DNA from: Sulfitobacter albidus
GTDB lineage: Bacteria; Pseudomonadota; Alphaproteobacteria; Rhodobacterales; Rhodobacteraceae
Assembly (NCBI RefSeq): GCF_018200035.1
Contig: NZ_CP073585.1
Coordinates: forward strand, 1 to 64,000
DNA: 64,000 bases
Reading direction: 5' to 3'
Shown one piece after another: positions 1 through 64,000 of this stretch (its first letter is position 1; the number at the start of each line of letters is the position of its first letter). The notes under the pieces are model-generated. The model was not told the DNA's origin, did no database searches, and worked only from the letters and a program-made list of their open reading frames with translations. A program made the translations under genes and the position numbers.

Positions 1-388
1 CGCAAAACGCGGTGAATTCTGCAGCGGCGGTCGTGCCAAAGGTGGCGGCGATGTTATGCGCGCTGTGCTCCGTGTCGTGCATCAGATCCAGTGTGGTGCC
101 GTCGGGCCAGAAATGCCGTGCCAGCGTCGGTTCGGCCTCGAGCGTGACATGCGCGTCGAGGGTGGTGCCGACATCGCGAAAGAGATCGTCGAAGACGTGG
201 CGCATCGTCAGAACCGTGGGGCCCGCGTCCACCGGCCCTGCGACCGACGGCAGGCTGCGCATTTTGCCGCCCGGTGTAGCGTGGCGTTCGAACACCGACA
301 CCCGCGCACCCGCGTGCACCAGCCGCAGCGCGGCGGCGAGGCCACCGATGCCTGCACCGATGACGGCGATATGGGGCGGGTGCGCGAT
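1..388 (-). CDS. crtD: CrtD N-terminal part (methoxyneurosporene / hydroxyneurosporene desaturase), runs off the left edge
   Basis: FAD-dependent carotenoid 3,4-desaturase acting on 1-hydroxy carotenoids in the spheroidene pathway. The minus strand reads a Rossmann FAD motif (IAVIGAGIGGLAAALRL) followed by an FERHATPGGKMRS-type segment and a GPTVLTMRHVFDDLF stretch, typical of CrtI/CrtD desaturases. No ATG, GTG or TTG lies in this frame downstream of an in-frame stop near 427-429. The best-placed in-frame start is an ATC at 386-388, seven bases after a GGAG. A TTG at 405-407 would reach the frame only with a one-base shift in the C run at 373-376 (G run on plus). The rest of the gene appears at 63328-64000, so the molecule probably closes here. 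Divergent from crtE, with a PpsR box between. Identity sure, start unsure. Confidence 0.85.
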   Translation of the reverse strand, partial: MAHPPHIAVIGAGIGGLAAALRLVHAGARVSVFERHATPGGKMRSLPSVAGPVDAGPTVLTMRHVFDDLFRDVGTTLDAHVTLEAEPTLARHFWPDGTTLDLMHDTEHSAHNIAATFGTTAAAEFTAFC

Positions 389-419
389 GGGGTGGCTCCG
401 TTGACAACTGGGTGGAATA

Positions 420-437
420 TGTCCAGTCTAGTTTACA
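420..437. promoter_or_regulatory. PpsR/CrtJ box between crtD and crtE
   Basis: TGTCCAGTCTAGTTTACA matches TGT-N12-ACA exactly. A weaker copy (TGT-N12-ACG) follows at 445-462, eight bases away (438-444 is the 7-base gap), the usual tandem layout for cooperative PpsR binding. Location between divergent crtD and crtE fits repression of both under oxygen. Confidence 0.8.
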
Positions 438-505
438 CTTGTACTGTCAGCAAGAAATTACGCTCCCCTGTACCGGGGGCCGCGATTGCCACAAGGAAGA
501 GACGC

Positions 506-1387
506 ATGTCCTTTGCTCCCCGGATCGACGCCGCCCTGCACGCCGCCCTGCGCCAAGGGCAGGCCGCGCCCGCGCCGGCGAAACTTGCCGCGGCGCTGGA
601 GCACGCGGTGACACCCGGTGGCGCGCGTATCCGTCCGACGATACTGCTGAGCATTGCGGCGGCCTGTGGCGATCCGTCCCCGCGTCTGGCGGATGCGGCG
701 GCGGTGGCGTTGGAGCTGATGCATTGCGCCTCGCTGGTGCACGACGATCTGCCTTGTTTTGATGACGCGGATGTGCGGCGCGGCAAGCCCACGGTGCACC
801 GCGCCTACAGCGAGCCGATCGCTGTGCTGACCGGAGACAGCCTGATCATGCTCGCGTTCGAGACGCTCGCCCGCGCGGCGGGGGAGGATCCGGCGCGCGC
901 TGTTGCGCTGATCTCGGTTCTGGCGAAACGGTCGGGCATGCCCGGCGGGATTTGCGCGGGGCAGGGGTGGGAGAGTGAACGCGAGGTTGATCTGTCCGCC
1001 TATCACGCGGCCAAGACCGGCGCGCTGTTCATGGCCGCGACCGAGATGGGCGCGATTGCCGCCGGTCAGGACGGACCGCAGTGGATCGAGCTGGGTGCGC
1101 GAATCGGGGAGGCGTTTCAGGTCGCCGACGATCTGCGTGATGCGCTGTATGATGAAGAGACCTTGGGTAAACCCGTCGGGCAGGACGATCTGCACGGCCG
1201 ACCCAATGCGGTGTCCGAACTGGGCGTCGAAGGGGCGATCCAGCGGATGCGCGATATACTGGGCGGGGCGATTGCCTCGATCCCGAAATGTCCCGGAGAG
1301 GGGATGCTGGCCGCGATGGTCACCGCGCAGGCCGAGGTGCTGACCCCGATCAAATGGCGCGCCGCGCAGCGGATCGCGGGCGAATGA
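506..1387 (+). CDS. crtE: Geranylgeranyl diphosphate synthase CrtE
   Basis: Trans-prenyltransferase making C20 GGPP from FPP/IPP or shorter primers, feeding phytoene synthase and the phytyl tail of bacteriochlorophyll. 293 residues, normal for the family. The first Asp-rich motif reads [21 protein letters not shown] and the second [13 protein letters not shown], with the conserved [12 protein letters not shown] segment after it. The ATG at 506 has an AAGGAAGAG ribosome site in front, preferred over upstream in-frame codons that lack one. It overlaps crtF by ATGA, so both are probably translated from one message starting at the crtD/crtE PpsR-controlled region. Confidence 0.95.
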
Positions 1388-2517
1388 GCGACAGCGCGCT
1401 GCCTGGCGAGATCTCTGCGCGCCCGGCGGGCTCGGCGTGGCTGGCACGGCTTGTTGCCTCGCGCGGGTTTCAGACCTGGGCGGCGCGGTTTCCGCTGACC
1501 CGGCGCCTCGTGCGGCGCGAGGGGGAGGCGATGTTCGATCTGCTGGCGGGGTTCTGTCACAGTCAGGTGCTGTCCGCCTTGGTGCAGCTGGGCACCCTTG
1601 ATCGTCTGATGCAGGGGCCGCTGTCGGCGGACGCGCTGGCCCTGCACGCGCGTGTGCCGCCCGAGCGGATGCAGGTTTTGTTGCGTGCGGGTGTCGCGCT
1701 GGGGCTGCTGCGCCAGCGTCGGGCGGAGCGTTTTGCCATCAGTCGCACGGGGGCCGCGTTGACCGGCGTGCCGGGGTTGCCGCAGATGATTGCGCATCAC
1801 GATGTGCTGTACCGCGATCTGGCCGACCCGGTTGCGTTCTTTCGCGGCGAGGTCGAAACCGAGCTGGCGGATTTCTGGCCTTACGTCTTTGGCGGCGAGA
1901 TGGATGGCGCGCAGGCGCAGACCTATTCGCAGCTGATGGCCGACAGTCAGAGGCTGGTCGCCGAGGATACGCTGGCCACGGTGGATCTGTCCAACGTGCA
2001 GCATCTGATGGATGTCGGTGGCGGGTCGGGTGCGTTTCTGGCCGAGGTCGGTGTCGCCTATCCGGCGCTGCGCCTGACCCTTTTCGATCTGCCGCAGGTC
2101 GCGCCACAGGCGGAGGCGCGATTTGCACGTGCCGGAATGGCAGAGCGGACAGAGATTGTCGGCGGCTCGTTTCGCGAGGCGGCGCTGCCTGAGGGGGCCG
2201 ACGGGATCAGCCTGATCCGGGTTCTGTATGACCACAGCGACGAGACCGTCAAAACCCTGCTGGCGCGTGTGTTTGCGGCGCTGCCTGAGGGCGGGCGGCT
2301 GATTATTTCCGAGCCGATGACCGGAGGCGCCCGTCCCAGCCGGGCGGGCGACGGGTATTTCGCGCTCTATACGATGGCGATGCGCACGGGACGGGCGCGG
2401 TCTGCCCATGAGATCGCGGCGCTGTGCGAGGTCGCAGGGTTTGCCGATGTGCAGACACCCCGGGCGCGGCGTCCGTTCGTCACCTCGTGCGTTGTGGCGA
2501 CAAAGCCGTCGGCATGA
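1384..2517 (+). CDS. crtF: Hydroxyneurosporene / demethylspheroidene O-methyltransferase CrtF
   Basis: SAM-dependent O-methyltransferase that methylates the tertiary 1-hydroxyl of spheroidene-pathway carotenoids. 377 residues. The N-terminal half has the dimerisation helix-turn-helix typical of plant-type O-methyltransferases ([21 protein letters not shown]). The SAM site reads [15 protein letters not shown] around residue 205, followed by LTLFDLP, and the catalytic-region DHSDE appears near residue 285. Start ATG overlaps the crtE stop (ATGA). Next downstream is the bchC promoter region with two PpsR boxes. Confidence 0.93.
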
Positions 2518-2531
2518 ATTGACGCAGCTAC

Positions 2532-2575
2532 TGTCTATTTAAGTTGACAGTCAGCTATGTCCGTTTAGACTTACA
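2532..2575. promoter_or_regulatory. Tandem PpsR boxes in front of bchC
   Basis: Two perfect TGT-N12-ACA palindromes, TGTCTATTTAAGTTGACA at 2532-2549 and TGTCCGTTTAGACTTACA at 2558-2575, separated by 8 bases, which is the spacing known for cooperative PpsR/CrtJ binding. They precede the bchCXYZ-puf transcription unit. Confidence 0.9.
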
Positions 2576-2646
2576 GTTGCAAAATATTGCCTAAGCGAAT
2601 CCGTGATTGGGTTTGTCAGGCCCTTAAGATCAAAGGAAACGACCCG

Positions 2647-3588
2647 TTGGAAACCACCGCAGTCATACTCAAAGGGCCCCGCGATCTGGGGCTGGATGCG
2701 TTGACGCTCGCGCCGCCTGCGGCCAGCGATCTGGTGGTTGAAGTGTCGCATTCGGGAATCTCCACCGGTACGGAAAAACTGTTCTGGAGCGGGGAAATGC
2801 CGCCGTTTCCGGGCATGGGCTATCCGCTCGTGCCGGGCTACGAGGCTGCGGGCGAGGTGGTCGAGGCGGCCGCCTCCACCGGGTTCAAGCCCGGCGACCG
2901 GGTATTCGTGCCGGGGGCCAACTGCTTTGACGGGGCGTTCGGGTTGTTCGGCGGTGCTTCCGCAACGCTGGTGACCGACGCGGCGCGCGTGACGCGAATC
3001 GACGCGGGTTTTGGCGCCGAGGGGGCGTTGCTGGCGCTGGCTGCAACTGCACGGCACGCGATGGCGGGGCCGGGCAAGGCCGTGCCGGATCTGATCGTGG
3101 GTCACGGCGTGCTGGGCCGTTTGCTGGCGCGTCTGACGGTTGCCGCCGGTGCGCCCGCACCGACCGTCTGGGAGACTGATCGCAGCCGCCACGGCGGTGC
3201 CGAAGGCTACACTGTCATCCACCCCGACGATGAGACGCGCAGCGATTACCGGAGCGTCTATGACGCCTCGGGCAGCGACGACATCCTGCCCACACTCATT
3301 TCGCGCATCGCGCGGGGGGGTGAGATCGTTCTGGCCGGTTTCTACCGCGCGCCGATCTCCTTTGCCTTCCCGCCCGCCTTCATGAAGGAAGCGCGCTTCC
3401 GCATCGCCGCCGAATGGACGCCCGTCGATCTGGTCGCCACGCGCCAGCTGGTGGAATGCGGCGCGCTGAGCCTTGGCGGATTGATTACCCACACACGTCC
3501 TGCCGCACAGGCAAGCGACGCCTACGAGACGGCCTTTTCGGATCCGGGCTGCCTGAAGATGATCCTTGACTGGAAAGGTACTGCATGA
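2647..3588 (+). CDS. bchC: 3-hydroxyethyl bacteriochlorophyllide a dehydrogenase BchC
   Basis: Zinc-type medium-chain dehydrogenase family enzyme oxidising the 3-hydroxyethyl group to the 3-acetyl group of bacteriochlorophyllide a. The frame is open from 2587, but homologues begin METxAVxLxGP; here that is a TTG at 2647 ([15 protein letters not shown] when initiated), nine bases after an AAAGGAAAC ribosome site. 313 residues, normal length. [27 protein letters not shown] in the N-terminal catalytic domain and a compact cofactor domain ([15 protein letters not shown]) follow the family. Overlaps bchX by ATGA, first gene of bchCXYZ. Confidence 0.93.
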
Positions 3589-4604
3589 CCCTCGATATCC
3601 CAAACCTCAAGGACGGCGGCACTATCAAGGATTTTGATCAGCGCCTGCGTGATGAGGCGGCCGAAGATCTGGCCGACATCATCAGCGAAGAACCGACATC
3701 CAAAACCCAGATCATCGCGATCTACGGCAAGGGCGGGATCGGCAAATCCTTCACGCTCGCCAACCTCAGCCACATGATGGCGGAGCAGGGCAAGCGTGTG
3801 CTGTTGATCGGCTGCGATCCGAAATCCGACACGACAAGCCTGCTGTTCGGCGGAAAGGCCTGCCCGACGATCATCGAAACCTCGACCCGCAAGAAGCTTG
3901 CCGGTGAGGAAGTCGCCATCGGCGACGTCTGCTTCAAACGCGGTGGCGTCTTCGCGATGGAGCTGGGCGGCCCCGAGGTCGGGCGCGGCTGCGGCGGGCG
4001 CGGCATCATCCACGGGTTTGAACTGCTCGAAAAGCTGGGCTTTCACGATTGGGATTTCGACTACGTCCTGCTCGATTTCCTGGGCGACGTTGTGTGCGGC
4101 GGCTTTGGCCTGCCCATCGCGCGGGACATGGCGCAAAAGGTGATCCTGGTCGCCTCGAACGATCTGCAGTCGCTTTACGTGGCCAACAACGTCTGCTCGG
4201 CGGTGGAGTACTTCCGCAAGTTGGGCGGGAACGTCGGCGTGGCCGGTCTGGTGATCAATAAGGATGACGGATCGGGTGAGGCGCAGGCCTTTGCTGAAGC
4301 GGTGGACATTCCGATCCTGGCGAGCATCCCGCAGAATGATGACCTGCGCAAGAAATCCGCCAACTACCAGATCGTCGGCACCGGCGAGAGCGAGTGGGGG
4401 TCGATGTTTGCCGAACTCGGTGACAACGTCGCCGCCGCCGCACCGCTACGCCCCGCCCCGCTGGATCAGGACGGTTTGCTGGCGCTGTTCGACAGCAAGG
4501 ACACGGGTGGCGATTACCAACTGGTGCCCGCCACCGATATGGACATGCGCGGCAAGAATGCGGCACCCAAAGAGAGCCTTGAGGTGATCTACGACAATGT
4601 CTGA
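3585..4604 (+). CDS. bchX: Chlorophyllide a reductase iron protein BchX
   Basis: ATP-dependent reductase component (NifH-like) of chlorophyllide a reductase, which reduces ring B to give the bacteriochlorin. 339 residues. P-loop [19 protein letters not shown] near residue 46, with the DPKSD switch segment after it. The two iron-sulphur cluster cysteines lie in GRGCGGRG and in [12 protein letters not shown], as in NifH and BchL. The longer N-terminal extension before the P-loop distinguishes BchX from BchL. Overlaps bchC and bchY, so expression is translationally coupled. Confidence 0.96.
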
Positions 4605-6171
4605 TCGCGAGGGATATGAAGTCGGCTATGACGAGAGCGGCGCGGTGGAAGTGATCCGCGGCGAGGATCGTCAGACCGTGCCCGCGCAGGACGCGCCAGA
4701 GGCGCTCGGCTGTCATTCCGGCAGCGAGATGGCGAAGGCTGCCGCAATGGGCGGCAATGCCGAACTGCTCGAAGGGTTTGCCAGGGATTATCCCACCGGC
4801 CCGCACGACAAACCGCAATCCATGTGCCCGGCATTCGGCTCGCTGCGCGTCGGCCTGCGGATGAAGCGTACGGCGACGGTTCTGTCGGGCTCTGCCTGCT
4901 GCGTCTACGGGCTGACCTTTGTGAGCCATTTCTACGGCGCGCGTCGGTCGGTTGGATACGTTCCCTTCAACTCCGAGACTTTGGTGACCGGCAAGCTGTT
5001 CGAGGATATCCGCGAGGCGGTGCACGATCTGGCCGATCCCGAAAAGCTTGATTCGATCATCGTGACGAACCTGTGTGTGCCGACCGCTTCCGGCGTGCCG
5101 CTGCGCTTGCTGCCCGATGAGATTAACGGCGTGCGCATCGTCGGCATCGACGTGCCCGGCTTTGGCATCCCCACCCACGCCGAGGCCAAGGATGTGCTGG
5201 CCGGCGCGATGCTGAACTACGCTCGCAAGGAGATCGAGGCAGGGCCGGTGCCGATGCCCGCCTCCGGCAAGGCGGACCGCCCGACGGTGAGCCTGCTGGG
5301 CGAGATGTTCCCGGCTGATCCGATGATGATCGGTCAGATGTTGGCCCCGATGGGGCTGGCCGTCGGCCCCGTCGTGCCATGCCGCGAATGGCGCGAGCTC
5401 TATGCCGCGCTGGACTGCGGTGCCGTGGCCGCGATCCACCCGTTCTATACCGCCGCCGTGCGCGAGTTTCAGGCGGCGGGTCGCCCGGTTGTGGGTTCCG
5501 CCCCCGTAGGTCACGACGGCACCGCCGCGTGGCTGGCGGGCATCGGCGATGCCTTTGGCCTCAGTGCGGAGACCGTGGCAAACGCGCAAAACCAATTTCT
5601 GCCCGCGATCAAGGGTGCGCTCGCCGGCGCGCCGATTGACGGGACGATCACGCTCTCGGGCTACGAGGGCTCTGAGCTGCTGGTCGCGCGCCTGTTGATC
5701 GAAAGCGGTGCGCGTGTGCCTTACGTTGGCACCGCCTGCGCAAAATCCCCGTGGTCCGAGGCGGATGCGCAATGGCTCGCCGATAAGGGCGTGACCGTGA
5801 AATTCCGCGCCTCGCTTGAGGATGATTGCGCCGCGATGGAAGCGATCCAGCCGGATCTCGCCATCGGGACCACCCCCGTGGTGCAAAAGGGTAAGGAACT
5901 GGGCATCCCCTCGCTCTACTTCACCAACCTGATTTCCGCGCGGCCCCTGATGGGGGTAGCGGGTGCCGGATCGCTGGCTGAGGTGATCAATGCCGCCATG
6001 GCCAACAAGGGCCGGATGCACAGCATGAAAGCGTTTTTCGAAGGCGTCGGCCATGACGATACCGCCGGCGTCTGGGAAGGCGCGCCAAACCTGCAACCGC
6101 AGTTCCGCGCGCTGAACGCGAAGAAACTCGAGCGCGCTGCAAAGGCCGCCAAAGCGGCGGAGATGATCTAG
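4597..6171 (+). CDS. bchY: Chlorophyllide a reductase subunit BchY
   Basis: NifD-like alpha subunit of chlorophyllide a reductase; with BchZ it forms the catalytic component that receives electrons from BchX. 524 residues. Cysteines for the bridging 4Fe-4S cluster are visible in PQSMCPAF near residue 76, LSGSACCVYG and VTNLCVPT. Starts inside the last 8 bases of bchX. The stop codon's last base begins a perfect 10-bp hairpin before bchZ. Confidence 0.95.
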   Translation: MSDREGYEVGYDESGAVEVIRGEDRQTVPAQDAPEALGCHSGSEMAKAAAMGGNAELLEGFARDYPTGPHDKPQSMCPAFGSLRVGLRMKRTATVLSGSACCVYGLTFVSHFYGARRSVGYVPFNSETLVTGKLFEDIREAVHDLADPEKLDSIIVTNLCVPTASGVPLRLLPDEINGVRIVGIDVPGFGIPTHAEAKDVLAGAMLNYARKEIEAGPVPMPASGKADRPTVSLLGEMFPADPMMIGQMLAPMGLAVGPVVPCREWRELYAALDCGAVAAIHPFYTAAVREFQAAGRPVVGSAPVGHDGTAAWLAGIGDAFGLSAETVANAQNQFLPAIKGALAGAPIDGTITLSGYEGSELLVARLLIESGARVPYVGTACAKSPWSEADAQWLADKGVTVKFRASLEDDCAAMEAIQPDLAIGTTPVVQKGKELGIPSLYFTNLISARPLMGVAGAGSLAEVINAAMANKGRMHSMKAFFEGVGHDDTAGVWEGAPNLQPQFRALNAKKLERAAKAAKAAEMI

Positions 6172-6198
6172 TGCGCGTTTGTTACCATAAACGCGCAC
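6171..6198 (+). other. 10-bp perfect hairpin between bchY and bchZ
   Basis: GTGCGCGTTT (6171-6180) and AAACGCGCAC (6189-6198) are exact complements around an 8-base loop. No T run follows, so it looks like an RNA stability or processing element, not an intrinsic terminator. A second imperfect stem (GGGTATCC / GGATGCCC) lies just downstream, before the bchZ ribosome site. Confidence 0.65.
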
Positions 6199-6268
6199 AG
6201 CGCGAGGCAGGGTATCCGAAGGATGCCCGTTTGCGCCCCGTCGCAGTTGAATCGCGGGAGGCCGCCTC

Positions 6269-7735
6269 ATGCTAGTGCAGGATCACGACCGCGCGGGCGG
6301 ATACTGGGGCGCGATCTATGCCTTCTGCGCCGTGAAGGGATTGCAATGCGTGATCGACGGCCCGGTGGGGTGCGAGAACCTGCCGGTGACGTCCGTCCTG
6401 CATTACACCGACGCGCTGCCGCCGCATGAGTTGCCGATCGTTGTCACCGGTCTGGGCGAAGAAGAGCTGGGCCGTGACGGCACCGAGGGCGCGATGAAGC
6501 GCGCCTGGGGGACGCTCGATCCGGCCTTGCCTGCGGTCGTCGTCACAGGTTCCATCGCCGAGATGATTGGCGGGGGCGTGACGCCCATGGGCACCAACAT
6601 CCAACGCTTTTTGCCCCGCACCATCGACGAGGATCAGTGGGAAGCCGCTGACCGTGCGATGACCTGGATCTTTACCGAGTTTGGCATGACCAAGGGTCGG
6701 ATGCCGAAGGAGGCCAAGCGCGAAGAAGGGGCCAAGCCCCGCGTCAATATCCTGGGTCCGATGTACGGCACGTTCAACATGCCGTCCGATCTGGCCGAAA
6801 TCCGGCGCCTGATCGAAGGCATTGGCGCCGAGATCAACATGGTCATGCCGCTGGGCGCCCATGTGTCCGAGATGCGCGGGCTGGTGAACGCCGACGTCAA
6901 CGTCACGATGTACCGTGAATTCGGGCGGGGCCTGTGCGAAGTGCTGGGCAAGCCGTATCTACAGGCGCCCGTGGGCATCGACAGCACCACCAAATTCCTG
7001 CGCAAGCTGGGTGAGCTGACGGGGCTGGACCCCGAGCCGTTCATCGAGCGCGAAAAACACTCGACGATCAAACCCGTCTGGGATCTGTGGCGCTCTGTCA
7101 CGCAGGATTTCTTTGCCACCGCATCCTTCGGGATCGTGGCGAACGAGACCTACGCGCGCGGCATCCGCAATTTCCTTGAGGTTGATCTGGGTCTGCCCTG
7201 CGCCTTTGCTGTGGCGCGCACGGCCGGCAAAAAGACCAACAACGACGAAGTGCGCGCGATGATCCACGGCAAGCGCCCGCTGATCGTCATGGGCTCGATC
7301 AACGAAAAGATGTATCTGGCGGAGATGAAATCAGGCTTTGGCCCGGCGCCGACCTTCATCCCGGCAAGCTTTCCCGGTGCCGCCATCCGGCGCGCGACGG
7401 GCACGCCTTTCATGGGCTACGCGGGGGCGACCTATCTGTTGCAGGAAGTGTGCAACGGTCTCTTCGACGCGCTGTTCCACATCCTGCCGCTGGGCAGCGA
7501 GATGGACGAGACCCCCGCCACCCCCACACCGCTGCGCCGCGATTTTCCGTGGGACGAGGACGCGCAGGCGCACCTCGACCGGATCGTGGCAACCCACCCC
7601 ATTCTGACCCGTATCTCGGCCGCGAAGACCCTTCGCGACGAGGCGGAAAAACGCGCCCTCGATCAGGGCGCCGAACGGGTCGTTCTAGAGACTGTCAAGA
7701 GTCTGCAACCCAGCAAGGGAGACGAAAATGACTGA
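6269..7735 (+). CDS. bchZ: Chlorophyllide a reductase subunit BchZ
   Basis: NifK-like beta subunit of chlorophyllide a reductase, partner of BchY. 488 residues. The conserved N-terminus [15 protein letters not shown] and the cluster cysteine in [15 protein letters not shown] are present. The ATG at 6269 follows a GGGAGG ribosome site and gives the family N-terminus. The last 8 bases overlap pufQ, linking pigment synthesis to the puf operon as in Rhodobacter. Confidence 0.95.
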
Positions 7736-7955
7736 CATGACCAACACCCCAGGTGTTGCGCGCAAGCGCTCCACCTCGGCTGCGACGCGCGAATACTACG
7801 TTTATTTCGCCGTCATCTTCCTGGCGACACTGCCGCTGGCGTTCCTCACCTGGACGCTGACGGCGCTGCGCCAGCTTGCCCTTCCGTCGAAGGGCCCCGT
7901 GAAATCTGCGTGGAGCCAGGCGCAGATTATCACACCGCGGATTTTCTCGGCCTAA
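7728..7955 (+). CDS. pufQ: PufQ, bacteriochlorophyll-synthesis/assembly protein
   Basis: Small membrane protein encoded at the head of puf operons and needed for normal bacteriochlorophyll levels and complex assembly; its exact biochemical role is unsettled. 75 residues with one hydrophobic segment (about residues 26-48, [20 protein letters not shown]) and a basic tail ending in [11 protein letters not shown], typical of PufQ. It starts within the end of bchZ. The 158-base gap to pufB carries a CAGGGG-ATGAG-CCCCTG hairpin at 8039-8055. Confidence 0.9.
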
Positions 7956-8038
7956 ACAGCCGTCCGTGCAAGAAATTCCGCCTTGAGGGACCAGGGCACA
8001 CAGCATTCGCCAGCCTTTCGAGGGTGGTGGACCAAAGC

Positions 8039-8055
8039 CAGGGGATGAGCCCCTG
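8039..8055 (+). other. Hairpin between pufQ and pufB
   Basis: CAGGGG and CCCCTG form a 6-bp stem around ATGAG, 58 bases before the pufB start. Likely an RNA processing or 5' stability element for the pufBA segment, since no U run follows. Confidence 0.45.
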
Positions 8056-8113
8056 TCATACCCTGCCGCGGGGGAAGCGCGGCGTCGGCACTTTTTTCGT
8101 AAGGAGAAAAAAC

Positions 8114-8269
8114 ATGGCTGATAACAATGACCTGTCCTTCACAGGCCTTACAGACGAGCAAGCGCAGGAACTGCACTCGGTCTATATGAGCGGCTTCATG
8201 ATCTTCACGATCGTGGCTCTGGTGGCTCATTTGCTGACGTATTTCAAACTGCCTTGGTTCGCCTGGTAA
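8114..8269 (+). CDS. pufB: Light-harvesting 1 (LH1) beta polypeptide PufB
   Basis: Beta subunit of the core antenna ring around the reaction centre; one transmembrane helix binding bacteriochlorophyll. 51 residues, [22 protein letters not shown] at the cytoplasmic side, then the helix [19 protein letters not shown] with His39 as the bacteriochlorophyll ligand and the aromatic end LPWFAW. An AAGGAG ribosome site lies in front. 18 bases before pufA. Confidence 0.97.
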
Positions 8270-8287
8270 TCGAGAGGATCACAACAA

Positions 8288-8455
8288 ATGGCACAGTTTT
8301 ACAAAATCTGGCTGATCTTTGACCCCCGTCGCGTTTTCGTGGCGCAGGGCGTGTTCCTCTTTTTGCTGGCGGCGATGATTCACCTCGTCCTGCTCAGCAA
8401 CCCAGAGACCAACTGGTTCAACCGCGCCTTCGGTGGTGCGGAAGCCGGCGAATAA
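8288..8455 (+). CDS. pufA: Light-harvesting 1 (LH1) alpha polypeptide PufA
   Basis: Alpha subunit of the LH1 ring. 55 residues read directly from the sequence: [17 protein letters not shown] at the N-terminus, a single membrane helix with the ligand His32 ([10 protein letters not shown]), then an acidic short tail ending GGAEAGE. The FDPRRV motif is characteristic of alpha chains. Followed by a strong hairpin before pufL. Confidence 0.97.
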
Positions 8456-8475
8456 GCTCAGCTTTCACGCAAGCG

Positions 8476-8510
8476 CTGTGGGCGGCGCCCCAATGGACCG
8501 CCGCCCACGG
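8476..8510 (+). other. pufA-pufL intercistronic stem-loop
   Basis: GTGGGCGGCG (8478-8487) pairs exactly with CGCCGCCCAC (8499-8508), extended by a G-U and a C-G pair to 12 bp, with an 11-base loop. In Rhodobacter a hairpin at this place protects the pufBA segment from 3' decay and so sets the LH1:RC ratio; the same role is inferred here. Confidence 0.8.
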
Positions 8511-8584
8511 CAACCCCGAAAGACAATTCAACGCGCAGGTCTGCCCTCATATGCACGGGGTGGGGGCGCTTAAGGAGACTGAAG

Positions 8585-9415
8585 ATGGCACAGCTCAGCT
8601 TCGAGAAAAAATACCGCGTCCGGGGTGGGACGCTGGTGGGCGGAGACCTGTTCGACTTCTGGGTGGGCCCTTTCTATGTCGGGTTCTTCGGCGTCACGAC
8701 ATTCTTTTTCGCCGCGCTCGGAACCATACTGATTTTTTACGGTGCAGCCCTCGGCGACACCTGGAACCCCTGGCTGATCTCGATCGATCCGCCGTCGCTT
8801 GAGGTGGGCCTGGGCGTCGCACCACTGGCCGAAGGCGGGCTGTGGCAGATCATCACGCTCTGCGCCACGTTCGCCTTTGTCTCATGGGCGCTGCGCGAGG
8901 TCGAAATCTGCCGCAAGCTGGGCATGGGCTATCACGTGCCCTGGGCATTCAGCATGGCGATCCTCGCCTATGTGACGCTGGTCATCTTCCGCCCGCTTTT
9001 GATGGGCGCATGGGGGCACGGATTTCCCTACGGGATCTTCAGCCACCTCGATTGGGTGAACAACGTCGGCTACGCCTACGGCAACTTTCACTACAACCCC
9101 GCGCATATGGTGGCGATCACGTTCTTCTTTACCACCTGTCTGGCGCTGGCGCTGCACGGCTCGCTGGTTCTGTCCGCGGTCAACCCCGGCAAGGGCAAGA
9201 CCATCGGCACGCCCGATCACGAGGATACGTATTTCCGCGATCTGATCGGCTATTCCATCGGGCCCCTGGGCATCCACCGGCTGGGCCTTCTGCTGGCGCT
9301 GAACGCCGGTTTCTGGAGCGCCGTGTGCATCATCATCTCGGGCACGATCTGGTTCGACCAGTGGAGCGCGTGGTGGGATTGGTACGCTGAACTGCCCTGG
9401 TGGGCGGACCTGTAA
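8585..9415 (+). CDS. pufL: Photosynthetic reaction centre L subunit
   Basis: L chain of the type II reaction centre, binding bacteriochlorophylls, bacteriopheophytin and QA-side/QB-side cofactors with PufM. 276 residues, five membrane helices. The N-terminus [27 protein letters not shown] and the segment [19 protein letters not shown], holding a non-haem iron/quinone region histidine, are hallmarks. AAGGAG ribosome site in front. pufM follows after 15 bases. Confidence 0.97.
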
Positions 9416-9430
9416 GAGAGGATTTGACAG

Positions 9431-10357
9431 ATGATTGAGTATCAAAACATCTTCACGCAAGTGCAGGTTCAGGGCCCGCCAGAGATGGGCGTTGACCCCA
9501 ACGGCACGCTTGACCGCGAACGCACCAACGGCACCGGTTTCAGCAAGCTTGCGGGGCTTATCGGCAACGCACAGCTGGGCCCGATCTACCTTGGCCCCTT
9601 TGGGCTGGTGGCGCTGGCGACGGGTTTTGCCTGGTTCTTTATCGTTGGCATGAACTTCTGGTGGCAGGTGGATTATTCGCCAGGCCTGTTCTTCCGCGAT
9701 CTGTTCTGGCTGGCGCTTGAGCCGCCCGCCGAGGAATACGGCCTTGGCATCCCACCGCTGATGGAGGGAGGGTGGTTCCTGATCGCCTCGTTCTTCCTGC
9801 TGGTGTCCGTGATCAGCTGGTGGATCCGCACCTACCTGCGGGCCGAAGAGCTGGGCATGGGCAAGCACGTCAGCTGGGCCTTCGCCTCCGCGATCTGGTT
9901 GTTCCTGGTGCTGGGTCTGTTCCGGCCGATCCTGATGGGATCGTGGAGTGAGGCCGTGCCTTACGGCATCTTCCCGCACCTTGATTGGACAAACCTGTTT
10001 TCGCTGACCTACGGCAACCTGTTCTACAACCCGTTCCACGCGCTTTCGATCGTGTTCCTCTATGGCTCGGCGCTGCTGTTTGCCATGCACGGGGCGACGA
10101 TCCTCGCCGTCAGCCGCTACGGCGGTGAGCGCGAGATCGAGCAGATCGTCGACCGGGGCACGGCCTCGGAGCGGGCGGCGCTGTTCTGGCGCTGGACCAT
10201 GGGCTTCAACGCCACGATGGAAGGCATCCACCGCTGGGCGTGGTGGTTCGCGGTCCTGACGACACTCACGGGTGGCATCGGGATCCTGCTGACCGGCACG
10301 GTTGTCGACAACTGGTTTATCTGGGCGCAAGACCACGGCTTTGCACCGCTTGATTAA
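9431..10357 (+). CDS. pufM: Photosynthetic reaction centre M subunit
   Basis: M chain of the reaction centre, pairing with PufL to hold the special pair and quinones. 308 residues with five helices. [20 protein letters not shown] at the N-terminus, WNPFHAL-like helix D residues ([32 protein letters not shown]) and [14 protein letters not shown] near the C-terminus are diagnostic. No cytochrome extension and no pufC follow; the next gene is pufX. Confidence 0.97.
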
Positions 10358-10370
10358 GGGAGAAAACACG

Positions 10371-10610
10371 ATGTTGGAGAACCACGACTACATGCGCAAC
10401 GACCGGACGGATCAGATCCGTCTGGGCGCGGACGTCGCCTACCTGATGCTGAAGGGGGCGGGATACGCCGCCATCGTCTGCATCGTCCTGCTGGTGCTGA
10501 CCTATGGCACCGTCTGGGTCGGGAAGTTCCTGCCGCCGGAATCCAAGGAAGCGCCGGATCCCACGCCGCTGTCGCTTGTGGTGCCGGTCACGGAACATGC
10601 GACTGTCTGA
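10371..10610 (+). CDS. pufX: PufX, RC-LH1 ring-gap / quinone-exchange protein
   Basis: Single-helix protein that opens the LH1 ring and lets ubiquinol leave in Rhodobacter-type core complexes. 79 residues with the weakly conserved family pattern: polar N-terminus, the LMLKGAGYAA motif (MxKGAG in Rhodobacter) at the start of a helix at about residues 27-50, and a Pro-rich tail. Chosen start ATG 10371 follows GGGAGAAAAC; the frame is open further upstream inside pufM. Position right after pufM supports the call. Sequence similarity is short, so this rests partly on context. Confidence 0.85.
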   Translation: MLENHDYMRNDRTDQIRLGADVAYLMLKGAGYAAIVCIVLLVLTYGTVWVGKFLPPESKEAPDPTPLSLVVPVTEHATV

Positions 10611-10616
10611 TACCAC

Positions 10617-10813
10617 CGGACCGCCTGACGGTCCGCACCATTCGGCTTCGGGCGCATTCGCCATCGCCCGAAGCCATCCGAGATCAGACAATTCTGTCCC
10701 TAGGGTTGTCTGATACAGTCGGGGGCCTCGACCCCCCGACGCCTCCTGTTGGCTACGGGAGACAGGGGGTGGCACGCGAACGCGTTTGCCATCCCCTGTT
10801 CCCGGCCAACAGG
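10617..10813 (+). other. Row of five inverted repeats between pufX and dxs
   Basis: Five stems follow each other: CGGACCG/CGGTCCG (10617-10635); GGCTTCGGGCG/CGCCCGAAGCC (10644-10675, 11 bp perfect); ATCAGACAA/TTGTCTGAT (10683-10714); GTCGGGGG/CCCCCGAC (10718-10740); and a long imperfect one with outer arms CCTGTTGGC (10745-10753) and GCCAACAGG (10805-10813). None has a proper U run. Together they fill the gap and probably end or trim the puf message while allowing limited reading into dxs. Confidence 0.7.
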
Positions 10814-10860
10814 CCCCATACACCCCGCGTCGAGGGCACCGTCGAGAAAAGGAGCCCATC

Positions 10861-12738
10861 ATGGGCCGCCATACCCCCCAACTGGATCGCATCTCCGCGC
10901 CTGCGGACATGAAATCCCTCTCGGACGCGGAATTGCGCATCCTTGCGGATGAGCTTCGCGATGAGGTGATCCATTCGGTCGCCAATACCGGCGGGCATCT
11001 GGGATCCTCACTGGGGGTTGTGGAACTGACGGTCGCCCTGCACGCGGTATTCGATACGCCCCGCGACAAGTTGATCTGGGACGTCGGCCACCAATGCTAT
11101 CCGCACAAGGTGCTGACCGGGCGCCGCGCCCAGATGCATACCCTGCGTCAGGAAGGGGGCATTTCCGGCTTTACCAAGCGCAGCGAAAGCCCGTTTGATC
11201 CGTTTGGTGCCGCCCATTCGTCCACGTCGATCTCGGCGGCGCTTGGATTCAGCGTGGCGCGCGACATGGGCCAGGCGACTGGTGATGCAGTGGCCGTGAT
11301 CGGCGACGGCTCGATTTCGGCGGGCATGGCCTATGAGGCGCTCAACAATGCGGGCGCCCAGGGCCGGCGGATGTTCGTGATCCTGAACGACAACGAAATG
11401 AGCATCGCGCCCCCGGTTGGCGCCATGTCGCACTACATGACCTCGCTTGCCGGATCGGCCCAACCCGAGGCGGCCCGGGAGCCGGGCCCCGCCCGTGACC
11501 ACGCGCGGCGTGCGCGCGAATTGGTCACCGGGGCGGTCAATGACCAGAGCACGCTGTTTGAAAACCTGGGATTTGAATATATCGGCCCCATCGATGGGCA
11601 TGACATGGACCAGCTGCTGTCGGTTCTGCGCGCCGCGCGGGTCCGCTCGAACGGGCCGGTGCTGATCCATTGCTGCACGGTCAAGGGCAAGGGCTTTGGC
11701 CCCGCCGAAGAGGCCGCCGACCGCTACCACGGTGTCAGCAGTTTTGATCCCAAGACCGGGACACAGGCCAAGAAGCGGCCCAACGCGCCGAGCTATACCA
11801 AGATCTTTGGCGAAGCGCTGGCAGACGAGGCGACGCGCGACCCCAAGCTGGTGGCGATCACGGCGGCGATGCCGTCGGGCACGGGGCTCGACATCTTTGC
11901 CAGCCACCACCCGTCGCGCATGTATGATGTGGGCATTGCCGAGCAACATGGCGTGACCTTTGCCGCCGGCCTTGCCGCGGGCGGGCTCAAGCCGTTCTGC
12001 GCGATCTATTCGACATTCCTGCAACGCGGCTACGACCAGATCGTGCATGACGTGGCCCTGCAAAACCTGCCCGTTCGCTTCGCGATTGACCGCGCGGGCC
12101 TCGTGGGCGCCGATGGGGCCACGCATGCGGGTGCCTTCGACATCGGCTATCTGACGGCGCTGCCGAATATGGTCGTCATGGCGGCCTCCGATGAGGCGGA
12201 GCTGGTGCATATGGTCGCGACCGCTGCGGCCTACGACGATGGGCCGATTGCGTTCCGCTATCCGCGCGGCGAGGGGACCGGCGTGACGATCCCCGAACGC
12301 GGTCGTCCGCTTGAGATCGGCAAGGGGCTGATTGTCCGCCAGGGGTTCGATGTGGCGATCCTGTCCTTCGGTGCGCATCTGAGCGAGAGCCAGCGCGCCG
12401 CCGACATCATCGAGGCGCAGGGCATGACCGTCACCGTCGCTGACGCGCGGTTTGCCAAACCGCTGGACACCCAGCTGATTGCCAAGCTCGCGCGCAAGCA
12501 CCGCGTGCTGATCACGGTTGAACAGGGCGCGCAGGGCGGATTTGGCGCGATGGTGCTGCACCACCTCGCGAACGAGGGCTGGCTGGACGGCGATCTGGCC
12601 GTGCGCACGATGACGCTGCCCGATCGCTTCATCGATCAGGGCGCGCCCGATGCGATGTACGCCGATGCCGGCCTCACCGCGCAGGACATCGCGGCCATCG
12701 CGCTCCAGGCGGCGAAGGTGCATCAGGTCCAGGCGTGA
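10861..12738 (+). CDS. dxs: 1-deoxy-D-xylulose-5-phosphate synthase
   Basis: Thiamine-diphosphate enzyme condensing pyruvate and glyceraldehyde 3-phosphate, first step of the MEP isoprenoid route that feeds CrtE. 625 residues. [17 protein letters not shown], the ThDP-binding [16 protein letters not shown] and the transketolase-type [18 protein letters not shown] segment are present. ATG 10861 follows AAAAGGAGCCC; the frame is open upstream but runs through the hairpin region. A dxs copy downstream of puf is known from Rhodobacter capsulatus. Confidence 0.96.
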
Positions 12739-12917
12739 TCAAATACATCCATCCCGACGGCAGGCATTGCTATCGCGCGCTGCATACGGTGGAGGCGATC
12801 TATACCGATGATGCGGGAAAGCTTGTGTCCCGTGCGCGCACGGCGGACGGGAGCGGCACCTATACGTTCGAGATCAGGGAGTTCGAGGTCCTGACCCCGG
12901 GCGTTCTCTACGACTGA
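12735..12917 (+). CDS. Small ORF of unknown function overlapping the dxs stop
   Basis: Sixty codons starting with a GTG that overlaps the dxs stop codon (GTGA), so translation could be coupled. The product begins [25 protein letters not shown] when initiated and is a soluble, mildly acidic peptide with no signal or membrane segment. I do not recognise a family. It ends six bases before the convergent idi stop. Tight coupling and lack of another frame here favour a real gene, but it is short. Confidence 0.5.
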
Positions 12918-12923
12918 CGCCGC

Positions 12924-13451
12924 TCAGGCGGTTTGGGCAAAGATCAGACCTGCGTGCTGCTGCATATAGATGCGCAGCCAGGGGGTGAAAATCTCTGGCG
13001 TGGCGGTCAGATCCATCATCAGATCAGCCCGGTTGATCCAGCGGGTGTCCATGACCTCCTCCGGATTGGGGTCAAGCGGCAGATCACGCGTCGCCTCGAC
13101 GACGAAAACCTCGACCAGCTCATGCTCGATCAGCCCGCCGCCCACATCGGCGCGGTATTCGACCTGCCCGCGGTGGCGCGGCGTAACGTCCGTGATCCCC
13201 AGCTCTTCGCGAAGGCGGCGGTGCGCGCAGGTCAGATCGTCCTCGTCCCATTCGGGATGGGTGCAGCAGGTATTCGCCCAAAGCCCCGGCGTGTGATATT
13301 TCCCCAACGCGCGGCGCTGGATCAGCATGTCATCGCCCGCCATGACAAACACCGACACGGCCTTGTGCCGCAACCCGCGCAGATGTGCGTCAAGCTTTTC
13401 GACCGGTTGCAGGGTGCCGTCGATCCAGGCGGGGATCATGATGTCGGTCAT
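12924..13451 (-). CDS. idi: Isopentenyl-diphosphate delta-isomerase (type I)
   Basis: Nudix-fold isomerase interconverting IPP and DMAPP. 175 residues from the ATG giving MTDIMIPAWIDG; an in-frame ATG at 13469 is possible. Catalytic cysteine in WANTCCTHPEW, Nudix helix in CAHRRLREELGI, and EYRADVGGGLIEHELVEVF with the metal and acid residues, all present. Last gene of the bchG-orf-bchP-idi unit, as in Rhodobacter. Confidence 0.93.
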   Translation of the reverse strand: MTDIMIPAWIDGTLQPVEKLDAHLRGLRHKAVSVFVMAGDDMLIQRRALGKYHTPGLWANTCCTHPEWDEDDLTCAHRRLREELGITDVTPRHRGQVEYRADVGGGLIEHELVEVFVVEATRDLPLDPNPEEVMDTRWINRADLMMDLTATPEIFTPWLRIYMQQHAGLIFAQTA

Positions 13452-13471
13452 GGAGGCTCCGTCGCGCATGG

Positions 13472-14650
13472 TCAGACCCGCGTTTGTGCCACGAGCCCGG
13501 TCAGATGGGCCAGGTTCTTAACGCCAATTTTCAGATGGGCCAAGGGGCGCGCTTTGACCAGCTTTTTGTTCATGTAGGCCTCGAACGTCAGGCGCTGCAC
13601 GTCCACGTCGTGGCAGAGCGACACGAACCGCTCGCGCCGCGCGTCCGAGCGGTAGTAGGCGTTTTGCATTGCACCCAGCACGCGGAACACCTGTTTATGT
13701 TCGCGCATGAACAGCTTGCGCGCCAGTTTCAGATCGCTCACCCGGCCGGTGGTCAGACAGGCGGCGGCAGCGGTGGCGGCAACACGGCCACCGACCATCG
13801 CGTAATATATCCCCTCGCCCGACGAGGGTGCCACGACGCCCGCCGCATCACCCGCCAGCACCACATCGCGCCCGTTGTCCCAGCGGTCCATCGGGCGCAG
13901 CGGGATCGGCGCGCCCTCGCGCCGGATCGTTTTGCAGTTCTCAAGCCCGGAAGCCACGCGCAGATCGGCGGTCGCCTTCTTCAGGTCAACCCCGTCGAGG
14001 CCCGTGCCCATGCCGACACTCGCCTGCGCGCCGTGCGGGAACACCCAGCCGTAGAAATCGGGCGAAATCGCCCCGTCATAGATGACATCGCAACGCATGG
14101 GATCGTAGTGTTCGGTCTTGGCCGGCGCTTCGATGATCTCGTGGTAGGCGATGACATAGGGGATCTTGTCGCCGCCGGGCACCTCGGCCTTGGCGACGTT
14201 GGAACGTGCGCCATCCGCGCCGATCACCAGCTTGCAACGCGCCACGCGGTCCTCGCCGCTCGCCTTGTGGCGGTAGTGCACGTGGGTGCCCGCGTCGTCG
14301 CGCGTGATCTTGGTGAAGGTGCCGGTGATCCGCTCGGCGCCCGCGGCCTCGGCCCGGATGCGCAGAAACTCGTCGAAATGTTCGCGGTCAACCATGCCGA
14401 CATAGCCGTTCTCGATCGGGATATCGACCTGACGCTGGGTTGGCGAAATCATGCGCGCGGTGCGGATGCGCGCGACGATCTGGCTGTCGGGGATGTTGAA
14501 ATCCGCGATCAGACGCGGGGGCACCGCCCCGCCACAGGGCTTGATCCGCCCGTCCCGGTCGATAAACGCAACCGTGTGGCCCGAGCGGACCAGATCGGCG
14601 GCGGCGGTCGCACCCGAGGGTCCACCCCCTACAACGACAACATCGAACAT
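13472..14650 (-). CDS. bchP: Geranylgeranyl diphosphate / geranylgeranyl-bacteriochlorophyll reductase BchP
   Basis: FAD-dependent reductase that saturates the geranylgeranyl tail to phytyl. 392 residues. N-terminal dinucleotide motif VVVVGGGPSGATAAADLV, the IKPCGGAVPPRL segment typical of BchP/ChlP, and a second flavin motif VVLAGDAAGVVAPSSGEGIYYAM near residue 260. Four bases after the PucC-like gene and about 20 bases before idi. Confidence 0.95.
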   Translation of the reverse strand: MFDVVVVGGGPSGATAAADLVRSGHTVAFIDRDGRIKPCGGAVPPRLIADFNIPDSQIVARIRTARMISPTQRQVDIPIENGYVGMVDREHFDEFLRIRAEAAGAERITGTFTKITRDDAGTHVHYRHKASGEDRVARCKLVIGADGARSNVAKAEVPGGDKIPYVIAYHEIIEAPAKTEHYDPMRCDVIYDGAISPDFYGWVFPHGAQASVGMGTGLDGVDLKKATADLRVASGLENCKTIRREGAPIPLRPMDRWDNGRDVVLAGDAAGVVAPSSGEGIYYAMVGGRVAATAAAACLTTGRVSDLKLARKLFMREHKQVFRVLGAMQNAYYRSDARRERFVSLCHDVDVQRLTFEAYMNKKLVKARPLAHLKIGVKNLAHLTGLVAQTRV

Positions 14651-14653
14651 TGG

Positions 14654-15940
14654 CTATTCTCCCGGAACAAGCGCGGGCGAGGCCTGCGCGGTGGTGGTGG
14701 ACAGGATATGCCACGCCATGACGGCGGCGGCGATAAACAGGGCGCCCTCAAGCGCAAAGACAGCGCCAAAGGCCGGGCCATCGGCCAGCCCCGTGCGTAG
14801 CAAATCAACAGCGGCGGCACCGGTCAGCCCGCCAAAGCCCGCGGCGATGGCTTGCGCCGCGCCCCAAAGGCCCATGCGCGTGCCCTCGCGTCGTTCCCGC
14901 CCGTCGGAGGCCAGCGCCATCATCGACCCGATCGCCGCGACCGCAAACATCCCGTTGAAAAAGCCAAGGCCGACGACCAGCGCGGTGAATGGCAGCGCCA
15001 ATGATCCGGTTCCCGTCAGTGCGATCAGCGCCAGCGCCACGGCAGAGCCAAGACAGCCCGAGACGACCCAGGCCCGCAGGCTCCCGATCTTGAGGCCCGT
15101 TGCCATGATGCCCACGGTCAGCATCCCCACAAAGACGCCGCCGTTCTGCGCGCCCGACAGCTGCGTGGATTGTCCGGGGGTAAAGCCGAACACGAGGCCC
15201 GCGAAAGGCTCAAGGATCAGCTCCTGCATGAAGTAGGCGTTCATCGACAGGAAGACGAACAGCGTGAAATTGCGCGCGCGCCGCTCGGCCCAGACTTCGC
15301 GCAGGCCATCCATGAACGGAACGTGCGGCTCGGGCGGGCGGGCGGCGAGACCGCGTTCGATGCGTCCCACGGCGATCACCGTCAGCGCAAAGGCGGCGAG
15401 CACGACCACCGCCACGACGCTCAACAGCCGCGCGGGGGAGTAGGGATCCAGGAAGCTGCCCGCAAGGCCCGCGGTCAGCGCAATGCCAAAGATCATCATC
15501 AGCCATGTGATCGTCGCCGCCGCCGCACGGCGGTGGGGCGCGGTGGTGGTCGCCAAAAGCGCCAGCAGCGACGTGCCCGAGGCGCCGACGCCCAGCCCGA
15601 TCAGCGTATAGGCGAGCACCGACAATGCGAGCGCCAGCGCGTAGCTGCCCGCAAACAGCGTCACCGCAAAGGCCGCGCCAAACCCGCCCGCCGCCAGCAC
15701 CGCCATGCCGCCGATGATCCACGCGGTGCGATTTCCGCCGGTATCCGAGATGAACCCCCAGCGCGGGCGTGACAGCTGGATGCCGTAGTGCAGCCCGACC
15801 AACGCGCCGGGCAGAACGGCGGGCAGGGCGAACTCCACCACCATCAGCCGGTTCAGGGTCGATGTCGTCAGCACCACAATCGCGCCAAGCGCCATCTGAA
15901 CCAGCCCCAGCCGGGCGATCTGGATCCACGAGAGCTGCAT
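14654..15940 (-). CDS. PucC-family MFS membrane protein (orf428-like) between bchG and bchP
   Basis: 428 residues, twelve predicted membrane segments, belonging to the BCD/PucC family of transporters that includes LhaA and PucC. MQLSWIQIARLGLVQMALGAIVVLTTSTLNRLMVVE resembles the LhaA N-terminus. The protein at this place in Rhodobacter (orf428, sometimes called bch2) is thought to help deliver bacteriochlorophyll; function is not established. Its ATG overlaps the bchG stop. Length is identical to the Rhodobacter name-giving 428. Confidence 0.88.
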   Translation of the reverse strand: MQLSWIQIARLGLVQMALGAIVVLTTSTLNRLMVVEFALPAVLPGALVGLHYGIQLSRPRWGFISDTGGNRTAWIIGGMAVLAAGGFGAAFAVTLFAGSYALALALSVLAYTLIGLGVGASGTSLLALLATTTAPHRRAAAATITWLMMIFGIALTAGLAGSFLDPYSPARLLSVVAVVVLAAFALTVIAVGRIERGLAARPPEPHVPFMDGLREVWAERRARNFTLFVFLSMNAYFMQELILEPFAGLVFGFTPGQSTQLSGAQNGGVFVGMLTVGIMATGLKIGSLRAWVVSGCLGSAVALALIALTGTGSLALPFTALVVGLGFFNGMFAVAAIGSMMALASDGRERREGTRMGLWGAAQAIAAGFGGLTGAAAVDLLRTGLADGPAFGAVFALEGALFIAAAVMAWHILSTTTAQASPALVPGE

Positions 15941-16839
15941 CAGCCGATCCCCCGCAGGGCAAAGGCGGCGATCATCATGCCGGAGACATAAAGGGTGACG
16001 CCGGTGCCGTTGTACCAGGGCGCGCGCCCTTTTGGATCACGCAGCAGCACGCGCATCGCGGCGAGCTGCGCAAAAAGAACTCCGGTGATAGCCACGGCAT
16101 GAAGCGGTTTGCCCCACGTCGCCAGAAGCACGATCACGCCCAGCTGCGGCACCGCCATGATCCAGCAGGCCACCCGCGCCGCGCGCGCGGGCCCCAGCGT
16201 GACGGGCAGGGAGTTCACCCCGGTGGCCGTATCCCCTTCGAGCGCCTTGAAATCGTTGAGGGTCATGATGCCGTGCGCGCCAAGCGCGTAGAGTGCCGCG
16301 ACCACCACCACCGGAATCGACGGCGCGCCCGCCGACAACACGGCAGCGCCGGTAAACCACGGCAACCCCTCGTAACACAACCCAACCAGACCCGGCCCCC
16401 ACCACCCCGAGCGTTTCAGGCGCACCGGTTCGGCGGAATAGGCCCAGGCGGCGGCCACACCCACAACAGTCGCGCCAAATCCCCACGGCCCAAGCTGATA
16501 GCCCACCACAAGCGACAGTGCCGACATCGCCAACGCGATCCACAGGCCCCAGCGTCCCGGTATCCGGCCCGAAGGGATCGGGCGCATCGGCTCGTTGATC
16601 GCATCGACGTGCCGGTCACACCAATCATTGGCGGCCTGGCTCATGCCACAGACGATGGGCCCTGCTAGGATGATTCCCAGTATCACCAATGTCCACTGAC
16701 CGCTTGGAGACGCCCCCGATGAGACGACGCCGCACAGATACGCCCACATGGGCGGAAACCACGTTATCGGCTTTATCAACTGCAAGGCCGCCGCCGGATC
16801 CGGCAGTCGGCGCAGTGTGGGAGAGGAGGCTACGGACAT
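15940..16839 (-). CDS. bchG: Bacteriochlorophyll synthase BchG
   Basis: UbiA-family membrane prenyltransferase attaching geranylgeranyl/phytyl diphosphate to bacteriochlorophyllide a. 299 residues, about eight membrane segments. The first Asp-rich motif reads NDWCDRHVDAINEPMRPIPSG near residue 92, the chlorophyll-synthase version. First gene of the bchG-orf428-bchP-idi unit, with a PpsR box directly upstream, shared with the divergent cytochrome gene. Confidence 0.95.
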   Translation of the reverse strand: MSVASSPTLRRLPDPAAALQLIKPITWFPPMWAYLCGVVSSGASPSGQWTLVILGIILAGPIVCGMSQAANDWCDRHVDAINEPMRPIPSGRIPGRWGLWIALAMSALSLVVGYQLGPWGFGATVVGVAAAWAYSAEPVRLKRSGWWGPGLVGLCYEGLPWFTGAAVLSAGAPSIPVVVVAALYALGAHGIMTLNDFKALEGDTATGVNSLPVTLGPARAARVACWIMAVPQLGVIVLLATWGKPLHAVAITGVLFAQLAAMRVLLRDPKGRAPWYNGTGVTLYVSGMMIAAFALRGIG

Positions 16840-16841
16840 AG

Positions 16842-16859
16842 TGTCAACTTAAACTTACA
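16842..16859. promoter_or_regulatory. PpsR box between bchG and the cytochrome gene
   Basis: TGTCAACTTAAACTTACA is an exact TGT-N12-ACA site ending 3 bases upstream of the bchG start codon region. It overlaps an interrupted repeat TTACAC (16855-16860) / GTGTAA (16875-16880). Expected to repress bchG and possibly the divergent gene. Confidence 0.85.
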
Positions 16860-16913
16860 CATGTCCTGCGGCAAGTGTAATGTCGCCGCGACAGACGCCG
16901 CGACATTGGATCG

Positions 16914-16941
16914 CTTGGCAAGCAGAGCGCACTGTGCCAAG
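16914..16941 (+). promoter_or_regulatory. Inverted repeat upstream of the cytochrome c gene
   Basis: CTTGGCA (16914-16920) and TGCCAAG (16935-16941) flank a 14-base spacer and are followed by TTTTT. It could be an operator or a leader hairpin acting as an attenuator for the cytochrome gene, whose ATG is 71 bases further on. No regulator is identified for it. Confidence 0.4.
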
Positions 16942-17012
16942 TTTTTGGGTGTAGAACCCTTTACCTCGGCTGAGGCCCAGCTAGATCAAGGGTGAAAATC
17001 AGGAGGACTACC

Positions 17013-17468
17013 ATGACAAAATTCGCAGCAACCGCTGTTACCCTCGCCCTTCTTGGTGCACCGGCTTTTGCCGATGGCCACGCAACGGGCGACGCCGACG
17101 CAGGTGAGAAGGTCTTTAACAAGTGCAAGGCCTGCCACATGATCCAGGACGCTGACGGCAATGACATCGTCAAGGGCGGCCGCACCGGCCCGAACCTTTA
17201 TGGCCTGTACCAGCGCGTTGCCGGCTCGACCGACTTCCGTTACGGCGACTCGATCGTTGAGGCGGGTGAAGCCGGGCTGGAGTGGAACGAAGAAGAATTC
17301 GTGAAATACGTGGCCGATCCCAAGGAATACCTCGCCGAGTATCTCGACGACAAAAAAGCGCGCTCGAAGATGTCGTTCAAACTGCGCAAGGAAGAAGAGG
17401 CAGCGGACGTCTGGGCCTACATCGTCTCCGTCGGGCCAGAGCCCAAGGAAGAAGACGGCGAAAGCTGA
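17013..17468 (+). CDS. cycA: Cytochrome c2-type electron carrier (cytochrome c551/c2)
   Basis: Periplasmic class I c-type cytochrome that would shuttle electrons from cytochrome bc1 to the reaction centre. 151 residues. Signal peptide residues 1-20 (cleavage after AFA), haem attachment CKACH at residues 38-42, likely axial Met120 in RSKMSFKL, and an acidic Glu-rich tail. Strong AGGAGG ribosome site. Placement inside the PGC, next to bchG, fits a photosynthetic role; in other Roseobacters cycA sits next to hemA. Confidence 0.88.
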   Translation: MTKFAATAVTLALLGAPAFADGHATGDADAGEKVFNKCKACHMIQDADGNDIVKGGRTGPNLYGLYQRVAGSTDFRYGDSIVEAGEAGLEWNEEEFVKYVADPKEYLAEYLDDKKARSKMSFKLRKEEEAADVWAYIVSVGPEPKEEDGES

Positions 17469-17491
17469 TTTTTCGATTGAAGCGATTTTTG

Positions 17492-17519
17492 AAACGGCCC
17501 CCGCGCGGGGGCCGTTTTG
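17492..17519 (+). terminator. Intrinsic terminator after the cytochrome gene
   Basis: AAACGGCCCCC (17492-17502) and GGGGGCCGTTT (17507-17517) form a perfect 11-bp stem with a GCGC tetraloop ending in T bases. It lies between the convergent cytochrome gene and the B12-binding regulator gene and could serve both. Confidence 0.88.
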
Positions 17520-18362
17520 CTATCCGACGTCCGCCTGTTGATTTGACAGGTCCCAGAGCGTGTTGAGCTGCTGCAATGCCGGATCGAACTCGGCTTCGGT
17601 TGCGTCCGCACCCATCAGACGCACCAGATCCGGCGCACTGCGGACGATGTTGCCGCTGACGAGGATCGAGGCTTCGGGCAGACGGATGCGCAGGGCCACG
17701 ATCACCTTGGCCAATGCGTTAAGCGAATGTTCGCCTGCGGCGGAAAGCCCGATGATCATATGGCCTGATTGTGCAGCATATTGCACAAGCCCGTCGTGAT
17801 CGAGATCGCGTTTCAGGGTGATATCCCAGCCGTCCTTCGTCGCAAGGTCCGCGGCCATCTCAATCCCGAGCGTGTGATTCTCTCCGGGCACCGGCATGAA
17901 GAGCGCCGCGCGCTGGTTTCCCCGGGGTCGCGTGGGTTTGAACAAGGGTCTGAGCCCGCGCATGACCGCATAGATGTGACCGGTGGCGACGGTGGCTTCG
18001 GCCCAGCTGATCTTGTCCTCTGACCACCAGGTGCCAAGACGGCGCGCCGCCTCTGCCAGATAGGCGAGATAGACTGTTTCGACGGACGCCCCCTGCGCCT
18101 GGATCCGTGCGATGAAAGCCTTGCCCGCGAGCGGGTTGGGTAGCAAGAGCGCCCGCGAAAGCTCGTCAATTCGCGCGTCGGACGGAAAGGCGATGGCCGA
18201 CGACAGCACAACGGGGTGATCGACAAGACGTCTGATCACCTCCCGTGCCAGCGACGTGAATACGTCCTCCGGTAGTTTTGTCCGTAATGTCCCTATCTCC
18301 GTGACGGTCTTGCGATACAGACCATCATGAAACAAAGACCGATCGCGTTCACGATCTGTCAT
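17520..18362 (-). CDS. B12-binding-domain regulator of the PpaA/AerR family (second copy)
   Basis: 280 residues. A helical cap with LGTWWSEDKISWAEATVATGHIYAVMRGL, the pattern seen before cobalamin-binding domains, is followed by a Rossmann-like domain (AALFMPVPGENHTLGIEMAADLATKDGW, then HMIIGLSAAGEHSLNALAKVIVALR). AerR/PpaA proteins of this type bind cobalamin and modulate PpsR. This is distinct from the ppaA beside ppsR at 31688-32457. It is monocistronic, followed at its 3' side by the cytochrome terminator. The 174 bases upstream hold no ORF and are AT-rich near 18500-18530. Confidence 0.8.
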   Translation of the reverse strand: MTDRERDRSLFHDGLYRKTVTEIGTLRTKLPEDVFTSLAREVIRRLVDHPVVLSSAIAFPSDARIDELSRALLLPNPLAGKAFIARIQAQGASVETVYLAYLAEAARRLGTWWSEDKISWAEATVATGHIYAVMRGLRPLFKPTRPRGNQRAALFMPVPGENHTLGIEMAADLATKDGWDITLKRDLDHDGLVQYAAQSGHMIIGLSAAGEHSLNALAKVIVALRIRLPEASILVSGNIVRSAPDLVRLMGADATEAEFDPALQQLNTLWDLSNQQADVG

Positions 18363-18536
18363 TATGTCCCCCTTGGTGCGGCATGGCTAACGCCGCTGGG
18401 TCAACATACGCTCTTTGGCCTTTAATTCAAGCTGTTCGCGGGTTGCTGCACTATGCTGCCTAAGGCGACTGCGACTGGTTTTCGAAGATATCGCACAGCA
18501 ATTTATTAACCATAATGATGATTATAGCGCTTAGTG

Positions 18537-19850
18537 CTACATCCGCCCCGGCAAGAACAGCGCCAGCGCGGGGATCGCAAGCAAGAGCGCCAGTCGCACG
18601 ATGTCCATCAGCCAAAATGGCGTCACACCGCGAAAGATGGTCGCGGTGCTGACATCCTTGACCACGCCCTTGAGGATAAACACATTCAAACCCACCGGGG
18701 GCGTTATCAGGCTGATCTCGGTCACGACAACGACGACGATCCCGAACCAGATCGGATCAAAGCCAAGGCTTGTCACCAGCGGGAAAAAGATCGGCACCGT
18801 CAGCAGCAGCATCGACAGGCTCTCAAAGACACAGCCGAGCGCGATGTAGATGCCGAGGATGATGAACATCACGGTCCAGGGGCTGAGGTCATTTTCGCTG
18901 ACCATGGCCAGCAGCGCCTCGGGCAGGCCCGCGATGTTGACGAAGTTCGAAAAGATCCACGCACCGATCAGGACCGAGAACAGGCTGGCCGTTGTGATCG
19001 CGGTCTCCCCCAGCACTTCCGCAGTGCCTGACCACGTCAGACGCCTCCGGAACAGGGTGATGAGGAAGGCCCCCGCCGCCCCCATGCCGGCCGCTTCCGT
19101 CGGGGAGAACGACAGGTAAATCGGCCAGATATCCAGCGCGCCGTAGAGCCCGCCGATGACCAGCGCAAACAGCAACAGCACCGCCCAGACCCCGCGCAGC
19201 GCCGCCAGCCGTTGCGGCCACGCCGTCCGCTCGCCCGCCGGGCCTGCCGCAGGATTGCGGCGCACGGTCAGCTGCACCGCAAAGATGTAGAAAAGGATGC
19301 CGAGAAAGCCCGGAATGATGCCCGCCACGAAAAGCTTGCCGATGGAGGTTTCCGTCAGCAGCCCGTAGATCACAAGGATCACCGAGGGCGGAATGAGAAT
19401 GCCCAGCGTGCCGCCTGAGGCAATCGCCGCCGTCGCAAGGCTGTCTGAATAGCCGTAGCGCCGCATCTCGGGCATGGCGACCTTTGACATCGTCGCGGCG
19501 GTTGCCAGTGACGAGCCCGAAATCGCGGCAAACCCGCCGCAGGCCACAATCGTCGCAATCGCCAGGCCGCCGCGCAGATGCCCCAGAAAGGCGTTCGATG
19601 CGGCATAAAGCTCCCGGCTGATCCCGCCCTTGTTCACGAACAGACCCATCAGGATGAACAGCGGCACAACGCTGAGGCCGTAATCCTGCGCGGTGTCGAT
19701 GATCAACCGCGCGCCCATGGAAACAGCGCCGCGAAATGACGTCTCGATCATATAGCCGACCATGCCGACCAGCCCCATGGCAAAGGCAATCGGCACCCGG
19801 ATCAGCACCAGCGCCAAAACTGCGGCAAAGCCGATAAGACCTTCGGTCAT
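18537..19850 (-). CDS. dctM: TRAP transporter large permease (DctM/TRAP 4TM-12TM family)
   Basis: Membrane subunit that carries the substrate with a sodium gradient in tripartite ATP-independent transport. 437 residues from ATG 19850 (MTEGLIGFAAVLALVLIRVPIAF); the frame is open to 19928 but that would lie in dctQ. Many glycine-rich helices, with the family segments SGSSLATAATMSKVAMPEM and ATAAIASGGTLGILIPPSVILVIYG. Overlaps dctQ by 4 bases. Last gene of the catabolic operon. Confidence 0.92.
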   Translation of the reverse strand: MTEGLIGFAAVLALVLIRVPIAFAMGLVGMVGYMIETSFRGAVSMGARLIIDTAQDYGLSVVPLFILMGLFVNKGGISRELYAASNAFLGHLRGGLAIATIVACGGFAAISGSSLATAATMSKVAMPEMRRYGYSDSLATAAIASGGTLGILIPPSVILVIYGLLTETSIGKLFVAGIIPGFLGILFYIFAVQLTVRRNPAAGPAGERTAWPQRLAALRGVWAVLLLFALVIGGLYGALDIWPIYLSFSPTEAAGMGAAGAFLITLFRRRLTWSGTAEVLGETAITTASLFSVLIGAWIFSNFVNIAGLPEALLAMVSENDLSPWTVMFIILGIYIALGCVFESLSMLLLTVPIFFPLVTSLGFDPIWFGIVVVVVTEISLITPPVGLNVFILKGVVKDVSTATIFRGVTPFWLMDIVRLALLLAIPALALFLPGRM

Positions 19851-20332
19851 GCCACGTCCTCCACAAACCGCGGCGCGACCAGCAACAGCACGCCCTTCAG
19901 GATCAATGCCGCGATGGTCAGACAACACATCGCAAAGATGAAATAGCCCACGATGAATTGCGGTATTTCCAGATATTCAGTCCTGTCACCAAAGCCGCGC
20001 GCGCGTTCGGCCAGCACCTGCACGTATTGCGTGGGCCAGATCAGCATCACCCCGCAGGCAATTGCGATCAGCCCGTCGCGCAGACGCTGCACGAACGGGT
20101 TCTTGAACAGCGGATCCAGCAGGTCGACCGCGATGTGATCGCCGCGATAGGAAATCGCCGGCAGCGCCGCAAAAACGACCAAAGCGACGCCCAGCTTGGT
20201 CAGCTCGGTCGCGGCCTCGATAGGCGCGTTGAACGCCGATCGCAGGATCACGTCGCAGAATGTCAGAACCATCAGCAGGAACAGAACCGCGCCTGCGATG
20301 GCAATGGGAAGTTTGAGAAACAAGCGCAGCAT
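19847..20332 (-). CDS. dctQ: TRAP transporter small permease (DctQ family)
   Basis: 161-residue membrane protein with four predicted helices. LTFCDVILRSAFNAPIEAATELTKLGVALVVFAALP matches the conserved first half of DctQ proteins, and FGDRTEYLEIPQFIVGYFIFAMCC the second. Partner of the large permease and of the binding protein encoded on either side. Confidence 0.9.
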   Translation of the reverse strand: MLRLFLKLPIAIAGAVLFLLMVLTFCDVILRSAFNAPIEAATELTKLGVALVVFAALPAISYRGDHIAVDLLDPLFKNPFVQRLRDGLIAIACGVMLIWPTQYVQVLAERARGFGDRTEYLEIPQFIVGYFIFAMCCLTIAALILKGVLLLVAPRFVEDVA

Positions 20333-20411
20333 TGCCGCCTCTTTCGATCAAGGGGAGTTCTGCGGGGCGCTGCCAGCTACGCGCGCCCCGCTTGCTTGTC
20401 TGCGGTGGGGC

Positions 20412-21440
20412 TCAGGAGCCGCCGCTTTCCTTGGCCATCTCTGACACGACCATGTCATAGGCGGCCTGCGCGTCGATTCCGGCATCCGCGATCTCTGCCA
20501 GAACCTTGGCGCGTACGTCCGCGGCCACGGTGGCGAATGCCTCCTGATCGGCGGCGGAGGCTTCGGTGATCGTGTTGCCCTCGGCGGCCTCTGTCGCGGC
20601 ATAGGCATCGGCGTCGGATTTATCCCACGCGGCCCCCATCAGCCGGGAGAAGGGCTCGCCGAACACCTCCGCGTCAAGTGCGGCCTTCTGTTCGTCGCTC
20701 AGGCTGTCGAATGTTTCCTGGCTCATCAGCACGGCGAAGGACCCACGGTAGAGACCGCCGGGCATGACATAGAGGTTCTCGGCCACTTCGGTCAGCTTGA
20801 AACCCAGACGTTCGCCCACGTTCATCGCGACCGCGTCAGCAGCACCGGAATCGAGCGTCTCGTACACCTTTGGCGCGGGCACGTTGATGCCGATCAGACC
20901 CACGGCCGCGCCGACATCCCCGGCCACACCGCCACCAAGGCGGGTTTTCAACCCGTCCAGATCGGCCAGCGTGGTGACGGATTGATTGGAGTGGATCTGG
21001 CCGGGGCCATGGGTGCTGAGACCGATCAGCTTTACGCCGCGGTGCTCGTCCAGCTCGGCCAGCATCGCCTCATGCACACGCCAGTAGGCGACAGATGCGG
21101 CCTCCGCGTTGCCCTCGTAACCGGGCAGCTCGATCAATTTGGTGCCGACAAAGCGGCCCGGCTGGTAGCCGTGGAAGATGATCGAGATGTCGGCGGCGCC
21201 GTCCATCACCAGATCCATCTGCGCGGGCGGGGGGGCCAGCCCGCTCTTGATCTCGGCGGTGACCTGACCGTCGGTCGCCTCTTCCATCATGTCGATCAGC
21301 CCTTCGAACATGTCGACGTTGATGCTGTGCGAGGGCGGCAGCCATGTGGAAATCGTCAGCGTCTTTTCCTGCGCCATCGCCGCAGTGCCAAGGCCAAGCC
21401 CCACCGCCGTCGCGGCAAGGAAATGTGTGAATTTGGTCAT
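20412..21440 (-). CDS. dctP: TRAP transporter periplasmic solute-binding protein (DctP family)
   Basis: 342 residues, signal peptide about residues 1-23 (ATAVGLGLGTAAMAQ). The mature part begins KTLTISTWLPPSHSINVDMFEGL, typical of DctP. The segment KLIGLSTHGPGQIHSN and the arginine in DLDGLKTRLGGG (the position that binds a substrate carboxylate in characterised family members) suggest an organic acid ligand. Neighbouring genes suggest an aromatic or alicyclic carboxylate. Confidence 0.92.
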   Translation of the reverse strand: MTKFTHFLAATAVGLGLGTAAMAQEKTLTISTWLPPSHSINVDMFEGLIDMMEEATDGQVTAEIKSGLAPPPAQMDLVMDGAADISIIFHGYQPGRFVGTKLIELPGYEGNAEAASVAYWRVHEAMLAELDEHRGVKLIGLSTHGPGQIHSNQSVTTLADLDGLKTRLGGGVAGDVGAAVGLIGINVPAPKVYETLDSGAADAVAMNVGERLGFKLTEVAENLYVMPGGLYRGSFAVLMSQETFDSLSDEQKAALDAEVFGEPFSRLMGAAWDKSDADAYAATEAAEGNTITEASAADQEAFATVAADVRAKVLAEIADAGIDAQAAYDMVVSEMAKESGGS

Positions 21441-22237
21441 TATGTTTCTCCCTTAGGTTGGTTTCTTATATTTTTGTAACACTTACTCTGCGTCAATTCG
21501 ATGTGTGAGTCCAGTTCAGATCTGAAGCGTGCCCACGCTCGCCCCCCGCAGACATAGAGGGTTTGTCCGGTGACAAAGCCGCTCGCCGGGTCGCAGAAAA
21601 AGAGGAAGGCGTTGGTCACGTCCTCCACCGTGCCCAGCCGCCCCACGGGCAGTGATTTGGCGAGGGCCTCCTGTCGCGGGCTGTCTTTTTCAACGATGCC
21701 CCAGAAATTGTCGGTCAGGATCGGGCCGGGGGCCACGACGTTGACGGTGATGCCATGCGGCGCCAGCTCCAGCGCCCAGGTGCGCGCCATGCCGATCATC
21801 CCGGCCTTTGTCGCGCCGTAAGCCGTGCGCGTGGGCGCGCCAAGGGCCGCGCGCGAGGCGTTGAACAGCACCCGGCCAAATCCGCGCGCCTTCATCGCGG
21901 GCAGGCAGGCCTGCACCAGCGTCAGCGCCGCGCCAAGGTGCAGCTGCGCGAGGCCTGTGATGTCGCTTGGCTGCGCGTCTTCCACCAGATTGGGCCAGAT
22001 CAGCCCGGCATTGTGCACCAGATGCGTAACCTCATGCGCGCCCGCGACCTCTGCTGCCGCCTGTGTCACGGCATCAGCGTCCAACAGATCGGCTTCGACG
22101 GAATGCAGCCGGGGGTGCGACCAGTCCGGCGCGCGCCGGGCCATCGAAATCACGGTATACTCCCGCGCCAACAACGCCCGCGCCAGATCCGCGCCGCAGC
22201 CCTGATTGCCGCCGGTGATCAATGCTGTGTGGCTCAT
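21440..22237 (-). CDS. Short-chain dehydrogenase/reductase (catalytically intact)
   Basis: 265 residues from the ATG at 22237 (MSHTALITGGNQGCG). Cofactor motif TGGNQGCG, NAG motif (HNAGLIWPN), catalytic Ser in LFNASRAA and YGATK active site are all present, so it should be an active NAD(P)-dependent oxidoreductase. In this operon it may oxidise a dihydrodiol or hydroxyacyl intermediate. Its stop touches the dctP start and it overlaps the cyclase gene by 4 bases. The C-terminal 30 residues are polar and unlike the usual SDR tail. Confidence 0.85.
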   Translation of the reverse strand: MSHTALITGGNQGCGADLARALLAREYTVISMARRAPDWSHPRLHSVEADLLDADAVTQAAAEVAGAHEVTHLVHNAGLIWPNLVEDAQPSDITGLAQLHLGAALTLVQACLPAMKARGFGRVLFNASRAALGAPTRTAYGATKAGMIGMARTWALELAPHGITVNVVAPGPILTDNFWGIVEKDSPRQEALAKSLPVGRLGTVEDVTNAFLFFCDPASGFVTGQTLYVCGGRAWARFRSELDSHIELTQSKCYKNIRNQPKGET

Positions 22238-23001
22238 CGCTGCACCAGCGCCAGAACGCGCAGCGGGCTGCCCGTTCCCCCCTTGATCTTGAGCGGTGCG
22301 GTGATCAGCACCGCCCCGGTCGGCGGCAGCCGGTCGAGGTTTGCAAGACATTGCAGCCCGTATTTACCCGCGCCGTGCAGCAGGAAATGCGCCGGATACG
22401 GCGGCACGTAATGCGCGCCCTGCCCCGCGTCGGTGCCGACCGTCTCTGTCCCGAACCCGCGAATGTCGCGGGCCAGCAACGCGCGGATCGCCTCTGGCGT
22501 GGGGCCGGGCGAATGCGGCCCGTCCGTCGCCATGTTGAGATACGCCGCCCCCCGGCGCTGCGACCAATCCGTGCGCATCAGCACCCACGCGCCCGCGGGG
22601 ATCGGGCCGTGCGCCGCCTCCCAGGCGTCGATGATCGCGGGTGTCAGCTCAAAATCATCGTCCGCCGTCGCGCCGTCGGAGCAATCGATCACGCAGACCG
22701 GCCCAACCATCGCCTGCGGGTCGATCTCGTCCACCGTGCCGTGCGGCACGTCGCGCCCGGAAATCCAATGCGCGGGCGCGTCGAAATGCGTGCCGGTGTG
22801 CTCGCTCATGGTGATGTTGTGCCACTTCCACGCGGGGCCACGGTGGTCATAGGCGCTGATCTCTTCCATGCGGAATCGCGCGCATTGGCCGAACTCCGGC
22901 GGCAGCACGATCACCGGGAAATCGGGGTCGAGCGTGTGCGTGAGGTCGATCACCTCCACCTGCCCCGTGGCGATGGCAGCTGCAAAATCGGCAAGCGTCA
23001 T
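22234..23001 (-). CDS. Cyclase-family metal hydrolase (kynurenine-formamidase-like)
   Basis: 255 residues. VIDLTHTLDPDFPV at the start, the metal-binding HTGTHFDAPAHW near residue 73 and a later histidine-rich region are the signature of the cyclase/KynB family, which hydrolyses amides, lactones or ring substrates. Start ATG at 23001 overlaps the upstream fusion gene. In this operon it may hydrolyse a cyclic or ring-cleavage product; substrate cannot be read from sequence. Confidence 0.82.
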   Translation of the reverse strand: MTLADFAAAIATGQVEVIDLTHTLDPDFPVIVLPPEFGQCARFRMEEISAYDHRGPAWKWHNITMSEHTGTHFDAPAHWISGRDVPHGTVDEIDPQAMVGPVCVIDCSDGATADDDFELTPAIIDAWEAAHGPIPAGAWVLMRTDWSQRRGAAYLNMATDGPHSPGPTPEAIRALLARDIRGFGTETVGTDAGQGAHYVPPYPAHFLLHGAGKYGLQCLANLDRLPPTGAVLITAPLKIKGGTGSPLRVLALVQR

Positions 23002-24239
23002 GGCGCGTCCCCTCCCATGGTCAGCTCCCGTTCGAGCACTTTTGCATCCGCGCGCCAGCGGTCGCGCAGATCGCGCGCGACGTCGCCGCACCAGATATCC
23101 TCGGCCCCGTCCTGCAATCCTGCCACGATGTCGCGGGCCAGTGCTTTGGGTGCGACCTTGGGCGGGGGGAGCGGGGCGAACCAGTCCTCTTCGGTCGGGC
23201 CGACATAGGCGTTCATCACCCGCAGCCCACTGGCCCGGAACTCCCCCCGCAGCGACAGCGCAATCGCACGCGCCGCCGCCTGGCTGGCCCCAAACGAACC
23301 ATAGGCCGGATCGGGGGACAGCGCGTGCGCATCGAGGATGTTGACCCAGGCCACCGCATTGTTCACCCCATCGCCAGTGCGCCCGCACATGCCCGGCCCA
23401 AACGCCTGCGCCAGCCGCATCAGGCCCATGGCGTTCACCTCCATCTCTGTCGCGGCAAACCCGGTATCGCCGCGCGCCAGCACCCCACCGGGGCGCAGAA
23501 ACCGCGCGGTGTTGATGAGAATATCCACCTTGCCGCCAATCTCGCCCGCCAGCTTTTGCACCGAGGCGGTGTCGGTCACGTCCAGCGGCAGCACCTCGGC
23601 GCCCTCGATCTGCGGCAGCGGCCCGCGCCACGCCTCGGACAGGCCGACAAACACCGTCGCAGCCCCCGCCTCCAGCAAGGCGCGCGTCAGCGCGGGGGTG
23701 AGCGCGGCGCGCGCGTCGGTGATCAGCACGCGCCGCAGTTTCGGATCACTCGTCACGGCCCGCATGATCGGTGCCTCCTGCATGTGGGGGGTCGGCGTCT
23801 GCGGCAATGCGATCAGCACACCCTGCCCGGCCCGGTCCAATCGGTTGGTCATCCGCACGCGGGCGCGGGGGGTCACATCGGGGTGCAGATGGCACAGCAC
23901 CACGGGGCCCGCATCCAGCTGAACGCTCCCCATGCGCCACGGCACCCTCTCGCGGAAATAGAGCTTGGTCGAATGGCGCACGGTCGTCTCTGCCAGCAAC
24001 GTGCCTGCGGGGTCGGCATCGACCCACGGCAGATCGGTGCCCAGACAGCTGCGGCAGGCATCGCGGGGCGGGTATTGCAGCGCACCACACTCTGTACAGC
24101 TTTGCAGCGCGAACCGCGTCTCGGCCGCCGCCGCCGTCAGCCCCATCGCCGCGCGCGAGCGCCATTCGGGCGGGCGCGTGGGCGACACGCTGCGCTTTTG
24201 CGGGTCCTTGCGCGGCGGCGGGACAAGCGGATCGGTCAC
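22998..24239 (-). CDS. DUF35/OB-fold zinc-ribbon protein fused to a degenerate SDR domain
   Basis: 413 residues starting at GTG 24239, which overlaps the thiolase-like stop as GTGA. The N-terminal part (about residues 35-145) has a rubredoxin-like zinc ribbon CTEC-x10-CRSC and an OB fold, the DUF35 pattern of acyl-CoA-binding partners of thiolase-fold enzymes. The C-terminal part (about 160-413) is an SDR fold, but the TGxxxGxG motif reads TDARAALT and YxxxK reads FGASQ, so cofactor binding and catalysis are probably lost. It most likely acts as a structural partner of the thiolase-like protein. Confidence 0.82.
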   Translation of the reverse strand: MTDPLVPPPRKDPQKRSVSPTRPPEWRSRAAMGLTAAAAETRFALQSCTECGALQYPPRDACRSCLGTDLPWVDADPAGTLLAETTVRHSTKLYFRERVPWRMGSVQLDAGPVVLCHLHPDVTPRARVRMTNRLDRAGQGVLIALPQTPTPHMQEAPIMRAVTSDPKLRRVLITDARAALTPALTRALLEAGAATVFVGLSEAWRGPLPQIEGAEVLPLDVTDTASVQKLAGEIGGKVDILINTARFLRPGGVLARGDTGFAATEMEVNAMGLMRLAQAFGPGMCGRTGDGVNNAVAWVNILDAHALSPDPAYGSFGASQAAARAIALSLRGEFRASGLRVMNAYVGPTEEDWFAPLPPPKVAPKALARDIVAGLQDGAEDIWCGDVARDLRDRWRADAKVLERELTMGGDAP

Positions 24240-25405
24240 GCGCGCACCCCCGTTTGCAAGACCGCCGCGGCAGAGCACACACCCCGGTCAAAATTGATCA
24301 TACCAAAGCCCGACACGAGCGCCCGCCTGGCCTCCGCCACCTGCGTGCCGCCCGCCTGCCCCGTCACCTGCCGGATCGCCTCCACCAGCCCGATATAGCC
24401 GCCCGCCGCCCCCGCCTGCCCGCCCGACAACTGCCCGCCGCTGGTGTTGTGCGGGAAATCTCCGGTCACGGTCGTATCACGCCCGCGCAGGAAATCAGCC
24501 GCACCGCCCTTGGCGCAAAAGCCCAGATCCTCGATCTGCATGAAGCTGATGACCGGGTAATCGTCGTAGGTCTGCACCAGATCCATATCGCCCGGCCCGG
24601 CCTGCGCCATCTGCCACAGCGTGTCGATATCCACTGTCCAGCCGCCGCGCAGCTGAATGGGATCATCGGCGTGGGCATTGTGCCGCTCAATCGCGGCGCT
24701 CAGCGTGGCAAAGGGCAGGCCGCGCCGGGTCGCCTCCTCCACCGACATGACCAGAAAAGCCTCTGCCCCCGCACAGGGCATCACGCAATCGAACAGCGCA
24801 ATCGGATCGGCGATCATCATCGCGCCAAGGTATTGCGCGAGGCTCAGCGGCTTTTTCATCACTGCGCCCGTGGCCCGCAGCGCATTGGCGCGCTGGTCCA
24901 CACAGAGGCGGCCAAAATCCTCCCGCGTGGCGCCAAATTCGTGCATGTAGCGATCCGTGAGCAGCGCAAAATTCGCGTTCGGCCCGCCGTAGCCGTAAGG
25001 GTAGGACGCATCGAGCGCCGAGCGCGAAAAGCCCGAGAGCAGATTGCGAAAGCTGTCGATGTGATTGGTATCCCCCGCCACACAAGCCACCACCGACGCA
25101 TCGCCCGCCTGCACCGCCCGCGCGGCCCGGCGCAGCGCCACGATCCCGCTCGCCCCGCCCATGGGAATGTGATCGAGCCATCGCGGGCTGATCCCGAAAT
25201 GCTGCGTCAGCGCCACGGCGGTATCGGGAAACAGCGTGAAGGACGAGGCGCAAAACCCGTCGATGTCGCGCGTCGTCAGCCCCGCCATCTCAAGCGATCC
25301 GCGCAGCGCCTTGGCGATCCACCAATGCGCGCTGTCGTTGGAATAGCGCTGGTAGGGGTGCGAATAGGGCGCAACCAGCGCGACCCCTTCGTACGAGGCG
25401 ACCAT
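24236..25405 (-). CDS. Thiolase-fold protein lacking the nucleophilic Cys (SCP2-thiolase / Ltp2 type, possible retro-aldolase)
   Basis: 389 residues from ATG 25405 (MVASYEGVALVAPYSH). Overall SCP-x/acetyl-CoA acetyltransferase type. Where thiolases carry the acylated cysteine the sequence reads HIPMGGASGIVAL, with glycine in its place, so ordinary Claisen chemistry is unlikely. Steroid-degradation aldolases (Ltp2 with a DUF35 partner) share this loss and cleave beta-hydroxyacyl-CoA by retro-aldol reaction; the adjacent DUF35 protein makes the same activity the best guess here. Confidence 0.8.
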   Translation of the reverse strand: MVASYEGVALVAPYSHPYQRYSNDSAHWWIAKALRGSLEMAGLTTRDIDGFCASSFTLFPDTAVALTQHFGISPRWLDHIPMGGASGIVALRRAARAVQAGDASVVACVAGDTNHIDSFRNLLSGFSRSALDASYPYGYGGPNANFALLTDRYMHEFGATREDFGRLCVDQRANALRATGAVMKKPLSLAQYLGAMMIADPIALFDCVMPCAGAEAFLVMSVEEATRRGLPFATLSAAIERHNAHADDPIQLRGGWTVDIDTLWQMAQAGPGDMDLVQTYDDYPVISFMQIEDLGFCAKGGAADFLRGRDTTVTGDFPHNTSGGQLSGGQAGAAGGYIGLVEAIRQVTGQAGGTQVAEARRALVSGFGMINFDRGVCSAAAVLQTGVRA

Positions 25406-26988
25406 CACGCCACCTGCCGTTTCTTGAGGTGCCGCAGATCGGCGGCCTGCGGCAACAGCTCCGCCGCCAGCGCTTTCAGCGCGGCGCGCTGGATTTTTTG
25501 CGTGGGCGTCAGCGGCAGCGCATCGACAAAGGCGATGTAGCCGGGCACCTTGTAATAGGCCATCTGCCCCAGGCACCAGCGCGCGATCTCCTCTGCGTCT
25601 GCGTCGGCCACCAGACAGGCAAAGACCTCGTCGCCGCGCATCTCGTCGGGCACGGCGGCCACCCCTGCGGCGCGCACCGCCGGGTGGCGCATGAGGATCG
25701 ATTCCACCTCCACCGCCGCGATATTCTCGCCCGAGCGGCGGATGACGTTCTTTTTCCGGTCGACGAAAAAGTAATTTCCGTCCGCGCCGCGCCGCACAAT
25801 ATCGCCGGTGTGAAACCAGCCCCCCGCCCAGGCCTGCGCCGTTGCCTCCGCATCCTTTTCGTAGTGCGAGAAAAAGCCGCGCCGGGGGTCGCGCCCCGCG
25901 TGCCGCACCAACAGCTCCCCCTGATCCGGGCTGTCGCCTTCCAGCCGTACCTCAACCTCGCTCCCCGGCGCGCCGATGCTGGCCTGCCCCACCAGCCGGT
26001 CTTCGGAGGCGGCGGCGATCACCGCGCCCGCGCCCGTTTCGGTCATCGCCCAAGCCTCGACCAGCGGAAAGCCGAACCGCGTCTCGAATGCCTCCTGCAG
26101 CTTGGGGTCCACCCCCGCACCAAAGCCAAAGCGCACGGCATGGGCGCTGTCGTGTGGTCCCTCCGGCAGACCCATCAGCATCGAGGGCATCACGCCAAGG
26201 TAGTGCAGGCAGGTCGCCCCCGAGGCCGCCACATCCGAACACCACTGTCGCGGGTGGAACCGGTCAAGCGCGATCAGGCACCCGCCCACCGCCACCATCG
26301 CCATGAAGGAATAGGCCATCGCGTTCATGTGGAAAATCGGCAGCGGCGTGATCATCCGCTCGCCGTCCTGCCGCAGCGTGGCGATCCCGCCGAGCGCTGC
26401 GTACCACTCCCCCGCCATCAGGAAATAGGTGTTGGGCAGCACGCAGCCCTTGGGCCTGCCCGTCGTGCCCGAGGTATAAAGGATCGCGGCCTCGCGCGCC
26501 TCGCCTGTGCGCGCCTCAGCCACAGCGGCCCCCGCGCGCGGGCGCGGCGGCATGCCCTCGGGCGGGATCACCGCCAGATCAACGCCTGCCTCCCCGGCGG
26601 CGGCGCCCAGCTCTTCCATACGTGTGGGTATGGAAATGATCAGCGCCAGTTCAGCGTGAGCGATCAGATACTCCAGCTCTGCCGCGCGCAGATCGGGGTT
26701 GATGGGCACGACGCTCGCCCCCAGTTTGTTGAGCGCCAGCCAGATCACGAAGAACACCGGACGGTTCTCCAGCAGCAGCCCGACCCGCATCCCCGCGCCA
26801 TATCCCGCGTCCGCAAACCGCGCCGCCAGCGCGCCCACCTCCGCCAGCGCCGCACCGTAGGTTAGCTCCCCCGCCGGGATGTCATAGATCTCCGCCACCC
26901 CCGGCAGGGTGCACAGCATCGCCCGATCCGGCCAGCGGCGCGCGGCGCCCTCAAAGGCGCCGTACACGGTATCGGCGTCAAACCTCAC
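25405..26988 (-). CDS. AMP-forming acyl-CoA ligase (ANL superfamily)
   Basis: 527 residues starting with GTG 26988, overlapping the beta-subunit stop as GTGA; the frame is open far upstream but those codons lie in other genes. The P-loop motif reads AAILYTSGTTGRPKGCV, the hinge/adenylate motif GGWFHTGDIVRRG, and the catalytic lysine lies in LTPTQKIQRAAL near the C-terminus. It should activate a carboxylic acid as CoA thioester with ATP. Operon context suggests an aromatic or ring-derived acid. Confidence 0.9.
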   Translation of the reverse strand: MRFDADTVYGAFEGAARRWPDRAMLCTLPGVAEIYDIPAGELTYGAALAEVGALAARFADAGYGAGMRVGLLLENRPVFFVIWLALNKLGASVVPINPDLRAAELEYLIAHAELALIISIPTRMEELGAAAGEAGVDLAVIPPEGMPPRPRAGAAVAEARTGEAREAAILYTSGTTGRPKGCVLPNTYFLMAGEWYAALGGIATLRQDGERMITPLPIFHMNAMAYSFMAMVAVGGCLIALDRFHPRQWCSDVAASGATCLHYLGVMPSMLMGLPEGPHDSAHAVRFGFGAGVDPKLQEAFETRFGFPLVEAWAMTETGAGAVIAAASEDRLVGQASIGAPGSEVEVRLEGDSPDQGELLVRHAGRDPRRGFFSHYEKDAEATAQAWAGGWFHTGDIVRRGADGNYFFVDRKKNVIRRSGENIAAVEVESILMRHPAVRAAGVAAVPDEMRGDEVFACLVADADAEEIARWCLGQMAYYKVPGYIAFVDALPLTPTQKIQRAALKALAAELLPQAADLRHLKKRQVA

Positions 26989-27455
26989 GGCAGCAACTGG
27001 ATGTTGCCGAACGCCGCGTCGGAGTTCAGCAGATCCACCCGCTTGTTCGCGATACGCAGCCGCCCGTCGACCACGCGCAGATCGTGGGTCGCGGTACAGG
27101 CCAAAAGGAACTGATCGTCCAGCCGCGTCTCGACATAGTGAAACGACGTGTTGGTGGTGATCTTGTCCCCCTCGATCCGGTCGATAAAGGGGCGTTGGAT
27201 GACGTGGTGACAGCGGCTTTTCGGCTTTTGGCTGAAGGTCCGCGCGCCCTCCAGCCGCTCCACCCGCAGGCGCAGCATGAACATATCCTCGTACATCAGC
27301 GAGGTGACCAGATGCGGATCGGTCTGCTTGTAATCCAGTGGCATCCAGTAATGCCCATCCGGCAGCCACAGGTCGAGCCACTCCGAGAACCGCCCCTCGT
27401 CCAGCATCCGTACCTCGTCGTAGAGGAAATCGATGATCGCCTCCCGCGCGATCAC
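26985..27455 (-). CDS. Aromatic-ring-hydroxylating dioxygenase beta subunit
   Basis: 156 residues of the NTF2-like fold typical of Rieske dioxygenase small subunits: REAIIDFLYDEVRMLDEGRFSEWLDLWLPDGHYWMPLDY at the N-terminus, then the long strand segment FHYVETRLDDQFLLACTATHDLRVV. Structural, non-catalytic subunit of an alpha3beta3 oxygenase. Directly follows and overlaps the fused alpha/reductase gene by 4 bases. Confidence 0.92.
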   Translation of the reverse strand: MIAREAIIDFLYDEVRMLDEGRFSEWLDLWLPDGHYWMPLDYKQTDPHLVTSLMYEDMFMLRLRVERLEGARTFSQKPKSRCHHVIQRPFIDRIEGDKITTNTSFHYVETRLDDQFLLACTATHDLRVVDGRLRIANKRVDLLNSDAAFGNIQLLP

Positions 27456-29731
27456 TGCATGTCCGCCGTCATGAAGGTGAGCCAGGCGTCAAACTGGTTG
27501 CGCATCTGCCGCTCGGTCGTGCCGTTCTCAATCGCCTCGGCGCTGAAATCCTCGGGCCCGGTGCGCAGGCGCTGGATATCAACCCATTCCAGCCCGTCCG
27601 ACATCATGCCTTCCTGCGCGCGCTCGTACATCTCAAGGTCATCGTGCCCGACGATGGAGGTTGGCGCGTTGATCATGCGGTTATACATCGCCGTGCGCGC
27701 CAACAGCTCATCGGGTGCGCCGACAAGCCGGTAGATATAGCTTTCCACCAGCGTCTTGTCCGGCCCCAGAGGGATGAAATTGCGCAGCTGCTGGATCGGC
27801 CCCTTAACCATGATGTTGGGGAAATAGACCGTGTTGTGCCGGTTCTCGTCGAGGATTTCTTTCGCGCGCGCCGCGCCATAGGCCTCCGTCAGCGCCTCGA
27901 AATAGCCGGGGATGGCGTCATAATCCGAATGGATCGACATGTTCACGCCCGTATGCCCGTGCCCGTTGGGCCAGGTGCGGATGCCCATATCCTCAAAGAA
28001 CTCATAGGGGCTCATGAAGGGCGCGATGATCTGCATCGCGGCGGGGCGCGGTTCGGGGTTGCCCATCTCTTCCCAGATTTTCACCGCCGTGCCGGCACTG
28101 CTTTCATGGGCGACCATCGGGTGGCAGGTGTCGGTCTGGTTCTCGACCAGCATCTTCCAGTTGCACTTGTGCATGTAGCGCAGCGGCGGGCCCGCGACCT
28201 CCAGCCGCCCGGCGGGGGCGCGGTCGACCATATTGTCGATGCTCGACAGGCTGTCGCCGAAATACGCCTCGAACGAAATCCCCTCCTCCGCCACCCGCGC
28301 AAAGATGAAGCCACGGTAGTTGCGCACAGCGCCCACCGCCTTCATCCCCTTGGCGTTCTCGCTCTCGTTCAGGGCGGTGTTGTCATAACCCTTGGCCAGC
28401 GGGATGGCGAGCAGGCAACCGTCGGTCTTGAAGCTCCACGCGTGATAGGGGCAGCGAAAGAACTTGCCCGTGTTGCCCTCCCGGTCGATGGCGATCTTGG
28501 TGCCCTTGTGCGGGCAACGGTTGTGCAAAACGTGGATCTCGCCGTCGCTGTGGCGCACCTGAATGACCGGCTGATCGCCGATCTGCGTGGTGTAGTAGTC
28601 CCCCGGCTGTGCCGTCTGGCTTTCGTGCCCGACAAACACCCAGGCGTTGCGAAAGAGGTGCTGCATCTCCAGCCGGTAGACCTCGGCACTGGTATAGACG
28701 TCGCGGTGCACCTGCCCCGCGTGCACCAGCGCGCGAATATCCGCGGCCCCGCCCCGGCGGCGGGCCTTGGGCTGGCGCGTTGCAGTCACCCCGGCACGCG
28801 CCTCGCGCAATTTGAGCACAAGGCGCTCTGATTTGGCCCGGCTCACGCAGATCTGCATCACGTTGCCCGCCGCGCGCTCGGCCTCTGTCAGCACCACGTC
28901 GCAGTGGTCTGGTACGCCCTCCAGCACTTCGGTCCGGCAAATCCCGCAATCGCCGCGCTGGCAGTCGTAGGTCAGATCAACGCCGCCCGCCTCCAGCACT
29001 TCGATGATGCTTTTCCCCGGCGGGATGGTGAAGCTCTGGCCGCTCCCGGCCAGCTCTACCTCAAAGGGGCGGTCCTGCGCCTGTCCCTCGGGCGTGGCGA
29101 ATAACTCAACGTTGATATCCGTCAGCCCCGCCTGCGTGGCTGCCGTGCGCGCGGCCTCGATCATCCCGCGCGGACCACAGATATACAGCGCCGTCTGCGG
29201 CGCCTGCGCGGCCATCAGCGCGCCCAGATCCAGCGGATTGGCATCGTCGCAATAGACCGTGACAGCCTCGTCAAAGGCCGCCCGCAGATCGTCCACAAAC
29301 CCCATCGCGGCGGCGCTGCGCCCGGTATAGTGCAGCGCAAAGGGGCGCCCGGCGGCCTGCAACGCCGTGGCCATCGAGATCATCGGTGTGATCCCGATTC
29401 CCCCCGCCAGCAGCAAAACCGGATCCGCGCCGCCCAGCTCAAAATCATTCTTGGGCGCCGTGGCGGTCACCCGATCGCCAACCGCCAGCGCATGCATCGC
29501 GCGCGATCCGCCGTCTCCCTGCGGTTCGCGTTGCACGGCGACGGTGTATCCCTGCGGCACCTGCGGCCAGTCGATGAGCGAATAGGCCCGCGTCCCGGCA
29601 GCGCCCAGATCAAATTCCACATGCGCGCCTGCCGAATATTCCGGCAGCGATTCCCCGTCGGCAGAGACAAAGCGCATCACCCGGATGCGGTCGGTCACGT
29701 CGTCGATGCTGTGCAGTCTGAGTACCGGCAT
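27452..29731 (-). CDS. Rieske oxygenase alpha subunit with N-terminally fused FMN/[2Fe-2S] reductase
   Basis: 759 residues from ATG 29731, which follows AGGGAGGG; an upstream in-frame ATG at 29755 has no ribosome site and sits in a palindrome. Residues 1-320 form a phthalate-dioxygenase-reductase-like module: flavin motif RAYSLIDWP, nucleotide site LLLAGGIGITPMISM, plant-type ferredoxin cysteines at about 257, 262, 265 and 295. Residues 330-759 form a complete oxygenase: Rieske C406, H408, C427, H430 and mononuclear iron site D534, H537, H542 (ENQTDTCHPMVAH). All electron-transfer parts from NADH to active site are in one chain, which is rare. Confidence 0.9.
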   Translation of the reverse strand: MPVLRLHSIDDVTDRIRVMRFVSADGESLPEYSAGAHVEFDLGAAGTRAYSLIDWPQVPQGYTVAVQREPQGDGGSRAMHALAVGDRVTATAPKNDFELGGADPVLLLAGGIGITPMISMATALQAAGRPFALHYTGRSAAAMGFVDDLRAAFDEAVTVYCDDANPLDLGALMAAQAPQTALYICGPRGMIEAARTAATQAGLTDINVELFATPEGQAQDRPFEVELAGSGQSFTIPPGKSIIEVLEAGGVDLTYDCQRGDCGICRTEVLEGVPDHCDVVLTEAERAAGNVMQICVSRAKSERLVLKLREARAGVTATRQPKARRRGGAADIRALVHAGQVHRDVYTSAEVYRLEMQHLFRNAWVFVGHESQTAQPGDYYTTQIGDQPVIQVRHSDGEIHVLHNRCPHKGTKIAIDREGNTGKFFRCPYHAWSFKTDGCLLAIPLAKGYDNTALNESENAKGMKAVGAVRNYRGFIFARVAEEGISFEAYFGDSLSSIDNMVDRAPAGRLEVAGPPLRYMHKCNWKMLVENQTDTCHPMVAHESSAGTAVKIWEEMGNPEPRPAAMQIIAPFMSPYEFFEDMGIRTWPNGHGHTGVNMSIHSDYDAIPGYFEALTEAYGAARAKEILDENRHNTVYFPNIMVKGPIQQLRNFIPLGPDKTLVESYIYRLVGAPDELLARTAMYNRMINAPTSIVGHDDLEMYERAQEGMMSDGLEWVDIQRLRTGPEDFSAEAIENGTTERQMRNQFDAWLTFMTADMQ

Positions 29732-29753
29732 GGCGCCCTCCCTGACGATAAAC

Positions 29754-29765
29754 ATGAAATTTCAT
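29754..29765. promoter_or_regulatory. Palindromic operator candidate for the MarR regulator
   Basis: ATGAAATTTCAT is a perfect 12-base palindrome in the gap between the divergent oxygenase operon and marR-type gene. A related GTGAAATCAC lies at 29794-29803. MarR proteins usually bind such sites in the shared promoter, so this is a likely operator. Confidence 0.6.
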
Positions 29766-29826
29766 ATTCTTTTGGTCAAGGATTATTTTGCTTGTGAAAT
29801 CACGGCGGACGGACAAGCCTGCGCGC

Positions 29827-30273
29827 ATGAGCCCTCAAACGCCCTTTGTCTCGTCTTACCTTTTGTATTTGCTGGCTGCCTCCTCCGAAGCGGCAAGTGC
29901 CGAATTTCATTCCGAAGTGCGCGCGCGCGGGCTGCGGGTCCCGGAATGGCGGGTGCTTGCGTGTCTGTTCGACGACGACGGGCAGATGATTACGCGGCTG
30001 GCCGGATTCGCCATGCTCGAGCAATCGCGCCTGACCCGCATCATCGACGGCATGGTTGACCGCGCCCTGCTGGAGCGGCGCGAGGACGCCAAAGACAAAC
30101 GGCGGCGGCGGATCTACCTCACGCCCAAGGGCCGCGCGATCGCCGAGGATCTGGTCACACGCGCCCGCGCCCATGAAGCGGCATTGCTGAAACGATTGTC
30201 GGAAACGGATCGTGGCAGGCTGGTCCCCGCGCTGCAAGCGCTGCTTGCAGCACTCGATCCAAAGGCGGGCTAG
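29827..30273 (+). CDS. MarR-family transcriptional regulator
   Basis: 148 residues from ATG 29827; a TTG at 29788 in the same frame is less likely. Winged helix with RVPEWRVLACLFDDDGQMITRLAGFAMLEQSRLTRIIDGMVDRALLERR and the beta-wing DAKDKRRRRIYLTPKG, as in MarR proteins. Divergent from the ten-gene catabolic operon, so it probably represses it until an aromatic acid or CoA thioester binds. Its stop meets the ppsR stop region on the other strand (overlap of 4 bases). Confidence 0.9.
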   Translation: MSPQTPFVSSYLLYLLAASSEAASAEFHSEVRARGLRVPEWRVLACLFDDDGQMITRLAGFAMLEQSRLTRIIDGMVDRALLERREDAKDKRRRRIYLTPKGRAIAEDLVTRARAHEAALLKRLSETDRGRLVPALQALLAALDPKAG

Positions 30274-31691
30274 CCGTTTGTTCCGGTCTTGAGCAGACCG
30301 TATTTGCGCAGCTTGACGTAGAGCGACTGACGCGACAGGCCCAACATCTCGGCGGCCGCAACCCGGTTGTTCGATGTCAGCTCGACCGCCGTTTCGATAC
30401 ACATCTTTTCGACCACATCCGTGGTGCTGGCCACAATGTCGCGCAGGGGCTGGTTACCGATCAGCTCGATCACCGATTGGGTATCGACCTCGCCCAGCTG
30501 CGCGGTCTCATTGCGCCCCGCCTCCAGACGGCTGACATCCCGCATCACAAGCGCAAAGATCGGCGCCGATCCCGCCCGCAAATGCGTCGTTGCAATTTCG
30601 ACTGCGCGCTCAGAGCCAAAGGCGCCGACAATCCTGGTGGTATAGGCACGCATGGTGCCGCTGCGATTGGCGTTCTCAAGCATTACGTTCAGATCGACGC
30701 CGCCCCGGCTGAGAAACTCCGCCAGCGAGCGACCCTTGACCGCCTGCCCCTGGGTGATGTCGGCAAGATCGTGAAACGCCTCATTGACGCTCAAAATCGC
30801 CCCGTCGGGCGAGACAAAGGCAATCGCATCCGCGCCTTTTTCGTAAAGTCCGAGCAGATGATCGCTCAGCGTGTCGACCTTCGGCACCGCCGCCTTGGCA
30901 CCGACCACGCGGCACAGCATGCCCTGTTCACCGCCCGCACGGAAGAGCGTGGGCGTGATCGCCACCATCCGCCCCGACGCCTGCGCCTTGAGCGATACGG
31001 CCGCGTCCTTGGTGCCTGCCGCACTGGTCGCCAGACGGTCGGCGACCGGCTCCTTGTCGCCCCCGACAAACAGATGGTCCAGCGTCAGCCCATTCAGGTC
31101 GCCGCCCTGCTTGCCCAGCAGACTGCGCGCGGCGGGGTTGCTGTCGGTCACCCGACCGTCGGGAAGGGAAATGAAAAGCATCGCATCCGACACCGACGCC
31201 ATGAGCACCCGAAACTGCGTGTCAAATGCCCGCCGTGCCTCGTAATCCTTCTCAAGCGTGATCTGTGCCGCGATCAACTGCTGCTGCATCTGGGCGATCG
31301 GGCTCAGATCCCGACCCAACAAAAGCATCTCACCGGTGTCGCCAAGGCTTTGGAAACTGTAGCGCATCGGCAGCAGGTCAAACCCGTCGTCCGCCGCGTG
31401 GTTCAGCTCGACAGAACGGTCAAGCGTGCCATGATCGCGAAATTCCGCGAGCCTCGCATCGAATTTCTCGGCGCTCTCTGGTGTGAGCGTGTCGCGCAGC
31501 GCACGACCCTGCAGGCGGGCGACCTGATCGCGCCCTTTGAACGCTGGATGGCACAGCACTGCCCTGATCTCCGCCGCGCCGGAGAGGACAAAGGTCACAT
31601 CGGCGACACGCGACAGAATATCCGGCACAAGACCCGCGTCGATATCCGGCGCATGCCCCGCGACCCAGACAGGATCATCTACGGCCGTCAT
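30270..31691 (-). CDS. ppsR: PpsR/CrtJ, redox-responsive repressor of photosynthesis genes
   Basis: 473 residues. N-terminal region, Q-linker (MQQQLIAAQITLEKDYEARRAFDTQ, about 135-160), two PAS domains (about 160-270 and 280-390) and a Fis-type helix-turn-helix at the C-terminus (NNRVAAAEMLGLSRQSLYVKLRKYGL). Cysteines at 47, 260 and 431; 260 and 431 match the positions used for the redox switch in Rhodobacter PpsR/CrtJ. It should bind the TGT-N12-ACA boxes listed here. Start ATG overlaps the ppaA stop when the ppaA frameshift is corrected. Confidence 0.97.
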   Translation of the reverse strand: MTAVDDPVWVAGHAPDIDAGLVPDILSRVADVTFVLSGAAEIRAVLCHPAFKGRDQVARLQGRALRDTLTPESAEKFDARLAEFRDHGTLDRSVELNHAADDGFDLLPMRYSFQSLGDTGEMLLLGRDLSPIAQMQQQLIAAQITLEKDYEARRAFDTQFRVLMASVSDAMLFISLPDGRVTDSNPAARSLLGKQGGDLNGLTLDHLFVGGDKEPVADRLATSAAGTKDAAVSLKAQASGRMVAITPTLFRAGGEQGMLCRVVGAKAAVPKVDTLSDHLLGLYEKGADAIAFVSPDGAILSVNEAFHDLADITQGQAVKGRSLAEFLSRGGVDLNVMLENANRSGTMRAYTTRIVGAFGSERAVEIATTHLRAGSAPIFALVMRDVSRLEAGRNETAQLGEVDTQSVIELIGNQPLRDIVASTTDVVEKMCIETAVELTSNNRVAAAEMLGLSRQSLYVKLRKYGLLKTGTNG

Positions 31692-32457
31692 CGCGCAATT
31701 CTCTGTTCACAGAACTCCATTGCCGACTGCCAATCGTTGGCGGCGTGATCCGCGCCCACTTCCCTGAAGACATCCCTGCCTCTGTCCAAAATACTGCCGC
31801 CGATCAGCACCGGCCGAACCCCCGGGCCCCGCGGATGTTTCTCACAAGCGTATGCAGGGAATCAAGAGACAGCCACCGGCTGGCCGAAATCAACGTCGCA
31901 TCCGGCGCCGACACGCCCAAATGATGCACGATCGCGGCGTCATCGAGGTCGATCAGCAGATCAACCGCACAACCCGCCCGCCGCAGCTGCCCGGTGAGGA
32001 TATGCGCGCCAAGGCTGTGCTGCTCGCCGCGCGGTACGATCACCGCCAGACGCACACCGGTGCCGAAACCGCCCGCGTCGGGGCAGTACCAACTGGCATC
32101 CAGCCGCTGCAACAGCGATTGCAGCCGCGCGCAGCCCAACGAGACCTGCACAAAATCGAGCGTATCGTCACACCAGCCCTGACCAAGCCGGTGAGCCACA
32201 ACGGGCACATAGAAATCAGCGATATCCGCCGCCCGGATGCCCGAGCGTCGCATCAGATCAAGCACGTCGCGCAGCGGATCGGCCCCCGGCGCGCGCACGG
32301 CGGCATAAAGCTGCTCAAGAAATCGCACAAGTAGCCGCTGGGAGGTGTCAGGATACTGCATCGCAATTTCCTGCGAGAGAACCGACAGCGCACGCCGCGC
32401 AACTCCGCCAACGGGGTCTGTAGCGCTGAACGGTGTTGCGGCCTCTATGCGGCGCAT
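31688..32457 (-). pseudogene. ppaA: PpaA/AerR antirepressor, B12-binding type, frame broken near the 3' end (probable base-call indel)
   Basis: Cobalamin-binding-fold partner that counteracts PpsR. From ATG 32457 (GGAGG eight bases upstream) the frame runs through LGQGWCDDTLDFVQVSLGCARLQSLLQRL and the B12-like domain (VRLAVIVPRGEQHSLGAHILTGQLRRAG), then stops at 31804 after RGARGFGRC. One frame over, the sequence continues VRPVLIGGSILDRGRDVFREVG and on to a TGA at 31688-31690 that overlaps the ppsR ATG. The shift lies in the C5-G3-C4 tract at 31819-31830. Corrected length 256 residues. A real mutation would remove PpsR control, but an assembly indel is more likely. Confidence 0.85.
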
Positions 32458-32542
32458 CGGCAAAACCTCCGCGAGGGATGCTGCGTGTAGGAAATGGGGC
32501 GGTCGGTCGTGACGCAGCTATCGTCTACACAGTATAGTGCAA

Positions 32543-32560
32543 TGTCAATTGTAATTGACA
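32543..32560. promoter_or_regulatory. PpsR box between ppaA and bchF (first)
   Basis: TGTCAATTGTAATTGACA, a perfectly palindromic TGT-N12-ACA site, 86 bases upstream of the ppaA start. Well placed to control ppaA-ppsR and, with the next box, bchF. Confidence 0.88.
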
Positions 32561-32641
32561 GGCAATTTAATGCATGTCGCGCGCAGTCAATCTTTTATGG
32601 CGTTTGATAGCTATATCATGTCTTCGCCCACAATGGCAGCC

Positions 32642-32659
32642 TGTAAATCAAAGTTGACA
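32642..32659. promoter_or_regulatory. PpsR box upstream of bchF (second)
   Basis: TGTAAATCAAAGTTGACA matches TGT-N12-ACA and contains a TTGACA that could serve as a -35 element for bchF. A further off-spaced palindrome TGTCAG-N9-CTGACA follows at 32674-32694. The box lies 57 bases before the bchF ATG and about 81 bases from the first one. Confidence 0.87.
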
Positions 32660-32699
32660 CTTGAGGTGCGTGATGTCAGTTTTCAACTCTGACACGTGA

Positions 32700-34560
<1,861 letters not shown>

Positions 34561-34564
<4 letters not shown>

Positions 34565-36080
34565 AGCTCACCGTCTGGACATACGAAGGCCCCCGCACGT
34601 CGGCGCCATGCGCGTCGCCACCGGCATGAAGGGGCTGCACTACGTGCTGCACGCCCCGCAGGGCGACACCTACGCCGATCTGCTCTTTACGATGATCGAG
34701 CGGCGCGATCACCGTCCGCCCGTCACCTACACGACCTTTCAGGCCCGCGATCTGGGCTCCGACACGGCGGGGCTGTTCAAACAGGCCTGTCAGGAAGCCT
34801 ATGACCGTTTCAAGCCCGAAGCGATCATCGTCGGCGCCTCCTGCACCGCCGAGCTCATTCAGGACGACCCCGGCGGTCTGGCCGAAACCATGGGCCTGCC
34901 GATCCCCGTGATCCCGCTTGAGCTGCCCAGCTACCAGCGCAAGGAAAACTTTGGCGCGGATGAGACGTTTTTGCAGATCGTGCGCCACCTCGCCAAACCG
35001 GTCGAGAAAACCGCGCGGGTCAGCTGCAACATCATCGGCCCCACCGCCCTTGGCTTCCGTCATCGCGACGACGTGGCCGAAATCACCAATCTGCTCTACG
35101 AGCTTGGGATCGAAGTCAATGTGACCGCCCCCATGGGCGCCACACCGTCGGACATCGCCCGCATGGGTGCCGCGCATTTCAATGTGTTGCTCTACCCCGA
35201 AACGGGCGAGCAGGCGGCGCGCCATTGCGAACGCGCCTTTGGCCAACCCTATACCAAGGTCATCCCGATCGGCGCCCGCGCCACCGAGGATTTCATCGCC
35301 GAGGTCCGCATGATCTCCGGCAGCACCGCGCCCATCGACGACAGCCGCCAGCGCCAGCGCTGGTGGGCCAAATCCGTCGACAGCACCTATCTGACCGGCA
35401 AGCGCGTGTTCATCTTTGGCGACGGCACCCACGTCGCCGCCGCCGCCCGCGTCGCGCGCGACGAGATGGGCTTCGAAGTGGCGGGCCTGGGCTGCTACAA
35501 CCGCGAATTCGCCCGCCCCATCCGCGCGCTGGCCAAGGACTACGGCGTCGAGGCGCTCATCACCGACGACTACCTTGAGGTCGAGGCCGCGATCGAGGCC
35601 CTGCAACCCGAGATGATCCTAGGCACCCAGATGGAGCGGCATATCGGCAAGCGGTTGGGCATCCCCTGCGCCGTGATCTCTGCCCCGTGCACGTGCAGGA
35701 TTTCCCGGCGCGCTACTCCCCGCAGATGGGGTTCGAGGGCGCGAATGTGCTCTTCGACACATGGGTGCATCCGCTGGTCATGGGGCTTGAGGAACACCTC
35801 TTGCACATGTTCCGCGAGGATTTTGAATTCAACGACGCCGCAGGCCCCTCGCACCACGGCGGCCACGCGCCCGCAAGCAAGGCGCAGCCCGCGCCCGAGC
35901 CAGCGCTCGACACCGCCCCCACCGGCACGGATGTGATCTGGCTCGCCACCGCGGAGCGGGAGCTGAAAAAGATCCCGTTCTTCGTGCGCGGCAAGGCCCG
36001 CCGCAACACCGAAAGCTTCGCCTCCGAGCGTGGCCTCTCCGAGATTTCCGTCGATACCCTCTATGAAGCAAAGGCACATT

Positions 36081-36091
<11 letters not shown>
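34561..36091 (+). pseudogene. bchB: Light-independent protochlorophyllide reductase subunit BchB, read with two one-base frameshifts
   Basis: NifK-like catalytic subunit that binds protochlorophyllide with BchN. Start GTG 34561 gives [11 protein letters not shown]; one base missing in the C5 run at 34590-34594 breaks the frame before [19 protein letters not shown]. The main part (34608-35682) is intact, including QGDTYAD with the cluster Asp ligand. A second missing base at 35683-35688 (expected CCCCGGTGC) breaks it before [20 protein letters not shown], which continues to the TGA at 36091. Correcting both gives 510 residues, the normal length. Both sites are G/C runs, so errors in the consensus are likelier than gene loss. 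Confidence 0.9.
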
Positions 36092-40535
<4,444 letters not shown>

Positions 40536-40536
<1 letters not shown>

Positions 40537-41237
40537 TGCGCGATTTTGTCGACACCCCCGGCGAGGGCGCCGAATATACCTCCACCCGTGACCGGGTGGA
40601 GACGTATTTTGACCGCACCGCCACCAAGACGTGGGAGCGTCTGACCTCGGACGCCCCCGTATCCGGCATCCGGGCGACCGTGCGCGCGGGGCGTGACGAG
40701 ATGCGGACTACCATCCTCGATACGCTGCCCGCAGATCTGCGCGGCGCGCGCATCCTCGATGCGGGCTGCGGCACCGGCGCACTGGCGTTCGAGCTGGCCG
40801 CGCGCGGCGCGGATGTGCACGGAGTCGACATCTCCCCGCAACTCATTGATATCGCGCGTAAACGCGCGCCCGGCGCGGTCGCAGATCGTCTCAGGTTCTC
40901 CGCAGGCGACATGCTCAACCCCGCGCTGGGGCGGTTCGACTACACGGTCGCGATGGACAGCCTGATCTACTACACCGCCGAGGATATCGGGCGGATGCTG
41001 ATGGCCCTCGCGCCCCGGATCGAACACAGCACCGTCTTTACCGTCGCCCCCCGCACGCCGCTGCTGATGGCGATGTGGCGCATCGGAAAGCTTTTCCCCC
41101 GCGCCGACCGCTCACCCACGATGGTGCCGCACACCACCGCGCGCCTTGCCGCCGCCCTGCCCACCGGACAGCTGCGCGACATCCGCCGTGTGACCTCGGG
41201 CTTCTACATCTCTCAGGCGCTGGAGTACCGCGCATGA
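40536..41237 (+). CDS. bchM: Magnesium-protoporphyrin IX O-methyltransferase BchM
   Basis: SAM-dependent methyltransferase esterifying the ring C propionate of Mg-protoporphyrin IX before the AcsF cyclase step. 233 residues. SAM site RILDAGCGTGALAFELAARGADVHGVDIS near residue 70, and the BchM-specific C-terminal FYISQALEYRA. Starts at ATG 40536 one base inside the bchL stop and overlaps lhaA by ATGA. Confidence 0.95.
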
Positions 41238-42661
41238 GCCTGCACACCGCCCTCAAATCCATGACCCTGCGCACGCTGCCTTTCGCAGACGCGATCAGCG
41301 CGGAGCTGCCTCTGGGCCAGCTCATGCGCCTGTCGCTGTTTCAGGTGTCGGTGGGGATGGCGTCGGTGATGCTGCTTGGCACGCTCAACCGCGTGATGAT
41401 CGTCGAGCTGGGCGTGATGGCCTGGATCGTGGCGATCATGATCGCAATCCCGGTGCTGGTCGCCCCCTTCCGCGCGCTGCTGGGCTTTCGCTCCGATACC
41501 TACCGCTCGGCGATCGGGTGGAAACGCATCCCCTACCTGTGGTTCGGCTCGCTGTGGCAATTCGGCGGTCTGGCGATCATGCCGATGGGGCTTCTGGTGC
41601 TCTCGGGCGATCAGGTCGCGGGCCCCGCCTGGGCGGGTGAAGTCGGCGCGGCGCTGGCCTTCCTGCTGACAGGGCTCGGCATGCACATGACGCAGACCGC
41701 CGGTCTCGCACTCGCCGCCGACCGCGCGAGCGATGAAACCCGCCCCCGCGTGGTGGCCCTGCTCTACGTGATGTTCCTGATTGGCATGGGGCTGTCAGCG
41801 GTGCTGATCGGCACGCTGTTGCGCGATTTCAGCGCCCTGCGGCTGGTGCAGGTGGTGCAGGGCGCCGCCGTCATCACCCTCGTGCTCAACGTGGTGGCCC
41901 TGTGGAAACAGGAGCGGATGAACCCGATGTCGCGCGCGGAGCGTGAGGCGCCGCGTCCGCAATTCGCGGATGCCTGGCGCGATCTGACCTCCGACAATGA
42001 TGCCACCCGCCTGCTGCTGGTCGTTTTCCTCGGCACGCTGGCGTTCAACATGCAGGACGTGCTGCTGGAACCCTACGGCGGCGAAGTGTTGGACCTGTCG
42101 GTTTCCGCCACCACGCTGCTGACGGCGCTCTGGGCGGCGGGTGCGCTGATCGGCTTCGGCCTCGCGGCGCGCTGGCTCAAGGCCGCGACGCAACCCATGC
42201 GCATGGCCGCGCGCGGGATACTCATCGGTCTGGGCGCCTTCTGCGCCGTGATCTTCGCAGGCCCGCTGCAAAGCGGCGCGTTGTTCTTCGCGGGCGCCTT
42301 CGGCATCGGGCTGGGCGGCGGGCTGTTTGCCGTGGCGACGCTGACGGCGGCCATGACGCTGAACACGACCGGCACTGCCGGGCGCGGTCTGGCGCTTGGC
42401 GCCTGGGGCGCGGCACAGGCCACGGCGGCGGGCCTGTCGATCTTTGCCGGCGGCGCGCTGCGCGACGTCATCAACCACGCAGCCCTCGGCGGCACGCTCG
42501 GCCCCGCGCTGAATTCAAACGCCACCGGCTATTCCACGGTCTATCACATCGAGATTGGCCTTTTGTTCATCACCCTCATCGCGCTCGGCCCGTTGGTCCG
42601 CGCCCGCGCGATGGGCCCCGACCCGGCAGAGCCCCTGGGCCTTGCCGACTTCCCTACCTGA
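41234..42661 (+). CDS. lhaA: LhaA, LH1 assembly protein of the PucC/BCD transporter family
   Basis: Twelve-helix membrane protein needed for LH1 assembly, thought to hand bacteriochlorophyll to antenna subunits. 475 residues. LMRLSLFQVSVGMASVMLLGTLNRVMIVELGVMAWIVA and FRALLGFRSDTYRSAIGWKRIPYLWFG are LhaA/PucC hallmarks. Located between bchM and puhA exactly as in Rhodobacter. Confidence 0.94.
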   Translation: MSLHTALKSMTLRTLPFADAISAELPLGQLMRLSLFQVSVGMASVMLLGTLNRVMIVELGVMAWIVAIMIAIPVLVAPFRALLGFRSDTYRSAIGWKRIPYLWFGSLWQFGGLAIMPMGLLVLSGDQVAGPAWAGEVGAALAFLLTGLGMHMTQTAGLALAADRASDETRPRVVALLYVMFLIGMGLSAVLIGTLLRDFSALRLVQVVQGAAVITLVLNVVALWKQERMNPMSRAEREAPRPQFADAWRDLTSDNDATRLLLVVFLGTLAFNMQDVLLEPYGGEVLDLSVSATTLLTALWAAGALIGFGLAARWLKAATQPMRMAARGILIGLGAFCAVIFAGPLQSGALFFAGAFGIGLGGGLFAVATLTAAMTLNTTGTAGRGLALGAWGAAQATAAGLSIFAGGALRDVINHAALGGTLGPALNSNATGYSTVYHIEIGLLFITLIALGPLVRARAMGPDPAEPLGLADFPT

Positions 42662-42688
42662 CCACCCTTTACCTGGAGGACCCCTGAC

Positions 42689-43462
42689 ATGGTTGGCACA
42701 GAATTTTTTGGTAACTTCGATCTGGCGAGCGCCGCGATCTGGCTCTTCTGGATCTTTTTCGCGGGGCTGGTCTACTACCTGCAGACCGAGAACATGCGCG
42801 AGGGCTATCCGCTCGTCACCGACGATGGTGAGCCCGCCCCCAATCAGGGGCCGTTCCCGGTTCCCAAGGACAAGACGTTCCACCTGCGCGATGGCCGTGG
42901 TGAGCTGACGGTGCCCTCGGGCCAGCGCGGCGATCGCGCCGATCTGGCGCTGGCGCAAACCTCAACCGCCGCAGGCTCCCCTTACGTACCAACGGGCAAC
43001 CCGATGGCCGACGGCGTCGGCCCCGCCTCATGGGCGCCGCGCAACGATCATCCCGAACTCGACGCCCACGGGCACGCCAAGATCAAACCGCTCAGCAGCC
43101 TGCCCGATTTCGCGATCTCCGCGGGCACCGATCCGCGCGGCAAGCCCGTGCAGGCCGCCGACGGCGAGGTCATCGGCCGTGTCACCGACATGTGGGTCGA
43201 CGTGCCAGAGCAATACGTGCGCTATCTCACCGTCGATCTGAACCCCGAAGGGTCGGGCAAGACATGCCTGATCCCCGCGAACTTTGCCCGGATCAAATCC
43301 GACCGCATCACGGTCAAGGCGCTCTATGGCGCGCATTTCGCGGATGTGCCGGGCACCAAATCGGCCACGGAAATCACCCTGCTCGAAGAGGAAAAGATCA
43401 TGGCCTACTTCGGCGGTGGCTCTCTTTACGCCGATCCAAAACGGCTTGAGCCACAGATCTAA
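42689..43462 (+). CDS. puhA: Reaction centre H subunit PuhA
   Basis: H chain capping the cytoplasmic side of the reaction centre and guiding protons to QB. 257 residues: one N-terminal membrane helix (about 11-32, DLASAAIWLFWIFFAGLVYYLQ) ending in TENMREGYPL, then a PRC-barrel domain (DGEVIGRVTDMWVDVPEQYVRYLTVDL). Strong hairpin follows before puhB. Expected to be transcribed from promoters in lhaA as well as from bchF. Confidence 0.97.
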   Translation: MVGTEFFGNFDLASAAIWLFWIFFAGLVYYLQTENMREGYPLVTDDGEPAPNQGPFPVPKDKTFHLRDGRGELTVPSGQRGDRADLALAQTSTAAGSPYVPTGNPMADGVGPASWAPRNDHPELDAHGHAKIKPLSSLPDFAISAGTDPRGKPVQAADGEVIGRVTDMWVDVPEQYVRYLTVDLNPEGSGKTCLIPANFARIKSDRITVKALYGAHFADVPGTKSATEITLLEEEKIMAYFGGGSLYADPKRLEPQI

Positions 43463-43469
43463 ACCGCCA

Positions 43470-43496
43470 CCGGGCGCGGCAAGCCACCGCGCCCGG
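43470..43496 (+). other. puhA-puhB intercistronic stem-loop
   Basis: CCGGGCGCGG (43470-43479) pairs perfectly with CCGCGCCCGG (43487-43496) around a 7-base loop. No U run follows. Likely a 3' stabiliser that raises puhA mRNA over the assembly genes behind it, parallel to the pufA-pufL hairpin. Confidence 0.75.
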
Positions 43497-43521
43497 ACCG
43501 ACCATTCAGGGGACAAAAACG

Positions 43522-44166
43522 ATGCATCACGACGACTTCAAATTCGAACCGGTCCGCGGCCTTCCCGAAGCACTGCCCAAGGATGAACATATCCTTTGGC
43601 AGGGGTCGCCCGATCCCAAACGTCTGGCCAAAGACGCGTGGAAAATGAACTGGATCATGGGGTATTTCGTGGTGCTTGCAATCTGGCGGGTGGGGGTTTC
43701 TTCGGCCGATCACCCGCTGTCAACGGCCATGGGCCACGGTATTCCGCTGCTGATTGCGGGCGCCGTGGCCTGTGCGCTGGTCTATGTCATGGCGCTCGTT
43801 CAGGCGCGCGCCACCGTCTACACGCTCACCAACAAACGCGTCGCGATGCGCATCGGGGCAGCGCTGACCATGACGCTCAATCTGCCCTACGTCTGCATTG
43901 CCAACGCCAATGCCGCCATCGGCAAGACCGGCCATGGCACCATCGCCTTTGAGCTTTCGGGCGAGACGCGCATTTCCTACCTGATGAGCTGGCCGCACGT
44001 GCGCCCGTGGCACTTTGCCCGCGCTGAGCCCGCGCTGCGCGCCATCCCCGACGCCGCCCGCGTTGCCGCCATCTTTGCCGAAGCGGCAGAGACGCGGATC
44101 AACCAGCCGCAAATCGTGAAACTTGATCCAGCGCAACGTGCCCCTGGCACGGTTGCGGCAGAGTGA
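43522..44166 (+). CDS. puhB: Photosynthetic complex assembly protein PuhB
   Basis: Membrane assembly factor for the reaction centre. 214 residues with two or three membrane segments (about 45-95) and a bacterial PH-like domain (ATVYTLTNKRVAMRIGAALTMTLNLPYV). N-terminal EPVRGLPEALPKDEHILWQGSPD is typical. Stop overlaps a GTG that may start puhC. Confidence 0.93.
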   Translation: MHHDDFKFEPVRGLPEALPKDEHILWQGSPDPKRLAKDAWKMNWIMGYFVVLAIWRVGVSSADHPLSTAMGHGIPLLIAGAVACALVYVMALVQARATVYTLTNKRVAMRIGAALTMTLNLPYVCIANANAAIGKTGHGTIAFELSGETRISYLMSWPHVRPWHFARAEPALRAIPDAARVAAIFAEAAETRINQPQIVKLDPAQRAPGTVAAE

Positions 44167-44171
44167 CCGCC

Positions 44172-44648
44172 ATGACCCACCAAAACCAGACTTCCTCCCT
44201 CGAAAATCAGATGCGCGCCCGCGACCGGGATATGGTTCCGCGCGTGCTGGTGCAGGCGATGTTCGCCCTGATGCTCGGCTCGCTCGCGCTGGTCAGCTAC
44301 GCGCGCATCACCGACACACCGCTGACCGGCGTGGCCCCCGCTCCGGCAATCGTGGCCGAAACGGTTGTGACCTTTGGCGGCGACCGCACCACCGGGATCA
44401 CCGTGCATGACGCCACCGGCACCCAGATCGCCGCCTCGACCGACCCGCGCGCGGGCTTCATCGATGTGGTCTGGGTCGCCGTGATGCGCGAACGCAAGGT
44501 GCAGGGCACCGACCCTGCCGCCCCCATCCGCGTCGTGAGGCGCGACGGCGGGCGCACCGACATCATCGACGATTCCACCGGCTGGAGCCTGCCGCTTATC
44601 GGCTACGGTCAAGACAACGTCGCAGCATTCGCCACGCTGATCGACTGA
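44172..44648 (+). CDS. puhC: Photosynthetic complex assembly protein PuhC
   Basis: Assembly/reorganisation factor of the RC-LH1 core in Rhodobacter. 158 residues from ATG 44172; a GTG at 44163 overlapping the puhB stop would add three residues. One N-terminal membrane helix (about residues 25-43) followed by a periplasmic domain (TFGGDRTTGITVHDATGTQIAA). Position and shape match orf162b/puhC. Confidence 0.88.
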   Translation: MTHQNQTSSLENQMRARDRDMVPRVLVQAMFALMLGSLALVSYARITDTPLTGVAPAPAIVAETVVTFGGDRTTGITVHDATGTQIAASTDPRAGFIDVVWVAVMRERKVQGTDPAAPIRVVRRDGGRTDIIDDSTGWSLPLIGYGQDNVAAFATLID

Positions 44649-44678
44649 AACGCAACCATATTCAAGGGACTGAATATC

Positions 44679-45002
44679 ATGGGACTACTGACTAGAACAC
44701 GCGAACGCGCCCCCTGCGAGGTCACGATCTCGCACCGCTTTGAAGAGCTCTCCGCGCATGTGAAATTCCTCAACGGGGCGGTCGTGAACCCCGGCGACAG
44801 CGTGCTCGTGCACGGCGCCGAAATCATGGCCCCCTACGGCGAATGCATCGTCGAACGGCGCGAGGCCACGATCACCCGCGCCTCCACGATTGAACGTCTG
44901 TGGACCCGCGCGACGGGCGATTTCGAATTCATGGAGCTGTGCGAATTCTCCTTCTCCGAAGAAGTATTCCCCGCCGCCGGACCCAAGGAGGCACTGTCAT
45001 GA
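44679..45002 (+). CDS. Small conserved-position PGC protein between puhC and acsF (unknown function)
   Basis: 107 residues, soluble, rich in Glu and with no signal or membrane segment. The core reads CEVTISHRFEELSAHVKFLNGAVVNPGDSVLVHGAEI. A small gene stands at this place in many alphaproteobacterial clusters before acsF or puhE, but I cannot assign a family. Its TGA overlaps the acsF ATG, so the two are coupled; a role in handling or stability of the cyclase is conceivable but not shown. Confidence 0.75.
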   Translation: MGLLTRTRERAPCEVTISHRFEELSAHVKFLNGAVVNPGDSVLVHGAEIMAPYGECIVERREATITRASTIERLWTRATGDFEFMELCEFSFSEEVFPAAGPKEALS

Positions 45003-46123
45003 ACCGCCCCACCCACTCCGCCTTTGCCGATACCGCCGAAGAAGCCATCGCCGCGCAGGACGCGCTCGACGGGCCGATGACCTCGGAAAAGGCGACCGAA
45101 GTCGCGATGCAGAACACCCTTCTGACCCCGCGCTTCTACACCACCGATTTTGACGAGATGGACGCGATCGACGTCAGCCCCGTGCGCGCCGATTGGGACA
45201 AGCTGATCGCGCAGATGAAATCAGACCCTAACAAGGGCCATTTCAAGAAAACCGACGCATGGGAAGCGAACTGGGACGACATGGATCCGGCGCTGAAAGC
45301 CGAATTCATCGACTTCCTGATCTCATCGTGCACCGCCGAATTCTCGGGCTGTGTGCTTTATAAGGAGATGAAGCGGCGCGGCTCCAACTCCGACATCACG
45401 ACGCTGTTCCAGCTCATGGCCCGCGACGAGGCCCGCCACGCAGGTTTCATCAACGACGCCCTGCGCGAAGCCGGCATTCGCGTGAACCTCGGCTTTCTCA
45501 CGCAGCAAAAGAAATACACCTACTTCCGGCCCAAATTCATTTACTACGCGACCTACCTGAGCGAAAAAATCGGCTACGCCCGCTATATCACCATCTACCG
45601 CCATCTTGAGCAGAACCCGGACAAGCAGTTCCACCCGATCTTTGGCTGGTTCCGCGAATGGTGCAACGATGAGTTTTCCCACGGCGAGGCCTTTGCCCTG
45701 CTGATGAAAACCGATCCCAAACTGACCGAAAGCCGCGTCAACAAGATGTGGATCAAATTCTTCCTCACGGCGGTCTATTCGACCATGTGGGTGCGCGATC
45801 ACCAGCGGCCCCTGTTCCACGAGGCGCTTGGCGTCGATGTGACGTGGTACGGGCAGGAGGTTTTCCGCAAGACGTCCGAGATTTCCAAGCAGGTTTTCCC
45901 CATGACGCTGGACATTGACCACCCCCGCTGGCGCCCCAACCTCGACCGGATGGAGGCCGCAAGCCGCCAAATCGCCGCCGCCAAGAAACGCGGCGGTGTG
46001 GGCGGTATGCTGTCAAGAATTGGCGGCATGGCCAAGGCCGCAACCGCCTTTGTCTCGATCTACACCATACCCGCGATCTGGCACGACGTGCCCGAAAGCC
46101 CCGTGATGGAGCCCGCATACTAA
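44999..46123 (+). CDS. acsF: Aerobic Mg-protoporphyrin IX monomethyl ester (oxidative) cyclase AcsF
   Basis: Di-iron monooxygenase-like enzyme forming ring E of (bacterio)chlorophyll with O2. 374 residues from ATG 44999; the frame is open upstream. Di-iron ligands are visible in SCTAEFSGCVLYKEMK, ARDEARHAGF and NDEFSHGEAF. No bchE (the anaerobic cyclase) is seen, so pigment synthesis from this replicon needs oxygen. Confidence 0.96.
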   Translation: MNRPTHSAFADTAEEAIAAQDALDGPMTSEKATEVAMQNTLLTPRFYTTDFDEMDAIDVSPVRADWDKLIAQMKSDPNKGHFKKTDAWEANWDDMDPALKAEFIDFLISSCTAEFSGCVLYKEMKRRGSNSDITTLFQLMARDEARHAGFINDALREAGIRVNLGFLTQQKKYTYFRPKFIYYATYLSEKIGYARYITIYRHLEQNPDKQFHPIFGWFREWCNDEFSHGEAFALLMKTDPKLTESRVNKMWIKFFLTAVYSTMWVRDHQRPLFHEALGVDVTWYGQEVFRKTSEISKQVFPMTLDIDHPRWRPNLDRMEAASRQIAAAKKRGGVGGMLSRIGGMAKAATAFVSIYTIPAIWHDVPESPVMEPAY

Positions 46124-46935
46124 TGAGCGCATGGGTCGCCGCAGCAACAGCCGTTTTCGCCTGGTGGTTCTTCACCGGGGCGATCCTGCTGCTGGTGCGG
46201 CGGGCCGACGCAGGCAATGCTGTGGCCCACGGACGCAATGTCTTTCTCAGCGTCCCGCTTGCGGCGTTCGGCTTTGCGCTGCTGGTTGTTTCCGCACAGG
46301 CGATGAGCGTGCCAAATGCCTACGCCTCCTTCATCGCGGTCCTGCTGATCTGGGGCTGGATCGAACTGGCGTTCCTGTCGGGCGTCATCACCGGCCCCGA
46401 ACGGCGCCCCTGCCCTGCCGGGCTGACGGGTGCCGCCCGTTTTGCCCGCGCCTGGGATACCGTGTCGACCCATGAATTGCTGCTGGCCGCAGGGTTGCTG
46501 GCCGTGGCGGTCATCAGCTTTGGCGCTGAAAATGCCGTTGGTTTCTGGGCCTATCTGATCCTCTTTACTGCGCGTATCTCGGCCAAGCTGAACCTGTTTT
46601 TCGGTGTGCCACGCATCAATACCGAATTCGTGCCCGCCCCGCTGGAGCACCTGAAATCCTATTTCCGGCAAGGACCCATCACCATGGCCTTTCCCATCGG
46701 CGTGACCTTCCTTTCCGTGACGGCGGCGTGTTTTGCCGAACGTCTGATCTCTGCAGCCACACCCGCCGACGCGGTCGGGTTTGCCCTGCTCACTGCCCTG
46801 GCCACGCTCGCGGCCATTGAACACTGGTTGATGGTGGTTCCGCTGCCCGACGCCAAACTCTGGCGCTGGATGCTGCCAGCTCCCCAAACTTCTTCGACAC
46901 TGCCTTCAAGACAGGACCAGACCCATGAACTTTGA
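46123..46935 (+). CDS. puhE: PuhE, photosynthetic complex assembly membrane protein
   Basis: 270 residues with about seven membrane helices; Rhodobacter PuhE modulates bacteriochlorophyll synthesis and core assembly. Segments [14 protein letters not shown] and [36 protein letters not shown] are typical of the DUF3623/PuhE family. Starts at the acsF stop and overlaps hemA by 11 bases. Confidence 0.92.
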
Positions 46936-48139
46936 CGCGCTTTTCACCGACCAGATCGACCAGCTGAAGGCAGACGGCAACTATCGCTATTTTGCCGAGC
47001 TTGAGCGGAAATGCGGCAAGTTCCCCCGCGCCGCCAACCACGTCGAGGGCGAAAAGCGCGACGTGACCGTGTGGTGCTCGAACGATTATCTGGGCATGGG
47101 GCAAAACCCGCTGACCATTGCAGCCATGTGCGAGGCGGTCCAGCGCACCGGCACGGGTGCCGGCGGCACGCGCAACATCTCGGGCACCAATCACGATCAT
47201 TTGCTGCTGGAGCGTGAGCTGGCCGATCTGCATGGCAAGGAGGCGGCGCTTTTGTTCACCTCCGGCTACGTGTCCAACTGGGCCGCGCTCAGCTGCCTCG
47301 GCTCGCGACTGGAGAACTGCGTGATCCTCAGCGATTCCGGCAACCACGCCAGCATGATCGAAGGCATCCGCCACTCCAAAGCCAAAAAGGTCATCTGGAA
47401 GCACAACGACGTCGCCGATCTGGAGGCCAAGCTGCGCGCGCTGCCCGCCAACGTGCCAAAAATCGTCGCGTTCGAGAGCGTCTATTCGATGGACGGTGAC
47501 ATCTGCCCGATGCGCGAGATCGTCGAGGTGGCCGAGAAATACGGCGCCATGACCTACCTCGACGAGGTGCATGCCGTGGGCCTCTACGGCCCGCGCGGTG
47601 GCGGCATTTCAGAGCGGGAGGGCCTGGCGGACCGCATCACCCTGATCGAGGGCACGCTGGGCAAGGCCTACGGCGTTGTGGGCGGCTATATCACCGGCTC
47701 CGCGCCGCTGTGCGACTTCATCCGCAGCTTTGCGTCGGGCTTCATCTTTACCACCGCCCTGCCCCCGGCCGTGGCCGCCGCCGCGCGCGCCTCGATCATG
47801 CATCTCAAAACCTCCAATGATGAGCGCACCCGCCATCAGGCGCAGGTCGCCAAACTGCGCGCGGGGCTCGACCGCGCGGGCATCCCCCACATGATGAACG
47901 AAAGCCATATCGTGCCGGTGATGATCAAGGATCCGGTCAAAACGCGGATGCTGGCCGATTATCTCATGCAGGAATGGGACATCTACGTGCAGCCTATCAA
48001 CTACCCCACGGTGCCCAAGGGGACAGAGCGTCTGCGCTTTACCCCCTCACCGCTGCACACGGATGCGGATATCGATCATCTGGTCGCCGCCCTGTCGCAC
48101 CTGTGGAAGCAATGCGCGGTCAGCCACGCGGTCGCGTAA
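46925..48139 (+). CDS. hemA: 5-aminolevulinate synthase HemA
   Basis: PLP enzyme condensing glycine and succinyl-CoA, the entry step of tetrapyrrole synthesis in alphaproteobacteria (C4 route). 404 residues. [11 protein letters not shown] near residue 57, substrate segment [16 protein letters not shown] lysine in [15 protein letters not shown] and [15 protein letters not shown] motif ([11 protein letters not shown]). Starts inside the end of puhE, coupling precursor supply to the puh operon. Confidence 0.97.
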
Positions 48140-48182
48140 GCCACGCGAGGAGCGCCCGAAGGGCAGCAAGGAGCGGTGCTGG

Positions 48183-48632
48183 CTAGATCCAGCGCCGCGT
48201 CTGGCCCAGATAGGCGCGCGCCTCGTCTCCGAAAGTCGCGATCAGCAGCGCCTCTTCGCGCGCGGCAAACCGCACGTCCAGCACGCGCCACAGTGCCACT
48301 GCGGCCAGCAAACCGATCAGCGATCCATTGCCCAACGCCGACGAAACCGTCAGCATCACCAAGGCCAGATAGATCGGGTTGCGCGACAGCTTGTACGGCC
48401 CTTCGACGATCAGCGTCTTGGGGGTGTGGTGCGGCTCAATCGGGGTGCGCTTGCGCCAGAACCACCACGCCGACCAGACCACCAGCCCCAGCGCCGCGCC
48501 CAGCAGGAACGTCGACAGCAGCGACAGCGGCGCCCAATCCACATGCAGCTCCGGCAGCGCCCATTTGGCCGCATAGATCAACGCAATGGACGCGGCCCAC
48601 CAGAGCGGTGGCAGATCGGGAAACCCCTTCAC
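48183..48632 (-). CDS. Isoprenylcysteine/phospholipid methyltransferase-like membrane protein
   Basis: 149 residues, three to four membrane segments, and the motif EGPYKLSRNPIYLALVMLTV with a C-terminal FGDEARAYLGQTRRWI, the pattern of the ICMT / PEMT-like methyltransferase families. Substrate unknown; other small members act on lipids or isoprenoids. It overlaps hemC by 4 bases and is transcribed after it, so it may belong to the same transcript. Confidence 0.75.
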   Translation of the reverse strand: MKGFPDLPPLWWAASIALIYAAKWALPELHVDWAPLSLLSTFLLGAALGLVVWSAWWFWRKRTPIEPHHTPKTLIVEGPYKLSRNPIYLALVMLTVSSALGNGSLIGLLAAVALWRVLDVRFAAREEALLIATFGDEARAYLGQTRRWI

Positions 48633-49579
48633 CCCTGCCGCCAGTCAAAGAACCCCTCACCAGCCTGCGCCAGCAGCTTCTGGGCCATCACGCGGCCCGC
48701 TTCGGGGCCGTCCTCGATCGGGCAGGACATCGCGTCGTCGATGGCTTCCGACCCATCGGGGCGCAGCACTTCGCCGCGCAGGTTCAAGGTGCCGCCGTCC
48801 AACTCTGCCAGCCCCGCGATGGGGGTCTCGCAAGAGCCGTCGAGGGTCAGCAGGAACGACCGCTCCGCCGCGAGCCTCTGGCCCGTGGGCGTGTCGTGGA
48901 TCGCCTCCAGCATTTCGGCCACGCGGGTGTCGTCCACCCGCCGCTCGATCCCGATGGCGCCTTGGGCGACGGCGGGCAGCATCACGTCCGTCTCAATCGC
49001 GGTCTTTGGCACCTCATCCATGCCCAGCCGGTTCAGCCCCGCCATGGCGAGAAACGTCGCGGCGGCCACGCCCTGATCCAGCTTCATCAGGCGGGTCTGC
49101 AGATTGCCCCGGAATTCCACGACCTCCAGATCGGGGCGCTTGACCATCAGCTGCGCACGGCGGCGCAGCGACGACGTGCCGATCCTGGTCCCCTCGGCCA
49201 AATCATCCAAACCAGATGCCGTGGGCGAGATGAATGCATCGCGCACGTCCTCGCGCGGCAAATAGCAATCCAGCACCAGCCCCTCGGGCTGTAGCGTGGG
49301 CATGTCCTTCATCGAGTGCACGGCAATGTCGATTTTCGACGCCAGCATGTCCGCTTCGATCTCGCGGGTGAAAAGGCCCTTGCCGCCGATCTCTTTCAGC
49401 GGGCGGTCAATGATCTTGTCGCCCGTCGTCTTGATGACCACGATGGTGAACGCCTCGAACGGAAGATCAAAGGCATGGGCCAACCGCTCCCGCGTCTCGT
49501 GCGCCTGCGCGAGGGCCAAAGGCGATCCACGGGTGCCGATCATCAGCGGTTGGGCGGGGGTGGGCAAATTCACTGTCAT
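48629..49579 (-). CDS. hemC: Porphobilinogen deaminase (hydroxymethylbilane synthase) HemC
   Basis: Polymerises four porphobilinogen units to hydroxymethylbilane. 316 residues. GTRGSPLALAQAHETRERL at the start, DMPTLQPEGLVLDCYLPREDVRDAF in the middle and the dipyrromethane-binding cysteine in TLDGSCETPIAGLAE. Divergent from hemE with a PpsR box between them. Confidence 0.96.
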   Translation of the reverse strand: MTVNLPTPAQPLMIGTRGSPLALAQAHETRERLAHAFDLPFEAFTIVVIKTTGDKIIDRPLKEIGGKGLFTREIEADMLASKIDIAVHSMKDMPTLQPEGLVLDCYLPREDVRDAFISPTASGLDDLAEGTRIGTSSLRRRAQLMVKRPDLEVVEFRGNLQTRLMKLDQGVAAATFLAMAGLNRLGMDEVPKTAIETDVMLPAVAQGAIGIERRVDDTRVAEMLEAIHDTPTGQRLAAERSFLLTLDGSCETPIAGLAELDGGTLNLRGEVLRPDGSEAIDDAMSCPIEDGPEAGRVMAQKLLAQAGEGFFDWRQG

Positions 49580-49595
49580 ATGCCATCTCTAGCGG

Positions 49596-49613
49596 TGTAA
49601 ACCAAACCTGACA
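49596..49613. promoter_or_regulatory. PpsR box between hemC and hemE
   Basis: TGTAAACCAAACCTGACA matches TGT-N12-ACA. It lies 16 bases upstream of the hemC start codon and 66 bases upstream of hemE, suggesting that both haem-pathway genes on this replicon follow photosynthesis-gene control. Confidence 0.8.
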
Positions 49614-49678
49614 ACTCTTGTGTCACCCCTGCCCTTTGGCGCAGTATGACGCCGAGCCCCTGACCGGAAAGACAGCCC

Positions 49679-50712
49679 ATGACTGCCCAGAAAACCATCC
49701 TCCGCGCCCTTGCCGGGGAAACGCTTCCCACGCCACCCATCTGGATGATGCGCCAGGCCGGGCGCTACCTGCCCGAATACCGCGCCACGCGGGCGCAGGC
49801 GGGGGATTTCCTGTCGCTGTGCTATAACCCCGACCTCGCCGCCGAGGTGACGCTGCAGCCGATCCGCCGCTACGGATTCGATGCCTCGATCCTGTTTGCC
49901 GACATCCTGCTGGTGCCGCAGGCGCTGGGGGCCGATCTGTGGTTTGTGACCGGCGAAGGCCCGCGGTTGAGCACGATCACCACGCAGGAAGAATTCGACA
50001 AGCTGGTGCCGCCCGACGCCATTCACGACCACCTTGCCCCCGTCTACGAAACCGTGCGCATCCTGTCGCGGGAGTTGCCGTCAGAGACGACGCTGATCGG
50101 ATTTGCCGGGGCGCCGTGGACCGTGGCGACCTATATGATCGCCGGGCGCGGCACGCCCGACCAAGGCCCCGCGCACGCGCTGAAGGCCGAGAACCGCGCG
50201 GTGTTCGACGCGCTGATGGACCGGATCACCGAGGCCACGATCCACTACCTCTCCGCGCAGATCGACGCGGGCGCCGAGGTGGTGAAGCTCTTCGACAGCT
50301 GGGCGGGCTCGCTCACCGGAGCGGATTTCATGGACTACTCAATCAAGCCCATGGCCCGGATCACCGCCGCCCTGCGGGCAAAGCACGCGCACGTGCCGGT
50401 CATCGCCTTTCCGCGCGGTGCAGGCGAGCGATACGTCGGCGCACATCAGGCGATCGGCGCGCAGTGTATCGCGGTGGATGACGCCGTCGACGCCGCATGG
50501 ATGGCCGAACATGTGCAGCCAGGCGGCTGCGTTCAGGGCAATCTGAAGTCCTCCCACATGGTCACGGGTGGAGATGATCTGGTGTCCGAGACGCGCCGAA
50601 TTGTGGATGCGTTGAAGGGGGGCCGCATATCTTCAACCTCGGCCACGGGATCACGCCGGACGCGGATCCTGAGAACGTACAATTGATGATCGACACGGTG
50701 CGCTCCGCGTAA
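49679..50712 (+). pseudogene. hemE: Uroporphyrinogen decarboxylase HemE, frame broken near the 3' end (probable base-call indel)
   Basis: Decarboxylates uroporphyrinogen III to coproporphyrinogen [34 protein letters not shown], and [11 protein letters not shown] are present. The frame is normal to DALKGG, then a six-G run at 50617-50622 shifts it and it stops at 50686 after a 19-residue unrelated tail. One frame over, [20 protein letters not shown] and on to VRSA with TAA at 50712 is the normal HemE end; adding one G restores 344 residues. A true loss of hemE function is unlikely unless the chromosome has another copy. Confidence 0.9.
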
Positions 50713-50740
50713 ATCGTTCTTAATCAATATGTTGTGGATG

Positions 50741-50763
50741 CCCTCCCCCATCGCTGGGGAGGG
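50741..50763 (+). terminator. Hairpin after hemE
   Basis: CCCTCCCC (50741-50748) and GGGGAGGG (50756-50763) form an 8-bp stem with a 7-base loop followed by TTTCG. It lies between convergent hemE and parB and its right arm shares two bases with the first parS-like site. Confidence 0.6.
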
Positions 50764-50778
50764 TTTCGCCGCGAAACC
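50762..50778. promoter_or_regulatory. parS-like site 1 (right behind the parB stop)
   Basis: GGTTTCGCCGCGAAACC, a perfect 17-base palindrome apart from the central base, ending one base before the parB stop codon. Two near-identical copies occur in parB and parA, and the pattern resembles the chromosomal parS arms (GTTTC...GAAAC). Confidence 0.8.
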
Positions 50779-51870
50779 TCAGGGTTTTTCGAGCAGATGG
50801 GCAAGCTCGGCCATGACCGAATCCATCAAATCCCCGTCCAATCCCTTCCCTTCGAAACGGATCAGGTAGCCGCGCGAATCCGTGCTGCGCCGCAGGGTGA
50901 TCCCGCTCGACAGCACCAGCGTCTGCGCGTCCTGCCAGCCGACGTCGGCCTTGCTGGGGCGGCCACCCTTGCGCGGATCGCGGGTGGCTTTGCCCTTGGC
51001 CTCGATGGTCGCGATCACCTCCTCCAGCAGGCGCCATTCGGCCGCCGGATCAATCCCCTGCCCCGTCGCCAAAGCGGTGCGCAGCGCCCCGTGTGCCCCG
51101 CTCCGAAGCGCCCCCGCGAGCTTGAGCCCCTCGCGCTCCTTGAGCGCTTCGGGAAAGCTCAGAAGATCGCCAAGTTCCTCAAAGATCACGGCGAAGGAGC
51201 GGATCTTGCTCCGCTTGGCCTTGGAGGCCGCGGGAAAGAGCCCGGCGACCGCCGCCTCGACAGAGGTATAAGCGCCCTGCTGCGCGGCGATCACCGCAAT
51301 ACGGCCGCGTTCGAAATGGCTGAGATTGGCGCGGATTTCGTTCTCCTCGACCATCGCGGCAAAAGCGCCGCCCATGGCCTCAGGCTCGCGCAGCAGCGCC
51401 TTGATGCGGGCGGGCGCCCTGCCCTCTCCGGCGAGCGCCTGCACGGCACGCAGACGCCGGTAGCCGGACAGCAGACCGTAGCGCGGACCATCTGTGTCGG
51501 AGAGCGCGTAGACCTCGATGGGCAGGCGCAGGCCGGTGCTGGCGATGGAGGCTTTAAGCTCTTCCATTTCCTCGGCGTCCAGAACTGTGCGGTCGCGGAC
51601 CATGGCATCGGCGACGATCTCATCGAGCGGCAGATCGAGCACCACGCGGCCCTCGGCCAGCGCGGCCCGGTGGGCACCGGCATCACTGGCATCGCGGGCG
51701 CGTTCGGCGCGCAGGGCGGGGTCCTCCGGCGTGGCGGATTGCGCGGCTTCCCCGGCCACCTGACTGATCGGCGCGGCCATCGGACGGGCGGGGGTTTCGC
51801 GGCGAAACTCCTCTTCGATGCGCGCAAGGTCCGCCGCGTCGGGGGCTTCGAGTTTTCTACGCTTCGCCAT
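50779..51870 (-). CDS. parB: Plasmid partition protein ParB
   Basis: Centromere-binding CTPase-type partition protein. 363 residues from ATG 51870; the frame continues upstream inside parA. ParB N-domain VVLDLPLDEIVADAMVRDR, CTP-binding GLLSGYRRLRAVQAL, EENEIRANLSHFERGRIAVIA, and a helix-turn-helix-rich centre, then a C-terminal region with GKATRDPRKGGRPS. Overlaps parA by 14 bases. Should bind the parS-like palindromes. Confidence 0.92.
   Translation of the reverse strand: MAKRRKLEAPDAADLARIEEEFRRETPARPMAAPISQVAGEAAQSATPEDPALRAERARDASDAGAHRAALAEGRVVLDLPLDEIVADAMVRDRTVLDAEEMEELKASIASTGLRLPIEVYALSDTDGPRYGLLSGYRRLRAVQALAGEGRAPARIKALLREPEAMGGAFAAMVEENEIRANLSHFERGRIAVIAAQQGAYTSVEAAVAGLFPAASKAKRSKIRSFAVIFEELGDLLSFPEALKEREGLKLAGALRSGAHGALRTALATGQGIDPAAEWRLLEEVIATIEAKGKATRDPRKGGRPSKADVGWQDAQTLVLSSGITLRRSTDSRGYLIRFEGKGLDGDLMDSVMAELAHLLEKP
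51793..51809. promoter_or_regulatory. parS-like site 2 (inside parB)
   Basis: GGTTTCGCGGCGAAACT, differing from the two other copies by the last base and the centre. It lies in the N-terminal coding part of parB. Confidence 0.7.
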
Positions 51871-53263
51871 CTTTTGCCTCCTTCGCGGCTTGCTCTGCCA
51901 ATTGCTGATCGCGCCACCAGGTGCCCAGCAACACGGTCTTGATCTCGGCCCATGTCTGATCAAACGCCTCGCGCCCGCGCACGTAGGTGTCGCGGTTGAA
52001 GTCACGGTAATCGGCTTCGTAGATGCCGTTCACCTGCTCCCCCGCCTGCCCGACCATGGCGGTGACTTCCTGCCGGTAGGTGGCCATGAAATCCCCGAAA
52101 TAGGCCTGAATGACATTCGCCAGATCGGTCTGCTGGCCCGCATCAAAGCGGGTGATGAGCGCGCGCACGGCGTCCCATTCGAACTTCACCTCGGGCAATC
52201 CTTCGCGACGACGTACGGAATTCTCGCCGTCCTCGATGCTGGCAAAGGTCGAATAGAGCATATCAAAAAACCGCCCCGTGCTGTCGAATTCGAGGAACGA
52301 CGCGCCCAGAGGCACCACGAGGATATCCGCTGCGGCCAGTGCGTTGATCGTCAGATAGCCAAGGGCAGGGGGCGTATCGAGCAGGATGATGTCGTAATCG
52401 TCGAGTATCTTTTCGTCCTCGAGCGCGCGGGTCAGGGCATCCCACAGGGGCCAGTTGCGCAGCTGCATGCGCCACACGGGGACCTGAAATTCGGCCCAGT
52501 AGAGGTTCAGCTGTGCGCCGATCAGATCGATATTCGGCCAATGGGTCGGCTGGATCAGGTTTCGCGGCGAAACCTCAAGGCTTTCGGTTAATGTTTCGTC
52601 AAGCGGGAGTTCGGTGATGCCCGCCGCGCGGCGCACGCTGTTTTCGGCCTGCACGTGGCGGGCGTAGTCCTTGGCCAGCAAGGGGAAGGCGGTGGACCAT
52701 TCGTCGGGCACGTCACCGCCCATGATCGAGGTCATGGAGCCCTGACTGTCGAGGTCGATCACCAGCACGCGGTAGCCGTCGAGGGCGGCGGACATCGCCA
52801 GATGCGCGGCGGTGGAGGTTTTGCCCACGCCGCCCTTGAAATTCGCCACGCTGATGACTTTGGCGGGCAGGCCTTCGGGGCGCCAGGACTTGTAGCTGCG
52901 GTTGGCAGCCCCCTCGGCGGCAAAATGGTCGCGCAGGGCCAGAACGTCTTCGAGGGTGAACCAGCGGGAATTACCCTCGCCCGTGCCCTGCGGTAGATCG
53001 GGATGCGCCTTGAGCACGCGGCGCAGATGGGCGGGGGCGACGTTCAGAAGGTAGCGGCAGACCTCCCACGTGGAGAATTTGCGCAGCCGCTTGCGCCCGT
53101 CCGGGGCGTAGCCGCGTTTGGCCAGATCGTCGCGCCCACGCGCGGCAAATGCAGCGGCTTTTGCGAATCGCGCGGTGTCGATAGGGTCAGACAGCGTCTG
53201 CGCGGCCTGTTCAGGGTTGATGTTGAAATAGGCGGGCGGGTCGCTCTTGGGGGGTGTTGCCAT
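51857..53263 (-). CDS. parA: Plasmid partition ATPase ParA
   Basis: Type Ia ParA ATPase that positions plasmid copies with ParB. 468 residues: an N-terminal DNA-binding region (about 1-130, with TWEVCRYLLNVAPAHLRRVLKAHP) that may repress the par operon, then deviant Walker A VANFKGGVGKTSTAAHLA near residue 140, VIDLDSQGSMTS and the Walker B-like IILLDTPPALGYLT. Divergent from rep across the putative origin. Contains a parS-like site at 52558. Confidence 0.95.
   Translation of the reverse strand: MATPPKSDPPAYFNINPEQAAQTLSDPIDTARFAKAAAFAARGRDDLAKRGYAPDGRKRLRKFSTWEVCRYLLNVAPAHLRRVLKAHPDLPQGTGEGNSRWFTLEDVLALRDHFAAEGAANRSYKSWRPEGLPAKVISVANFKGGVGKTSTAAHLAMSAALDGYRVLVIDLDSQGSMTSIMGGDVPDEWSTAFPLLAKDYARHVQAENSVRRAAGITELPLDETLTESLEVSPRNLIQPTHWPNIDLIGAQLNLYWAEFQVPVWRMQLRNWPLWDALTRALEDEKILDDYDIILLDTPPALGYLTINALAAADILVVPLGASFLEFDSTGRFFDMLYSTFASIEDGENSVRRREGLPEVKFEWDAVRALITRFDAGQQTDLANVIQAYFGDFMATYRQEVTAMVGQAGEQVNGIYEADYRDFNRDTYVRGREAFDQTWAEIKTVLLGTWWRDQQLAEQAAKEAKDGEA
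52558..52574. promoter_or_regulatory. parS-like site 3 (inside parA)
   Basis: GGTTTCGCGGCGAAACC, a 17-base palindrome apart from the central base, same arms as site 1. It lies inside the coding sequence for the ParA C-terminal half. Confidence 0.75.
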
Positions 53264-53764
53264 GATACCTCGGGGATGTGCGTGTTTTTATGGGATGTTC
53301 GTGTAAATGTCGCACATCCGGGGCGTCATGTGAATCATTTCTCGAACCTATTCCCGTATTAGAGCCTAATCGGAAAAAGCAGCAGACAGTAAAGTTGTAG
53401 AGTCTTTGTAGATCTATAGAATCTTTGGCTTAAATTGTGTAGTTTGAATCAACATCTTGCGGGTAATCCGGTGCCCGATTGCGGGATGAGGGGGCGCTGC
53501 ATACGGGGGGAAGGGGACCCATCTGCGGGATAAGGCGGCCTGATTCGCGGGGGGAAGAGCGCCTGGACCCGGTTTTGCCCACGGTAGACCCTATTTTGCG
53601 AATCTGTGGAGAGTCGTGCGCGGGTGCTGTCCCGTAGATGGGTTCCTTTTGTCCCGGCAACTCTCCCGCAGAACGGTACCTTTGCGACGCTTGTTCGGAG
53701 GAACCTTTCGGCGCATACTGGGCAAAAGTCAGAGCGTGTGCACACGCCAGCCGAGGTGAATGAG
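53264..53764. other. Putative replication origin region between parA and rep
   Basis: No gene in 500 bases. The left part (53341-53450) is AT-rich for this replicon and carries TAGAGTCTTTG (53398-53408) and TAGAATCTTTG (53417-53427), 19 bases apart. The middle holds iteron-like GCGGGATRAGG and CGGGGGGAAG repeats (53460-53560) and an inverted pair GGGACCCATCTGCGGGA (53514-53530) / TCCCGTAGATGGGTTCC (53630-53646; 15 of 17 match). The right part has GGNNCCTTT-like repeats at 53641, 53676 and 53700. Fits an iteron-type plasmid origin next to its initiator gene. Confidence 0.65.
53734..53747. promoter_or_regulatory. Palindrome in front of rep
   Basis: GCGTGTGCACACGC is a perfect 14-base palindrome 17 bases upstream of the rep ATG. 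Iteron-type initiators often bind such a repeat as dimers to limit their own synthesis, so it is a candidate operator. Confidence 0.5.
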
Positions 53765-54955
53765 ATGAGCAAGCAGCCCGCCCGTGCAGAGATCGACCGA
53801 GCCACGCTGACCGGGGCACTGCGCCGGGATGCGGTCAAGAAACACGTGGGCGCGATCCATGTGTCGGGCAAGCTGACGCTGTTGCAGCGCAAGCTGTCGA
53901 ATGTGCTGCTGCTGAATGCCTATGACACGCTGACCAGCCAGCAGACCCATGTGATTGACGCGCGTACGCTGTGTCTGATGGTGGGCTATAACTCCAACGA
54001 CATGGACACGCTCAAGGCGTCGTTGCGCGGGCTGGCGGAGACGGTGGCGGAGTGGGACATGCTGGATGCCAAGGGCGAGCAAGAGTGGGGTGTGTCGAGC
54101 CTGCTGAGCTATGCCAAGCTGAAGGGGGGCGTGTGCGAATATGCCTACTCCCCGGCGCTGGCGGAAAAGCTGAACGACCCGAAGGTCTTTGCGCTGATCA
54201 ACCTCAATATTCAGCGCAGCTTCACCTCGGGGCACGCGCTGGCGCTTTATGAGAACTGCTATCGTTTCGTGCGCACGGGCAGCACGGGGTGGTGGTCGCT
54301 CGATCTCTTTCGCCGTCTGATGGGCGTGGCCGACAGCAGCTATTACGAGGTCTACAAGCACCTCAACGCCAAGATCATCAAACCGGCGGTGGCGGAGGTG
54401 AACAAGACGTCGAACATCGTGATCCGGCCAGAGATCCGCAAACGCGGGCGGGCGGTGACGGATATCCGTTTCCTGATTGAGCAGAACCCGCAGCTGTCGA
54501 TCATGAATATCGACGACGGGGCAGGGCTGCGGCAAATGCCGGTGTACGGTCAGCTGCGGGAGCTGGGGGTGAGCGACCGTCTGGCGCGGCAGTGGCTGGG
54601 GGCGCACGGGGAGGACTACGTGCGCGAAAAGCTGGACTATGTGGCGGGGCAGGGGGGGGTAAGCAATCCCGTGGGCTATCTCACGGCGGCGCTGCGCGAG
54701 GATTACGCGCGGCCGCAGGAGGTGGCGGCGGAGCTGACCCCGGCGCAGCGCACACGGGCGGCGCGGCTGAACAGCCTGCAGGCACGCATCGCCGCGCGCA
54801 CGCCGACGCAGCGCGACGTAGACCGGCGCGCCTTTGCCAGCCGGATCAAGGACGCGGCGGCGCGCGATGATTTTGAGCGGCACGGCTGGATGTCGGCGTT
54901 GAATGCCGACGCGATCTGGGCGTTCTGGGAGGAGCTGTCGCCGGAAGAGATCTAG
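53765..54955 (+). CDS. repB: Plasmid replication initiator (RepB-type, Rep_3-like)
   Basis: 396 residues from ATG 53765, preceded by GAGGTGA; the frame is open upstream but no ribosome site is seen there. GAIHVSGKLTLLQRKLSNVLLLNAYDTL, MVGYNSNDMDTLKASLRGLAETVAEWDM, INLNIQRSFTSGHALALYENCYRF and STGWWSLDLFRRLMGV fit the two-winged-helix initiators of alphaproteobacterial plasmids. Replicon type in the Roseobacter scheme is probably RepB; that naming needs a search. Its stop overlaps the bchO stop by 4 bases in convergent orientation. Confidence 0.85.
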   Translation: MSKQPARAEIDRATLTGALRRDAVKKHVGAIHVSGKLTLLQRKLSNVLLLNAYDTLTSQQTHVIDARTLCLMVGYNSNDMDTLKASLRGLAETVAEWDMLDAKGEQEWGVSSLLSYAKLKGGVCEYAYSPALAEKLNDPKVFALINLNIQRSFTSGHALALYENCYRFVRTGSTGWWSLDLFRRLMGVADSSYYEVYKHLNAKIIKPAVAEVNKTSNIVIRPEIRKRGRAVTDIRFLIEQNPQLSIMNIDDGAGLRQMPVYGQLRELGVSDRLARQWLGAHGEDYVREKLDYVAGQGGVSNPVGYLTAALREDYARPQEVAAELTPAQRTRAARLNSLQARIAARTPTQRDVDRRAFASRIKDAAARDDFERHGWMSALNADAIWAFWEELSPEEI

Positions 54956-55800
54956 GCGTCGAGGATGATCTGCGCGATCCGCTCGGGCGCTTCTTCGTGT
55001 GCGAGATGACCGAGGTCGGGCAGGGCCTGGTGATCCAGCCCCGGAACGCGTTCGGCCACGCGGGCGGAAGTGGCGGGTGGTACGGCGCGATCCTTGGCCG
55101 CTGTGATCAGCAGCCCCTGCGCGCCGCTGTCGGGCAGCCGTTTCAGCAGCGGGTCGAGATCCCATTGCGCCATCATTTGCAGTGTCGCGTTGACGTGGCC
55201 GCGATCGCCGACCAGCGCGCGGTAGTGGCGCTGATCCTCGGGCGGCAGGGTCGATCCGGTGCCTGCGATCAGCCGCTGCACCGATTTGGGATTGGCGTTT
55301 TGCGCGGTGAAAAAGGCGGCGACGCCGGGCATCAGGGCCAGCCCTTTGGCCATCAGCGGGAAAAGCACGCCGGCAAGGCCGGAAAACCCGGCAAGCGCCG
55401 CGTTCAGGCCGATGATGCGCGGGGCAGGGGCGGGCAGATGGTCGATCAATTCCAGCGCTATGGCGCCACCTGCGGAATGGCCGAGGATCGTGCGGGGATG
55501 CCAGCCCTCCTGCGCGCAAAGGGCGGCGATGTCCTGCGCCATGGGCACCAGCCCGCAGCGGTTTTGCGCGCCAAGCCGGGTGAAGCCCTGACCGGGCAGG
55601 TCAATCGCAATGACACGGTACTGCGCGGCCAGCAGGGGCATCAGGTGGCGAAAGCTTTGCGTGGCGCCGCCCGCGCCGTGCAGCAGCAGCATCAGGGGGC
55701 CGTCGCCCATTTCCTGCACATGCCAGTGGTGCGGTTTGCTGTGCACAAACCGCGAGTGAACGGCGTGGGGCCAGTCGTGCTTGTGACGGGTCCAGTCCAC
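54952..55800 (-). CDS. bchO: BchO, alpha/beta hydrolase of the magnesium chelatase operon
   Basis: 282 residues, alpha/beta hydrolase fold. Nucleophile elbow GHSAGGAIAL (Ser near residue 109), oxyanion region LLLHGAGGATQSF, and catalytic His in DLGHLAHEEAPE. A putative magnesium-chelatase accessory protein with no proven reaction. Last gene of crtA-bchI-bchD-bchO; four bases after bchD. Confidence 0.92.
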   Translation of the reverse strand: MDWTRHKHDWPHAVHSRFVHSKPHHWHVQEMGDGPLMLLLHGAGGATQSFRHLMPLLAAQYRVIAIDLPGQGFTRLGAQNRCGLVPMAQDIAALCAQEGWHPRTILGHSAGGAIALELIDHLPAPAPRIIGLNAALAGFSGLAGVLFPLMAKGLALMPGVAAFFTAQNANPKSVQRLIAGTGSTLPPEDQRHYRALVGDRGHVNATLQMMAQWDLDPLLKRLPDSGAQGLLITAAKDRAVPPATSARVAERVPGLDHQALPDLGHLAHEEAPERIAQIILDA

Positions 55801-55804
55801 GGCG

Positions 55805-57409
55805 CTAGGGCTCTAACGTGGCGGTCACGGCGTCCGACAGGCGGCGCGCGTCGGCGCGGGGCAGCGCGAGGTAGTGGCCGCCCATCTGTGCCGCAAGCGT
55901 GGCCAGCGCGCGTTCGGGGCGGCGGCCGGTGTCGATCACCATCGTGTCGATGCCCGCGGCGCGCAGGGCGAGGCCCGCGCGCTGTGCCTCCTGCGCCGCG
56001 CGCGCGCGGTCCGGCGTGCCGTCGAGGGTCATATTCGCGCGCCCGTCCGTGAGCGCGATCACCGTGGGGCTAAGGCCCCGGCGGCGCGCGGCGAGGGCGA
56101 GTTGATGCGCTTCTTGCAGGCCGGCGGCAAGGGGGGTGGCGCCGCCGCCGGGCAGGGCGGCAAGCTTGCGTTTGGTTTGCACGAGGCTGCGGGTCGGCTC
56201 CAGCAGGGTCTCGGCGCCGGTGCCGCGAAAGGCGATAAGGGCGACGTGATCGCGTCGGGCGTAGGCCTCGGCCAGCAGAAGCTCGATCGCGCCTTTCGCC
56301 TCGCCCATGCGGGCCATCGCGGCGGAGCCGGAAGCATCCACGGCAAAGATCAGCAGCCGGTCAGAATGATCCTGATAGCGTTTGCGCCGCAGATCACCCG
56401 CGCGGATGTGCGGGCCTGTCTTGCCCGGCGTTTGCGCGCGGCGCAGTGTTTGCCACGGCACGGCGGCGCGCAGGGTGGCGATCAGATCAACGCGGGCGTT
56501 CGTGTCGCCGTTTTGCCGCGCGGCCAGGGGGCGGCCCCGGCGATTGCCGGTCTTGGGCTGGCCCGCGCCGCTGCCGGTGGCGCCGCGCTGCGCGTGGCCT
56601 GCCAGCTGGGCCAGCAGATCGGGGGGCAGGGCGGCCTTGACCGCGTCGAGCAGCATCTCATCTGGGATTTCCGTGCGGTTTTGCGGCTCCTGATCGGGGG
56701 TCTCATCGGGTGCGTCGGGTTCGGGCGCCTCGTCAGAGGGAAGCTGCGTGGCGCGGTGGGCGAGGGTGAGGGCTGCGGCGGCGGAGATGTCGTCGTCGGT
56801 TGCCATTTGTCGTTGGTTCAGGGCGGCGTGGGCGCGGGTGGCGCGCAGGGCAAAGCTCGCCGCGCGCAGGCTCTCGATGCCGAGCCGCACGCAGAGCGCC
56901 ACCAGCGTTTCGGCCAGATTCTCCGGCAGAGTGACAGCGTCAAGCGGGAGGGATGCGCTGGCGGTATCAAAGGGCGCGATCTCGGCCAGCGTGACCTGCG
57001 ACAGATCCACGCCAAAGGCGAGGCGGTCGGCCAGCGTGGCGGGCAGGGTTTCGTCGTCGATCCCCTCGTCCAGCGCGATGAGCGTGTGGCCGCTGCCCGC
57101 GTCCAGCGCCGAAGCGAGCCGGGCTGCGAGGTAGCCCGACGCCCGTTCGGCCATCGGCAAGATGAGCGTGCCGGGGGTGTCCAACAGCCCGCGCGTGCGC
57201 GTGAGCGTCCCCGCGCCCAGCGTCGCGGTCACGTCGAGCCCGCCGTCGAGCGCGTCCGGCCCCATGCCGGGGTGCAGGCGTGTGGCGGTCAGGGTGCCGA
57301 CGACCGCGTCGCGGGCGGGGCAGGGGCGGGCGCGCAGATGCAGACCGCCCAGACCCGGATCGAGCCGCAGCAGCGCGAGCGCCGTATGGGCACGCGCGAG
57401 CGGGGTCAT
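55805..57409 (-). CDS. bchD: Magnesium chelatase subunit BchD
   Basis: Platform subunit linking the BchI ATPase ring with BchH. 534 residues: an AAA+-like N-terminal half without a good Walker A, an acidic proline-rich linker (DEAPEPDAPDETPDQEPQNRTEIPDE, about 215-240) and a C-terminal integrin-I/VWA domain with the MIDAS motif DASGS (AVDASGSAAMARM, about residue 355). Overlaps bchI by 4 bases. Confidence 0.95.
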   Translation of the reverse strand: MTPLARAHTALALLRLDPGLGGLHLRARPCPARDAVVGTLTATRLHPGMGPDALDGGLDVTATLGAGTLTRTRGLLDTPGTLILPMAERASGYLAARLASALDAGSGHTLIALDEGIDDETLPATLADRLAFGVDLSQVTLAEIAPFDTASASLPLDAVTLPENLAETLVALCVRLGIESLRAASFALRATRAHAALNQRQMATDDDISAAAALTLAHRATQLPSDEAPEPDAPDETPDQEPQNRTEIPDEMLLDAVKAALPPDLLAQLAGHAQRGATGSGAGQPKTGNRRGRPLAARQNGDTNARVDLIATLRAAVPWQTLRRAQTPGKTGPHIRAGDLRRKRYQDHSDRLLIFAVDASGSAAMARMGEAKGAIELLLAEAYARRDHVALIAFRGTGAETLLEPTRSLVQTKRKLAALPGGGATPLAAGLQEAHQLALAARRRGLSPTVIALTDGRANMTLDGTPDRARAAQEAQRAGLALRAAGIDTMVIDTGRRPERALATLAAQMGGHYLALPRADARRLSDAVTATLEP

Positions 57410-58413
57410 GCGCCCAGCACGTCTTCGACGATGCGGGCGACGCGGGTGTCCGACCCGGCCTCGTCCAGTGGGTCGCGGCGCATGCGGTGGCGCAGGGCGA
57501 GCGATGCGGTGTCGCGGATGTGGCTGCGGCCGAGTGCAGTGGCGCCCTCAAACGCGGCATGGGCGCGGGCGGCCTTGAGCAACGTCAGCTCCCCGCGCAG
57601 CCCGTCCGAGCCAAGTGCGACGCAGAGTTCGGCCACGTCGATCAGGCTTTGTTCCGTGGTCTCAAGCGCGTCGAGCGCCGTGCGCGCGGCCACGATCCGG
57701 TCACGCAGCAGGCCATCCTCGGCGCGCCAGCGCAGCATGAAGGATTCGTGCTCCCGCTCGTAGGCGTCGCGGCGTTTGATGACCTCGACCCGTTGGGCGA
57801 TATCCGTGGGGGAGGCGACATCGACCGACAGGCCAAAGCGGTCGAGCAGCTGCGGGCGCAGTTCGCCCTCCTCCGGGTTGCCGGAGCCGACCAGCACAAA
57901 GCGCGCGGGATGGCGGATCGACAGGCCTTCGCGCTCGACGACGTTCTCGCCCGATTGCGCTACGTCGAGCAGCAGATCGACGATGTGATCCTCCAGCAGG
58001 TTGACCTCGTCTATGTAGAGATAGCCACGGTTGGCCTGCGCCAGAAGGCCGGGCTGAAAGGCCTTTTCGCCCTTGGTCAGGGCCTTTTCGATGTCGAGCG
58101 CGCCGGTCACGCGGTCCTCTGACACGCCCAGCGGCAGATCGACGACCGGCGTGGGGATGGTGTGCAGCGTGGTGCCGCTGACGCCCGCCCAGCCGGGGCT
58201 GTCTGCGGCGGTGGCGGCGTTAACGGGGCAGCCCTTGAGCGCCTTGATCGGCGGCAGCAGGGCGGCCAGCGCGCGCACGGCGGTAGATTTGCCGGTGCCC
58301 CGGTCGCCAAACACCAGCACCCCGCCGATGGAGGGATCAATCGCTGTGAGGATCATCGCGCGTTTCATCGCGTCTTGCCCCACGATGGCGGAAAAGGGGA
58401 AGGGATGTTTCAT
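57406..58413 (-). CDS. bchI: Magnesium chelatase ATPase subunit BchI
   Basis: AAA+ ATPase driving Mg insertion. 335 residues from ATG 58413 (MKHPFPFSAIVGQDAMKRAM). Walker A GDRGTGKSTAVRAL, Walker B GYLYIDEVNLLEDHIVDLLLDVA and sensor region VLVGSGNPEEGELRPQLLDRFG. Overlaps the crtA stop by 4 bases. Confidence 0.96.
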   Translation of the reverse strand: MKHPFPFSAIVGQDAMKRAMILTAIDPSIGGVLVFGDRGTGKSTAVRALAALLPPIKALKGCPVNAATAADSPGWAGVSGTTLHTIPTPVVDLPLGVSEDRVTGALDIEKALTKGEKAFQPGLLAQANRGYLYIDEVNLLEDHIVDLLLDVAQSGENVVEREGLSIRHPARFVLVGSGNPEEGELRPQLLDRFGLSVDVASPTDIAQRVEVIKRRDAYEREHESFMLRWRAEDGLLRDRIVAARTALDALETTEQSLIDVAELCVALGSDGLRGELTLLKAARAHAAFEGATALGRSHIRDTASLALRHRMRRDPLDEAGSDTRVARIVEDVLGA

Positions 58414-59111
58414 GCGGGTTCCTTGGCGGTCAGGGGGGAGCGGCCCTCCCAGCTGCCATGATCTGACAGGAGGATAAAACGGGCGTAGAGTTCTTCGGCA
58501 AACCAGCCGTGATCGCGCACGGCGCGAATGGCCTCGGCGTGCGGGCCGGTGCGGGCAAAGGCATTCATCGCGGCCACGTCGGGCCAGATGGAAAACGTGA
58601 CCTGATGCAGCAGGGGCACTTCGCCGATGCCGATCTTGAACATCACGGCGGGGTCCTGGCCGATGCGGGCCGAGATGTTGGGCACGCGGCCCCAGAATTT
58701 GCGCGCGATGCCCGGTTTGATCGTGGCGCGGGTCAGCGCGGCGATGGGGCCGTCGGCGATGCGGTCGGTGGTCTGGAACGGGGTCTCGCCCGACCAATGC
58801 CCGCGCGCGTCGGTGGCGCGCAGCATCACGGTCCAATCCTCTATCGCGCGGGCGCGGTAGCGGGCGAACACGCCCGAAGCGGTCGCGGCGCGGGCCGTCG
58901 CCTCATCGGGCCAGGTGGCGAGGATGGCGTAGACCGACCAGTTGGGGCCGGGGGTGAACCCCTCGCCCGTGCCGGTGCCGCAGAGTTTCCAGAACCCGAT
59001 GCCCGGCGTGCGCGCCATGCCGCGCCGCGCCAGCCCCATCTGCGCGAACGCCCAAAGGCGCGCGGAAAGGCTGCCGAAGCGGTAAAAGCTGAGGCTGACC
59101 ACCTGTTGCAT
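58410..59111 (-). CDS. crtA: Spheroidene monooxygenase CrtA
   Basis: Oxygen-dependent monooxygenase introducing the 2-keto group to make spheroidenone, the pink carotenoid of aerobic phototrophs. 233 residues from ATG 59111 (MQQVVSLSFYRFGSLSAR); an upstream TTG at 59138 would start in the PpsR box. GMARTPGIGFWKLCGTGTGEGFTP and the C-terminal WFAEELYARFILLSDHGSWEG are family hallmarks. First gene of crtA-bchIDO, divergent from crtI. Confidence 0.94.
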   Translation of the reverse strand: MQQVVSLSFYRFGSLSARLWAFAQMGLARRGMARTPGIGFWKLCGTGTGEGFTPGPNWSVYAILATWPDEATARAATASGVFARYRARAIEDWTVMLRATDARGHWSGETPFQTTDRIADGPIAALTRATIKPGIARKFWGRVPNISARIGQDPAVMFKIGIGEVPLLHQVTFSIWPDVAAMNAFARTGPHAEAIRAVRDHGWFAEELYARFILLSDHGSWEGRSPLTAKEPA

Positions 59112-59132
59112 CGGTCGAGGAATCCCTATGGC

Positions 59133-59204
59133 TGTCAATCAAGGTTTACATATTTATCGATTGCTGGGAAGGGTTGACGCAAAGATTGTAAATCAAACTA
59201 GACA
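59133..59204. promoter_or_regulatory. Two PpsR boxes between crtA and crtI
   Basis: TGTCAATCAAGGTTTACA (59133-59150) and TGTAAATCAAACTAGACA (59187-59204), both exact TGT-N12-ACA, 36 bases apart. They should control the divergent crtA-bchIDO and crtIB-tspO units. Confidence 0.9.
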
Positions 59205-59221
59205 TCTGCTAGGCTCATCAA

Positions 59222-60775
59222 ATGAAAGACTCAGCATATTCAGATCACGGCGATCCCGCGTCGCGGGCTATCGTCATTGGCGCGGGCCTAGGCGGGCTGG
59301 CGGCGGCCATGCGGCTGGGTGCCAAAGGCTATGCGGTGACAGTGCTGGATCGGCTTGACCGGGTCGGCGGGCGCGGTAGTTCGATCACGCAAGAGGGGCA
59401 CCGGTTTGATCTGGGCCCCACCATCGTGACCGTGCCGCAGGTGTTCGAGGATCTGTGGCGCGCCTGCGGGCGGGATTTCCACGCCGATGTGACGCTCAAA
59501 CCGCTTGATCCATTCTACGAGGTGCGCTGGCCCGATGGCACGCGGTTCAACGCCTGTGGCGATGACGACCGGATGTTTGACGAGGTGCGGCGCATCGCGC
59601 CCGGCGATCTGAAGGGATACAAGCGTTTCCTGCGCGACAGTCACGCCCGCTATGTCGTGGGATTTGAGGGGATGGTCGCCAAGCCGATGCACCGCCTCTG
59701 GGAGACGATCAAGGTGCTGCCGAAATTCGCGCAGCTGCGCGCGGATCGGTCGATCTATGCCCATGTCGCCACGCGGGTCAAAGACGAACGGCTGCGCATG
59801 GCGCTGTCGTTTCATCCGCTGTTCATCGGGGGTGATCCGACGCATGTGACCTCGATCTACGCGCTGGTTGGGCATCTGGAGAAAACCTATGGCGTGCATT
59901 ACGCCATCGGCGGGGTGCAGGCGATTGCCGATGCCATGGCCGATGTGGTGCGCGCGCAGGGCGGTGTGATCCTGCACGGGGCGGAGGCCGACGAGATTAT
60001 CGTCGAGCGCGGCGCCGCACGTGCCGTCACACTGACCGACGGCACCCGCATGGAGGCGCCCCTGATCGTGAGCAACGCGGACGCGGGCCACACCTACACC
60101 CACCTGATGCGCAACGTGAAAAAACGGCGGTGGACCGCGCCGAAGCTGCGGCGCAAACGGTGGTCGATGGGGCTTTATGTCTGGTACTTCGGCACAAAGG
60201 ACACGGCCGGCATGTGGCCCGATCTGGGGCACCATACCATCGTGAACGGTCCGCGCTTTACCGGGTTGTTGCGCGATATCTTCATGCGCGGCAAGCTGTG
60301 CGACGACATGAGCCTTTACATCCACCGCCCGGCGGTGACCGATCCGACGGTCGCGCCTGCGGGGGACGATAGTTTCTACGTGCTCTCCCCGGTGCCGCAT
60401 CTGGGCTGGGACACCCCCGTCGATTGGCAGACCGAGGCGCCAAAATACCGCGAAAAGGTCGCCGCCGTGCTCGACGCGCATATGCCCGGCTTTCGCGACC
60501 GCATCGTGACCGAAACGGAATTCACGCCCGAGACGTTCCGCGACCGCTACCTGTCGCCCCACGGTGCGGGCTTCTCGCTTGAGCCGCGGATCCTGCAATC
60601 GGCGTGGTTCCGGCCCCATAACGTGAGCGAAGAGGCGCGGGGGTTGTTCCTCGTCGGCGCCGGCACGCATCCGGGGGCGGGGCTTCCCGGTGTGGTGTCG
60701 AGCGCGGAGGTGCTGGGCAAGCTGGTGCCCGATGCGCCGCGCGTGCCCATCGACCTGCCCCTGGCCGCCGAATAA
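59222..60775 (+). CDS. crtI: Phytoene desaturase CrtI
   Basis: FAD-dependent desaturase converting phytoene to neurosporene (three steps) in spheroidene producers. 517 residues. N-terminal AIVIGAGLGGLAAAMRLGAKGYAVTVLD, GGRGSSITQEGHRFDLGPTIVTVP, and the C-terminal FLVGAGTHPGAGLPGVVSSAEV carotenoid-desaturase signature. crtB follows after 13 bases. Confidence 0.96.
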   Translation: MKDSAYSDHGDPASRAIVIGAGLGGLAAAMRLGAKGYAVTVLDRLDRVGGRGSSITQEGHRFDLGPTIVTVPQVFEDLWRACGRDFHADVTLKPLDPFYEVRWPDGTRFNACGDDDRMFDEVRRIAPGDLKGYKRFLRDSHARYVVGFEGMVAKPMHRLWETIKVLPKFAQLRADRSIYAHVATRVKDERLRMALSFHPLFIGGDPTHVTSIYALVGHLEKTYGVHYAIGGVQAIADAMADVVRAQGGVILHGAEADEIIVERGAARAVTLTDGTRMEAPLIVSNADAGHTYTHLMRNVKKRRWTAPKLRRKRWSMGLYVWYFGTKDTAGMWPDLGHHTIVNGPRFTGLLRDIFMRGKLCDDMSLYIHRPAVTDPTVAPAGDDSFYVLSPVPHLGWDTPVDWQTEAPKYREKVAAVLDAHMPGFRDRIVTETEFTPETFRDRYLSPHGAGFSLEPRILQSAWFRPHNVSEEARGLFLVGAGTHPGAGLPGVVSSAEVLGKLVPDAPRVPIDLPLAAE

Positions 60776-60788
60776 GGAAAGAACCGCG

Positions 60789-61820
60789 ATGATCCGACCC
60801 GACGATCTTGATCATTGCCGCGCGGTCATCCGCACCGGCAGCCTGTCGTTCCATGCAGCCTCCCGGCTGTTGCCCGCCTCGGTGCGCGATCCGGCGCTGG
60901 CGCTTTACGCCTTTTGCCGCCTGGCCGACGATGAGGTGGATGAGGGCAACGCCAAGGGCCGCGCGGTGATTGACCTGCAGGAACGGCTCGATCTGGTCTA
61001 CGCGGGCACCCCGCGCAACGCGCCCGAAGATCGCGCCTTTGCCGCCATTGTCGAGACCTATCAGATGCCGCGCGCGCTGCCCGATGCGCTGCTCGAAGGG
61101 CTGGCGTGGGACGCGGTGGAACGCCGCTATGCCAGCCTGTCGGAGGTGCGCGGGTATTCTGCGCGGGTGGCAAGCGCGGTGGGCGCGATGATGTGCGTGC
61201 TGATGCGGGTGCGTGACGGCAACGCGCTGGCGCGGGCCTGCGATCTGGGGGTGGCGATGCAACTGACCAATATCGCCCGCGACGTGGGCGAGGACGCGCG
61301 GGCGGGCCGGATCTATCTGCCGACCGATTGGCTGGACGCGGCGGGGATGGAGGTCGACGACTTCTTAAGCGCGCCGACGGCCACGCCCGAGGTACGGCGC
61401 ATGGTGCGGCGCCTGCTGGCCGAGGCGCGCAGGCTCTACATCCGGTCAGAGGCCGGGATCGGTGCGCTGCCGATGGGCGCGCGCGCCGGGATCTTTGCCG
61501 CGCGCTATGTCTATGCGGGGATCGGCACAGCCGTGCGGCGCAACGGGTTCGACAGTATCGGCCCGCGCGCGCGGACCTCCAAGCTGACCAAGCTGGGGTT
61601 GATGGGCAAGGCGGGATTGCGCGCTGGCGCCACGCTGGCCCTGCCGCGCTCGCCGGTGATCTATGCCAAACCACTGGCGGAAGTGGCGTTTTTGGTCGAC
61701 GCGGCTGCGGACGCCCGCACCGCCCCGCCGGGGCGCATGGATGGGCTGGTCGAGGTGATGGCGGCCCTGCGCGCGCGCGAAAACGGGCGCGATGGCAGCC
61801 ATGGGGTGGCCGCGGAGTAG
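60789..61820 (+). CDS. crtB: Phytoene synthase CrtB
   Basis: Condenses two GGPP to phytoene, the entry to carotenoids. 343 residues from ATG 60789; the frame is open upstream in crtI. Asp-rich motifs YAFCRLADDEVDEGN and MQLTNIARDVGEDARAGRIYLP are present. Followed after 21 bases by tspO. Confidence 0.96.
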   Translation: MIRPDDLDHCRAVIRTGSLSFHAASRLLPASVRDPALALYAFCRLADDEVDEGNAKGRAVIDLQERLDLVYAGTPRNAPEDRAFAAIVETYQMPRALPDALLEGLAWDAVERRYASLSEVRGYSARVASAVGAMMCVLMRVRDGNALARACDLGVAMQLTNIARDVGEDARAGRIYLPTDWLDAAGMEVDDFLSAPTATPEVRRMVRRLLAEARRLYIRSEAGIGALPMGARAGIFAARYVYAGIGTAVRRNGFDSIGPRARTSKLTKLGLMGKAGLRAGATLALPRSPVIYAKPLAEVAFLVDAAADARTAPPGRMDGLVEVMAALRARENGRDGSHGVAAE

Positions 61821-61841
61821 CCGCGCCCCATATCCCTTCCC

Positions 61842-62315
61842 ATGGACACCACATTATTCTTCCTTTTTCTGATCGCCTGCAGCGCAGCCGGCGCCACCGG
61901 TGCCGCTTTCCCGCCGGGTGCGTGGTATGACACCCTGCGCAAGCCGTGGTTCACGCCGCCGGATTGGGCGTTTCCCGTCGCTTGGACGACAATCTATCTG
62001 TTGATTTCTTTCGCAGGTGCGCGGGTCGCGGTGGTCGAGGGGAATGCCTACGCCCTCGCGTTCTGGGCGGTGCAGGCGGGGTTCTCCACGCTCTGGACGC
62101 CGCTGTTCTTTGGTCTGCGGCTTATCCGAAATTCGCTGTTCGCCATGGCCCCCTTATGGCTCGCCGTGCTTGGGTGTACGGTTACCCATTTTCAGCTCGA
62201 TTTTTGGGCAGGGCTTGCTTTCGTACCCTACCTCGCATGGGTCACAGTGGCTGCGGCACTTAATGTGGCGATGTGGCGGCTCAACCCGGATGTCCCTCCG
62301 CTACGAAGGTCGTGA
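61842..62315 (+). CDS. tspO: Tryptophan-rich sensory protein TspO (CrtK)
   Basis: Five-helix outer-membrane protein of the TspO/PBR family that negatively affects photosynthesis gene expression in Rhodobacter. 157 residues. Trp/Pro-rich loop WYDTLRKPWFTPPDWAFPVAWTTIYLLIS and the fifth helix pattern AWVTVAAALNVAMWRLNP. Usual place next to crtB. The 140 bases to the convergent crtC stop hold no gene or clear terminator. Confidence 0.94.
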   Translation: MDTTLFFLFLIACSAAGATGAAFPPGAWYDTLRKPWFTPPDWAFPVAWTTIYLLISFAGARVAVVEGNAYALAFWAVQAGFSTLWTPLFFGLRLIRNSLFAMAPLWLAVLGCTVTHFQLDFWAGLAFVPYLAWVTVAAALNVAMWRLNPDVPPLRRS

Positions 62316-62455
62316 TGCGCCGGCGACCGCGTGCGCGTGTGTGATGTCGCGCAGGCGTATTTGAGCACGAAAAAGCAGATGGGTCGCGATGATGTGCGGC
62401 CCCCCGCTTCATTGTGCCAAAAATACGCAATTCCACAGATGCCGCGCGCGCTGCG

Positions 62456-63399
62456 CTAGTCGGAAAAGCGCCAACGTCGCCTTCGGGGAACGCGCACGGC
62501 CAGCATCGGTTTCAGTAGGGGCTGCTTGTAGCGGTCGAGGTCGAGCGCCTCGTGCACGCCCTGCACAGATTCTCCACCGATCTGTGTCTGCACGACCGAG
62601 CGGGAATAGAAAGGCGCGTCCAGCATCGGTTTGATCTGGCGCGGGGTGGTTCCGGGATCGGCGCGGGTTTCGCGGCGCAGCGCCCAGAGGGTGCGTTTGA
62701 AGGCTGTGCGCGGGGGGGCGTCGACCATGCGCGCAGTGCCGTCGGGGGCAAAGGCGATGGCGGCATCCAGCGCCGTCCCATCGCGTCGGTCCGCGTCGTA
62801 GAAACAGGTCGCTCCTGCGCTTGTCGGGTATCGTCCCCAGGTCCAGTAGCTGAAATCATGCTCCAGCGGGCGCGTACCGAAGTTCGCGTCGAAGTAGCCG
62901 TGGCCGGACCATTGCCAGCCGGGGGCCTCCAGCGCGACCTCGATCCGGCTGGAGGGGGCGAAGGGGCGCCAGACGTGGGCGCCGTCGCGGGTCAGCGGTA
63001 ATTCCACTTCTGTGACCGCCTCGGGGTGCACAGTGATGCGCCCGCGCATGCGGGAGATAAGTGGCAGGGAGGAAATCTCATCGATGTTGATTTCAAGCGC
63101 GTCGCCCGTCCAGCGCATGGAGGAGGGGCCAACGGTCAGCGTGTCGGGCTCCGCGCGCAGGGCACCCTCTCCCCGGTCGGTCATGGCAAAGCGTCCGCCG
63201 GGCCCGTAGGTCGCCACGTTGATGCAGCAATTGTCCGCCGGATTGCCGCGCCCGGACCAGTGAAACCAGGGCGAGAACACAGAACCGATGAAGCCGATGA
63301 CCGAAACTGCGAAGCCGCCACAATCGCTTACGCCGTCGACATACCACCAAGCGTAGCCGCCCGCAGGGACGTCGAGGTTAAATGCAGGTCGGCGCTCAT
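62456..63399 (-). CDS. crtC: Hydroxyneurosporene synthase (carotenoid 1,2-hydratase) CrtC, start not identifiable
   Basis: Adds water to the 1,2 double bond of neurosporene. The protein reads FNLDVPAGGYAWWYVDGVSDCGG, VIGFIGSVFSPWFHWSGRGNPADNCCINVATYGPGGRFAMTDRG, and ends near SVVQTQIGGESVQGVHEALDLDRYKQPLL. About 310 residues. In its frame there is no ATG, GTG or TTG between 63676 and the YAWW segment. The nearest ATG (63397-63399) lies one frame over and joins only with a one-base insertion. The first 70 bases overlap the crtD tail in another frame. Identity is sure, the 5' end is not. Confidence 0.85.
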
Positions 63400-64000
63400 C
63401 GCCGCGGCCGCATGGGCGGCGGAGAGCGTCGCCATCGGCACCCCCGCCCCCGGGTGCGCCCCGCCCCCGGCCAGATACAGGCCGGGCATCGTCGTGCGGG
63501 CCGTCGGGCGCTGGAATGCGGCCATCATCCCCTGCGGGGATCGCCCGTAGAGCGACCCGGTCGAGCCCGGGAACAGTTCCGCGAAGTCCTGCGGCCCCGT
63601 CAGTCGATCCAGATCCGGCGCGGGGCTGAAGCGCAGACCGAAGGCCGCCAGCCGTTTGAAGATCAATGTCTGACATGCGGAAGGCTCCTGTGGCGAATGG
63701 GGAAGAGGCGGGGCGTTGAGAATGATCTCGAACCGTTCGGTGCCGCGGGGTCTCGCGCCGCCAAAGCGGTCCTGGGCGCAGATGTAGAGGGTGGGATCGG
63801 TTTGCGCCGCACCACGGGTGAGCGGTGCGTATTCGGACTGCGGATCATCGGCGAAAAAGACGTTGTGTGCCGCAAGCGCGTAGTCGCCTGCCACGTCGGC
63901 GGCGAATGCAAACACCTGTGCGGACAGGCTGCGGGGGGTCGTCCCCGAAGGTTTGACGGCGTCGCGGCTCGCATGACCCAAAAGTCCTTCGCTCAGCGCG
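63328..64000 (-). CDS. crtD: CrtD C-terminal part, runs off the right edge
   Basis: About 224 codons of the C-terminal half of the 3,4-desaturase whose N-terminus lies at 1-388. AAHNVFFADDPQSEYAPLTRG, TLYICAQDRFGGARPRGTERFEIILNAPP and the desaturase signature YLAGGGAHPGAGVPMATLSAAHAAAAM are characteristic of CrtD. It ends ATLGGMSTA with TAA at 63328-63330, overlapping the crtC frame. Together the two parts give about 353 codons; a full CrtD has about 495, so roughly 0.4 kb would be missing between window ends. Confidence 0.92.
   Translation of the reverse strand, partial: ALSEGLLGHASRDAVKPSGTTPRSLSAQVFAFAADVAGDYALAAHNVFFADDPQSEYAPLTRGAAQTDPTLYICAQDRFGGARPRGTERFEIILNAPPLPHSPQEPSACQTLIFKRLAAFGLRFSPAPDLDRLTGPQDFAELFPGSTGSLYGRSPQGMMAAFQRPTARTTMPGLYLAGGGAHPGAGVPMATLSAAHAAAAMSADLHLTSTSLRAATLGGMSTA

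Follow-up and report, generated by a model that had tools for sequence, protein, structure and literature searches.

The window analysed here is a stretch of 64,000 nucleotides from Sulfitobacter albidus. It represents bases 1-64000 of a separate contig of 64,458 bp (contig C5 of genome G000), and 458 bases of that contig lie outside it. The contig carries a bch/crt/puf/puh set on a replicon apart from the chromosome. The photosynthesis genes and their neighbours are arranged as follows:

1-403, minus strand: crtD, N-terminal part, continuing over the circle join from contig base 64458
506-1387, plus strand: crtE, then crtF to 2517
2647-7735, plus strand: bchC, bchX, bchY, bchZ
7731-10610, plus strand: pufQ, pufB, pufA, pufL, pufM, pufX
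10786-12738, plus strand: dxs
12924-16839, minus strand: idi, bchP, BCD-family MFS transporter, bchG
16992-17468, plus strand: c-type cytochrome
17520-18362, minus strand: B12-binding protein, second AerR/PpaA-like
18537-30402, minus strand: cargo genes
30270-32463, minus strand: ppsR and a ppaA-like gene, with a possible frame change in ppaA near 31.82 kb
32725-42661, plus strand: bchF, bchN, bchB, bchH, bchL, bchM, lhaA; frame change in bchB near 35.69 kb
42689-48139, plus strand: puhA, puhB, puhC, small orf, acsF, puhE, hemA
48629-49579, minus strand: hemC (PF01379, E 1.7e-77)
49679-50686, plus strand: hemE, which changes frame near 50.62 kb in comparison with relatives
54952-58413, minus strand: bchO, bchD, bchI; bchO ends earlier at its C-terminus than in those relatives that were read
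58431-62315: crtA (minus strand), crtI, crtB and tspO (plus strand)
62456-63331, minus strand: crtC
63328-64000, minus strand: crtD, C-terminal part; the remaining middle is in contig bases 64001-64458

The puf operon is of the PufX type, with pufX after pufM instead of pufC. PufX is recognized within 10302-10610 (PF11511, E 8.7e-21), and no pufC match is found on the contig. Among the genome contigs searched, PufL and PufM are found on this contig only. A plus-strand open reading frame at 48063-49076 was considered for hemC and rejected, as this frame is antisense to hemC. The contig has 18 copies of the motif TGT-N12-ACA, the PpsR/CrtJ box, against 5.55 expected; none of 100 shuffled sequences reaches 18. 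Ten of the 18 are in or at the crtD-crtE, crtF-bchC, bchG-cytochrome, ppaA-bchF, hemC-hemE and crtA-crtI gaps.

The cargo encodes a DctMQP-type TRAP transporter, two SDRs, a PF04199 cyclase, a ChsH2-like protein, a thiolase domain, an AMP-forming ligase (CoA ligase) and a fused 767-aa Rieske oxygenase-reductase. This catabolic cargo sits between the cytochrome c gene and ppsR (window 17520-30402). The region is collinear in the closest relative found, a contig of 64,988 bp (G012:C6), and has no blastn alignment in G057:C10. At 29800-30402 there is a 200-aa minus-strand open reading frame that has no Pfam, NCBIfam or PADLOC match.

The original prediction was that the window is a nearly complete circular photosynthesis plasmid of about 64.4 kb, cut within crtD at both edges, and this is borne out by the contig. 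Window 63328-63999 (minus strand) encodes the C-terminal part of CrtD, 223 residues and the stop, and window 2-403 (minus strand) the N-terminal part. About 0.4 kb encoding the middle of CrtD had been expected before base 1 is reached. The true figure is 458 bases, and these encode the middle of CrtD. When base 64458 is joined to base 1, CrtD residues 13-194 (R. litoralis numbering) align gapless in a single frame, and no base is missing or doubled. The join also restores the anticipated canonical order tspO-crtC-crtD-crtE, which matches that of R. litoralis save for an outer-membrane gene there. That the edges join into one crtD gene holds as far as the gapless, in-frame join is concerned, but the gene is interrupted by one in-frame stop and changes frame twice, with all three lesions confined to the final ~265 contig bases. 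No exact overlap of 15-399 nt was found between the contig ends. Judged from its sequence, C5 is taken to be circular because the contig end abuts the start exactly. Two collinear relatives close by exact end overlap, of 77 nt in G057:C10 and 95 nt in G009:C3. The former, a contig of 52,052 bp, thereby becomes a circular RepB-III photosynthesis plasmid of ~51,975 bp.

The plasmid reading is supported by the separate 64,458-bp contig, the gapless join, the presence of its own rep/parAB, the genome's only detected reaction-centre genes, and the collinear relatives. Some relatives have the cluster on a large contig, e.g. the 1.65-Mb contig of G001, where the place beside bchO holds none of the replication units sought, and a chromosomal cluster with both window edges inside crtD by chance might be envisaged here as well. 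This is extremely improbable, as the contig stops 458 bases past the window, its two ends meet in a single crtD frame, and it encodes its own replication and partition proteins. Neither two separate crtD genes nor chromosomal flanks, the findings that would have contradicted the prediction, were encountered.

A linear plasmid with its ends in crtD has to be considered because the contigs of G000 (C5), G012 (C6) and G057 (C10) are all opened inside crtD, and G052:C33, which starts ~100 bp before crtC, apparently is too. In addition, the R. litoralis replicon is termed linear in PMC6739100, yet its record is circular. Linearity is nevertheless very improbable: the C5 ends abut without a gap, G057:C10 is closed by its exact overlap, and G009:C3 is opened in hemE instead. 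Moreover, windows at most ~400 bp from the breaks in the C5, G012 and G057 contigs are among the most GC-rich and most structured. On C5, window 64101 ranks 9 for GC and 13 for folding of 645; the window on the join itself has a folding rank of only 176 of 645. In G012, ~36 crtD codons are in neither contig end.

The contigs of the genome are 3,441,674, 192,820, 87,586, 73,622 and 64,458 bp in length, and a ParA-family match above cut-off is present on all four of the smaller contigs. The joins of C4 and C2 serve as a control on how the assembly ends its contigs. Joined C4 ends encode a DndC-like protein (profile match residues 18-400, join at residue 372). Joined C2 ends encode a Gfo/Idh-type protein (match residues 91-171, join at ~residue 108), in which the profile is matched from position 39 only and the N-terminal part of the protein is unmatched. 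One frame of 189 residues runs across the C3 join, and the C1 join reads through but the frame changes near it. The DndC-like protein of C4 (73.6 kb) belongs to a DNA phosphorothioation system. A 16S search of the genome gave no match, and the same search also failed in 5 of 14 control genomes.

In the assembly, the reading frames of crtD, bchB, hemE and perhaps ppaA are interrupted relative to those of relatives. The changes are more suggestive of assembly errors than of decaying photosynthesis, because a stretch of chromosome shows similar frame changes. In 40 kb of chromosome with a G012 counterpart, a frame-change signature is present in 2 of 18 genes (one clear, one weaker; 21,066 coding bases). 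The same script reports 1 of 39 genes on C5 (44,052 coding bases), which is an undercount, as hemE, crtD and ppaA on C5 are missed. If the cluster were decaying, crtD, bchB, hemE and perhaps ppaA would be true pseudogenes, as their change of frame relative to relatives could suggest. This is unlikely in view of the chromosomal signature, the C1 join, which is disturbed as well, and the PpsR-type boxes, which remain enriched on C5.

A rep/parAB module had been placed between hemE and bchO, and a complete replication and partition unit is present there at 50,779-54,955:

50779-52005, minus strand: parB of the RepB-I unit, 61% to ParB of RepB-I plasmid CP085156
51857-53263, minus strand: RepB-I parA, 94% to that of Sulfitobacter sp. 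S190 NZ_CP081124.1
53264-53605: parA-rep gap, candidate origin region, with short two-copy direct repeats
53606-54955, plus strand: rep, RepB-I type initiator, Rep3 family (PF01051, E 6.1e-20)

In rep, parA and parB the unit has its closest match on the 78-kb plasmid of S190. Rep matches that of the 78-kb plasmid of S190 at 83% and that of CP085156 at 76%. ParA matches the same two at 94% and 86%, and that of the D. shibae 72-kb plasmid at 83%. Against the RepB-III plasmid CP085162, the values are 29% for Rep and 30% for ParA. The replicon names are those given in PMC9025767, where CP085156 is named RepB-I and CP085162 RepB-III, both in one strain, and in PMC9426580, where the D. shibae 72-kb plasmid is RepB-I. 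On the basis of similarity, the C5 unit is RepB-I, alike to the named RepB-I plasmids. Nothing on C5 matches the DnaA-like rep of R. litoralis, and the DnaA-like I ParA of that species is only 35% to the C5 ParA; thus C5 is not a DnaA-like I photosynthesis plasmid. Lacking RepB-III rep/par genes, it is not a RepB-III photosynthesis plasmid either. By analogy with these families, the RepB-I initiator would replicate C5 at the candidate origin between parA and rep, and ParAB would partition it.

The unit is at the conserved position beside bchO, as described in PMC6052148 and PMC6739100, with its orientation reversed. The position rule is not universal: according to PMC6739100, three published Jannaschia plasmids are without an inserted unit. 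Within the genus, 62 genomes were compared and 19 including G000 encode a BchO that is genuine as judged by score, split into pieces in two of them; G034 and G041 are left out of the slot count as not judgeable. The slot is occupied by a RepB-III unit in G012, G050, G009, G057 and G052 (n=5), by a DnaA-like I unit in G037, G038, G021, G058 and G018 (n=5), by a divergent DnaA-like unit in G044 (Sulfitobacter sp. S190) only, and by a RepB-I unit in G000 only. Within the sequence read, the slots of G001, G054, G059, G042 and G002 (S. alexandrii) have none of the unit types sought. Thus at least four replicon types are found in the slot within one genus. In the five RepB-III holders, Rep is 77-79% and ParA 80-82% to those of RepB-III plasmid CP085162, and ~30% to RepB-I.

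Orientation also sets C5 apart. All 11 other genus genomes with a unit display the order bchO-parB-parA-rep (G018 was read in two pieces), and C5 alone has bchO-rep-parA-parB. In named genomes, which are partly the same as those of the genus set, the common orientation is shared by all 16 loci where a par or par/rep unit adjoins bchO; three of these are cut before rep (L034, L043, L071), and L096, with parB alone, is left out of the count. In L034, a Sulfitobacter MAG contig, the RepB-III type parB beside bchO (5787-6122) appears shortened before the contig end. Only its residues 264-334 are matched, adjoining the end of parA.

The comparison with G012:C6 places the replicon difference precisely. 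The two contigs are collinear over their whole length, with 67-84% nucleotide identity in the aligned blocks, and the sole unaligned gap of more than 0.5 kb is the slot, C5 50,713-54,981. Within it, C5 50,762-54,958 forms one block, at 77% nucleotide identity, with the unit of the S190 78-kb plasmid. The limits of homology to G012 and to S190 combined narrow the boundaries of the exchanged unit to about 50 bp on the left and 24 bp on the right:

50713-50761: left boundary; G012 homology ends at 50,712 and S190 RepB-I homology starts at 50,762
54959-54981: right boundary, within the final codons of bchO; homology to S190 stops at 54,958 and homology to G012 restarts at 54,982

A careful tree of seven cluster proteins, which includes 12 of the 23 rows of a quick tree, shows C5 and G012 as sisters (100/100). 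The node that unites these two with the four other RepB-III holders has support of 85/85 in the careful tree and an SH-aLRT of 95 in the wider quick tree. A clade of the RepB-III holders without C5 is rejected (AU p 1.1e-4); the group for this test was set by replicon type, but tested after the quick tree was seen.

C5 is very probably a circular photosynthesis plasmid of 64.5 kb whose RepB-III unit was replaced by an inverted RepB-I unit. The C5 lineage would once have had a RepB-III unit in the gap where bchO and hemE converge with their 3' ends. This would then have been replaced, in reverse orientation, by a RepB-I unit like the one on the S190 plasmid without a photosynthesis cluster. The exchanged segment would reach from shortly beyond the stop of parB to that of rep; bchO would lose part of its end, and the neighbouring operons would stay in place. 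Cointegrate formation, or illegitimate recombination of plasmids resident in the same cell, is the probable route.

The contig and its join, the gene content, the replicon types, the boundaries, the orientation and the sister relation to G012 are directly observed. The direction from RepB-III to RepB-I is the most economical reading and rests on parsimony; because the uniting node has only 85/85, two separate gains of RepB-III are conceivable. RepB-I would then be ancestral, with RepB-III gained once in G012 and once in the other four holders, and C5 would keep the old unit. This is distinctly unlikely. It requires more changes, and the S190 and DnaA-like outgroups do not have RepB-I in the slot. 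Also, a newly arrived unit would be expected to show what is seen in C5, namely inversion and a truncated bchO beside it. The bchO-hemE gap might function as a socket for replication units, from which at least four replicon types have run the cluster within one genus. By switching units, the cluster would be able to persist alongside a plasmid of its own compatibility group or to avoid being displaced by it, and C5 versus G012:C6 would represent such a switch with the rest collinear. This proposal is about as likely as not.

A wider search looked for RepB-I beside bchO in 394 genomes of the family (Rep at E <= 1e-80, bchO at E <= 1e-40). Rep is found in 70, bchO in 163 and both in 24, counted by eye. 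Among these 24, the two are adjacent in C5, on the same contig 87 and 128 kb apart in two genomes, and on different contigs in 20; in G347, no bchO is present within the 12 kb read around its Rep. No other case of RepB-I adjoining bchO was thus detected in the 394 genomes, in which contig breaks could hide cases. In a collection where 135 bchO loci were confirmed and 80 kept, units of three types were sought within 6 kb of bchO. There are 14 loci with DnaA-like-type par or par/rep, two with the RepB-III type (L035, L034) and one with parB alone. RepB-I is found in none, 61 have no unit of the three types (the shortest sequence being 812 bp after bchO), and two end at bchO and are not judgeable. 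Searches of open-licence papers, covering listings and selected passages, turned up no report of a RepB-I photosynthesis plasmid.

RepB-I together with photosynthesis genes is not unique to C5, because G309:C6, a contig of 362,173 bp from another genus, carries both. Its RepB-I type unit is complete and is possibly that of a RepB-I chromid. As in C5, cluster and unit are on one contig, but the cluster is uninterrupted at bchO and the unit is 87 kb away. G297:C26 (166,130 bp) has a broken RepB-I type rep, with no ParA detected, 128 kb from an uninterrupted cluster; the broken rep is perhaps the scar of an integrated plasmid.

The other three plasmid-sized contigs of the genome are C2-C4. C2 carries a divergent DnaA-like unit (G000:C2:2001-9000), with a ParA stretch that is 85.5% to that of the S190 photosynthesis plasmid (tblastx). 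A similar divergent DnaA-like replicon therefore runs the photosynthesis plasmid in S190 and another plasmid in G000. In the stretches read of C2-C4 there is no RepB-III unit, and ParA is at most 33% to RepB-III. Incompatibility as a present-day driver of the exchange is thus unsupported; a RepB-III partner plasmid may have been present in this lineage in the past.

Plasmid-borne photosynthesis gene clusters of Roseobacteraceae are already known, as the original prediction pointed out for R. litoralis and S. guttiformis, and C5 belongs to them. It differs in the type and orientation of its unit. PMC6739100 and PMC6052148 give DnaA-like I as the replicon type of the photosynthesis plasmids published so far, and RepB-III for that of S. 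guttiformis. Roseobacter litoralis pRLO149_94 and R. ponti p1 resemble C5 in having a plasmid-borne cluster with a replication unit beside bchO, but are 93.6 and 100.9 kb in length and have pufC instead of pufX; the R. litoralis unit is DnaA-like I according to PMC6052148. The RepB-III photosynthesis plasmids of Sulfitobacter are closer. They share with C5 the location of hemE/hemC near bchO and the gap that holds the unit, and G012:C6 and G057:C10 are collinear with C5. Their order, however, is bchO-parB-parA-rep-hemE, in contrast to the inverted RepB-I unit of C5, and G057:C10 is only ~52 kb and without most of the C5 cargo. The 78-kb plasmid of S190 (NZ_CP081124.1) shares the RepB-I rep/par unit over the aligned C5 50,762-54,958, but in S190 the photosynthesis cluster belongs to a different plasmid, of 145,674 bp, whose unit is divergent DnaA-like. 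Among the plasmid-borne photosynthesis clusters compared here, the inverted, sharply bounded RepB-I replication unit is new.

Plasmid transfer has been invoked to account for the patchy distribution of photosynthesis in Roseobacteraceae. A replacement of DnaA-like I by RepB-III is proposed in PMC6052148, from the identical position in two Sulfitobacter clusters and a cluster tree. C5 and G012 provide a second replacement, readable between sister plasmids, which involves another replicon type in reversed orientation and has boundaries defined to tens of bases. With this, replicon switching on a photosynthesis plasmid becomes testable by curing and incompatibility experiments.
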